Of a DNA stretch of 38,514 bases, positions 1 through 38,514 are shown one piece after another. The stretch is taken from the NCBI GenBank assembly GCA_017399175.1, contig JAFQEE010000068.1, positions 1-38,514 of the forward strand, in the 5' to 3' direction. Numbering within the stretch: the first letter of the stretch is position 1; each line of letters opens with the position of its first letter. Under the pieces are notes generated by a model. That model was not told where the DNA came from and searched no databases. It was given only the letters and a program-made list of their open reading frames with translations. The stretch is from Clostridia bacterium. GTDB lineage: Bacteria > Bacillota > Clostridia > Oscillospirales > Acutalibacteraceae. A program made the translations under genes and the position numbers.

Positions 1-13
1 AGTTAGATTTGAG

Positions 14-27
14 AGCGTAATAACGCT
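14..27. other. Small hairpin at the left edge
   Basis: A perfect 5-bp inverted repeat, AGCGT-AATA-ACGCT, lies in the first 30 bases. No gene can be assigned to bases 1-132, apart from this hairpin and the larger terminator-like stem at 90-122. It may belong to a gene outside the window. Confidence 0.3.
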
Positions 28-89
28 TTGACATTATTCTCCCTAAAGGAGCCATGTCCTCAATTTGTCCGCAGGAAGCCTTTGGAGAG

Positions 90-122
90 CCGAAAAACCC
101 TTATAAATCAAGGCTTTTTCGG
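90..122 (-). terminator. Terminator-like hairpin downstream of guaA
   Basis: Two 13-base arms (90-102 and 110-122) pair with one mismatch around a 7-base loop. On the minus strand the 3' arm carries a run of five T. It lies 11 bases past the stop codon of the minus-strand GMP synthase gene, so it probably ends that transcript. The sequence is nearly symmetrical and could also stop plus-strand transcription. Confidence 0.6.
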
Positions 123-132
123 ATACCGTGGG

Positions 133-1134
133 TCATTCCCACTCGATGGTGCCGATTGGTTTTGGAGTGAGGTCGTAGAGCACACGGTTGATACCGTCAA
201 CTTCGTGTGTAATTCTGTCTGTAATCTTATGAAGAACTGCGTAAGGAATTTCTTCGATTGTAGCACTCATAGCATCTGTTGTGTTAACAGCACGGATGAT
301 TGCAGGCCAGCCTTCATAACGGCTTTCGTCCTTAACACCAACACTCTTAACATCAGGAACAGCGATAAAGTACTGCCAAACCTTTTCACTGAGTCCACAG
401 TTATCGAATTCTTCACGAAGAATTGCATCTGCTTCACGAAGAGCGTGGAGTCTGTCGCGAGTGATTGCACCAAGGCAACGAACACCAAGACCGGGTCCCG
501 GGAATGGCTGACGATAAACCATAGCGTGTGGAAGACCGAGTGCTTCACCAACTACACGAACTTCGTCCTTAAAGAGAAGTTTGATTGGTTCAACAAGTGA
601 GAAGTTAAGGTCATCAGGAAGTCCGCCAACATTGTGGTGAGATTTAACAGCCTTTTTGCCTTCAGCCTGTTTAAAGCTTTCAAGAATATCAGGATAAATT
701 GTACCCTGTGCAAGGAATTCAATTCCTTCAAGTTTTCTTGCTTCGTCAGCAAAAACATTAATAAATTCAGCACCGATAATCTTTCTCTTGCTTTCAGGGT
801 CACTTACCCCTGCAAGAAGGTCAAGGAAACGGTCAGTAGCATCAACATAAATAAGGTTTGCGTCAAGCTCTTTGCCGAAAACTTCAATAACATTTTCGCT
901 TTCGTTCTTTCTCATAAGACCGTGATTAACGTGAACACAAACTAACTGTTTGCCGATAGCTTTAATAAGGAGAGCAGCAACAACTGATGAGTCAACACCG
1001 CCGGAGAGTGCGAGAAGAACTTTTTTGTCGCCAACCTGCTCACGAACAGCCTTAACCTGTTCTTCAATAAAAGCATCTGCTAACGCTTTGGTGGTAATTC
1101 TTTCCATTGATTCGGGTCTAACATTACAATCCAT
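133..1134 (-). CDS. guaA: GMP synthase, stand-alone ATP-PPase (C-terminal) subunit
   Basis: This protein makes GMP from XMP, ATP and ammonia or glutamine in the cytosol, the last step of guanine nucleotide synthesis. The 333 residues hold the PP-loop SGGVDSS (44-50), the KSHHNVGG segment and the complete GMP synthase dimerisation domain with FPGPGLGVR and the C-terminal PIGTIEWE. Usual bacterial GuaA is about 510-525 residues because it begins with a class I glutamine amidotransferase domain, which is absent here and not encoded upstream. I start at 1134 because GGAGG lies 8 bases before that ATG. The in-frame ATG at 1149 is itself followed by the Shine-Dalgarno and has no site of its own. 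It follows the CofE-like gene by 26 bases and probably shares its promoter. The amidotransferase may be encoded elsewhere, as in archaea, or free ammonia may be used. Confidence 0.9.
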   Translation of the reverse strand: MDCNVRPESMERITTKALADAFIEEQVKAVREQVGDKKVLLALSGGVDSSVVAALLIKAIGKQLVCVHVNHGLMRKNESENVIEVFGKELDANLIYVDATDRFLDLLAGVSDPESKRKIIGAEFINVFADEARKLEGIEFLAQGTIYPDILESFKQAEGKKAVKSHHNVGGLPDDLNFSLVEPIKLLFKDEVRVVGEALGLPHAMVYRQPFPGPGLGVRCLGAITRDRLHALREADAILREEFDNCGLSEKVWQYFIAVPDVKSVGVKDESRYEGWPAIIRAVNTTDAMSATIEEIPYAVLHKITDRITHEVDGINRVLYDLTPKPIGTIEWE

Positions 1135-1160
1135 TTTGAATTCCTCCATTTTATATTAAA

Positions 1161-2351
1161 TTAGTCTGTATAGTTATCGAAATATCCCTGAACAAGGATA
1201 ATAGGAGTACCCTTGTCACCTGAACCGCTTGTAAGGTCACAAAGTGAACCGATAAGGTCAGTAAGCTGACGAGGGGTTGTACCCTGTGAAGCCATATTAC
1301 CAACAAGGTTGTCCTGCTTTGCCTTGATGCTCTGAGAAATTGCTTCCTTGAGTTCAGCACCTGAAAGACCTTTGAAATCGTTGTCAGCAAGATATTTGAG
1401 TTTTAATTCGTTTGGTGTACCGATAAGACCTGCAGTATGAGCAGGGGATACAACCGGGTCAGCAAGTTCCCAAATTTTACCCTGTGGGTCCTTGAATGCA
1501 CCGTCACCGTAAACCATAACTTCAATGTGTTTGCCGGTTCTGTTCATAAATTCTGCCTGAATTTCTTCAACAAGTCCCTGACAATCTCTTGGGAAAAGCT
1601 TGATTGTGTCTTCAGTTGATTTATTTGAACCTAAAAGACCGTATTTTTCGTTACAACCACTACCATTAACAGGAGCATTGAGAATATCGTCAAGTCCGCA
1701 AACAACTTTAGCACCGGCAGCCTTTAAGATTCTCTTTGTTCTCGCTCTTGTATGAATATCGCAAGTAAGAATACAGTCAGCATAATCAAGAATTGTTTTT
1801 GGCTGATTTGCGAAGATGATTTCAGCCTCTGCACCTGCTTCTTTGATGATATCTGAATAATACGCTACATAGTCAACACCTGTGAATTCGTGTTTGTTTT
1901 CACCAAAAAGTTCTCTGTATTTTGCTTCATCAAGTACATCTGAATAAGGGTTAATGCCTGCTTCGTCAATCTGGTCGTAAGTTACGAGTGAGTTACCAAC
2001 TTCGTCACTTGGGTAGCTGAGCATAAGAACAACTTTTTTAGCACCCTTTGCAATACCGCGAAGACAGATTGCAAAACGATTTCGTGATAAAATCGGGAAA
2101 ATAACACCGATTGTTTCACCGCCAAGTTTTGCCTTAACATCAGCTGCAATATCATCAACTGATGCATAGTTACCCTGTGCACGTGCTACGATTGATTCTG
2201 TGAGAGAAACAACGTCTCTGTCACGCATTTCAAAACCTTCGCTTTCTGCTGCTTCAAGTACGCTTGTTACTGCGATATCAACAAGGTTATCACCCTGTCT
2301 GATAATAGGACAACGAATACCTCTTGAAACAGTACCGACTTTTCTTTCCAT
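1161..2351 (-). CDS. CofE-like coenzyme F420-0:L-glutamate ligase family protein
   Basis: This 396-residue protein resembles the F420-0:gamma-glutamyl ligase family (CofE/FbiB N-terminal domain). That family adds L-glutamate to F420-0 using GTP. The resemblance is clearest at the N-terminus: a ligase-type start, the segment SRGIRCPIIRQGDNL near residue 10, then VVSLTESIVARAQGN in the position of the metal- and nucleotide-binding segment of CofE. The remaining two thirds is longer than archaeal CofE (about 250 residues) and I cannot assign it. The start at 2351 is chosen for a GGAGAG site 8 bases upstream; a longer frame to 2396 lacks one. A good promoter lies at 2444-2473. Many Clostridia carry this family without known F420 biosynthesis, so its substrate is uncertain. 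Co-transcription with the GMP synthase subunit is likely. Confidence 0.75.
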   Translation of the reverse strand: MERKVGTVSRGIRCPIIRQGDNLVDIAVTSVLEAAESEGFEMRDRDVVSLTESIVARAQGNYASVDDIAADVKAKLGGETIGVIFPILSRNRFAICLRGIAKGAKKVVLMLSYPSDEVGNSLVTYDQIDEAGINPYSDVLDEAKYRELFGENKHEFTGVDYVAYYSDIIKEAGAEAEIIFANQPKTILDYADCILTCDIHTRARTKRILKAAGAKVVCGLDDILNAPVNGSGCNEKYGLLGSNKSTEDTIKLFPRDCQGLVEEIQAEFMNRTGKHIEVMVYGDGAFKDPQGKIWELADPVVSPAHTAGLIGTPNELKLKYLADNDFKGLSGAELKEAISQSIKAKQDNLVGNMASQGTTPRQLTDLIGSLCDLTSGSGDKGTPIILVQGYFDNYTD

Positions 2352-2443
2352 ATATATCTCTCCAATATAAAAAAATACGAAAGTTATTTTCAACATTACG
2401 ATAAAATTAAGCCCATTTCACCATACATTGAAAATTACAAACT

Positions 2444-2473
2444 ATTATATAATAGTTTTCCGCATAAAGTCAA
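2444..2473 (-). promoter_or_regulatory. Sigma-A promoter for the CofE-like/guaA operon
   Basis: On the minus strand, TTGACT (2468-2473) is followed after 18 bases by TATAAT (2444-2449). Transcription would start near 2437, giving a leader of about 85 bases before the ATG at 2351. I saw no riboswitch-like structure in the leader. Confidence 0.65.
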
Positions 2474-2643
2474 TGAAAACATCAAACTATGCTTACAAAA
2501 TTTGGTATAAAATTACCATAATTTTTTGTGCAAATTTTTCAAATGAAGTATATTATAAAAAAGTTTTTGAATACTGTGTCGATAATAATACACAACATAA
2601 TAAAAATATGTTTAAAAAAACCATAATATATACTATATTATAA
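2474..2643. other. AT-rich divergent intergenic region
   Basis: These 170 bases separate two back-to-back promoters. The only structure noted is a short inverted repeat TGGTA-N6-TACCA (2503-2518), which could be a regulator site for either operon. The 71-codon frame here (2428-2643) is AT-rich low-complexity sequence with no ribosome binding site, and I do not regard it as a gene. Confidence 0.35.
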
Positions 2644-2672
2644 TTGACTTTTATATGCTATGGGAGTATAAT
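2644..2672 (+). promoter_or_regulatory. Sigma-A promoter of the polysaccharide operon
   Basis: TTGACT (2644-2649), a 17-base spacer and a perfect TATAAT (2667-2672). The start point should be near 2679, about 75 bases before the sugar transferase gene. No other equally good promoter was noticed in the next 23 kb, where genes are only 0-25 bases apart, so this probably drives the whole locus. Confidence 0.75.
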
Positions 2673-2754
2673 ACATTAAATATAATATAATGTGATTATT
2701 GTGTTTTTTTATGCTTATTTTTGCAGAAATAATTGTTTGGGAGATTGGTAAAGT

Positions 2755-3381
2755 ATGTATAAAACCGTTAAAAGAGTGCTTGATTTTATAATTGCTCTCG
2801 GTGCATTGTTAGTGCTTTGGCCTGTTATGTTAATAGTAGCGATTCTTGTAAAAGTAACATCACCGGGACCTGCAATTTTCGTTCAGCAAAGAGTGGGAAA
2901 AGACGGTAAGGTTTATGATATGTACAAGTTCCGTTCAATGTGTGTCGGTGCCGAACAGCAGGAGGGTGGAGTTTTCTGTACAAAGGGTGACGCAAGAGTA
3001 ACTCCTGTGGGAAAATTTATCCGTGCAACAAGCCTTGACGAATTACCACAGTTAATCAATATCTTAAAAGGTGAAATGTCCTTAATCGGACCTCGTCCCG
3101 TACTTACATATTATCCGAAATATTGGGACGAATACACACAAGAGGAGCTAAAACGATTTGATGTTCTTCCGGGTGTTACAGGTTGGGCGGCGGTTCACGG
3201 CAGAAAAACAAATACGGTTGAAGCAAGATTTGCTTATGACAACTACTATGTTGATAATCTTTCTTTTGCACTTGATGTGAAAATTTTCTTTATGACAATA
3301 AAATCTGTTCTTACTAACGAAGGCAACGAGGACGACGGTTCTGCCGAAGTTGTTACAACAGAAAAAACTGATTCTGAATGA
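2755..3381 (+). CDS. Initiating sugar-1-phosphate transferase (small PglC-like PGT)
   Basis: This bacterial sugar transferase moves a sugar 1-phosphate from a UDP-sugar to undecaprenyl phosphate, the first membrane step of repeat-unit assembly. The 208 residues have one hydrophobic re-entrant helix (about 10-34) with SPGPA after it, the YKFRSM motif (57-62), the catalytic Asp-Glu pair in SLDELPQ (D95, E96) and IGPRP (111-115). The length fits the small monotopic class (PglC, about 200 residues), not the five-helix WcaJ class. It is the first gene of the operon, with a GGGAG site upstream, as expected for the committing enzyme. The first sugar cannot be read from sequence; an N-acetylated sugar made in this locus is possible. 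The acidic tail after residue 190 looks non-conserved. Confidence 0.92.
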   Translation: MYKTVKRVLDFIIALGALLVLWPVMLIVAILVKVTSPGPAIFVQQRVGKDGKVYDMYKFRSMCVGAEQQEGGVFCTKGDARVTPVGKFIRATSLDELPQLINILKGEMSLIGPRPVLTYYPKYWDEYTQEELKRFDVLPGVTGWAAVHGRKTNTVEARFAYDNYYVDNLSFALDVKIFFMTIKSVLTNEGNEDDGSAEVVTTEKTDSE

Positions 3382-3393
3382 GGGTGAAGACCT

Positions 3394-4335
3394 ATGCAAA
3401 AAGTAAATATTAAAAAAACTGAACTTAATGTTTCTGCTCTTTGTATGGGTGGATGTCCTCTTGGCGGATACGGTTGGGGCGATGTTTCAAGACAGGAACT
3501 TATAAATGCAGTTCGTGTTGCTGTTGAAAATGGTATTAACTTCTTTGATACTGCCGATACTTACGGACTCGGTGAAAGTGAAAGAACATTGTCAGAGGCT
3601 CTTGGTACTGATTTAAACAACGCAGTTATAACTACAAAATTCGGTGTAAGAGTCGAAAATGGAAAGACCTTTTATGACAACAGCCGAGATTATATTTTCA
3701 AAGCAGTTGAAGGAAGTCTTAAACGACTTAACAGAGATTACATTGACTTGTATCAGGTGCATTACAGAGATGGTAAAACACCGCTTACTGATGTTGCTGA
3801 AAGTCTTGAAATATTAAAACAGCAAGGTAAAATCAGATATTACGGATTATCAAATATCCATAAGGAAGATATGGAAGAATTGAAGCAGTTTTCAGTTAAT
3901 CCTTTCGTTTCATTTCAGGATGAATACAGCCTTGCTTGTCGTAAAAATGAAAATGATATGTTCTGTTTCCGTGACGAGTTCAATATGACACCATTTACAT
4001 GGGGAAGTTTAGGACAAGGCATATTAAGTGGCAAATACGACAAAAATTGCAAGTTTGAAGCAAATGACCGTCGTTCAAGAGATATTTATGTTAATTTCCA
4101 CGGCGAAAAGCTTCTTAAAAATCTTGAAATTGTTGAAGTCCTTAAAGAAATTGCAGGCGAAACAGGAAAATCAGTTTCATCCGTTGCAATCCGTTGGATT
4201 TTGGATTATTTAAAGGATTCAGTTGTAATTGTCGGTGCAAAAACACCAAAACAAGTTTTACAAAATGCTGAATCACTTACATTTGAATTAACAAACGAAC
4301 AAATCACTCAATTAGAAAATATTTCCAAGGAGTAA
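3394..4335 (+). CDS. Aldo/keto reductase
   Basis: This 313-residue NAD(P)H-dependent oxidoreductase of the aldo/keto reductase superfamily reduces a carbonyl to an alcohol, or the reverse. The catalytic tetrad can be placed at D52 (FFDTADTYG), Y57, K82 (TTKFG) and H123 (YQVHY). The C-terminal cofactor region VVIVGAKTPKQV is present. It sits between the initiating transferase and a split transketolase with short gaps (12 and 6 bases), so it probably acts on a sugar or sugar phosphate made in this operon. Its substrate is not known. Reduction of a ketose or aldose handled by the neighbouring transketolase is a reasonable guess. The ribosome binding site GAGGGTGA is good. Confidence 0.9.
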   Translation: MQKVNIKKTELNVSALCMGGCPLGGYGWGDVSRQELINAVRVAVENGINFFDTADTYGLGESERTLSEALGTDLNNAVITTKFGVRVENGKTFYDNSRDYIFKAVEGSLKRLNRDYIDLYQVHYRDGKTPLTDVAESLEILKQQGKIRYYGLSNIHKEDMEELKQFSVNPFVSFQDEYSLACRKNENDMFCFRDEFNMTPFTWGSLGQGILSGKYDKNCKFEANDRRSRDIYVNFHGEKLLKNLEIVEVLKEIAGETGKSVSSVAIRWILDYLKDSVVIVGAKTPKQVLQNAESLTFELTNEQITQLENISKE

Positions 4336-4341
4336 TAACCT

Positions 4342-5193
4342 ATGAAAAGCGAACAATTAGCGTGGCTCATTAAGCGTCACGGTATTGAAATGACACATCT
4401 TTCTCACGGCAGTCATATCGGCTCAATTCTTTCTGTGGCTGACATTGTTGCTGTTCTTTATAACGATGTGGCAAATATAACACCTCTGAATATAAAGGAC
4501 GAAAACAGAGACAGAATAGTGCTCAGTAAAGGTCACGCAGGTGCAGCAATTTATGCGGCATTGGCTGAAAAAGGTTTTTTCCCTGTGGAGGAATTAAAAA
4601 CTCACTATGCTGATGGAAGCCGTCTTTCAGGTCATGTTTCACATAAGGGTATTCCCGGTGTTGAGATTTCAACAGGCTCATTAGGACATGGTGCTTGTAT
4701 GGCTTGCGGTATTGCTCTTAATGCAAAGCTTGAAAAGATGCCTTATTATACATACGCAATCGTTGGTGACGGTGAATGTGACGAGGGCTCAATCTGGGAA
4801 ATGGCATTGTTTGCAAACCATTTTAAACTCAATCAGTTTGTTGTAATCGTTGACCATAACAAAATGCAGAGCCTTGATTACTGTGAAAATACTTTGGCAC
4901 TTTCTCCGTTTGCAGAAAAATGGAAAGCATTCGGCTGGAATGTGTATGACATTGACGGTCATAATCACGACGAATTGAGAAATGCATTGAATGATGCGAA
5001 AAAATCACAGGACAAGCCAACTGTTATTATTGCAAATACAGTTAAGGGTAACGGTATTTCATTTATGGAAAATGACATTCTATGGCACTATCGTTTCCCA
5101 CACGAGGGTGAAGAATATGATGGTGCATTAAAGGAATTACACGCAGTAATGCCTGAAGGTGTAACTGACCCATATGAGGAGGTTAAAGAATGA
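4342..5193 (+). CDS. Transketolase, N-terminal (ThDP pyrophosphate) subunit
   Basis: This subunit binds the diphosphate of thiamine diphosphate. With the next protein it forms a two-subunit transketolase that transfers a two-carbon ketol unit. In 283 residues it shows SKGHAG (62-67), the ThDP motif starting GDGECDEG (142-149) and ending at DHNK (171-174, N173 as metal ligand), and the GNGISFMEN segment. Whole transketolases are about 660 residues; the split form is common in Clostridia and archaea. Its stop codon overlaps the start of the C-terminal subunit (ATGA, 5190-5193), so the two are translationally coupled. Placement inside a polysaccharide operon, not a pentose phosphate operon, suggests a dedicated role in making an unusual sugar or supplying a ketose phosphate. 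This is inference. Confidence 0.93.
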   Translation: MKSEQLAWLIKRHGIEMTHLSHGSHIGSILSVADIVAVLYNDVANITPLNIKDENRDRIVLSKGHAGAAIYAALAEKGFFPVEELKTHYADGSRLSGHVSHKGIPGVEISTGSLGHGACMACGIALNAKLEKMPYYTYAIVGDGECDEGSIWEMALFANHFKLNQFVVIVDHNKMQSLDYCENTLALSPFAEKWKAFGWNVYDIDGHNHDELRNALNDAKKSQDKPTVIIANTVKGNGISFMENDILWHYRFPHEGEEYDGALKELHAVMPEGVTDPYEEVKE

Positions 5194-6113
5194 GAGATAC
5201 ATTTGTTAAGACCTTACTTGAAATAGCAAAAAAAGATAAAAATGTATATATTGTGACAGGTGACCTTGGATTTGGTGTCTTAAGACCATTTTGGGAGGAA
5301 TTGCCTGACCAGATTATAAATGCAGGTATTGCTGAACAGAATATGACATCAATCGCAGCTGGTCTTGCGTTACAGGGAAAGATTGTTTACACATATTCAA
5401 TCGGTAATTTCCCTACACTCCGTTGTATTGAGCAGATTCGTAACGACTGTGCATACCACGATGCAAATGTTAAGGTTGTATGTGTAGGCGGTGGCTTTGT
5501 ATACGGTTCACTTGGTATGAGTCATCACGCAACAGAAGATATTGCGATTATGCGTGCATTACCAAATGTGACAGTTGTTGCACCCGGTGATTTGGTGGAG
5601 GCTGCTTGTGCTACAAAAGCAATTTATGAAACTCCCGGAACTTGCTATTTAAGACTCGGTAGAGGCGGAGAAAAACAAATCCACGAAAGTATTGAAAACT
5701 TTGAAATCGGCAAGGCAATTAAAATTCAGGATGGCGAGAAAATTGCAATATTCTCAACAGGAGCAATTTTTGACGAAGTAGATGAGGCTTGCAAAACACT
5801 TTCAGAAGAAGGAATTAAACCTATTGTCTATACTTTCCCGACAGTTAAGCCTATTGATAAGGATGTTATCCTTGAATGTGCAAGGGAGTATGACACAATC
5901 ATTACTGTTGAAGAACACAATTTAAGCGGTGGTTTCGGTTCAGCAGTTGCAGAAGTCCTTAGCGAAGAAAGTAATCTTAAAGCAAAACTTGTAAGAGTTG
6001 CACTTGATGACAGATATTCTTGTATCGTGGGCAGTCAGAAATATTTAAGACAACAATATTCAATCGACTCAAAAGCAATTATAGAAAAAGTGAAAGAAAA
6101 CTATACAAAATGA
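5190..6113 (+). CDS. Transketolase, C-terminal (pyrimidine-binding) subunit
   Basis: This is the partner of the preceding protein. It has the catalytic Glu that activates thiamine diphosphate in GIAEQNM (E49) and a C-terminal transketolase domain from about residue 190, with VEEHNLSGGFGSAVAE. At 307 residues it is a normal length for the split C-terminal subunit. DXS-type 1-deoxyxylulose synthase has a similar fold, but that enzyme is a single chain, so transketolase is preferred. A strong GAGGAGG site lies in the end of the upstream gene. Its own stop overlaps the ATG of the next gene by four bases (6110-6113), which ties this enzyme pair to the glycosyltransferase that follows. Confidence 0.92.
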   Translation: MRDTFVKTLLEIAKKDKNVYIVTGDLGFGVLRPFWEELPDQIINAGIAEQNMTSIAAGLALQGKIVYTYSIGNFPTLRCIEQIRNDCAYHDANVKVVCVGGGFVYGSLGMSHHATEDIAIMRALPNVTVVAPGDLVEAACATKAIYETPGTCYLRLGRGGEKQIHESIENFEIGKAIKIQDGEKIAIFSTGAIFDEVDEACKTLSEEGIKPIVYTFPTVKPIDKDVILECAREYDTIITVEEHNLSGGFGSAVAEVLSEESNLKAKLVRVALDDRYSCIVGSQKYLRQQYSIDSKAIIEKVKENYTK

Positions 6114-7177
6114 AAAAGATTTTAATTTTGGCAAATGATGTTACAACCATTGTGCAGTTCCGTACAGAACTTGTAAAAGCATTGGTTGACGCAGGAAACG
6201 AAGTCCTTGTCAGTATTCCAAAAAGTGAACGAAATCACGAAATAACTGACCTTGGTGCAAAGGTGATTGAAACATCATCTTCAAGACACGGAACAAACCC
6301 ATTGGAAGACTTTAAACTGCTTTTAAGTTACATAAGGCTCTTAAAAAAGCATAAACCCGATATTGTGCTTACATATACGGTAAAACCGAATTCTTACGGT
6401 GGTATGGCTTGCTCACTTCTCAATATTCCATATGTTTCAAATGTAACCGGACTTGGTGTGATTGAGGATGAAGGCGTTTTACAGAAGATAATGCTGACAC
6501 TCTATAAAGTCGGGTGCAGAAAGGCAAAATGTGTCTTCTTCCAGAACAAGTCAAACCTTGAATTTTTCAGGCAGAAAAAAATTGTTGGTGAAAATGTGGT
6601 TCTTCTTCCGGGTTCAGGTGTTAATACCGAAAAATTCTCATATGCACCGTATCCACAGAGTGAAAAAACAAATATCGTGTTTGTGGGAAGAATCATCAAA
6701 GATAAAGGTGTTTTTGAACTGGCAGAAGTCGCAAAACAGTATCTTAATAATGAAAATGTTCAATTTACAATTGTCGGTGATGTTGAATACGGTTCACAAA
6801 ATCCGTTTTCAGGACTTTCAAATGTAAATTGTGTTGGTTTCCATAAGGATGTAAGACCATTCCTTAAAGATGCACACGCTGTTATTCTTCCGTCTTATCA
6901 CGAGGGTATGGCAAATGTGCTTTTGGAAGGTGCTGCATCAGGCAGACCGATTATTGCTTCCCTTATTCCAGGATGTCAGGAAACCTTTGACGAGGGTGAA
7001 ACGGGATTCGGTTTTATAGTTAAAGATGCAGACAGTATTAAAAATGCAGTTGATAAATTCCTTTCTTTATCACAGGAGCAGAAATGCGAAATGGGTAAAA
7101 AGGGAAGAAGAAAAATGGAAAATCAGTTTGACAGAAAAATTGTCATTCAGAAATATTTAGATTTAATAAACTCTTAA
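6110..7177 (+). CDS. Glycosyltransferase, GT4 family
   Basis: This retaining glycosyltransferase with a GT-B fold adds a sugar to the lipid-linked oligosaccharide at the inner membrane face. The 355 residues begin with KKILILANDVTT and an N-terminal Rossmann half. They continue with the nucleotide-sugar half at IVFVGRIIKDKG and end with the E-x7-E motif in HEGMANVLLEG. It is closest in style to CapM/EpsD/PglA enzymes. I start at 6110, where ATG overlaps the transketolase stop; the longer frame from 6020 runs inside the transketolase gene. Donor and acceptor cannot be inferred. Coupling to the transketolase subunits may mean it uses their product, but that is a guess. Confidence 0.9.
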   Translation: MKKILILANDVTTIVQFRTELVKALVDAGNEVLVSIPKSERNHEITDLGAKVIETSSSRHGTNPLEDFKLLLSYIRLLKKHKPDIVLTYTVKPNSYGGMACSLLNIPYVSNVTGLGVIEDEGVLQKIMLTLYKVGCRKAKCVFFQNKSNLEFFRQKKIVGENVVLLPGSGVNTEKFSYAPYPQSEKTNIVFVGRIIKDKGVFELAEVAKQYLNNENVQFTIVGDVEYGSQNPFSGLSNVNCVGFHKDVRPFLKDAHAVILPSYHEGMANVLLEGAASGRPIIASLIPGCQETFDEGETGFGFIVKDADSIKNAVDKFLSLSQEQKCEMGKKGRRKMENQFDRKIVIQKYLDLINS

Positions 7178-7200
7178 AAATATAAGAAAGCGTGATTATA

Positions 7201-8526
7201 ATGTTTTCAAATCTCTATGAAAAAATAGTAAATGGTGAAGAAAAAATCTCCCTCGTTGGTCTTGGTTATGTTGGTATGCCAATCGCAGTTGCTTTTTCAA
7301 AGAAAGTAAAGGTTGTTGGTTTTGACCTTAATACCAAGAAAATCGAACTTTATAAAAACGGTATTGACCCGACAAATGAAGTCGGTGACGATGCAATTAA
7401 ATCTTGCACAGTTGAATTTACTGCTGACGAAACAAAACTTCGTGAAGCAAAGTTCCACATTGTTGCAGTACCAACACCTGTAAATGATGACCATACACCC
7501 GATTTAACACCTGTTGAGGGTGCATCAACAATCGTTGGTCGTAACCTTACAAAAGGCTCAATCGTTGTTTATGAATCAACAGTTTATCCGGGAGTTACAG
7601 AGGACATTTGTATTCCGATTCTCGAAAAGGAATCAGGACTTAAATGCGGTGTTGACTTCAAAATCGGTTATTCACCAGAACGCATCAATCCGGGTGACAA
7701 GGTTCATCGTCTTGAGACAATTGTTAAAATAGTTTCGGGTATGGACGAAGAATCTCTTGACCAGATTGCAAAGGTATACGAGCTTGTTGTTGAAGCAGGT
7801 GTTCACAGAGCAGAAAGCATTAAAGTTGCAGAGGCTGCAAAGGTTATTGAAAACAGTCAGCGTGATATCAATATCGCCTTTATGAATGAACTTTCAATTA
7901 TATTTAATAAAATGGGAATTGACACACAGTCAGTCCTTAAAGCAGCAGGAACAAAGTGGAATTTCCTTAAATTCTATCCGGGTCTTGTTGGCGGACATTG
8001 TATAGGTGTTGACCCATACTATCTTACATATAAAGCAGAGCAGTTGGGCTATCACAGCCAGATTATCCTTTCAGGTCGTCGTATCAATGACGATATGGGA
8101 AAATATGTTGCAGAAAGCATCGTTAAAAACCTTATCAAGGCTGATGTTGCAATTAAAAATGCAAAGGTTGCAATCCTTGGTTTCACATTCAAGGAAAACT
8201 GCCCTGATACAAGAAATACAAAAATCATTGATATTTATAACGAACTCAAAGAGTATGGCATTACTGCAACAGTTGCTGACCCATGTGCAGATGCAGACGA
8301 AGCAAAGCACCTTTACGGTATGGAATTTGTGGATATGAATACAATTACAGATTGCGACGCGGTAATCCTTGCAGTTGCTCACGAACAGTTCAAAACTCTT
8401 ACACAAGCTGACTTTGACAAGATGTTCAAAGCAGGGGACAACTCTACAAAAGTTCTTGCTGATATTAAAGGTCTTCTTAACCGTAAGGAATATGAAAAAG
8501 CAGGATATAACTACTGGAGATTATAA
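7201..8526 (+). CDS. UDP-N-acetylhexosamine 6-dehydrogenase (TviB/WbpO-like)
   Basis: This NAD-dependent UDP-sugar dehydrogenase oxidises C6 to a carboxylate in two steps, giving a UDP-HexNAc uronic acid. In 441 residues the NAD site is [10 protein letters not shown] (18-27), and the active-site Cys is C267 in [12 protein letters not shown]. The C-terminal domain carries [13 protein letters not shown]. The wording and length fit the TviB/WbpO group (UDP-GlcNAc/GalNAc) better than UDP-glucose dehydrogenase (Ugd, RKxxL-type). I start at ATG 7201, with AAGAAAG about 10 bases upstream. The frame can begin at GTG 7192, but then the site would be too close. The next gene is a matching 4-epimerase two bases later, as in the Vi antigen locus, so UDP-GalNAcA is the likely product. 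Confidence 0.9.
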
Positions 8527-8528
8527 TT

Positions 8529-9503
8529 ATGGGTTACAAACATTTAAATTTTCCCGAAAATTCAGTATTCTTAGTAACAGGAGCAGCAGGTTTTATCGGC
8601 TCCAACCTTTGCGAAGCAATACTCAATATGGGATACAAGGTAAAAGCACTTGACGACCTTTCAACAGGTAAACAAAAGAACATTGATATGTTTATCGACA
8701 ATCCTAACTATACATTTATAAAAGGCGATATCAAAGACCTTGATACTTGTATGAAAGCCTGTGAAGGTGTCGACTTCGTGCTCAATCAGGCTGCTTGGGG
8801 TAGTGTTCCTCGTTCAATCGAAATGCCTTTGTTTTATTGCAAAAACAATATCGAAGGTACTCTTAATATGATGGAAGCAGCACGACAGAACGGTGTCAAG
8901 AAATTCGTTTATGCGTCAAGCTCATCAGTTTATGGTGACGAACCTAATCTTCCTAAATATGAAGGCAGAGAGGGTAATCTTCTTTCACCGTATGCCCTGA
9001 CAAAGCGTTGCGATGAGGAATGGGGTAAGCTTTACACAAAACTTTACGGACTTGACACATACGGAATGAGATATTTCAATGTTTTCGGTCGTCGTCAGGA
9101 CCCTGACGGTGCATATGCAGCGGTTATCCCAAAATTCTTAAAGCAACTTCTTAATGGTGAAACACCAACAATCAACGGTGACGGTAAACAAAGCCGTGAC
9201 TTTACATATATCGACAATGTTATCGAGGCAAACCTTAAAGCTTGTCTTGCTCCGAGTGAGGCAGCGGGTGAAGCATATAATATCGCATACGGTGGCCGTG
9301 AATACTTGATTGACATTTACTATGGTCTTACAAAGGCTTTAGGTGTAGATATTGAGCCTAATTTTGGCCCTGACCGTAAAGGTGACATTAAGCATAGTAA
9401 TGCAGATATTTCAAAAGCAAAGAAATTATTGGGCTATGACCCTGATTACAGTTTCCAAGACGGTATAAAACTCGCAATTGAGTGGTATAAGGAGAATTTG
9501 TAA
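8529..9503 (+). CDS. UDP-sugar 4-epimerase (WbpP/TviC-like)
   Basis: This short-chain dehydrogenase interconverts gluco- and galacto-configured UDP-sugars at C4. The 324 residues show the Rossmann motif GAAGFIG (18-24), the Ser cluster ASSSSVYG (129-136) and the catalytic pair Y155 and K159 in PYALTK. The WGSVPRS and GRRQDPDGAYAAVIP segments are typical of WbpP/TviC enzymes that prefer N-acetylated substrates. It starts two bases after the dehydrogenase stop, with GGAGAT inside the end of that gene, and overlaps the ATP-grasp gene by one base. Together with the dehydrogenase it should provide UDP-GalNAcA, by either order of oxidation and epimerisation. Substrate preference is inferred from family and context. 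Confidence 0.9.
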   Translation: MGYKHLNFPENSVFLVTGAAGFIGSNLCEAILNMGYKVKALDDLSTGKQKNIDMFIDNPNYTFIKGDIKDLDTCMKACEGVDFVLNQAAWGSVPRSIEMPLFYCKNNIEGTLNMMEAARQNGVKKFVYASSSSVYGDEPNLPKYEGREGNLLSPYALTKRCDEEWGKLYTKLYGLDTYGMRYFNVFGRRQDPDGAYAAVIPKFLKQLLNGETPTINGDGKQSRDFTYIDNVIEANLKACLAPSEAAGEAYNIAYGGREYLIDIYYGLTKALGVDIEPNFGPDRKGDIKHSNADISKAKKLLGYDPDYSFQDGIKLAIEWYKENL

Positions 9504-10396
9504 TGATAGATTTACGAAAAGTTTTCGGCAGAGATTTTCGTGAGAAAATGATGTATGCTTTGTCCATTTTGCCTGACAAACTTTATCTTCAGATATTCTA
9601 TTTTTCAACAACAGGAAAATTTATAAATTTTAAAAATCCACGAGGCTTTAACGAAAAACTACAATGGCTTAAAGTCAATGACAGAAGACCTGAATATACA
9701 CAGCTTGTGGATAAACTTGCTGTTCGTGACCATATTGAAAAAGTTTTAGGTGAAGAGTATTTGTTCCCACTTCTTGGTAAATGGGAATCTTTTGATGAAA
9801 TTGATTTTCAATCTTTACCTGAAAAATTTGTGTTGAAATGTAATCATGATTCAGGCAGTACAAAAGTGATAAAGAACAAATCTTCCTTAACAAAAGCAGA
9901 TTTTGAAGAAATGAAGGAGTTTTATACAGAAAGACTTAAACGCGATTTCTTTTATGCGGGTCGTGAATATCCGTATAAAGGTATAAAACCATACATAATT
10001 GCTGAACAGCTTATGGTTGATGAAACAGCTCCACAAAAGGCAATTGATGACTATAAGTTTTTCTGTTTTAATGGTGAACCTAAGATAATGTTTGTTGCTA
10101 CGGACAGAGAATGTGATTGCAGAACAGACTTTTTTGATATGGATTTTAATCACCTTGAATTTTATAATGTTCATCCCAATTCAGATAAAACCATTACAAA
10201 GCCCGAAAAGTTTGATGAAATGAAAGAAATTGCCGCTAAGCTTTCAAAGGGTATGCGACAGGTCAGAATAGACTTATATGAGCTTAATGGTAAAATCTAT
10301 TTTGGAGAGTTTACATTTTTCCACGGTGGCGGATTTAGACTTTATCAACCTTCATGTTGGGAAGCTGAACTTGGAAATTGGATAGATTTGTCTTAA
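9503..10396 (+). CDS. TupA-like ATP-grasp protein
   Basis: This 297-residue protein resembles the TupA-like ATP-grasp family, named after a teichuronopeptide biosynthesis protein of alkaliphilic Bacillus. Visible features are the family-type opening with GFNEKLQWLK, the D-x-V-R-like segment KLAVRDHIEKVLGEEYL, the ATP-grasp strand FVLKCNHDSGS, YIIAEQLM, DYKFFCFNG, and the C-terminal metal-binding region VRIDLYELNGKIYFGEFTFF. ATP-grasp ligases join a carboxylate to an amine through an acyl phosphate. It overlaps the uronic acid epimerase gene by one base, so it may amidate the uronic acid carboxylate with an amino acid. That substrate is inference. The ribosome site AAGGAGAA is good. Confidence 0.85.
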   Translation: MIDLRKVFGRDFREKMMYALSILPDKLYLQIFYFSTTGKFINFKNPRGFNEKLQWLKVNDRRPEYTQLVDKLAVRDHIEKVLGEEYLFPLLGKWESFDEIDFQSLPEKFVLKCNHDSGSTKVIKNKSSLTKADFEEMKEFYTERLKRDFFYAGREYPYKGIKPYIIAEQLMVDETAPQKAIDDYKFFCFNGEPKIMFVATDRECDCRTDFFDMDFNHLEFYNVHPNSDKTITKPEKFDEMKEIAAKLSKGMRQVRIDLYELNGKIYFGEFTFFHGGGFRLYQPSCWEAELGNWIDLS

Positions 10397-10411
10397 TGAA
10401 AGAGTGAAATT

Positions 10412-11401
10412 ATGAAATTTAGTGTTATTGTTCCTGTTTATAAAGCTGAAGATTGCTTACCTCAATGCGTGGAGAGTATTCTCAATCAGGACTATAATGA
10501 TTTTGAGTTGATTCTCGTTGATGACGGCTCACCGGATAATTGTCCTGCTTTGTGTGATGATTATGCAAAGAAAGACAGTCGTGTTAAAGCAATCCATAAA
10601 CAGAATGGCGGAGCATCAGATGCGAGAAATGTGGGTATAAAATCAGCTGTCGGTGATTATCTGATGTTTGTTGACAGTGATGATTACTGGGACAGCACGT
10701 CTGTATTCAATAGTGTAAATGCTATGTTTGACAAAACAAATTCAGACCTTGTTCAGTTTGGACACAAAAAATTTTTTAATGCTGATAACAAATTTGTGTT
10801 ACCGCCTGAAAGAGATATGTCTTCATATAACGGATATTCAACAAAAGAGATTCTCTCTACACTTGTACAGACAAATAAGCTTACAATAGCAGCCTGGTCA
10901 ATGGCAATATCAAGGGATTTTATTGTAAATAATGAGATTTATTTCATAAAAGGTAAAAAGACAGAGGATTTGGAATGGGCGGTTCATCTTTATACTCATG
11001 AACCCAAATGGTCTTTTGTTGATGATGTTTTTTATGTGTACAGAACACAACGAGCAAATTCAGTTACAGCAACAATTGACTATAAACATCTTTGTGATTA
11101 CTGTTTTATTCTTGAAAAGAGTATTGAGCAGGCAGAAAAGTGTGATGAAGCGGTAAAAAGTCCGTTAATGAGTTATCTTATGTATCAGGTGCTCATAGCA
11201 AGTGCTGTGGTATATAAGGTGACTTTGTCAAAAGAACAGAGAAAAGAAATTGTTTCAAGACTCAAAGCAATGTGTATAGGCAATATTAAAAAATATACAT
11301 TGAATAAGAAGGTAAAACTTGCAGGTTGCATTTATCGTCTTGGCGGTTACAATCTTATGGCAAGAGTTTTAGGTTTTTATCTTAACAACAGAGGTCGTTA
11401 A
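10412..11401 (+). CDS. Glycosyltransferase, GT2 family (first of two)
   Basis: This inverting GT-A glycosyltransferase extends the repeat unit. The N-terminal third has SVIVPVYKAEDCL, LILVDDGSPDNC, GGASDARNVGI and the metal-binding VDSDDYW. The rest of the 329 residues is variable, including KTEDLEWAVHL, which matches the usual position of the catalytic base region. Its first 95 residues are very similar to those of the GT2 at 16923-17888, while the C-terminal halves differ. This suggests related enzymes with different acceptors. It follows the ATP-grasp gene by 15 bases. No membrane span is evident. The donor sugar is unknown. Confidence 0.9.
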   Translation: MKFSVIVPVYKAEDCLPQCVESILNQDYNDFELILVDDGSPDNCPALCDDYAKKDSRVKAIHKQNGGASDARNVGIKSAVGDYLMFVDSDDYWDSTSVFNSVNAMFDKTNSDLVQFGHKKFFNADNKFVLPPERDMSSYNGYSTKEILSTLVQTNKLTIAAWSMAISRDFIVNNEIYFIKGKKTEDLEWAVHLYTHEPKWSFVDDVFYVYRTQRANSVTATIDYKHLCDYCFILEKSIEQAEKCDEAVKSPLMSYLMYQVLIASAVVYKVTLSKEQRKEIVSRLKAMCIGNIKKYTLNKKVKLAGCIYRLGGYNLMARVLGFYLNNRGR

Positions 11402-11403
11402 TT

Positions 11404-12687
11404 ATGAAGATTTTAGTTTTATCTTCAACACCATGGTCGAATGATAACAGCTTTGGCAATACATTCTCCAATATTTTCGAGGGAATTGATGATATCGAGG
11501 TTGCAAATATTTCCTGTAGACCGGGTAAACCCACAAGTTATCTTGTAAAAAGATATTTTCAGATAACAGAAAAAGCACTTATAAAAAACATTTTTAATAA
11601 GTCTTTTCCTACAGGTACTGAAATTAAAACAGATGATAAAGAAATCGACAGTAGCTTTTCTGAAAACATTAAAGCACGAGAATTTGGCAGAAAAAACCGT
11701 TGGCAGATTCTTTTCTGGGTGCGTGACATCATATGGAAAATAGGCTGTTGGAAATCACAGGAACTCATTGATTTTATTGATGACTATAAGCCTGATGTAC
11801 TTTTTATGCCTATCTATTTTTCAAGTTATCTCAATGATATATTACTTTTTATAAAAAAACATACAGACGTTCCAATGATAGGCTACATATCCGATGATAA
11901 CTACACACTAAAGCAATTTTCATTGTCACCATTTTATTGGTTAGAGAGATTGTATAAAAGAAGAAAAGTAAAGAAATCTGTAAACAAATGCGATTTGCTT
12001 TATGTAATTTCCGATGTTCAAAAGGAAGAATACGAAAAAATTTTTAATCCACCTTGTAAAATCCTTACAAAGTGTGCAGATTTTTCGGATAACAGAAAAC
12101 CTGATTTTAAAGAACCTGATGAGGTTCTCAAAATTGTCTATGCAGGTAATATAAGTAGCGGACGATACGAAATACTCAGTGAACTTGCTAAATCAATTGA
12201 AGGAATAAATAGCAACGGTAAAAAATTCCAAATGGATATATATACCTTGACTCCATTGAAGGAAAAGCAGAAAAATGTTCTCTCAACAGATTCAGTTCAT
12301 CTTCATCCGCCGGTCAGCTATGATGAAATTCGTGAAATTCAAAAAAATTCAGATATTCTTCTCCATTGTGAAGGCTTTAGTCTGAAAGAAAAATTGGCAG
12401 TCCATCAGTCTTTTTCAACAAAAATTGTGGACTACCTTGAAACCAACCGTTGCATACTTGCAATTGGTGATGATTATTGTGCTTCAATTAAATACTTTAT
12501 TGACAATAATTGCGGTGCAGTAGCAACAAGCAAAAAAGAAATTAAGCCATGCCTTATGAAATTGTGTAGCAATCACGATTTGTTAAAGCAATATGCTGAC
12601 AATGCGTGGGAAAGCGGAAAGAAAAAACATAGTCATATCAATATAAAACAAATGGTAAAGGACGATTTGGTTTTTCTTACAAAATAA
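11404..12687 (+). CDS. Putative GT-B (GT4-like) glycosyltransferase
   Basis: This 427-residue protein begins KILVLSSTPWSNDNS, like GT-B enzymes, and its second half has LKIVYAGNISSGRYEIL, where donor-binding strands are expected. A segment DILLHCEGFSLKEKLAV follows in the position of the E-x7-E region, but the classical pair is not clear. The family is therefore less certain than for its neighbours. The region is rich in Lys and Asp and reads as more AT-rich than the sugar-nucleotide genes. It starts two bases after the previous stop, with AGAGGT upstream. A role in adding one sugar of the repeat is likely from context. A transferase of something other than a sugar cannot be excluded. Confidence 0.7.
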   Translation: MKILVLSSTPWSNDNSFGNTFSNIFEGIDDIEVANISCRPGKPTSYLVKRYFQITEKALIKNIFNKSFPTGTEIKTDDKEIDSSFSENIKAREFGRKNRWQILFWVRDIIWKIGCWKSQELIDFIDDYKPDVLFMPIYFSSYLNDILLFIKKHTDVPMIGYISDDNYTLKQFSLSPFYWLERLYKRRKVKKSVNKCDLLYVISDVQKEEYEKIFNPPCKILTKCADFSDNRKPDFKEPDEVLKIVYAGNISSGRYEILSELAKSIEGINSNGKKFQMDIYTLTPLKEKQKNVLSTDSVHLHPPVSYDEIREIQKNSDILLHCEGFSLKEKLAVHQSFSTKIVDYLETNRCILAIGDDYCASIKYFIDNNCGAVATSKKEIKPCLMKLCSNHDLLKQYADNAWESGKKKHSHINIKQMVKDDLVFLTK

Positions 12688-12708
12688 ATTTAGCGAAAGG
12701 ATATTATT

Positions 12709-13773
12709 ATGACAGTATATTTAATAAATATTGCATTAATCATCGTTTGGGGTTTTTTTCTGACACATGTAAGTCCCTCAAAAGAGAAAAAGAAAGTATA
12801 CTGCATAATAGTTGCTGTTCAATGGATACTATTGTCAGGATTGCGTGACTATTCAGTAGGAAACGACACATACGAATATAAAAAAGCCTTTGAAACCGGA
12901 TTAAATCAATCGTGGAAAAGTGTAATAACTAACTGTTGGGACTATCTTTTCAATGGTCTTGAAGTTAAAGACCCTGGATACTATCTTCTTCAAAAGATTT
13001 TTCAGGTGTTCTTTGATGACTACCGAATGTGGTTGTTCTTTATTGCTATCGTTTTCACGGGACTTATGGCTCGTTGGGTATATAAATATTCATCAATGCC
13101 TGACATAAGTTTTGTTATTTATTCCATATTGTTTTTTGCCTTTTATTCCGTAACAGGACATCGACAGACACTTGCCACTGCCTTGATATTTTTCCTTGGT
13201 TATGAATATGCGAAAAAAAGACAGTTTGTCAAGTTTTCAATCGTTGCATTTATCGCATTTATGCTCCATAAATCCTCGCTTGTTTTTATAGTGTATTATT
13301 TTATGGCGAGTATAAATATCACAACAATTTATGCCGTAACAATGCTCGGTATATCTGTTTTTGTTGCTGTATTAGGTAAACGATTATACGAACCTATAGC
13401 AACATTGTTAGGGTTTGCTGATGAATCGATTAATTACGAAGGCGGTGGAGCGGAAACATATGCTACTGTTCTTGTCTTACTGTGTATTGTAACATTCTGC
13501 TTATATCCGTGGATAAGTAAGCAACGACAGGATTCCAAAAATATTTACAACCTGATATTCCTTACATTAATGACAACACTTCTTGTATATCAGAATCAAT
13601 CATTTATGCGTGTTCAGCAGTACTTTTCACTCATAATTATGATTGTTGTTCCTGAACTTATCCAAGCGATTGACAAGAATTATCGTGTTCTTGCATATCT
13701 GGGTGTTACAGGCTTCCTTGTGGCATATTTCGTCAGACTACAACCGAGATATCAGTTCTTCTTTTTTGCGTAG
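12709..13773 (+). CDS. EpsG-family polysaccharide polymerase (Wzy-like)
   Basis: This integral membrane protein of 354 residues probably links flipped repeat units into polymer outside the membrane. It has about nine or ten hydrophobic helices. It carries the EpsG signature region LRDYSVGNDTYEYKKAF (about 45-61) and the FAFYSVTGHRQTLATALIFF segment, where HRQTLA matches the conserved R-Q pattern of the family. It is the only polymerase candidate in the operon, which also has a Wzx flippase, so a Wzx/Wzy-dependent pathway is likely. AAAGGA precedes the start. Substrate cannot be predicted. Confidence 0.85.
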   Translation: MTVYLINIALIIVWGFFLTHVSPSKEKKKVYCIIVAVQWILLSGLRDYSVGNDTYEYKKAFETGLNQSWKSVITNCWDYLFNGLEVKDPGYYLLQKIFQVFFDDYRMWLFFIAIVFTGLMARWVYKYSSMPDISFVIYSILFFAFYSVTGHRQTLATALIFFLGYEYAKKRQFVKFSIVAFIAFMLHKSSLVFIVYYFMASINITTIYAVTMLGISVFVAVLGKRLYEPIATLLGFADESINYEGGGAETYATVLVLLCIVTFCLYPWISKQRQDSKNIYNLIFLTLMTTLLVYQNQSFMRVQQYFSLIIMIVVPELIQAIDKNYRVLAYLGVTGFLVAYFVRLQPRYQFFFFA

Positions 13774-13784
13774 GGTAAATAATT

Positions 13785-14978
13785 ATGAAAGTTTTACAAA
13801 TCAATGCAGTTTATGGATATAAAAGCACCGGCATTATTGTAAAGGATATTGAATCTCTTTTGAATAATAACGGTCACACCGCTTATGTTGCATATCAGAC
13901 TGCAGTCAATCCACTTGATAATTCATATAAAATCGGAAATGTACCTGATTATAAATTCCATGCGGTTTATTCAAGAGTTTTTGGTAAGCAAGCATATGCA
14001 AGTAAACTTGCAACAAAGGGACTAATTAGGTACATAATGAGCATTTCACCGGATATTGTCCATTTTCACAATCTCCACAGCAATTATATCAATCTTAATA
14101 TGCTGTGTGATTATCTTGCAAAAAGCAAAATTCCTGTTGTGATTACTATGCACGATTGCTGGTGTTTTACAGGCAAATGCACTCATTATGCAGCCGTTAA
14201 ATGTGATAAATGGCAATCAACCTGCGGAAATTGTCCGCAGAATAAAAACGAACAGGCAAGCTTGTTTTTTGATTGCACTAACAAGGTGCTTAAGGACAAA
14301 ACAGAGCATCTTAACAAATTACACAAACTTACTCTTGTGGGATGTAGTGAGTGGATATCAAATGAAGCAAAAAAATCTTTGATTAAGAACGCCGATATTC
14401 ATGTAGTATATAACGGTGTTGACACATCGATTTTTACACCTCACAAAAATAATTTCAAAGAAAAATACAACCTGAAAAAAGATTTTACAATTTTAGGCTT
14501 TGCTAATAAATGGTGTCTTGATATTAACAAAGATGCTGCTGAAAAAATCATACAACACAACAAAGATGCCGATATTGTTATTGTTGGATGCACAAAAGAA
14601 CAGGAAAAACTGTTTGAAATATATGAAAATCTCACTTGTATAGGATATGTTAATGACAGACAAGAACTTGCGGATATATATGCATTAAGTGATGTTTTTA
14701 TAAACCTTACTCACGCTGATACACTTCCTACAGTTAATATGGAGAGCATCTGTTGCGGTACTCCCGTTATAACATATAACTGTTGTGGTAGTCCTGAACT
14801 TGTTGACAGCGACAGCGGTTATGTTGTAAAAGAAAATGATGTTGATTCCTTGTTGTTAAGGATAAAACAGATAAAAGAAAAACCTTTACTTTTTGATGTA
14901 AAGGAAAAACAAAAGAGATTTGACAAGAATACTTGTTACAATAAGTATCTTGATATATATAATTCTATTCATAAATAA
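13785..14978 (+). CDS. Glycosyltransferase, GT4 family with Cys-rich motif
   Basis: This GT-B glycosyltransferase has 397 residues. The N-terminal domain contains KVLQINAVYGYKSTG and the HFHNLH segment. It then shows the MHDCWCFTGKC motif and a second Cys group CGNCPQ, typical of a WcaC/WfgS-like subgroup whose Cys residues may bind metal or form a structural cluster. The C-terminal domain has LPTVNMESICCGTPVI, with one Glu of the E-x7-E motif in place (E-S-I-C-C-G). It lies 11 bases after the polymerase gene with only a weak TAGGG site, so translation may depend on coupling. Donor and acceptor are unknown. Confidence 0.88.
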   Translation: MKVLQINAVYGYKSTGIIVKDIESLLNNNGHTAYVAYQTAVNPLDNSYKIGNVPDYKFHAVYSRVFGKQAYASKLATKGLIRYIMSISPDIVHFHNLHSNYINLNMLCDYLAKSKIPVVITMHDCWCFTGKCTHYAAVKCDKWQSTCGNCPQNKNEQASLFFDCTNKVLKDKTEHLNKLHKLTLVGCSEWISNEAKKSLIKNADIHVVYNGVDTSIFTPHKNNFKEKYNLKKDFTILGFANKWCLDINKDAAEKIIQHNKDADIVIVGCTKEQEKLFEIYENLTCIGYVNDRQELADIYALSDVFINLTHADTLPTVNMESICCGTPVITYNCCGSPELVDSDSGYVVKENDVDSLLLRIKQIKEKPLLFDVKEKQKRFDKNTCYNKYLDIYNSIHK

Positions 14979-15006
14979 TAAAAATTCATATTATGTGAGG
15001 ACAATT

Positions 15007-15753
15007 ATGAAAGTATTAATTACGGGTGCAGGTGGATTTATAGGTAAAAACCTGACTGCAAAATTAAATGAAATTTTTGACGATGTTGTTATCTATTATT
15101 ATGATATAGAAACACCGGAAGAGGATTTGGACAAGTTTGCAAAGGAGTGTGACTTTGTATATAATTTTGCAGCTGTTCACAGACCTAAAAGTGAAGATGA
15201 ATTTGACAAAGTAAATCATAAATTTTTCTGTGGATTATTAGATTTGCTTAAAAAATACAACAATAAATGTCCTGTATTATATACATCTTCAATTCAGGCT
15301 GATAATGGCACTAAATACGGTGAAAGCAAAATCGCAGCAGAAAAAGCTTTGATTGAATATGGTAAGGAAACAGGTAATCGTATTGTAATATATCGCCTTA
15401 CAAATACTTTTGGCAGATGGGCTACTCCAAATCATCATTCTGTTGTTGCAACATTTTGTTACAATCTGGTTAATAATATGGAGCTTACAATCAGCAATCC
15501 TGACATTGTAATGAATTTTTATTATATAGACGATGTTATTGAATCCTTCATAACTCAATTAAAGGGTGAGGTTCAGCCTTGTAGTGATGGCATTTTCCGT
15601 CTTGAAGGAAATAAAGTTTACAGTATTTCGTTGGGCGACCTTGCTTACAAATTAACATACATAAGCAAATGCGTAAAAGAGGATGTCACTCCGGAATTTA
15701 AAGAGAATATTGACGAGAAACTTTATATTACATATTTATCTTATTGCAAATAG
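15007..15753 (+). CDS. SDR-only CapF paralogue (NDP-sugar reductase/epimerase)
   Basis: This 248-residue short-chain dehydrogenase matches the N-terminal domain of the CapF protein encoded at 23832-24977, with GAGGFIG (7-13), catalytic Y104 and K108 in YGESK, and SSIQAD. It ends at TYLSYCK, where full CapF has TYLSYLPK just before its cupin domain, so it is cut exactly at the domain border. I see no cupin remnant after the stop. The start at 15007 is fixed by GAGGA upstream; a longer frame to 14920 overlaps the previous gene. In CapF the SDR domain reduces a 4-keto sugar and the cupin epimerises C3. This copy could be a pure 4-reductase for a second 6-deoxy-L-HexNAc, or a decaying duplicate. 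Intact catalytic residues favour an active enzyme. Confidence 0.85.
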   Translation: MKVLITGAGGFIGKNLTAKLNEIFDDVVIYYYDIETPEEDLDKFAKECDFVYNFAAVHRPKSEDEFDKVNHKFFCGLLDLLKKYNNKCPVLYTSSIQADNGTKYGESKIAAEKALIEYGKETGNRIVIYRLTNTFGRWATPNHHSVVATFCYNLVNNMELTISNPDIVMNFYYIDDVIESFITQLKGEVQPCSDGIFRLEGNKVYSISLGDLAYKLTYISKCVKEDVTPEFKENIDEKLYITYLSYCK

Positions 15754-15764
15754 AGGAATAAAAA

Positions 15765-16898
15765 ATGAAAGTAGTTTTTATTACAAGCACATTCGACCAT
15801 TATCATCTTCCTTTTTGTGAGGAATTATATAAACAGCTTGGTTCGGATTTTGCATTTATCTCGACTGTTCCTATGCCGGAATCAATGACAAAATTAGGCT
15901 TTACAGATTACAGTAAGGTTTGTTCTTATGCTATTAATGCTTGGGAAAATGATAAAAAAAAGCAAAAGGCACAAGAACTTTGCGATAATGCCGATGCCGT
16001 AGTTATTGGTGCTGCATCTTATAGTTTTGTAGAGAACAGATTAAATAATAACAAGCTCACATTTCAGTTTACTGAAAGATTTCTCAAAAAAGGCGTTATT
16101 TCTTTATTTAAGCCAAAAAATGCTGTGGAATTATATAATAGATATACAAGACACAGAAATAACAGTAAGTATTTTATTTTGTGTACCGGATATTATGCTG
16201 CAAGAGATTTCAGACTTATAGGTATGAAACAAGACAAGCTTTTGCGTTGGGGATATTTTTCAGCCGTTAAGGAGTTGACACGAGAATATAACAATCAGGT
16301 TGTGAATATCTTGTGGACAGGTCGTTTTGTGGAGTTAAAGCATCCTGAATTCGCGTTAGAGGCCGCTAAAAGATTAAAACAAGAAAAAATAAATTTTCAA
16401 TTAAATTTTATCGGTATGGGTCCGATGAATGAGCAAATGCAAAAATTTATTGACAATAATAATTTAAATGATTGTGTGAAAATTCTTGGCAGTATGCCAA
16501 CGGAAAAGGTTCAGCAATATATGGACAATTCGGATATATCACTTTTCACTTCAGATAGACGAGAAGGCTGGGGTGCAGTTGTCAACGAAGCAATGGTTGG
16601 TGGCTGTGCGGTTGTTGCGAGTGATTTGGCTGGTTCAAGCAAAGTCTTAATAGAAAATGGTGTTAACGGTTTTGTATATCGTCATCCTGATAAGACAGAA
16701 TTTGTTAATTGTGTATTAAACTTGGCTAAAAATAAAGAATTAAGACGAGAAATTGGCTTAAATGCAAATAAATCAATGACTGAAAAATGGAATGGTACAG
16801 AGGGTGCAAAACGAATTATAAATATTAGTCGTGCTATTCTTAATGAACAGTGTATACCTGAATATGAAGATGGTCCGTGTTCTATAGCAAAAGACTGA
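15765..16898 (+). CDS. Glycosyltransferase, GT4 family
   Basis: This GT-B glycosyltransferase of 377 residues begins KVVFITSTFDHYHLPFCEEL. Its donor half starts near VNILWTGRFVELKHPEFAL, and its E-x7-E region is SDRREGWGAVVNEAMVGG, with both Glu in place. LNFIGMGPMNEQM is a typical GT4 strand. It is placed after the SDR paralogue with an 11-base gap and a GAGGAA site. It presumably adds one sugar of the repeat; the identity is unknown. Confidence 0.9.
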   Translation: MKVVFITSTFDHYHLPFCEELYKQLGSDFAFISTVPMPESMTKLGFTDYSKVCSYAINAWENDKKKQKAQELCDNADAVVIGAASYSFVENRLNNNKLTFQFTERFLKKGVISLFKPKNAVELYNRYTRHRNNSKYFILCTGYYAARDFRLIGMKQDKLLRWGYFSAVKELTREYNNQVVNILWTGRFVELKHPEFALEAAKRLKQEKINFQLNFIGMGPMNEQMQKFIDNNNLNDCVKILGSMPTEKVQQYMDNSDISLFTSDRREGWGAVVNEAMVGGCAVVASDLAGSSKVLIENGVNGFVYRHPDKTEFVNCVLNLAKNKELRREIGLNANKSMTEKWNGTEGAKRIINISRAILNEQCIPEYEDGPCSIAKD

Positions 16899-16922
16899 TT
16901 ACTTTGAAAGGAAGTAAGATTT

Positions 16923-17888
16923 ATGTCCACACCTTGTATATCAGTAATTGTACCGGTGTATAATGCTGAAAAATATTTACGTGAGTGTATTGAAAGTATT
17001 TTAAATCAGACATTCCGTGATTTAGAATTGATTTTGGTTGATGATGGTTCTCCTGACAATTGTTGTAAAATTTGTGATGAATATGCAGAAAAGGACAATA
17101 GAGTAATAGTTTTTCATCAGGAAAATCGTGGTGTAAGCGCTGCCAGAAATTTAGGAATTGACAATGCTCAGGGTGAATATATCACATTTGTCGATTCGGA
17201 CGATTACATTATGCCTTATGCACTTGAACTTCTTTATCATGACAGTATATTCAGTAATGCAGATATTTCCTGTGTAAGCGGAAGAAAAAAATGCTCTAAC
17301 ACAATAGAAGCTTTAGAGAAAAGTAAATATGTAATATGGCGAGGCAGTGATTCTGTAAAAAAATCGCTTTTAGACAATGGCGCATTGTATTCTTCTTGCA
17401 GAAAATTATACAAAAAAGAATTTCTTGGAGATACTCGTTTTGAAGAAGGGAAAAAAATTCATGAAGACAGCTTCTTTGTTTTTTGCTGTTGTTTAAAGAA
17501 GCCTGTTTTTGTTTTAAGAAATGCTTATATATATCACTACAGAAACAATCCTGATAGTGCATCGCATGCTCCTTTTTCGGATAAATTTCTAGATATCTTG
17601 TATTTTGCTAATCAAAAGCAGGAATTGATAAATAAGTATTTCCCTGAGCTTCAGGCAGAAGCAAATAATATGGTTGTCAAGGCAAATCTTTCGATGTTGA
17701 ATCTTTTTTGCCGTACCAATGATAAAAAATATAAGAAGGACATAAAGCAATGTATTAAAACCGTAAAAAAACTGAAAAAGTATTTTGTTCCGGTTATTCC
17801 AATAGATAAAAAGATGTTTTTGATAGTTGTTAACAATTTGTATGGATTTTTCAGAATATATTATAAATTAAAATACAAACGCAAATAG
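16923..17888 (+). CDS. Glycosyltransferase, GT2 family (second of two)
   Basis: This inverting GT-A enzyme of 321 residues has ISVIVPVYNAEKYL, LILVDDGSPDNCC, RGVSAARNLGI and the DxD-type VDSDDYI. The middle has KIHEDSFFVFCC, where HED is the usual catalytic base region of this GT2 subgroup. Its N-terminal domain closely resembles the GT2 at 10412-11401, consistent with an old duplication or shared origin. The C-terminal 80 residues are very Lys-rich and basic, possibly a membrane-surface contact. A good AAAGGAAG site precedes the start. Confidence 0.9.
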   Translation: MSTPCISVIVPVYNAEKYLRECIESILNQTFRDLELILVDDGSPDNCCKICDEYAEKDNRVIVFHQENRGVSAARNLGIDNAQGEYITFVDSDDYIMPYALELLYHDSIFSNADISCVSGRKKCSNTIEALEKSKYVIWRGSDSVKKSLLDNGALYSSCRKLYKKEFLGDTRFEEGKKIHEDSFFVFCCCLKKPVFVLRNAYIYHYRNNPDSASHAPFSDKFLDILYFANQKQELINKYFPELQAEANNMVVKANLSMLNLFCRTNDKKYKKDIKQCIKTVKKLKKYFVPVIPIDKKMFLIVVNNLYGFFRIYYKLKYKRK

Positions 17889-17895
17889 GTGCTAT

Positions 17896-19074
17896 ATGAA
17901 AGATATTTTAATTGTTTTAGATAGCCTCACAACGGGTGGTCTTGAAAAAACGCTGATAGATTTATGTAACAATATAGATTACACAAAATACAATGTTGAT
18001 GTGTATCTCTTTAATGATGGTAGAGATTTAGTTCCACAGCTCAACAGTAATGTAAATCTTTTACCTGATTCTCCGTATTATAGTATGGTGTTTAATCAAT
18101 CTGTGTTTAAATCAGTTAAAGCATTGATTAAACAAAAAAGACTAGATTTAGCATTTTACAGAATATACAGATTCTTAAAAGCAAGATTAGTTAAAAGTGA
18201 TTTTTCACAAGAAGATTGGTATTTTCAGAAGAAAACAATGTTGAAAATAGATAAGCAATATGATGTTGCTATCGGTTTTGCAGAAGGTAGTGCTTGTTAT
18301 TATGTTGCTGATTGTGTAAATGCAAAAGTGAAAAATATGTGGATACATACTGATATCAAAGAAATAAATTCTAATGGTAAACTTGATACTATGGCTTTCA
18401 AAAGAGCAAACAATATCTGCACGGTGTCACAAAACTCGAAAAAATCGTTAGAAGAGCTTTATCCTCAGTTTAAAGATAAAATAAAGGCGTTTACTTTACC
18501 GTCACTATTTGATTTTGATAGTATTGACCGTCTTGCAGATGAGCCGAATGAAATGGATAAAAGTGCAAAATGTATTGTGTCTGTGGGAAGGCTTGTGGAG
18601 CTTAAAGGATTTCACCTTTGCATTGAGCCTTGTAAGCAACTTGTTGATGAGGGTTACAATATAAAATGGTATATCTGTGGCGAAGGACCACAGCGAGAAA
18701 GCCTTGAAGAGCTTATAAAACAATATGGGATGGAAGAGCATTTTATTCTGCTTGGTAATAAATCAAATCCATATACCTATATAAACAGTGCAGACGCTTG
18801 TGCTCAGCCATCAAGCTATGAGGGGTTAAGCCTTGTAATATATGAAGAAAAATATTTCAAGAAACCTATTGTTTGTACAGGAATTAAAAGTAATCTTGAA
18901 ATGATTGCTCACGGCAAAAATGGTCTGATTGTTGAACGAAACAAAGAAAGCATATACAAGGCTGTCAAATATCTTCTTGATAACCCTGAAATGATGGAAA
19001 AATTAGGTAATATGCCGGCACTTAATTATGTTGAAAAACAAACAACAATAAATGAATTAGAAAAGACGTTTTGA
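17896..19074 (+). CDS. Glycosyltransferase, GT4 family
   Basis: This GT-B glycosyltransferase of 392 residues opens KDILIVLDSLTTGGLEKTL, with the GG loop used in acceptor binding. It has WIHTDIKE in the middle, the donor strand CIVSVGRLVELKGFHL, and the E-x7-E motif in SSYEGLSLVIYEEKYF. KNGLIVER follows, as usual. The sequence is strongly AT-rich in codon choice. It starts seven bases after the GT2 stop and its own stop is one base before the flippase start, so the three are probably translated together. Confidence 0.9.
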   Translation: MKDILIVLDSLTTGGLEKTLIDLCNNIDYTKYNVDVYLFNDGRDLVPQLNSNVNLLPDSPYYSMVFNQSVFKSVKALIKQKRLDLAFYRIYRFLKARLVKSDFSQEDWYFQKKTMLKIDKQYDVAIGFAEGSACYYVADCVNAKVKNMWIHTDIKEINSNGKLDTMAFKRANNICTVSQNSKKSLEELYPQFKDKIKAFTLPSLFDFDSIDRLADEPNEMDKSAKCIVSVGRLVELKGFHLCIEPCKQLVDEGYNIKWYICGEGPQRESLEELIKQYGMEEHFILLGNKSNPYTYINSADACAQPSSYEGLSLVIYEEKYFKKPIVCTGIKSNLEMIAHGKNGLIVERNKESIYKAVKYLLDNPEMMEKLGNMPALNYVEKQTTINELEKTF

Positions 19075-19075
19075 T

Positions 19076-20527
19076 ATGAATAAGGTAAAAGCATTTTTAA
19101 CAAAACTGAATAGTATGTCACCGGCTGCAAAGGCATCTTTTTGGTTTGTTGTATCTAATGTTGTGCTTAAGGGTATTTCATTTATAACAACACCTATTTT
19201 CACCCGTATGCTCGATGTGGCTGACTACGGTGTTTCAAGTGTTTTTGTCACTTGGGAAGGTGTTATCAGCATCTTTGCAACCCTTTCACTCGGTGGTGGT
19301 GTTTATAATGTTGCAATGACTAAATTCGAAAAAGATGTTGATAAATATACATCTTCTATGATTGGTCTTGTGGCGTTGACATCAGTGTTTACATATCTTG
19401 TATGTATTACAATCAACGCAGTTTTCCCGCAATTATTCGGACTCAGTATCGGTTATCTCGTATTTATGTGGGTTCAGACATTTACAAACGCCGCTACAAC
19501 CTTCTGGTTAATGCGTAAAAGATATACATACGATTATAAAAAGGTAATAGCATATACCTTCACCAATGCAATACTCAGTCCCGTTGTTGCTATAATTGCA
19601 GTAAGACTTGTTGAGGATAATAAGGCTTATGCAAAGGTTATCGGCTCGGGAATGTGGGGCATTATCGTCGGTACTACAATTATGATTTTGCTTATACATA
19701 AAGGCAAAAAGCTTTATCATAAAGAATATTGGAAATATGCTCTTAAGTTCAATGTTCCTTTGCTTCCATATTATTTATCTCAGGTAATACTCAATTCATC
19801 GGACAAACTGATGCTCGACTACTTTATAGGTTCTGCATCAGCAGGTCTTTATAGTATTGCTCACAGTATTACAGGAGTTGTTAGTATAATAACACAGTCA
19901 ATAAACAGTTCCTTAATTCCATATACTCTGCAGTCTATAAAAAATGGTACAGTAAAAAAACTGAATAATGTGGTTATTGGCTGCAGTGCTCTCGTTGCTG
20001 TTATATGTGAGATGCTTGTGCTTTTTGCAAGGGAAGGAATTCTCATTTTTGCAACAGAGGAATATATGGATGCAGTATGGTTTGTAGCACCTTTGTCATT
20101 CAGTGTTCAGATAGCTTTTGTGACAGGGCTTGTTGGTAACATTATGTTTTACCACGAAAAAACAAAGGAAATGAGCTCAATCACAATGATAACGGCGGCT
20201 ATAAATGTTGTTCTTAATTTTACAGGCATAAAGCTGTTTGGTTTTGTGGCGGTTGGTTATGCAACTCTTATCACAAACTTTATTAAATTCTTCCTTACAT
20301 ATTTCGCAGTAAAAAAATATGAAAAAAATCTTAATGAAATAATTAATCTTAAATACTTGTTGATTATTTTTGCAGGTTTTGGAATTCTGATGATTTACGG
20401 ATTAGTTTTTTGGAACAATCTGATTATGAAAATAGCACTTTTGGTTGTAATTATGATTTTGGTAGTGGCGTACAGAAAGAAGATTATGAATCTTTTTGCA
20501 ACTATGAAAAAAACAGGTGGTGAGTAA
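19076..20527 (+). CDS. Wzx-type oligosaccharide flippase
   Basis: This polytopic membrane protein of 483 residues should flip the undecaprenyl-linked repeat unit across the membrane. About 14 hydrophobic helices are spread over the whole length. The N-terminus has ASFWFVVSNVVLKGISF followed by TTPIFTRMLDVADYGV, the typical polysaccharide biosynthesis/MOP flippase opening. SSDKLMLDYFIGSASAGLYSI in the middle is also characteristic. It pairs with the EpsG-like polymerase at 12709. The start is one base after the previous stop, which suggests coupling. Confidence 0.92.
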   Translation: MNKVKAFLTKLNSMSPAAKASFWFVVSNVVLKGISFITTPIFTRMLDVADYGVSSVFVTWEGVISIFATLSLGGGVYNVAMTKFEKDVDKYTSSMIGLVALTSVFTYLVCITINAVFPQLFGLSIGYLVFMWVQTFTNAATTFWLMRKRYTYDYKKVIAYTFTNAILSPVVAIIAVRLVEDNKAYAKVIGSGMWGIIVGTTIMILLIHKGKKLYHKEYWKYALKFNVPLLPYYLSQVILNSSDKLMLDYFIGSASAGLYSIAHSITGVVSIITQSINSSLIPYTLQSIKNGTVKKLNNVVIGCSALVAVICEMLVLFAREGILIFATEEYMDAVWFVAPLSFSVQIAFVTGLVGNIMFYHEKTKEMSSITMITAAINVVLNFTGIKLFGFVAVGYATLITNFIKFFLTYFAVKKYEKNLNEIINLKYLLIIFAGFGILMIYGLVFWNNLIMKIALLVVIMILVVAYRKKIMNLFATMKKTGGE

Positions 20528-20531
20528 GCAA

Positions 20532-22763
20532 ATGAACAATAAAAAAATTGGTATTATAACCGTTCACAGAAATGTTAATTATGGTGCTAATTTACAGGCT
20601 TTTGCAAGTTGTAAATTCATAAATAACGCTGGATATAATGCTGAAATTATTGATTATTATCCAAAGGAAATTGATAAGGATAATTATTTGTTTAGTTGGC
20701 TTAAGCTTTCCTATAACGGAGGCAAGTCAAAATCCTTGCCTCATAATATAAAGCTTATGACGGCACTCACATTATCTGCACCTGAAAAAAATAAAAGGCT
20801 TAAAGGCTTTTATTCCTTTAGAAAAAAACATTGCAGATTGTCACCTAAATATACAAGTTTTGAAGACATAGCTAACGGTGAATATACCGATGTTGTTTGT
20901 GGAAGTGACCAAATATGGAATCCGAGTATTACATGCGGAATGAAGCCATTATATTTTGGCGATATTTTAGGTGTTAATAACAAAATTTCTTATGCTGCAA
21001 GTCTTGGCAGAGAAAAATATAATGAAAAAGATGAACAAAAAGCTGCTGAACTTATTAAGAAATTGGATTATGTATCAGTGCGTGAAGAAAAATCTATTGA
21101 GTACGTAAAAAATATATCAGGAAAAGATGTTGTTGGTGTTTGTGACCCTGTTTTTCTGTTAGAAAAAGAAGAATATGAAAAAATAGCGAAACCAATTAAA
21201 TTGAAACAGCCATATCTGTTATTGTATAGCGTAGTTAACAATCCTGAAATGTTGTCTGTAGCAGAGGACTACGCAGATAGAAATGGCTTGATATTAGTAG
21301 AAATATGTCAGAACAAAAATTACCGTAAAAAACATATTCAATTTTCAGCGTTATCTCCTGAAGAATTTTTAGGTGCGATAAATGATGCACAAGCTGTTAT
21401 CACAAACTCATTTCATGGTACTGCTTTCTCAATAGTATTCAACAAGAATTTTTGTGTGTTTGATAATAAGGCACGAGGAAGCAGAATAACAAATATTTTA
21501 AACAAAGCAGGTCTTGAAAACCGAATTGTTGAAGAAAAAATAGATGAGCTTTCACCGATTGATTATGAAAAAGTAAATGCAAATCTTAATGATTACATTG
21601 AGCCATCAAAACAATTTTTACTTTCTGCATTAAGTGCTGGAAAGAGAGCAATAACAGACGATTGTGTCGGTTGCGGTGCGTGTAAGGCGGTATGCAAGTT
21701 TGATGCTGTCAGTATCACAAAAAATTATGGGGGATTTGTAAAATGTTACATTGATACTAATAAATGCATCAACTGTGGTATGTGCACAAAGGCTTGTCCT
21801 GTAATAAATACTCCGCAAAAAATAAACCCTAAAAAAGTTTTCGCATTCAAAGCGGAAGACCATATAAGAAAAAATGCCACATCAGGCGGTGTTGCATCTG
21901 CACTTGCTGAAAAAGTTATAAATAACGGCGGTGCTGTTTACGGTGCCTCACTTGATGATAATTTCAACCTTAAACACATACGAATAAATCGTGTTGAAGA
22001 TATTGCTTTGATTCAAGGTACAAAATATATCCAAAGTGATATGACAGGCATTTTTGATAATCTTAAAAATGACCTCCTAAGTGGTATTCCTGTTCTTTTC
22101 ACAGGCACGCCTTGTCAGGTAGCATCAGTTAAAAACTTTGCATCATCAAAAAAACTAGATGTACAAAATCTTTATTTGTGTGATATAATCTGTCATGGTG
22201 TTCCGTCACCAAAGGTGTTCAAGGATTATATTGAATGGCTTGGTAGTACTGAAAAAAGTAAGATAACAAAATATTATTTCAGAAATAAAAGTTTTTCTTG
22301 GCGTGGAGATTCAAGTTCTGCGCAAACTGATAACGCTGAAGTTAAGCGAAACAAAAATGTTTCAGCATTTATGAATCTTTATTACGGAAACAATATCACT
22401 TGTGATGCTTGTTTTAACTGTAAATTTACATCACAGGACAGAGTAGGTGACTTGACTATATCCGATTTTTGGGGTATAGAAAAGGATAATCCGGAATTTG
22501 AAGATAAATTAGGTGTATCAATGGTTCTTGTGAATTCACAAAAGGGCAAGGAACTGTTTGAAGAACTCCAAGGTAAATATGTTGAAGCAAATATTGAAAA
22601 CGCAAAACAGCCACAGTTAAAAAATCCTGTGAATAAACCTGATGGTTATGATGCTTTCTGGAGGATTTACAAGGAAAATGGTATTGATTATACAGTAAAA
22701 AAATATGCAATACCAAAAACGACCTTAAAAACAATTGTTTATAATCTTATAAAAGGCAAATAG
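20532..22763 (+). CDS. Pyruvyl transferase-FrhB fusion protein
   Basis: This 743-residue protein joins two modules usually found as neighbouring genes. Residues 1 to about 330 form a polysaccharide pyruvyl transferase domain, with IGIITVHRNVNYGANLQAFA at the start, CGSDQIWNP (123-131) and TNSFHGTAFS (291-300). Two 4Fe-4S motifs follow, CVGCGACKAVC (378-388) and CINCGMCTKAC (412-422). The rest is an F420 hydrogenase/dehydrogenase beta-subunit (FrhB) domain with ATSGGVASALAE, TGTPCQVAS, CDIICHGVPSP and VGDLTISDFWG. Pyruvyl transferases put a ketal on sugars from phosphoenolpyruvate. FrhB proteins are flavin and iron-sulfur oxidoreductases. The combined reaction is unknown. I start at ATG 20532 because GGTGAG lies upstream; a GTG at 20517 overlaps the flippase end. 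Confidence 0.88.
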   Translation: MNNKKIGIITVHRNVNYGANLQAFASCKFINNAGYNAEIIDYYPKEIDKDNYLFSWLKLSYNGGKSKSLPHNIKLMTALTLSAPEKNKRLKGFYSFRKKHCRLSPKYTSFEDIANGEYTDVVCGSDQIWNPSITCGMKPLYFGDILGVNNKISYAASLGREKYNEKDEQKAAELIKKLDYVSVREEKSIEYVKNISGKDVVGVCDPVFLLEKEEYEKIAKPIKLKQPYLLLYSVVNNPEMLSVAEDYADRNGLILVEICQNKNYRKKHIQFSALSPEEFLGAINDAQAVITNSFHGTAFSIVFNKNFCVFDNKARGSRITNILNKAGLENRIVEEKIDELSPIDYEKVNANLNDYIEPSKQFLLSALSAGKRAITDDCVGCGACKAVCKFDAVSITKNYGGFVKCYIDTNKCINCGMCTKACPVINTPQKINPKKVFAFKAEDHIRKNATSGGVASALAEKVINNGGAVYGASLDDNFNLKHIRINRVEDIALIQGTKYIQSDMTGIFDNLKNDLLSGIPVLFTGTPCQVASVKNFASSKKLDVQNLYLCDIICHGVPSPKVFKDYIEWLGSTEKSKITKYYFRNKSFSWRGDSSSAQTDNAEVKRNKNVSAFMNLYYGNNITCDACFNCKFTSQDRVGDLTISDFWGIEKDNPEFEDKLGVSMVLVNSQKGKELFEELQGKYVEANIENAKQPQLKNPVNKPDGYDAFWRIYKENGIDYTVKKYAIPKTTLKTIVYNLIKGK

Positions 22764-22774
22764 GAGAGTGTGTT

Positions 22775-23818
22775 ATGTCACTTTTTACAAACAAAACTTT
22801 ACTTATTACCGGTGGTACAGGCTCATTCGGTAACACAGTTCTCAAAAGATTTTTAGAAACAGACATTGGCGAAATTCGTGTTTTCTCTCGTGACGAGAAA
22901 AAGCAGGACGATATGCGACACGAATTTCAGCAGAAATATCCTGAAGTTGCTGATAAACTCAAATTCTATATCGGCGATGTAAGGGATTTGCAGTCAGTAA
23001 AAAATGCTATGCATGGTGTGAATTACATTTTCCATGCAGCAGCACTCAAACAAGTTCCGTCTTGTGAATTTTTCCCTGTTGAAGCAGTTAAAACCAATGT
23101 TCTTGGTACAGACAATGTGCTTACAGCAGCGATTGAAGAGGGTGTTGAATGTGTAATCTGCCTTTCAACTGATAAGGCTGCATATCCTGTAAATGCTATG
23201 GGCACATCAAAGGCAATGATGGAAAAGGTTGTTGTTGCAAAATCAAGAACAGTAAGTCCTCAAAAGACAAAAATCTGCTGTACTCGTTACGGAAATGTGC
23301 TTTGTTCACGCGGTTCTGTTGTACCACTCTGGATTGAACAGATTCGTGAGGGTAAACCTATTACAATAACAGAGCCATCAATGACAAGATTTGTAATGAG
23401 CCTTGAGGAAGCAGTTGACCTTGTACTTTTCGCATTCGAAAATGGTGAAAGCGGTGACATTCTCGTGCAGAAAGCACCTGCTTGCACTATTGAAGTTCTT
23501 GCCAAAGCAGTAACAGAACTTTTTGCACCGGAAACAGAAATCAAGGTAATCGGCATCCGTCATGGTGAAAAGATGTATGAAACACTTCTTACAAATGAAG
23601 AATGTGCAAATGCTGTTGATATGGGAAATTTCTATCGTGTCCCTGCTGATAAGCGTGGACTCAACTACGACAAGTATTTTAACGAAGGTAACAAAGAGAG
23701 AAATACACTTACTGAATTCAATTCAAATAACACAGAATTGTGGAATGTTGAACAAGTAAAGGAAAAACTTTTATCTCTTTCATATATTCAGAACGAACTT
23801 GCAAATTGGAATAAATAA
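22775..23818 (+). CDS. capE: UDP-GlcNAc 4,6-dehydratase/5-epimerase (CapE)
   Basis: This is the first enzyme of UDP-L-FucNAc synthesis. It removes water across C4-C6 of UDP-GlcNAc and inverts C5, giving the 4-keto-6-deoxy-L-arabino sugar. The 347 residues show GGTGSFG (13-19), FHAAALKQVP, LSTDKAAYP (130-138), and M142 and K146 in AMGTSK. A Met in place of the usual Tyr, as in the inverting CapE/FlaA1 group, separates it from retaining dehydratases. The C-terminal RHGEKMYETLL segment is typical. It has an AGGAGAG site and is followed by capF and capG. CapE is preferred over PseB because the downstream genes are the FucNAc ones, not PseC/PseH. Confidence 0.93.
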   Translation: MSLFTNKTLLITGGTGSFGNTVLKRFLETDIGEIRVFSRDEKKQDDMRHEFQQKYPEVADKLKFYIGDVRDLQSVKNAMHGVNYIFHAAALKQVPSCEFFPVEAVKTNVLGTDNVLTAAIEEGVECVICLSTDKAAYPVNAMGTSKAMMEKVVVAKSRTVSPQKTKICCTRYGNVLCSRGSVVPLWIEQIREGKPITITEPSMTRFVMSLEEAVDLVLFAFENGESGDILVQKAPACTIEVLAKAVTELFAPETEIKVIGIRHGEKMYETLLTNEECANAVDMGNFYRVPADKRGLNYDKYFNEGNKERNTLTEFNSNNTELWNVEQVKEKLLSLSYIQNELANWNK

Positions 23819-23831
23819 TTGAGGCATTGTT

Positions 23832-24977
23832 ATGAAAATTCTGATTACAGGTGCAAATGGATTTGTTGGTAAAAACCTTGTTGCAACCTTGAACACAATT
23901 AAAGAGGGTAAAAACAGAACAACTAAATTACCCGCAGATATTCAAATTTGTGAGTTTGATGTTGATACGGACAAGTCGTTACTCCATGAGTATTGTAAGG
24001 ACTGTGATTTTGTTGTAAACCTTGCAGGTGTCAATCGTCCACGGAATACAGACGAGTTTATGGCAGGTAATTTCGGCTTTGCATCAGAACTTCTCGACAC
24101 TTTGAAAAAACATAATAATACTTGTCCTGTTTTGTTGTCATCATCAATTCAGGCAACACTCCCAAATCCTTATGGACAAAGCAAAAAAGCAGGGGAGGAC
24201 TTGTTCTTTCAATACGGCGAAGAAACAGGTGCAAAAGTCCTTGTTTATCGTTTTCCAAATGTTTTCGGTAAATGGTGCAAACCAAATTACAACAGTGCTG
24301 TTGCAACATTCTGCCATAATATAGCAAACGATTTGCCGATTCAGCTAAATGACAGAAACCACCAAATGACACTTGTGTATATTGATGATGTTGTGAATGA
24401 AATTATAAATGCAATGTGTGGTAATGAAACGAAAGACGGTATTTTCTGTAAAGTACCTGTTGAACATAAAATTACTCTCGGTGAAATTGTGGATTTAATC
24501 TATTCATTCAAAGAAAGTCGCCACAACAAAATGGTACCTGATATGACAGACGGCAGTTTTGGGAAAAAACTTTACAGTACATACCTTTCATATCTTCCAA
24601 AGGACAAGTTTTCATATCCTTTAAAAATGAATGTTGATGAAAGAGGTTCATTTACTGAAATTTTAAGAACAGTTAACAATGGACAGTTTTCTGTGAATAT
24701 TTCAAAACCCGGAATTACAAAGGGTCAGCATTGGCACCATACAAAGAATGAGAAATTCCTTGTTGTATCGGGAAAAGGCGTAATCCGTTTCCGTAAAATA
24801 GACAGTGATGAGGTTATTGAGTATTTCGTTTCAGGTGAAAAATTAGAAGTTGTTGATATTCCGACAGGATACACTCACAATATCGAAAATCTTGGTGACA
24901 CGGATATGGTAACATTTATGTGGTGCAATGAGTGTTTTGACCCGTCTTGTCCGGACACTTTCTTTATGGAGGTATAA
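23832..24977 (+). CDS. capF: CapF, bifunctional UDP-sugar 3-epimerase/4-reductase
   Basis: This second enzyme of UDP-L-FucNAc synthesis epimerises C3 and reduces C4 to give UDP-6-deoxy-L-talose-NAc. It has 381 residues. The N-terminal SDR domain has GANGFVG (7-13) and Y114/K118 in YGQSK. The C-terminal cupin from about residue 265 has metal ligands in GQHWHHTKNEKF (H300, H302, H303, E308). Length and order match Staphylococcus aureus CapF. Compare the SDR-only paralogue at 15007-15753. A GAGGC site precedes the ATG. The GGAGGT site of capG lies at the end of this gene. Confidence 0.93.
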   Translation: MKILITGANGFVGKNLVATLNTIKEGKNRTTKLPADIQICEFDVDTDKSLLHEYCKDCDFVVNLAGVNRPRNTDEFMAGNFGFASELLDTLKKHNNTCPVLLSSSIQATLPNPYGQSKKAGEDLFFQYGEETGAKVLVYRFPNVFGKWCKPNYNSAVATFCHNIANDLPIQLNDRNHQMTLVYIDDVVNEIINAMCGNETKDGIFCKVPVEHKITLGEIVDLIYSFKESRHNKMVPDMTDGSFGKKLYSTYLSYLPKDKFSYPLKMNVDERGSFTEILRTVNNGQFSVNISKPGITKGQHWHHTKNEKFLVVSGKGVIRFRKIDSDEVIEYFVSGEKLEVVDIPTGYTHNIENLGDTDMVTFMWCNECFDPSCPDTFFMEV

Positions 24978-24981
24978 ATAT

Positions 24982-26166
24982 ATGAAATCAGATTATTCAG
25001 ATATTAAATTCAAAGACAACGGCAAGTTGAAATTGTTGATTATCGTGGGCACTCGTCCCGAAATCATTCGCCTTGCTGCGGTTATAAATAAATGCCGTGA
25101 GTATTTTGACTGCATTCTTGCTCATACAGGTCAGAATTACGACTACAACCTTAACGGTGTTTTTTTCAAGGATTTAAAACTTTCTGACCCTGAGGTTTAT
25201 ATGGATGCAGTAGGTGATGACCTTGGTGCAACTGTTGGTAATATCATCAACTGTTCATATAAACTTATGGCAGAAATAAAGCCTGATGCTTTGCTTATTT
25301 TAGGTGATACAAACTCCTGCCTTTCAGCAATTTCTGCCAAAAGACTTCATATTCCTATTTTCCATATGGAAGCAGGCAACCGTTGTAAAGACGAATGTCT
25401 TCCTGAAGAAACAAACAGAAGAATTGTTGACATTATTTCTGATGTTAACCTTGCATATTCCGAGCACGCAAGAAAATATCTTCACGAATGCGGTCTTCCA
25501 AAGGAAAGAGTGTATGTAACAGGCTCACCAATGGCAGAAGTTCTTCGCAGCAACCTTGCTGATATTGAACAATCAGATATTCACGGGAAATTAGGTCTGG
25601 AAAAGGGCAAATATATTCTTCTTTCTGCTCACAGAGAGGAAAATATTGATACTGAAAAGAACTTTCTTTCTCTTTTCAATGCAATCAATAAAATGGCAGA
25701 AAAATATGATATGCCTATTCTTTATTCCTGCCATCCAAGAAGTAAAAAACGACTTGAACAGAGTGGATTTAAACTAGACAGTCGTGTTATTCAGCACGAC
25801 CCACTCGGTTTCCACGATTATAACTGCTTACAGATGAATGCCTTTGCAGTTGTATCAGACAGCGGTACATTACCTGAAGAAAGTTCATTCTTTACATCTA
25901 TCGGCAAGTCATTCCCTGCGGTTTGTATCCGTACGTCAACAGAAAGACCTGAAGCGCTTGATAAGGCTTGCTTTGTCCTTGCAGGAATCAGTGAAAAATC
26001 ACTTCTTCAGGCAGTTGACACAGCCGTTATGATGAACGAAAACAATGATTTAGGAATCCCTGTTCCCGACTATGTTGACGAGAATGTTTCAAATAAGGTT
26101 GTAAAGCTTATTCAGTCATATACAGGCGTAGTCAACAAAATGGTCTGGAGAAAAACAGAAGATTAA
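24982..26166 (+). CDS. capG: CapG, UDP-sugar 2-epimerase making UDP-L-FucNAc
   Basis: This is the last step of UDP-L-FucNAc synthesis, epimerising C2 of UDP-6-deoxy-L-talose-NAc. The 394 residues have the UDP-GlcNAc 2-epimerase family opening LIIVGTRPEIIR and HTGQNYD, then HMEAGNRCKDECLPEETNR, where the non-hydrolysing WecB enzymes have a related EAGLR segment, and later SAHREEN and VVSDSGTLPEESSF. The NRCKDECLPEE wording fits the CapG/FnlC branch. I start at 24982, after a strong GGAGGT with 8-base spacing; the longer frame from 24928 lies inside capF. It is the last gene of the operon and is followed by a strong terminator. Confidence 0.93.
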   Translation: MKSDYSDIKFKDNGKLKLLIIVGTRPEIIRLAAVINKCREYFDCILAHTGQNYDYNLNGVFFKDLKLSDPEVYMDAVGDDLGATVGNIINCSYKLMAEIKPDALLILGDTNSCLSAISAKRLHIPIFHMEAGNRCKDECLPEETNRRIVDIISDVNLAYSEHARKYLHECGLPKERVYVTGSPMAEVLRSNLADIEQSDIHGKLGLEKGKYILLSAHREENIDTEKNFLSLFNAINKMAEKYDMPILYSCHPRSKKRLEQSGFKLDSRVIQHDPLGFHDYNCLQMNAFAVVSDSGTLPEESSFFTSIGKSFPAVCIRTSTERPEALDKACFVLAGISEKSLLQAVDTAVMMNENNDLGIPVPDYVDENVSNKVVKLIQSYTGVVNKMVWRKTED

Positions 26167-26175
26167 GATATGAAA

Positions 26176-26199
26176 AAAGGGACTCACTCGAGTCCCTTT
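26176..26199. terminator. Strong terminator ending the polysaccharide operon
   Basis: A perfect 10-bp stem AAAGGGACTC/GAGTCCCTTT with a 4-base loop starts nine bases after the capG stop. On the plus strand it is followed by AAATTTTATTT; on the minus strand it is followed by six T. It can therefore serve both the operon and the convergent ribbon-helix-helix gene that ends at 26344. Confidence 0.9.
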
Positions 26200-26343
26200 A
26201 AATTTTATTTGACTGTGTTTACTATTTAATTGTTGTTTGTATTAGTAGTAGTTTATTCTATAGCAATTTGGTTCTGTCAGATTTTTTTAAAGAATATTTG
26301 ATGCGTTCCATTTTACATATAGATATCAACCTGCTTATCGAAT

Positions 26344-26532
26344 TTATACGATTTCGCAGTTTTTGATGGCGTAATCAAGCAAAACATTTATCAATTCATT
26401 TCTGGAACGGTTTGAAATGATAGATAAGTTATCGAGTTTGTTGACGGTATCTTCTTTGATTCTAATAGAAAAGGTTTTGTAGCCATCTTCACCTTTGAGT
26501 GGCTTTTTGCTTATAATCAATTTGTCATCCAT
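26344..26532 (-). CDS. Small ribbon-helix-helix DNA-binding protein
   Basis: This 62-residue protein has the shape of an Arc/CopG-type ribbon-helix-helix repressor. A basic strand KTFSIRIKEDTVNKL (about 19-33) is followed by LDNLSIISNRSRNELINVLL, with the helix-turn-helix-like spacing and N-R-S-R-N-E-L of the second helix. It likely acts as a dimer and controls its own promoter and the divergent gene at 26639. A repeat-rich stretch in the shared control region is a candidate operator. The GAGGTGAC ribosome site is strong. No toxin gene is adjacent, so an antitoxin role is not supported. It could also act on the polysaccharide operon, but nothing in the sequence shows that. Confidence 0.75.
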   Translation of the reverse strand: MDDKLIISKKPLKGEDGYKTFSIRIKEDTVNKLDNLSIISNRSRNELINVLLDYAIKNCEIV

Positions 26533-26559
26533 AGATTGTCACCTCATTATAATTATGAC

Positions 26560-26589
26560 TTGACACATGTTAGAAAGATATGTTATCAT
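26560..26589 (+). promoter_or_regulatory. Extended -10 promoter for the PH/SHOCT membrane protein gene
   Basis: TTGACA (26560-26565), 18-base spacer, then TATCAT (26584-26589) preceded by TG at the extended -10 position. Transcription would start near 26596, about 43 bases before the ATG. Confidence 0.65.
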
Positions 26590-26598
26590 ATATAACAT
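26567..26598. promoter_or_regulatory. Candidate operator overlapping the -10 box
   Basis: ATGTTA occurs at 26567-26572 and again at 26580-26585. The second copy is the left arm of a perfect inverted repeat ATGTTAT-CATAT-ATAACAT (26580-26598) that covers the -10 box and start point. Tandem or inverted half-sites like this suit a ribbon-helix-helix repressor, and the neighbouring 62-residue protein is the obvious candidate. This is inference from position and symmetry. Confidence 0.45.
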
Positions 26599-26638
26599 AA
26601 TTTAAAACATAAATTGTTCGAGTGCGGAGGTAATATTT

Positions 26639-27430
26639 ATGGAAGAAAAAATTATAATTGAAATGGAAAATTTGAAAATTAACCTAAGCAATAAAGCCAA
26701 GAAAATTATATGCATTATTTTGGCAGTGATAACTTTTGTGTTGATGTCAAGCATCTCGGGTGCAAAATGGAGAACTGAAGAATATGCACAGGAAAAAGAA
26801 TGGGCTAAAGTAACTTATGAAAGAAGTGATGATTTGCAGGAGAAATACAGCTCGTTCAACAAATACTTAAAGGCGCTTAAAGACGGAACAGGTGAGCACT
26901 ATGAAGCTATAGAAACTACGTGGTCAGGAACAGAATACAAACAATATAGAAACGATATTGACTGGTTATATAGTGCAAAAAATGAAGAATGGGCGTTTAC
27001 CTTTATAATGTCTGTTGTTGTTCCGCTTGTTATAATGTTGGCAATCATTTTTATCAATTTCCTATTATCACTTCCAAAGCTTGTTTTGACGGACAAGCGT
27101 ATGTATGGTAAAAATGTTTTTGGTCGTCAAATGGATTTGCCGATTGACTCAATATCTAGCGTTTCTACTATAAAGTTATTTAGGGGTTTGCGTGTTGCAA
27201 CGTCATCAGGTGTTATCAGATTTTATAATCTTGCTAATGTAAAAACATTCCATACAGAAATTTCCAATCTTTTAGTTGAACGCCAGAATGTAAAAAAAGT
27301 AGCAGAAAGAGAGAATATACAGAAAATAAATATATCAGCAGCAGACGAATTAAAAAAATATAAAGAACTATTGGATATGGGTGCAATAACTCAGGAAGAA
27401 TTCGAAATAAAGAAAAAAGAAATACTTTAA
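26639..27430 (+). CDS. Membrane protein with PH-like and SHOCT domains
   Basis: This 263-residue protein is of unknown function. Hydrophobic helices lie at about 22-39 and 119-145. The roughly 80 residues between them are charged and probably outside or in a loop. Residues about 148-213 (VLTDKRMYGKNVFGRQMDLP and onward) look like a bacterial PH-like domain. Residues 234-263 form a C-terminal SHOCT motif (ADELKKYKELLDMGAITQEE), a short oligomerisation domain. GGAGG lies before the start. Its promoter overlaps a possible operator for the divergent ribbon-helix-helix gene. The PH call is by pattern and could be wrong; the SHOCT call is firm. Confidence 0.75.
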   Translation: MEEKIIIEMENLKINLSNKAKKIICIILAVITFVLMSSISGAKWRTEEYAQEKEWAKVTYERSDDLQEKYSSFNKYLKALKDGTGEHYEAIETTWSGTEYKQYRNDIDWLYSAKNEEWAFTFIMSVVVPLVIMLAIIFINFLLSLPKLVLTDKRMYGKNVFGRQMDLPIDSISSVSTIKLFRGLRVATSSGVIRFYNLANVKTFHTEISNLLVERQNVKKVAERENIQKINISAADELKKYKELLDMGAITQEEFEIKKKEIL

Positions 27431-27438
27431 GAAAAATA

Positions 27439-27483
27439 GGGCTGTATCAAAACATCAAATGCAGATGTTATTGATACAGTCCC
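27439..27483. terminator. Bidirectional terminator between convergent genes
   Basis: A long stem (GGG at 27439 to CCC at 27483) pairs CTGTATCAA with TTGATACAG and continues through ACATC/GATGT, with one small bulge. The minus strand runs into TATTTTTC and the plus strand into TTAAATTTTATT. It ends at the base next to the stop codon of the peptidase gene at 27484, so it can stop both convergent transcripts. Confidence 0.75.
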
Positions 27484-28005
27484 TTAAATTTTATTAAATA
27501 ATCCAAGTTTGAAAAAGAACTTTCCTAAACCAAGCTTAAGAATAATCTTCTTTAATACAGGCTTAACTTTTCGAGAAGTGAGAAGAATTGGTTTTCTTAC
27601 AGGCATCATAGCCATCCAAACATTACTGTAAATTCTGTACGGAATGTTTGTAACTTCAATAATTTTACCTTTTCGTGTAATTGACCTTACAACAGCAATA
27701 ATGTGACGGTCCTCTATGCCGTATTCCTTAACCCATTGGTTGTCACCGCAAAGCACATATCCGTTTTCGTCTGTGCCGATTATACGGTGAAGTACAAACT
27801 GACCGTTATCACGAAGATAAAAGATTATATCGCCCTTTTTAGGGTTATCACATTTTACGATTTCAACGGTGTCTCTGCCCCATACAAGTAAAGGACGCAT
27901 ACTCTTACCCGTAATCGGCAACTGCACAGTACCGCCGTTATCAATTTTTTCTTTGATTATAGGATAAATCTCAATAAGATTTATTTTCTGTTTTTTTGTT
28001 TCCAT
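27484..28005 (-). CDS. S24/S26 family peptidase (signal peptidase I-like)
   Basis: This 173-residue protein has a LexA/signal peptidase fold. The Ser motif is ITGKSMRPLL (S35), followed by GDIIFYLRDNGQFVLHRIIG (H73) and LCGDNQ (87-90). A His in the LHRI position, instead of the general-base Lys, fits the SipW/ER-type Ser-His enzymes. Unlike usual signal peptidases it has no N-terminal membrane helix. The basic C-terminal 40 residues (KPVLKKIILKLGLGKFFFKL) could lie on the membrane as an amphipathic helix. A strong promoter (28035-28063) and an AGAGG site lie upstream. Its substrate is unknown; processing of an exported peptide or a regulator is possible. Confidence 0.8.
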   Translation of the reverse strand: METKKQKINLIEIYPIIKEKIDNGGTVQLPITGKSMRPLLVWGRDTVEIVKCDNPKKGDIIFYLRDNGQFVLHRIIGTDENGYVLCGDNQWVKEYGIEDRHIIAVVRSITRKGKIIEVTNIPYRIYSNVWMAMMPVRKPILLTSRKVKPVLKKIILKLGLGKFFFKLGLFNKI

Positions 28006-28034
28006 TGAATAACCTCTGATAATAAACTGGGTAT

Positions 28035-28063
28035 ATTATAGTTTAATCTTCTTTAAAAGTCAA
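28035..28063 (-). promoter_or_regulatory. Sigma-A promoter of the S26-like peptidase gene
   Basis: On the minus strand, TTGACT (28058-28063) and TATAAT (28035-28040) are separated by 17 bases. It lies just after the EamA gene stop (28066), so the peptidase has its own promoter even though both genes point the same way. Confidence 0.75.
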
Positions 28064-28065
28064 TG

Positions 28066-28929
28066 TTAAGCCTTTTTTCTTAATGAATTCCACGCATTGA
28101 ATACTGCCGCCAAAATAATGATTCCGTAACCGATAAAACTTAATGCATCAGGCAAGTCACCAAATACCACAAGGCTCAAAAGTGTTGTGAATATAATCTG
28201 TGAATAGTCATATACGGAAATTTCCTTTGCAGGTGCTTTGGAATATGCTGCTGTGATAAAGAATTGACCACCACTTGCGGAAAGTCCCGCAAGAATAAGA
28301 TATAGCCATTGTAAAGATGACATAGGCTGAAAATCGAAAATAAGCCAAGGTAAGGTTACAACGCAAGAGAACATTGAGAAATAGAATATAACTAACGGAC
28401 CTTTAAATCCGTTTTGTGTCAGTTTTCTTACATAAGCGTATGCAAGTCCGGCACCCAAACCACCTAAAAAGCCTAAAAATGCAGGTAATCCCTCAAAACT
28501 GAATGTGGGTTTCATAACGAATAAAGCACCGATAAATGCAAGAGTAACGGCTAAAAACTGTTTCCAGTTTGCTCTTTCTTTCAGTATGAAAATCGAAAAC
28601 ACAACTGCAAAGAAAGGGGATAACTTATTAAGCATTGATGCATCTGCAAGATTAATTTTGCTTACAGCATAAAAATTGCAGAGAATACCTAAAGTTCCGG
28701 CAATAGAACGAATAAGAAGATATTTCACATTTTTGCCTTTAGGTAACTCGAAAATTCTGTTTTTCAGGATAATCACAAGTGCAAAAATCATTGCCACAGC
28801 ATTCCTAAAAAAGCTTTTCTGAATAATAGGCAAATCTCCCGACAATTTCACAAAAAGCCCCATAAGGGCAAAGAAAAAGGCAGAAATGATAATATATATA
28901 ATTCCTTTTGTTTTGTCATTCTTAATCAT
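28066..28929 (-). CDS. EamA/DMT-family membrane transporter
   Basis: This 287-residue protein of the drug/metabolite transporter superfamily has about ten hydrophobic helices in two EamA repeats. The first repeat has GIIYIIISAFFFALMGLFVK, FFRNAVAMIFALVI and NFYAVSKINLADASMLNKLSP. The second has GGLGAGLAYAYVRKL and ASGGQFFITAAYSKAPAKE. This layout fits small-molecule exporters of the RhaT/YdcZ/S-adenosylmethionine-uptake type, but the substrate cannot be told. It has its own promoter (28947-28975) with AAGGTGAC before the ATG. Confidence 0.9.
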   Translation of the reverse strand: MIKNDKTKGIIYIIISAFFFALMGLFVKLSGDLPIIQKSFFRNAVAMIFALVIILKNRIFELPKGKNVKYLLIRSIAGTLGILCNFYAVSKINLADASMLNKLSPFFAVVFSIFILKERANWKQFLAVTLAFIGALFVMKPTFSFEGLPAFLGFLGGLGAGLAYAYVRKLTQNGFKGPLVIFYFSMFSCVVTLPWLIFDFQPMSSLQWLYLILAGLSASGGQFFITAAYSKAPAKEISVYDYSQIIFTTLLSLVVFGDLPDALSFIGYGIIILAAVFNAWNSLRKKA

Positions 28930-28946
28930 TAAATGTCACCTTGTGT

Positions 28947-28975
28947 ATTTTATCATAAATCAACAAATATAACAA
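28947..28975 (-). promoter_or_regulatory. Promoter of the EamA transporter gene
   Basis: On the minus strand, TTGTTA (28970-28975), 17 bases, then TAAAAT (28947-28952) preceded by TGA, an extended -10. The leader is short. Confidence 0.55.
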
Positions 28976-29022
28976 CCCAAAAACCATTTATATAAATTAT
29001 AATTTATTGGGGTGTTTAATAA

Positions 29023-29052
29023 GTGCAAAACGCAAAATGCAGAGTGCAAAAT
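29023..29052. repeat. Short direct repeats of a GTGCAAAA-type unit
   Basis: GTGCAAAAC, GCAAAATGC and GTGCAAAATG follow one another, a degenerate run of about 10-base units. It lies in the 550-base gap (28930-29479) between the EamA and DUF212 genes. The rest of that gap holds the hairpin pair at 29097-29171, then about 250 bases (29172-29421) of AT-rich sequence in which I see nothing, and finally a promoter. Confidence 0.5.
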
Positions 29053-29096
29053 GTCGGAACTGCGTTGCGATAATATTGAAACTAATATGGTTGGAA

Positions 29097-29171
29097 TGTA
29101 GGGGCAGGTCTCTGTGCCTGCCCGTAGTCAACAGATAAACTTGCGGTCGGGCACGGAGACCCGACCCTACA
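29097..29171. repeat. Pair of inverted GTAGGG-type hairpin units
   Basis: Two 28-base units face each other: 29097-29124 (TGTAGGGGCAGGTC onward) and 29144-29171 (the same unit type reversed). Most positions match. Each unit can also fold alone, the first through GGGCAGG/CCTGCCC. A 19-base spacer separates them. It resembles a REP-like intergenic element and belongs with the units at 29983-30045. No coding frame is supported across it. Confidence 0.7.
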
Positions 29172-29421
29172 AGACAACCGATTTGGTGTGTCGTAGCAGA
29201 GCCAAGAACACACAATCAGTTTATCTCGACAAACTCCAATTTAAACAAAAAATTCCCACAGACCTAAATTTTCGCGGACGACATTAAATCAATATGATAC
29301 TTGTCATTTTCTTTGAAAGAAAAATATTATTGTTTTATCCTTATCATTGTATACCATTTCATTTTTAACACTCTCCAATAACACTTTTGCCAAAAAGAAA
29401 AATATATGTTGTAACATTTAC

Positions 29422-29450
29422 TTGCTTTTTGTTGTTTTATATTGTAAAAT
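29422..29450 (+). promoter_or_regulatory. Promoter of the DUF212 membrane protein gene
   Basis: TTGCTT (29422-29427), 17-base spacer, TAAAAT (29445-29450). The start should be near 29457, giving a leader of about 23 bases with an AAGGAGAA ribosome site. Confidence 0.55.
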
Positions 29451-29479
29451 GTTGTAAATGAAAACCAAAAGGAGAAGTT

Positions 29480-29971
29480 ATGAGAATATTTTTAGTTTGT
29501 CTTTGTGCGTGGTTCGTGGCACAGTTAATGAAAGTAATCATCAATACAATAAAGTACATTATTGATAAGAAAAATGGCGATGAGGCAAAAAAAGTTACAT
29601 TGGAAACACTTTTTAAGCTTGGCGGTATGCCAAGTTCACATACTGCAACGGTTATTTCACTTTGCACTTGTATCGGTGCTCTTGAGGGGTGGGATTCAAA
29701 TATTTTTGCAGTATCAGGTGTTTTTGCATTCATCACAATGTTTGATGCGATTAAAGTAAGACTTCCAATGGGTAAGCTTACTGATGAATTCAAACTTGTC
29801 CGTGAGGCAGTTCTCGGTAAGAACCTCAAAAAACTTAAAAAGGTTGAGGGCCATACTTTACCTGAAGTTGTTGGTGGATTTATCGTAGGTGCAGGTGTAG
29901 CACTTATTATCCTTAAATTCACACCATTATTTCCTGAATATGTTTCGATTTTTGAAACAATGTTTAAATAA
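29480..29971 (+). CDS. Divergent PAP2 (DUF212) family membrane protein
   Basis: This 163-residue membrane protein is of the DUF212/divergent PAP2 family, related to acid phosphatase/vanadium haloperoxidases. Visible are an N-terminal helix (RIFLVCLCAWFVAQLMKVII), GGMPSSHTATVIS (48-60), which holds the family SSH signature with H54, a helix to about residue 95, then VEGHTLPEVVGGFIVGAG near the C-terminus with the second conserved His. Family members are thought to act on lipid or isoprenoid phosphates, but proof is lacking. Length is normal. It has its own promoter and an AAGGAGAA site, and is followed by repeats and a terminator. Confidence 0.88.
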   Translation: MRIFLVCLCAWFVAQLMKVIINTIKYIIDKKNGDEAKKVTLETLFKLGGMPSSHTATVISLCTCIGALEGWDSNIFAVSGVFAFITMFDAIKVRLPMGKLTDEFKLVREAVLGKNLKKLKKVEGHTLPEVVGGFIVGAGVALIILKFTPLFPEYVSIFETMFK

Positions 29972-29982
29972 AATACATATAA

Positions 29983-30045
29983 CGGTAGGGTGGGGTCTTG
30001 ACCCCGCCGATGTTATTCGTAGGGGACGACGACCGCGGCGTCCCG
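29983..30045. repeat. Two direct GTAGGG-type hairpin units
   Basis: Unit one (29983-30009) folds through GGGGTC-TT-GACCCC. Unit two (30018-30045) folds through GGGACG/CGTCCC. Both begin with GTAGGG and end with a CCG or CCCG, like the units at 29097-29171, but the paired stem bases differ in a compensating way. The terminator stem just downstream (30081-30100) uses a similar GGGACGA/TCGTCCC arm. Confidence 0.65.
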
Positions 30046-30071
30046 TTCATATGTTTAATACAATTAAATAA

Positions 30072-30107
30072 AAAAATTGTGGGACGACCGAAATCGTCCC
30101 AATTTTT
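30072..30107. terminator. Bidirectional terminator between DUF212 gene and metY
   Basis: A stem GGGACGA-CCGAAA-TCGTCCC is flanked by AAAAATT on the left and AATTTTT on the right, so both strands show a hairpin followed by a T run. It sits between two convergent genes ending at 29971 and 30122. Confidence 0.85.
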
Positions 30108-30121
30108 ATATCATTTTGCAC

Positions 30122-31393
30122 TTAAATCTGTTCAAGTGCTTGTTCTATATCCGCGATAATATCCTCAACATTTTCAATACCAACTGAAAATCTTATAAGG
30201 TCAGGTGAAACACCGCATTCAACGAGTTCCTGGTCACTTAATTGTCTGTGAGTTGATGAAGCAGGGTGAAGAACGCAAGTTCTTGCATCAGCAACATGAG
30301 TAACAACTGCTGCAAGCTTAAGTGAGTTCATAAACTTCTCTGCTGCATCTCTGCCACCCTTAACACCGAATGAAACAACACCGCAAGTGCCCTTTGGCAT
30401 ATATTTCTGAACAAGGTCGTAATACTTGTTGCCCGGAAGAGCAGGGTAGTTAACCCAAGAAATTTTATCATTTGCTTCAAGATATTTTGCAACTGCAAGA
30501 GCGTTACTGCAATGTCTTTCCATACGAAGGTGAAGTGTTTCAAGACCTAAGTTAAGGTAATATGAATTCTGTGGAGCAGGAGTTGAACCGTAGTCACGAA
30601 GAAGCTGTGCAACGATTTTTGTAATATAACCTGCCTTGCCAAAATCCTTTGTATAAACAGCACCGTGATAGCTTTCATCAGGTTGTGTAAGACCGGGGAA
30701 TTTGTCATTCTGTTCCCAATCAAAATTACCGCTGTCAATAACTGCACCACCGATAATATTAGCATGACCTTCCATATACTTTGTTGTTGAGTGTGTAATA
30801 ATGTCAGCACCGAACTCAAACGGACGGCAGTTAATAGGTGTAGGGAATGTGTTGTCAATAATAAGCGGAACACCATTAGCGTGAGCAATCTTTGCAAATT
30901 TTTCAATGTCGAGAATATCAAGTGACGGATTTGCAATAGTTTCACCAAAAAGTGCCTTTGTATTTGGTTTGAAACAAGCCTGAATTTGTTCTTCACTTGC
31001 ATTTGGGTCAACAAATGTAACATCAATGCCCAACTTTCTCATTGTAACATTGAAAAGGTTGAATGTACCGCCGTAAATAGTAGCAGCGCTAACAAAGTGG
31101 TCGCCTGCACCCATAATGTTGATGAGTGAGAAGAAGTTTGCAGCCTGACCAGAAGAAGTAAGAACACCTGCAACACCACCCTCAAGCATTGTGATTTTTT
31201 GTGCAACCATATCACTTGTAGGATTAGCAAGACGAGTGTACATATAACCCGGTTCAAGGTCAAAAAGCTTAGCCATAGCTTCACTTGTATCGTATTTAAA
31301 TGTTGTACTCTGTGTGATAGGGAGTACTCGTGGTTCACCGTTCTTTGGTCTGTAAGCACCCTGAACGCAGTTAGTTTCTATTTTATATGCCAT
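30122..31393 (-). CDS. metY: O-acetylhomoserine sulfhydrylase (MetY)
   Basis: This PLP enzyme makes homocysteine from O-acetyl-L-homoserine and sulfide, and can often make cysteine from O-acetylserine. The 423 residues have YTRLANPTSDM (52-62), the Gly-rich LTSSGQAANFF, IIDNTFPTP, and the PLP-binding K205 in HSTTKYMEGH. C-terminal HVADARTCVLHPASSTH is typical. The length matches MetY (about 425-430), longer than MetB/MetC. Its GGAGG site lies in the last codons of the upstream ApgM-like gene, five bases before, so the two are coupled. No S-box or T-box is seen, and expression probably depends on the promoter at 33468-33495. Confidence 0.93.
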   Translation of the reverse strand: MAYKIETNCVQGAYRPKNGEPRVLPITQSTTFKYDTSEAMAKLFDLEPGYMYTRLANPTSDMVAQKITMLEGGVAGVLTSSGQAANFFSLINIMGAGDHFVSAATIYGGTFNLFNVTMRKLGIDVTFVDPNASEEQIQACFKPNTKALFGETIANPSLDILDIEKFAKIAHANGVPLIIDNTFPTPINCRPFEFGADIITHSTTKYMEGHANIIGGAVIDSGNFDWEQNDKFPGLTQPDESYHGAVYTKDFGKAGYITKIVAQLLRDYGSTPAPQNSYYLNLGLETLHLRMERHCSNALAVAKYLEANDKISWVNYPALPGNKYYDLVQKYMPKGTCGVVSFGVKGGRDAAEKFMNSLKLAAVVTHVADARTCVLHPASSTHRQLSDQELVECGVSPDLIRFSVGIENVEDIIADIEQALEQI

Positions 31394-31398
31394 TTTAA

Positions 31399-32607
31399 TC
31401 AGTCCTCCAAGAATTTCTTCATAAGTGCAACACCACTTTCAACGAAAAGCCCTGTTGCCTTTGCTGTATCTTCGTTAATTGTTTCAACACCTTGGACTTC
31501 GTTGTTCTTATGATAAATCATAAACGGAACAGGGTCAGATGCGTGAGTTGCAGTAACGATTGGTGTAGGATGGTCAGGAAGAATCATAATCTTGTAATCG
31601 TCATATTCTTTAAGACCATCAAAGAGAATAGGAAGTACCTGTTCGTCAATAATTTCAATAGCACGAACTTTGTTTTCAGGTTCGCGTCTGTGACCGCATT
31701 CATCAGGAGCTTCAATGTGTATGTAAGCATAGTCACAACCGTTTTTAAGAGCTTCAACAGCAGCCTGTGCCTTGCCAACAAAGTTGGTGTCAATGTATCC
31801 TGTTGCACCTTCAACTTCAGGTGTGTCCATCTTTGCACATTTGCCGATACCTTTAAGAAGGTCAACGGCTGAAATAACAGCACCTTTAATGACGTAAAGT
31901 TCTTCAAATGGTGAAAGTGCAGGTTTTTTACCTTCACCCCAAAGCCAGATTGAATTTGCAGGACGCTTACCGTTCTTGATTCTCTCAATATTAACAGGGT
32001 GGTCCTTAAGTAAATCATAACTTTCCTTCATCATTCTGATAAGGTCAGTCGCATTTTCACTTGTTGAAAGATATTCACCAACAACTCTGCCTGAAATATC
32101 GTGTGGTGGTGTCATATTACCAAGGTCAGTTGTACCGTTGTCCCATACAAGACAATGGCGGTAACTTACACCGCTGTAGAACTTATAAATATCGTTGCCG
32201 AAATGCTCTTCAACAGTTGCGATAATCTTTTCTGCTTCTTCAGTTGAAATATCATCTGCACAGTAGTCAACCATAGTCTTATCAGCATAGTTTTCTTCGT
32301 CAGACAAAGTAACAACATTACAACGAAGAGTAACGTCAGTATCTTTAAGGTCAACGCCGATACTAGCAGCCTCAAGTGGACTTCTTCCTGTGTAATAGAT
32401 TGATGGGTCAAAGCCCATAACACTCATGTTAGCAACGTCGCTACCGGGTTTCATTCCGTCAGGAACAGTCTTAACAAGACCAACTGTACCTTTTTTTGCA
32501 AGTCCGTCGAAATTTGGCTTTTTAGCCAACATCATAGGTGTCTTGCCGTCGAATTGCGGAACGGGATAGTCAGCCATTCCGTCATACAAAACTACAACAT
32601 ATTTCAT
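31399..32607 (-). CDS. ApgM-family phosphomutase/proposed homoserine kinase
   Basis: This alkaline phosphatase superfamily protein of 402 residues belongs to the archaeal-type cofactor-independent phosphoglycerate mutase group. Metal and catalytic residues are visible in VVLYDGMADYP, the Ser of KPGSDVANMSVMG, TGRSPLEAAS, HIEAPDECGHR and LPDHPTP. One branch of this family has been proposed to be a homoserine kinase. Coupling to metY, a homoserine-branch enzyme, favours that reading over glycolysis. I start at 32607 because GGAGG sits 9 bases upstream of that ATG; the in-frame ATG at 32622 contains the site itself and lacks its own. It lies 25 bases after the DUF975 gene, in the same direction. 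Confidence 0.85.
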   Translation of the reverse strand: MKYVVVLYDGMADYPVPQFDGKTPMMLAKKPNFDGLAKKGTVGLVKTVPDGMKPGSDVANMSVMGFDPSIYYTGRSPLEAASIGVDLKDTDVTLRCNVVTLSDEENYADKTMVDYCADDISTEEAEKIIATVEEHFGNDIYKFYSGVSYRHCLVWDNGTTDLGNMTPPHDISGRVVGEYLSTSENATDLIRMMKESYDLLKDHPVNIERIKNGKRPANSIWLWGEGKKPALSPFEELYVIKGAVISAVDLLKGIGKCAKMDTPEVEGATGYIDTNFVGKAQAAVEALKNGCDYAYIHIEAPDECGHRREPENKVRAIEIIDEQVLPILFDGLKEYDDYKIMILPDHPTPIVTATHASDPVPFMIYHKNNEVQGVETINEDTAKATGLFVESGVALMKKFLED

Positions 32608-32632
32608 ATCTGATGCCTCCAAGGGTTATATT

Positions 32633-33430
32633 TTATTCGTTTATATCGTTGTCAAAATTTGTTTCTTCAACAACAGGTTCGCTATATTCAACAGTATTGT
32701 TGTCATTCACAAAAGGTGAGTTGTTATCAAAGTTTTCTTGTGGAACAGGATATATGCCAAATTCTTCAGGTCTTGCAAGTCCGTTAACAAGTGCATTGTG
32801 TTTAAGATTTTCATAACACATCGCTTTTGTGCAGTTTGTGTATGGAGCAACATAAACTGAAGCAATACCAAATGTTACAGCAACAAGCAGATACCAGAAG
32901 AAAAATGATAAATCTAAAATAAACAAATCTGATTTAAAACCATTTGTCATTCTTTTACTTAAATCTCTTGCCTGTTTGTGGTCTAAATTAGGATTATCGT
33001 GGATAATGTAATTAACAAAATAATATTCGTAGGATTTGATAATACCGGGAATAATGAGCAGTAATGTCCATAGTGCAATAATCAAATCAGTGATAATACC
33101 TACTACAATGTATTTACCATATCTGTCAATACCCTCGTGATAAAGGCTTTTCCAATGTGGATTAGCACCGCGAAGATGATTAAGAAAATATCCGGCTATT
33201 GCCACCATAAATGGAATAAGCAACCACGAAATAAATCCACCGCCAAATGATATGCTGAATTGAAATCCACCTTCATTATCGGAAAAACGCTGTGCTACTT
33301 GACTTCCACCTTCAAGGGCTGTTGTAATAAGTGTAATTGGAAGACAAGCCAAGCCCATAGTAAGCCATTTGCGGTCTGTATCAATAAACTGACGAGCTTC
33401 TTTTTTTATAGCTGTGATGTTAAGTTCCAT
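32633..33430 (-). CDS. DUF975 family membrane protein
   Basis: This 265-residue membrane protein of unknown function matches the DUF975 family of Firmicutes. About five hydrophobic stretches are visible. The signature regions are LIIPGIIKSYEYYFVNYII, NPNLDHKQARDLSKRMTNG, and FKSDLFILDLSFFFWYLL followed by VAPYTNCTKAMCYENLKHNA. The C-terminal 45 residues are acidic and Asn-rich and probably lie in the cytosol. It is the first gene of a transcript continuing to the ApgM-like gene and metY. No link of this family to homoserine metabolism is known to me. Confidence 0.88.
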   Translation of the reverse strand: MELNITAIKKEARQFIDTDRKWLTMGLACLPITLITTALEGGSQVAQRFSDNEGGFQFSISFGGGFISWLLIPFMVAIAGYFLNHLRGANPHWKSLYHEGIDRYGKYIVVGIITDLIIALWTLLLIIPGIIKSYEYYFVNYIIHDNPNLDHKQARDLSKRMTNGFKSDLFILDLSFFFWYLLVAVTFGIASVYVAPYTNCTKAMCYENLKHNALVNGLARPEEFGIYPVPQENFDNNSPFVNDNNTVEYSEPVVEETNFDNDINE

Positions 33431-33467
33431 AGTTTTACCTTCTTTCGCATTAATCTTTATTATTTAA

Positions 33468-33495
33468 TTTTATCATATATAATAAGTATTGTCAA
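33468..33495 (-). promoter_or_regulatory. Promoter of the DUF975-ApgM-metY operon
   Basis: On the minus strand, TTGACA (33490-33495), 16 bases, TAAAAT (33468-33473) preceded by TG at the extended position. Transcription starts near 33461, about 30 bases before the ATG; AGAAGG is the ribosome site. Confidence 0.65.
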
Positions 33496-33505
33496 AGAAA
33501 TATAT

Positions 33506-33619
33506 ACTCCGAAGGAGTTTATTTCATATTGATTAACAATATTTCATTAATGAAATAAATTTTTGCAAAATTTATGAAATATCCCTTGCGGGATATGAAA
33601 TAGTAAACTATGAAATACG
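33506..33619. repeat. Modular array of small palindromes joined by ATTTCAT
   Basis: ATTTCAT or its complement ATGAAAT occurs at 33521, 33541, 33574, 33595 and 33610. Between the copies lie small palindromes: ACTCC-GAA-GGAGT (33506-33518), TTG-ATTAA-CAA (33529-33539), an 18-bp perfect palindrome TATTTCATTAATGAAATA (33540-33557), and ATATCCC-TTGC-GGGATAT (33579-33596). It fills the gap between the promoter of the metY operon and the end of the ttcA-like gene. It may act as a terminator, but has no T run. Confidence 0.7.
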
Positions 33620-33629
33620 ACGATGCGTA

Positions 33630-34346
33630 TTACATACCCCAACCACTTATATCACCGCGTTGCATACCACCGATAATCTTCTGTCTTAATGCGGGATATC
33701 GTTTTTCCAAATCGCGAAGAAGATTTTTAGTGTTCTCGCGATTTGTCTTTTCATCAGCAGGACAACGGCTTTCCACAATCGGCACATTTTCCTTGTTTGC
33801 AACTCTTGTAATGTCACTCTCATAAGCAAAAACCATGGGTCTAATCATATAAAGGTCTTTTCGTGATAGATATGAAACAGGGGAGAAGCATTCCGCTCTG
33901 CCATTGCCGAATAAATTCATAATAAATGTTTCTGCAGCATCGTCAAGGTGATGTCCAAGTGCTATTTTATTGCATCCTAATTCCTTTGCCGTATCGTGCA
34001 AAAGTCCGCGACGCATTCGGGCACACAGACTGCAAGGATTGCTCTCTTTTCTTTCCTCAAAAATAATGTGATACAATTCAGTTCTCTTAATTGTATATGG
34101 AATATCATGCTTTTTACAGATTTCTTCAATTTCGGAATAATCAGCACATTCACCGTGAAACTGTGGGTCAAGAGTGACAGCACAAAGGTCAAATTTTTCA
34201 GGATAAAAAATCTTAAGATTAATAAGGCACAAAAGCATAACAACACTGTCTTTTCCACCTGAAACACAGACAGCAATCCTGTCGCCATCTTCAATCATAT
34301 TGTATTTGTCAACACCTGCACGGACCAAGCTTAATAATTTCTGCAT
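33630..34346 (-). CDS. TtcA-like PP-loop tRNA thiolation protein
   Basis: This PP-loop ATPase of 238 residues resembles TtcA (2-thiocytidine at tRNA position 32). The PP-loop SGGKDS lies at 29-34, the Cys pair is C105 and C108 in NPCSLCARMRRG, and a further C195 lies in SRCPADEK. LGHHLDDAAETF is the usual TtcA/TilS segment. The three Cys residues are those expected to hold a 4Fe-4S cluster in TtcA. At 238 residues it is somewhat short compared with E. coli TtcA (about 310), as common in Firmicutes. GAGG precedes the ATG. TilS is unlikely because its C-terminal domains are missing and the CxxC is present. Confidence 0.85.
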   Translation of the reverse strand: MQKLLSLVRAGVDKYNMIEDGDRIAVCVSGGKDSVVMLLCLINLKIFYPEKFDLCAVTLDPQFHGECADYSEIEEICKKHDIPYTIKRTELYHIIFEERKESNPCSLCARMRRGLLHDTAKELGCNKIALGHHLDDAAETFIMNLFGNGRAECFSPVSYLSRKDLYMIRPMVFAYESDITRVANKENVPIVESRCPADEKTNRENTKNLLRDLEKRYPALRQKIIGGMQRGDISGWGM

Positions 34347-34373
34347 CTTAAAACCTCATTTTTCATAAGATTT

Positions 34374-34425
34374 GGCACTCGGCACCCCTGAAAGGGGAAC
34401 TGTCGCCGTAAGGCGACTGAGGGGT
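34374..34425. repeat. Hairpin repeat with alternative pairing
   Basis: CCCCT-GAA-AGGGG (34385-34397) is followed by GTCGCC-GTAA-GGCGAC (34402-34417) and then AGGGGT (34420-34425). ACCCCT (34384-34389) can pair either with the first AGGGG or with the last AGGGGT, enclosing the second hairpin. It resembles dispersed intergenic repeats of gut Clostridia. It lies in the 308-base divergent gap between ttcA-like and rplM; the rest of that gap is AT-rich, with the promoters. Confidence 0.6.
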
Positions 34426-34454
34426 TTACGACCCTTTGTAACATTTAACAATAT

Positions 34455-34484
34455 TTTATATTAATTTTGTGTAAAAGTAAACAA
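34455..34484 (-). promoter_or_regulatory. Possible promoter of the ttcA-like gene
   Basis: On the minus strand, TTGTTT (34479-34484), 18 bases, TATAAA (34455-34460). If used, the leader of about 100 bases would carry the hairpin repeat at 34374-34425. The match is only fair. Confidence 0.3.
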
Positions 34485-34587
34485 ATAATTTTATAAAATA
34501 ATATAAAAGAAAAATATATAAAAAAACGAGAAAACAAGAGAAAAACAGAGATTTACATTATTCTCATTAAAAATTCAAAAATTTATG

Positions 34588-34616
34588 TTGACATTACTTG
34601 TTTCCTTTGTTATAAT
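34588..34616 (+). promoter_or_regulatory. Consensus promoter of rplM-rpsI
   Basis: Both boxes are perfect: TTGACA (34588-34593), 17-base spacer, TATAAT (34611-34616). The leader is about 32 bases and can form a small hairpin (CGA/TCG plus AATA/TATT, 34620-34642) that ends at the GGAGG site. It may be a minimal version of an L13 leader, but it is AU-rich and weak. Confidence 0.85.
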
Positions 34617-34654
34617 CTTCGAGCAATAAAAAATATTATTCGGAGGTAAGTTCT

Positions 34655-35083
34655 ATGTCAACTTATATGCCAAAAAAGGGCGACATTACCCGTAACTGGT
34701 ATGTGCTTGACGCAGCAGGCAAAACACTTGGTAGCGTAGCTGCTGAAGCTGCTGTTCTTCTCAGAGGTAAGCACAAGCCAACATTCACACCTCATGCTGA
34801 CTGTGGTGACCACGTAATCATCATCAACGCAGAAAAGGTTGTTCTTACAGGTAACAAGCTTGAACAGAAAATGTACTATCATCACACAGGTTATGTTGGT
34901 AACATGAAAGAAGTTAAGTATAAGACTCTTATGAAGACAAAGCCAGAGTTCGCAGTAACAAAGGCTGTTAAGGGTATGATTCCTGACACAGTAATCGGTC
35001 GTGAAGCACTTACTCGTCTTCGTGTTTACCGCGGTGCAGAACACAAGCATGCTGCACAGAAACCAGAAACAAGAGAATTCTAA
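34655..35083 (+). CDS. rplM: 50S ribosomal protein L13
   Basis: This 142-residue large-subunit protein binds 23S rRNA early in assembly. Characteristic segments are RNWYVLDAAGKTLGSVA near the N-terminus, LLRGKHKPTFTPHADCGD, the YYHHTGYVG segment and VKGMIPDTVIGREALTRL. Length is normal. The ribosome site GGAGG lies 8 bases before ATG. It forms the classical rplM-rpsI operon, 18 bases before rpsI, and its codon use is visibly biased as in highly expressed genes. Confidence 0.98.
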   Translation: MSTYMPKKGDITRNWYVLDAAGKTLGSVAAEAAVLLRGKHKPTFTPHADCGDHVIIINAEKVVLTGNKLEQKMYYHHTGYVGNMKEVKYKTLMKTKPEFAVTKAVKGMIPDTVIGREALTRLRVYRGAEHKHAAQKPETREF

Positions 35084-35101
35084 GAAAGGGAGGCTATTTA
35101 A

Positions 35102-35500
35102 ATGTACGAAACAAGTCCATTTTTCTACGGTACAGGTAGAAGAAAGAAATCAGTAGCTCGTGTACGTGTTTATGCAGGTACAGGCAAAATCATCATCAAT
35201 GACAGAGAAATCGACGATTATTTCGGTCTTGAAACACTTAAGCTCATCGTTCGTCAGCCTCTTGCTCTTACAGGAACAGCTGATAAGTTCGATATCGTAT
35301 GCCGTGTAAACGGTGGTGGCGTTACAGGTCAGGCTGGTGCTATCCGTCACGGTCTTTCACGTGCTCTCCTTGAGTACGATGCAAACCTTCGTCCAGCTCT
35401 CAAGAAGGCAGGTTTCTTAACAAGAGACCCAAGAATGAAGGAAAGAAAGAAATACGGTCTCAAAGGCGCTCGTCGTGCACCTCAGTTCTCAAAGAGATAA
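35102..35500 (+). CDS. rpsI: 30S ribosomal protein S9
   Basis: This 132-residue small-subunit protein has a C-terminal tail reaching the P-site tRNA. Visible are [15 protein letters not shown], the [12 protein letters not shown] segment, [20 protein letters not shown] and the basic C-terminus [17 protein letters not shown], ending in the conserved S-K-R. Length is normal. GGGAGG is the ribosome site. It is co-transcribed with rplM and followed by a strong terminator. Confidence 0.98.
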
Positions 35501-35519
35501 AAGACAGTATTGTATTTTT

Positions 35520-35553
35520 CAACACTCATCTTTACGATGGGTGTTGTTTTTTT
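35520..35553 (+). terminator. Rho-independent terminator of rplM-rpsI
   Basis: CAACACTCATC and GATGGGTGTTG pair with one G-U wobble around TTTAC, followed directly by seven T. It lies 20 bases after the rpsI stop. Confidence 0.92.
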
Positions 35554-35756
35554 ATTTGTATGAATAATAAGTTAGATTTATAAGTTATAATTTAGCGTCC
35601 TCTATCAATTGTACTTTACATGGCTATCTCTGATAAAATCCTATTTTTTCAATATATATTTTTTATAAAAAATAACAGCACAGCTTGTTTCCATTATCAA
35701 AGTCGCCGTGATTTCGCTATTGACAACAAAAACATTCTGTGCTCGTCAAAATTTAC

Positions 35757-35771
35757 GAGGGTGATGCCCTC
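35757..35771 (-). terminator. Weak hairpin after the GH29 gene
   Basis: GAGGG-TGATG-CCCTC lies just past the stop of the minus-strand glycosidase (35783). On the minus strand it is followed by GTAAATTTTG, a poor T run. It may end the glycosidase transcript. Nothing else is supported in the gap 35554-35782. Confidence 0.35.
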
Positions 35772-35782
35772 ATAACATAACA

Positions 35783-37231
35783 TTATTCATATATTTTTAT
35801 ATCTTTCAGTACGGGATTTGACCTTGATTGTGTCACAATGATAACAATTTTGTCCGTTGTCACGGGAGAATCAAGTTTCACGATTTTCTTCGAACCTACA
35901 ACAGTACCTGTATAAATATGTTCATAGTCCGAGTCTTCTTTTTTTGCATAAACTTTGAACTCTTCAATGCGTTGGCTGTATGTCAGGTCTTCTGAAAGAG
36001 TAATAAGTTTCACTTGCTTTTTCGAAGAAAATTCAACTGCTACACCTGATTCGCCATCGGCAAGACAAATACTGTAATCTCTTATCTCTCTTGTATTTTT
36101 CTCGGGAGAGTATGTGAAAAGCTTTTTATCTTTTATTTCATTCTTAAAAGGTTCAGTAATAAGCTCTGTGAATTCTTTAAGAGTTTTAATTTCACGCTTG
36201 TCTATAAGACCGTTTTTATTAGGAGGTACATTAAGAAGCATTGACGCGTTACCTCCCACAGAGTCAAAATATATTTTTGCAAGGTCTTTTGCTGTTCTTT
36301 GCTTTTTGAAAAGATAGTAAAGATTGTTATGCCAGAACCAACCAAGGTTTATTGAAACATCAGCCTCCGCAGGCTTAAAGACAAGATTTTCATAATTCTT
36401 CAGCACCTCTCTTGAACCAAGATCCTCGGTTGTATCGCTTAGCTTTTCAGCCATAAGCTTTGTCTGGTCTTCGGCAGTCTGTGAATTTTCTGCAACTGCA
36501 TCTGTGTTGTCCTTTTCGCCGGGAATTACACTCCATTCGTTTTTTCTGACTCTGCCACCCTCGTTACCTATCCAACGCACATCAGGCCCACAAATGGAAA
36601 TTACAGCGTCTGGGTGATGCTTTCTGATAACAGAATAATACCTATCCCAATCATAAACCTGCTTTTTGCCGTTTTTTCCTTCACCACAAGCACCATCGAA
36701 CCAAAAGCAGAATATATCACCATAATTACAGCAAAGTTCTGTTAACTGATTTACAAAGAAATCGTTATACTCCTCAGTACCGTAAGTCTTTTCGTGTCTG
36801 TCCCAAGGAGAAAGATAAATGCCCAACTTGAGGTCATATTTCTTGCAACTTTCCGAAAGCATTTTGACAATATCTTTACCGAAAGGCGTGTTCATTACAT
36901 TGTGGTCTGTAAATTTCGTGTCAAAAAGACAAAAACCGTCGTGGTGCTTGGCAGTTATTATTATGCCCTTACTTCCTGTTACTTTAAGCACACTGCACCA
37001 TTGGTCAGTATCGAGTTTTTTCGGGTTGAAGCGGGAAATATCCTCATTACCATCACCCCATTCACGATTGGTTATTGTATTTATGCCAAAGTGAATGAAA
37101 TTATAGTATTCAAGCTTCATAAACTCAAGCTGACGCTGGGAAGGGGTAACCTTTATATATCTTTCAACATCTTCATCATTTATTGGGTAAGAATTGTTGT
37201 CGAAACACCAACCCTCTTTAATGAGTTTCAT
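35783..37231 (-). CDS. GH29 alpha-L-fucosidase family glycosidase
   Basis: This retaining glycoside hydrolase of family 29 (exo-alpha-L-fucosidases) has 482 residues. They show YNFIHFGINTITNREWGDG, TAKHHDGFCLFDTK (94-107), LGIYLSPWDRHE (136-147) and the catalytic nucleophile D179 in FCFWFDGACGEG. MLLNVPPNKNGLI is the usual end of the barrel. From about residue 360 a beta-rich C-terminal domain resembles the sugar-binding F5/8 C type. There is no signal peptide, so it acts in the cytosol on imported small fucosides. I start at 37231 after GGAGAT; the frame to 37267 has no site. It follows the GH18 gene in the same direction, with a hairpin between them. Specificity for fucose is from family only. 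Confidence 0.88.
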   Translation of the reverse strand: MKLIKEGWCFDNNSYPINDEDVERYIKVTPSQRQLEFMKLEYYNFIHFGINTITNREWGDGNEDISRFNPKKLDTDQWCSVLKVTGSKGIIITAKHHDGFCLFDTKFTDHNVMNTPFGKDIVKMLSESCKKYDLKLGIYLSPWDRHEKTYGTEEYNDFFVNQLTELCCNYGDIFCFWFDGACGEGKNGKKQVYDWDRYYSVIRKHHPDAVISICGPDVRWIGNEGGRVRKNEWSVIPGEKDNTDAVAENSQTAEDQTKLMAEKLSDTTEDLGSREVLKNYENLVFKPAEADVSINLGWFWHNNLYYLFKKQRTAKDLAKIYFDSVGGNASMLLNVPPNKNGLIDKREIKTLKEFTELITEPFKNEIKDKKLFTYSPEKNTREIRDYSICLADGESGVAVEFSSKKQVKLITLSEDLTYSQRIEEFKVYAKKEDSDYEHIYTGTVVGSKKIVKLDSPVTTDKIVIIVTQSRSNPVLKDIKIYE

Positions 37232-37250
37232 AACATATCTCCTTTGCAAA

Positions 37251-37280
37251 AGCCTCACACTGTTCACACAATGTGAGGCT
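37251..37280 (-). terminator. Hairpin between GH18 and GH29 genes
   Basis: AGCCTCACA (37251-37259) and TGTGAGGCT (37272-37280) form a perfect 9-bp stem with a 12-base loop containing a second small TGT/ACA pairing. On the minus strand it follows the GH18 stop (37289) and is followed by TTTTGC. It could partly end transcription or stabilise the upstream message. Confidence 0.55.
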
Positions 37281-37288
37281 CCGTTTTA

Positions 37289-38314
37289 TCAATAATTATT
37301 ATCTATTGTTTCACCGATAGCTCTGAGAAGTGAGTCCTCGTGAGTTGAAGGAAGGTCACAGCTGTAATGCCAAATCATCACACCACCGAAACCGTTATCG
37401 ATGCCGTACTGCGTTTTTTGACCAATAACCTCAGGAGTATTGAACCAGAAATCCTTGTTTGTTTCATCACAATGATACCAGCCGTCCTCGGTCATTTTTT
37501 CATAGCAACTATTATAACCGTACCAATAAGCAGATAAGTCTGTCGGTCTTGAATAGAAAGGAAGACCGATATTTATCTTGCTTGCGGGAACACCCTTGTT
37601 CTTGATTTGCTCAATCTGAGCAATAGTATCCTCATAGGTTGCGTGCTTTCCGTTTGCATCAACAAAGTCATAAGTCATAAGTTCGAAAGTATCAACAGCC
37701 GAAATAGCTTTATATGTAAAATGCATATTCCATGTGCTTGCTGCAACACCAAGGGTATAATCATCGCCCAGTTCGCGTCCAAGTGAAACAAGGAATTTGT
37801 TAAAATAGTACCATGCTTTATCTGTAAGCGGGTATTCGTAGTCAAAGTGAACACCGTCAAAGTCATATTTCTCAAGAACTTCTATAATGTTTTCTTCAAG
37901 AACACCGCTTTTAAAGGCTTTGTTGTGTTCTTCACTCTGTGCATCCATCTGTTCATTCCAATCATTATAATTGCCGTTAGCTGAAGGACCGAGAAGATTT
38001 AAAGTAATGTGAATATCTCTATCGCCAATTACAGTACGAACTGCAGACATAACTCTTTCGATTTTTGCTTCGTCATATTCCACTTCACCTTTGTTGTTGA
38101 AAGTGGCACATTCGAAAATGATAAGGTCAGTTATGATATCGAAGTCCTCAGAATTAAGGTCGGATGCAGAATAAACATAGTCACCCCTTAAATAGGTTGT
38201 TACCTTGAAATTTTCCACTTTACCGTCACCGGAACCACCAATGCCAAAGATACCGTTAATAAATACAATAACGGAAGTTAAAAGGCTGAGCATTTTCTGA
38301 ATAATTGCTGCCAT
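37289..38314 (-). CDS. GH18 family glycosidase, exported or membrane-anchored
   Basis: This 341-residue glycoside hydrolase family 18 protein (chitinase/endo-N-acetylglucosaminidase/YaaH-like) has the catalytic signature DGVHFDYEY, with D153, D158 and the acid E160. It also has LGVAASTW, the LMTYDF substrate strand, KINIGLPFYSRP and GGVMIWHYSCD. An N-terminal hydrophobic stretch (about 6-24) should act as a signal or membrane anchor; no lipobox Cys is seen. It probably cleaves GlcNAc-containing polymers such as peptidoglycan, chitin or host glycans outside the membrane. AAGGAG lies before the ATG, and a promoter is present at 38346-38374. The GH29 gene downstream may share some transcription. 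Confidence 0.88.
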   Translation of the reverse strand: MAAIIQKMLSLLTSVIVFINGIFGIGGSGDGKVENFKVTTYLRGDYVYSASDLNSEDFDIITDLIIFECATFNNKGEVEYDEAKIERVMSAVRTVIGDRDIHITLNLLGPSANGNYNDWNEQMDAQSEEHNKAFKSGVLEENIIEVLEKYDFDGVHFDYEYPLTDKAWYYFNKFLVSLGRELGDDYTLGVAASTWNMHFTYKAISAVDTFELMTYDFVDANGKHATYEDTIAQIEQIKNKGVPASKINIGLPFYSRPTDLSAYWYGYNSCYEKMTEDGWYHCDETNKDFWFNTPEVIGQKTQYGIDNGFGGVMIWHYSCDLPSTHEDSLLRAIGETIDNNY

Positions 38315-38345
38315 AATTTTATCTCCTTTTTATTTGTTTTGTTAA

Positions 38346-38374
38346 ATTATATCATTTGAGAGGAAATAAATCAA
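38346..38374 (-). promoter_or_regulatory. Sigma-A promoter of the GH18 gene
   Basis: On the minus strand, TTGATT (38369-38374), 17-base spacer, TATAAT (38346-38351) preceded by TGA, an extended -10. It gives a leader of about 25 bases. Confidence 0.75.
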
Positions 38375-38447
38375 CAGCCGTTTTTCCTTTTTAGAATGTC
38401 TTTTTAAACGGCAAAACCTTCATAGATTCTCATCCCTCTCTATCTCA

Positions 38448-38485
38448 AAACGAAAAATACACCCGCTACAAAAGTAGCAGGTGCA
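38448..38485 (-). terminator. Terminator after the tRNA-like sequence
   Basis: On the minus strand a 12-bp stem (38474-38485 with 38458-38469, including two G-U pairs) with a TTTT loop is followed by TTTTTCGTTTT. It begins four bases after the CCA end of the tRNA-like fragment, as expected for a tRNA transcript. Confidence 0.85.
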
Positions 38486-38489
38486 TTTT

Positions 38490-38514
38490 TGGCAGGGGCA
38501 GAAGGATTCGAATG
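38490..38514 (-). tRNA. Partial tRNA 3' end (Trp-like acceptor stem), cut by window edge
   Basis: Reading the minus strand, the last bases give the T-loop TTCGAAT, the T-stem 3' strand CCTTC, the acceptor 3' strand TGCCCCT, discriminator G and an encoded CCA. An AGGGGCA acceptor stem with G discriminator fits bacterial tRNA-Trp. However, the two bases before TTCGAAT are C and A where two G are expected to pair with the T-stem CC. Either this is an unusual T-arm, or only the 3' end of a tRNA is present (for example an integration-site remnant). The rest lies outside the window. Confidence 0.5.

What the first reader, a model, noticed from the sequence alone, without database searches (positions are those of the whole stretch)
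3394..7177. Aldo/keto reductase plus split transketolase embedded in a polysaccharide operon
Seen: an AKR with its full catalytic tetrad, then both subunits of a transketolase, with ATGA overlaps linking tktN to tktC and tktC to a GT4 gene. They sit directly behind the initiating transferase. Known: transketolase moves a ketol unit between sugars; AKRs reduce carbonyls. Inference: the set makes or modifies an unusual component, for example a ketose, a branched sugar or an alditol, which the coupled GT4 may transfer. I know no established pathway with this gene set.
Basis: partly seen in the sequence, partly recalled or inferred. Interest (0 to 1): 0.72.

Follow-up and report, generated by a model that had tools for sequence, protein, structure and literature searches.

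The report
Polysaccharide transketolase–reductase sugar module
Next to the gene that starts a surface polysaccharide, this bacterium carries a two-piece transketolase and a reductase that recur together in distantly related bacteria and may build an unusual, branched first sugar for the chain.

Summary
In detail: an AKR with its tetrad, both halves of a split transketolase and a GT4, joined by two ATGA overlaps, behind a phosphoglycosyl transferase (PGT). The genome also has two other split pairs and a DXS. The set belongs to a distinct, patchy family. Of 80 related loci (TktC 60-88% identical), 68 have enough upstream DNA: 65 have a PGT and 65 exactly one reductase, AKR (48) or an unrelated SDR (17), never both. 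Reductase type changes 11 times on the TktC tree but once on the PGT tree, so PGT and reductase are a matched pair; the GT4 is not. Three relatives of this Tkt pair sit in CDP-4-keto-sugar loci, two with a reductase fused to TktN. Best reading (inferred): the transketolase adds a two-carbon ketol unit to a keto sugar nucleotide, plausibly the CapD product, the AKR reduces the new side-chain ketone, and the PGT loads this branched sugar first. This parallels yersiniose and paulomycose synthesis, with a transketolase doing the branching; such split transketolases are proposed in print for Streptomyces antibiotics but untested. Acceptor and product are not shown, and a catabolic relative shares the altered acceptor site.

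The parts
2755..3381 (+). Small phosphoglycosyl transferase (Bac_transf, PglC-like), loads the first sugar-1-phosphate on undecaprenyl phosphate
   Evidence: Pfam Bac_transf 221.9 bits; nearest solved structures PglC 8g1n 152 bits, then WbaP 119; a PGT is present in 65 of 68 related loci
3394..4335 (+). Aldo/keto reductase, proposed to reduce the ketone of the new side chain
   Evidence: Pfam 219.1 bits; tetrad D52 Y57 K82 H123 in 53 of 53 cassette AKRs; replaced by an unrelated SDR in 17 of 68 loci
4342..5193 (+). Transketolase N half (ThDP diphosphate-binding subunit)
   Evidence: Pfam Transketolase_N; nearest structure 6yak, split transketolase of Carboxydothermus; seven mapped ThDP/donor-side residues 80 of 80
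5190..6113 (+). Transketolase C half (pyrimidine-binding plus C-terminal domain)
   Evidence: Pfam; nearest structure 6yaj; acceptor-side residues altered family-wide, human H416->G 81/81 and D424->L 80/81
5190..5193 (+). ATGA overlap TktN/TktC
   Evidence: sequence
6110..6113 (+). ATGA overlap TktC/GT4
   Evidence: sequence
6110..7177 (+). GT4 glycosyltransferase, probably adds the second sugar; overlaps TktC, not part of the conserved core
   Evidence: Pfam; window-type GT4 at this place in 38 of 79 loci, 4 at 50% or more

Best explanation
PGT, AKR, TktN and TktC form one module that makes and loads the first sugar of the polymer. Proposed order: (1) a sugar nucleotide with a keto group, most plausibly UDP-2-acetamido-2,6-dideoxy-hexos-4-ulose from a CapD/PglF-type dehydratase encoded elsewhere in the genome; (2) TktN/TktC takes a two-carbon ketol (hydroxyacetyl) unit from a ketose phosphate or hydroxypyruvate and adds it to that ketone, giving a tertiary alcohol with a hydroxyacetyl branch; (3) the AKR (in other loci an SDR) reduces the branch ketone to a 1,2-dihydroxyethyl group; (4) the PGT transfers this C-branched sugar-1-phosphate to undecaprenyl phosphate; (5) GT4 and the later GTs extend it. 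Shown here: the genes, their conservation, the PGT/reductase pairing, the altered acceptor site, three related CDP-keto-sugar loci and two reductase-TktN fusions. Inferred: every chemical step, the acceptor, the donor and the product.
For: (a) Conserved core: of 68 loci with enough upstream DNA, TktN 68, PGT 65, exactly one of two unrelated reductases 65; record titles name Bacillota, Bacteroidota, Actinomycetota, Spirochaetes, Omnitrophota and others. (b) PGT and reductase are matched: among 70 of 81 sequences with a PGT and one reductase, reductase type changes 11 times on the TktC tree, 13 on TktN, 1 on PGT; 500 label shuffles on the TktC and PGT trees gave a mean of 18 and a minimum of 13, TktN was not shuffled. 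(c) Related pairs lie in CDP-4-keto-sugar loci: 1 of the 80 (L073, TktC 62% identical, with RfbF, RfbG, RfbH) and 2 of the 5 plasmid loci that I opened: Methylovirgula L126 (43%) with RfbF-RfbG-oxidoreductase-RfbH-TktN-TktC, the yersiniose gene set (recalled) with a Tkt pair in place of YerE, and Paenibacillus L125 (45%) with RfbF and RfbG. In L073 and L125 an extended SDR is fused to TktN, homologous to the free oxidoreductase of L126. (d) Active site: mapped ThDP and donor-side residues kept 80/80 or 81/81; human H416->G 81/81, D424->L 80/81; L073, L125 and L126 also lack both. (e) CapD lies directly upstream of PGT or SDR-PGT in 8 of the 80 loci (L017, L032, L034, L042, L054, L058, L080, L083) and in congener G036 (L133), with no aminotransferase between. 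[quoted passage not shown] YerE adds two carbons to a CDP-4-keto sugar; split transketolases are proposed for miharamycin.
Against: The altered acceptor site is not specific: L134, a catabolic-looking SDR-TktN-TktC set and the nearest non-polysaccharide relative seen (49.5%), has the same Gly and Leu, and Caballeronia L129 has Asn and Leu. No acceptor-forming gene is conserved inside the locus; CapD is adjacent in few loci. Genome-wide CapD is only modestly enriched: 75/80 cassette genomes against 62/76 cassette-less relatives with a PGT, Fisher p 0.027, and one cassette genome (L049) shows none. PGT and reductase are neighbours, so joint inheritance could be plain physical linkage. The window's own PGT belongs to a different lineage from the other AKR-type PGTs. 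L073 lacks the PGT and AKR of the module, and L125 and L126 are only 43-45% identical, so function may differ. In L149 the aldolase/2-hydroxyacid-dehydrogenase module that occupies this slot in congeners co-occurs with an aminotransferase, so the swap does not prove a common 4-keto acceptor. No polymer structure from any of these species is known to me.
Confidence: 0.47

Rival explanations
1. The reductase alone makes the PGT's sugar: it reduces the CapD 4-keto product to UDP-D-QuiNAc or UDP-D-FucNAc, the AKR and SDR giving different C4 epimers. The transketolase makes something else for a later residue.
For: Explains the PGT/reductase pairing and the indifference of the Tkt trees, and CapD next to PGT and reductase in 8 loci and G036.
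Against: The Tkt pair keeps exactly one reductase in 65 of 68 loci; in L073 and L125 a reductase is fused to TktN; the slot-mate module in congeners is again a carboligase plus a reductase.
Confidence: 0.17
2. TktNC and AKR make a free or phosphorylated ketose or alditol (for example xylulose, erythritol or threitol phosphate) that a GT or another enzyme attaches.
For: Transketolases normally make ketose phosphates; AKRs and classical SDRs reduce aldoses and ketoses; catabolic-looking Tkt sets with a dehydrogenase exist in L134 and Caballeronia L129, and L134 shares the altered acceptor residues.
Against: No cytidylyltransferase, kinase or other activating gene was seen to recur with the core; the acceptor-site His and Asp kept in the genome's C40 pair are gone; it does not explain the PGT pairing.
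Confidence: 0.16
3. Precursor supply: a spare transketolase raises the flux of sugar phosphates for the operon, and the AKR detoxifies aldehydes.
For: Transketolase is a central-metabolism enzyme; extra copies in operons can act this way (general knowledge).
Against: Two other split pairs are present; family-wide change of acceptor residues; strict one-reductase rule and matched PGT.
Confidence: 0.06
4. Same logic, different carbon: the ketol unit is added to an aldehyde or ketone at another position (C3, C6, or a 4-keto-pentose from UDP-GlcA), giving a chain-extended or differently branched sugar.
For: UGD or TviC homologues lie in 16 of 80 loci as held (my count); CapD adjacency is limited; everninomicin eurekanate is proposed to come from a 4-keto-pentose (PMC10338323 passages).
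Against: UGD/TviC were not seen in the other 64 loci (flanks up to 10 kb); the dehydratases seen beside relatives (RfbG, CapD, PseB) give 4-keto-6-deoxy sugars (recalled).
Confidence: 0.14

Closest known systems
Yersiniose pathway (RfbF, RfbG, RfbH, YerE, YerF)
   Same: A ThDP enzyme adds a two-carbon branch to a keto sugar nucleotide and a reductase then reduces the branch ketone; Methylovirgula L126 has the RfbF/RfbG/RfbH part with a Tkt pair
   Different: YerE is a decarboxylase-superfamily enzyme using pyruvate (PMC12247030 passages; YerF recalled); here a split transketolase, an AKR or classical SDR, and a dedicated PGT
Paulomycose branch (Pau11/Pau12 and Pau7)
   Same: ThDP enzyme pair plus an AKR ketoreductase; an acyltransferase then acts on the new hydroxyl (PMC4753412 passages). 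Many cassettes also carry an acyltransferase
   Different: Pau11/12 are homologues of AviB1/AviB2, proposed to use pyruvate as donor; antibiotic, not polysaccharide; Pau7 sequence not compared
Split-gene transketolases proposed for miharamycin and amipurimycin
   Different: Streptomyces secondary metabolism, untested in vitro; here surface-polysaccharide loci with PGT and reductase; sequences not compared
Housekeeping-type split transketolase (Carboxydothermus 6yak/6yaj; this genome's C40 pair)
   Same: Same two-chain architecture, ThDP and donor residues
   Different: TktC 37% identical to the genome's own C40 subunit; acceptor-side His and Asp replaced
Actinoplanes missouriensis wps-2 EPS cluster (PMC13390465)
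   Same: Split transketolase genes inside a Wzx/Wzy cluster, noted by its authors (passage)
   Different: Beside a methyltransferase and two DegT aminotransferases; the passage assigns no function; sequence not compared

Membership tests
Transketolase (ThDP superfamily) | ThDP-binding motif and catalytic glutamate | tested here: met
   GDG Asp and Asn 80/80, catalytic Glu 81/81
Transketolase (ThDP superfamily) | His that marks ketol (not pyruvate) donors, replaced by Phe in DXS (PMC7661550 passages) | tested here: met
   H98 of TktN, 80/80, mapped by alignment; no activity test
Classical pentose-phosphate transketolase | Acceptor residues (human H416, D424; roles recalled) for phosphorylated 2-hydroxyaldoses | tested here: not met
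   G 81/81 and L 80/81. R318 and R474 are kept (81/81, 80/81). S345->G (79/81) is not diagnostic: the genome's C40 pair has Ala there. Catabolic-looking L134 has the same Gly and Leu
YerE-type branching enzyme | Decarboxylase (acetolactate synthase-like) family | tested here: not met
   Pfam and NCBIfam give transketolase models best
C-branched sugar nucleotide pathway | Keto sugar nucleotide source encoded with the ThDP enzyme | tested here: inconclusive
   Yes in L073, L125, L126 and CapD adjacent in 8 of 80 loci plus G036; in this genome an off-locus CapD (G000:C2) and FnlA at 22775
C-branched sugar nucleotide pathway | Branched product detected | not testable with these tools
   needs enzyme assay or NMR
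AKR superfamily | D-Y-K-H tetrad | tested here: met
   53/53
Pau7 group (AKR5I) | Closer to Pau7 than to other AKRs | not tested
   no Pau7 sequence at hand
Small PGT (PglC-like) | Bac_transf domain, short form | tested here: met
   208 aa, 221.9 bits; PglC best structure match

The most novel reading that the evidence does not exclude
A mobile pathway starts surface polysaccharides on a C-branched 6-deoxy-HexNAc, made by a split transketolase that accepts a ketone (a UDP-4-keto sugar). AKR-type and SDR-type modules give opposite side-chain epimers, each read by its own PGT clade. This would be the first transketolase shown to branch a sugar nucleotide, and a new class of initiating sugar.
Probability: 0.27. 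Interest if true: 0.82.

Novelty: new variant of a known kind. Interest (0 to 1): 0.62.

Why it matters
ThDP enzymes that join a carbon unit to a ketone are sought-after catalysts. A 2025 review (PMC12247030, section 2.3 read) lists split transketolases with ketone acceptors only from Streptomyces, none characterised. Here is a family in at least 80 species genomes, with paired reductases and PGTs, that makes the question testable in vitro. If right, it also names a new kind of reducing-end sugar in bacterial surface polysaccharides.

Tried and rejected
Considered and dropped: the AKR as a detoxifying bystander (it is kept, or replaced by one SDR, in 65 of 68 loci); the GT4 as the coupled partner; CapD as an obligate neighbour (near in few loci). 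For that reason the confidence in the best explanation was lowered from 0.50 to 0.47, the ketose/alditol rival raised from 0.13 to 0.16 and the novel case lowered from 0.28 to 0.27. A first CapD comparison (79/80 against 61/75) counted contig-edge fragments and left out G075; it was redone by hand with E<=1e-70 and open frames of at least 450 aa, giving 75/80 against 62/76, p 0.027. Phylum-wide prevalence: 1 of 398 genomes at E<=1e-95, the window itself, so no independent held-out set was built. Paper searches for transketolase in capsule, O-antigen or exopolysaccharide pathways showed no assigned function in the listings; several listings are capped (15 of 1,013 papers, 20 of 5,976). Two papers that mention transketolase subunits near sugar genes were opened for passages: PMC13390465 and PMC5013579. 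A search for apulose gave nothing. Phage-record matches were 29-38% identical and not followed. Structure prediction was not run: single chains only, and the site lies between two chains.
Full report
What is there. The window is contig C68 of an unnamed 2.11 Mb genome, 72 contigs, 96.9% complete (completeness); relatives' record titles point to Clostridia/Oscillospiraceae. A Wzx/Wzy-type operon begins at 2755: PGT, AKR, TktN, TktC, GT4, then UGD/TviB-like, TviC-like, a TupA-like ATP-grasp, more GTs, EpsG-like and Wzx-like genes, a pyruvyl transferase fusion and FnlA/FnlB/FnlC-like genes.

Not the housekeeping enzyme. Four Transket_pyr genes are in the genome: the window's, a split pair on C40, a split pair on C57 beside an aminotransferase, and a 631-aa ORF on C39 that reads as DXS by eye. 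The window TktC is 37% and 34% identical to the C40 and C57 subunits. Among 98 whole genomes (this one included) all have some match, but a strong window-type TktC appears in only five congeners: G005 and G013 (fragments), G023, G024, G036. In a draw of 398 phylum genomes only the window's own passes E<=1e-95. The family is therefore rare and patchy.

A conserved module. A scan of 84,980 species genomes found 267 relatives and kept the best 80 (L008-L087, mostly MAGs, TktC 60-88% identical). Titles name Bacillota, Bacteroidota, Spirochaetes, Actinomycetota (Raineyella), Omnitrophota, Victivallales and Chthonomonadales. With tblastn, 68 of the 80 have at least 3.3 kb upstream of TktC: TktN in 68, PGT in 65, AKR only in 48, SDR only in 17, both in none, neither in 3 (L031, L073, L087); PGT not seen in 3 (L014, L067, L073), although L067 has one beyond the 5.5 kb limit. 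Orders are PGT-AKR-TktN-TktC and SDR-PGT-TktN-TktC, often with an acyltransferase or a Branch-type GT before TktN (Pfam on one example each). The 80 were chosen by similarity to TktC, not by neighbourhood.

The reductase goes with the PGT. Of 81 sequences (window included), 70 have a PGT and exactly one reductase (49 AKR, 21 SDR); 11 were dropped for lack of one or the other. Reductase type needs 11 changes on the TktC tree, 13 on TktN and 1 on PGT; 500 label shuffles on the TktC and PGT trees gave a mean of 18 and a minimum of 13 (FastTree; TktN not shuffled). With weak nodes collapsed the TktC count stays at 7 or more. Two unrelated reductases thus alternate beside one transketolase, each with its own PGT clade. 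The simplest reading is that the PGT recognises the reductase's product. Physical linkage of the two neighbours is the alternative. The window's PGT and those of L008, L009, L010, L012, L013 form a third lineage.

Relatives beside CDP-keto-sugar genes. L073 (soil Bacteroidetes MAG, TktC 62%; the only one of the 80 of this type that I found) has an extended SDR fused to TktN, then TktC; downstream on the other strand lie RfbH (720 bits, cut-off 423), CDP-glucose 4,6-dehydratase (434.7, cut-off 278) and an RfbF-like gene. It has no PGT, AKR or SDR of the module. I opened 5 plasmid loci (of 23 records matched). Methylovirgula HY1 (L126, 43%) has RfbF, RfbG, oxidoreductase, RfbH (712 bits), TktN, TktC in a row. 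Paenibacillus cellulosilyticus (L125, 45%) has RfbF, RfbG, a methyltransferase, an SDR-TktN fusion and TktC. The L126 oxidoreductase is 38% and 34% identical to the fused domains of L125 and L073. RfbF/G/H make CDP-3,6-dideoxy-4-keto-glucose (recalled), the acceptor of YerE (PMC12247030, passages). The other three do not fit: Solidesulfovibrio (L127) lies by PseB/PseC, Azospirillum (L128) by radical SAM genes, Caballeronia (L129) in a sugar-uptake locus; and genome locus L134 (49.5%) lies behind a LacI-type regulator with an SDR, apparently catabolic.

Active site. The seven TktN residues mapped (80/80), the catalytic Glu and the His at human Q428 (81/81) are invariant. The residue at human H416 is Gly in 81/81 and that at D424 is Leu in 80/81, whereas the genome's C40 pair keeps His and Asp. 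That H416 and D424 contact the substrate phosphate and the acceptor hydroxyl is recalled. All of L125, L126, L127, L128 and L073 lack both; but so do catabolic-looking L134 (Gly, Leu) and L129 (Asn, Leu), and the C57 pair lacks the Asp. So the change fits an acceptor other than a phosphorylated hydroxyaldehyde, with a normal ketol donor, but it neither identifies the acceptor nor marks polysaccharide enzymes.

The slot in congeners. I fetched 20 PGT loci from 20 congeners without a strong TktC match. Three (L138, L139, L149) share the window's left-flank genes by eye. In 11 (L136-L146) the PGT, 52-63% identical to the window's, is followed by an aldolase-like and a 2-hydroxyacid-dehydrogenase-like gene (HpcH/HpaI and D-2-hydroxyacid dehydrogenase by Pfam in L138, the others by clustering), in 10 of 11 then a GT4-like gene by eye; their PGTs are sister to the window clade. 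Six (L148, L151-L155) have a DegT-type aminotransferase before the PGT (Pfam on L153, the rest by clustering or eye); two (L147, L150) have no module; L149 has aldolase, DegT and PglD together, with aldolase-DegT and GT4-dehydrogenase fusions. One-query tblastn found no aldolase or PglD in the 80 Tkt loci, and a DegT gene near two (L008, L076). So the slot tends to hold a carboligase plus a reductase, but L149 warns against assuming one common acceptor.

The keto sugar. CapD-like genes lie directly upstream in eight of the 80 loci, on both AKR and SDR types, and in G036. Genome-wide, a strong PF02719 gene (E<=1e-70) with a frame of at least 450 aa is in 75 of 80 cassette genomes; four have a weaker or contig-edge piece, L049's has none. 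Cassette-less relatives with a PGT: 62 of 76 (32 of 33 in the genus, 30 of 43 outside). Fisher p is 0.027 overall and 0.0008 against those outside the genus, without correction for kinship or completeness. This is weak support. In this genome CapD is an orphan on C2.

Precedents. [quoted passage not shown] Pau6 acylates the new hydroxyl (PMC4753412, passages). Split transketolases were proposed to transfer hydroxyacetyl to a keto sugar for miharamycin and amipurimycin; 13 further Streptomyces split pairs were listed and none tested (PMC12247030, section 2.3; the cited Krug et al. 2024 was not read). A 2026 paper notes a split transketolase in an Actinoplanes EPS cluster; the passage gives no function (PMC13390465). 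In the listings of my searches (open-licence library, some listings capped) I saw no paper that assigns a function to such genes in polysaccharide loci.

Conclusion. A dedicated PGT-reductase-transketolase module is shown. That it makes a C-branched initiating sugar is the best inference, about even odds; that the acceptor is the CapD product is likelier than any other single choice but unproved.

Noticed in passing
L136-L146 (cassette-less congeners), e.g. L138:3508-5283: An HpcH/HpaI aldolase plus D-2-hydroxyacid dehydrogenase pair takes the AKR-TktN-TktC slot behind a related PGT: a second carboligase-reductase module of unknown product.
   Followed up: partly
L149:2974-5031 and 6313-8406: Fusions of that aldolase with a DegT aminotransferase and of a GT4 with the D-2-hydroxyacid dehydrogenase.
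   Followed up: partly
window 20517-22763: One 748-aa ORF joins a polysaccharide pyruvyl transferase to an iron-sulfur FrhB/FdhB-like domain.
   Followed up: no
window 14920-15753 and 23832-24977: Two WbcJ/FnlB-like proteins; the first shows no C-terminal Polysacc_synt_C domain.
   Followed up: no
window 9503-10396: TupA-like ATP-grasp behind TviB/TviC-like genes, perhaps an amide on a uronic acid; UGD-TviC-TupA order also in L009, L020, L022.
   Followed up: no
window 11404-12687: 427-aa ORF with no Pfam or NCBIfam match, beside the EpsG-like gene.
   Followed up: no
G000:C57 (L006:2126-6997): A second split transketolase pair beside a class III-type aminotransferase and two SCP2-like genes (names by eye).
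   Followed up: no
L134:5986-9727: A LacI-type regulator, SDR, TktN, TktC set (TktC 49.5% identical), apparently catabolic and with the same acceptor-site residues as the window's family.
   Followed up: partly
L013, L036, L048, L050, L067, L071, L079: A Branch-type (Core-2/I) glycosyltransferase gene inserted in or just behind the module (Pfam run on L013's only).
   Followed up: no
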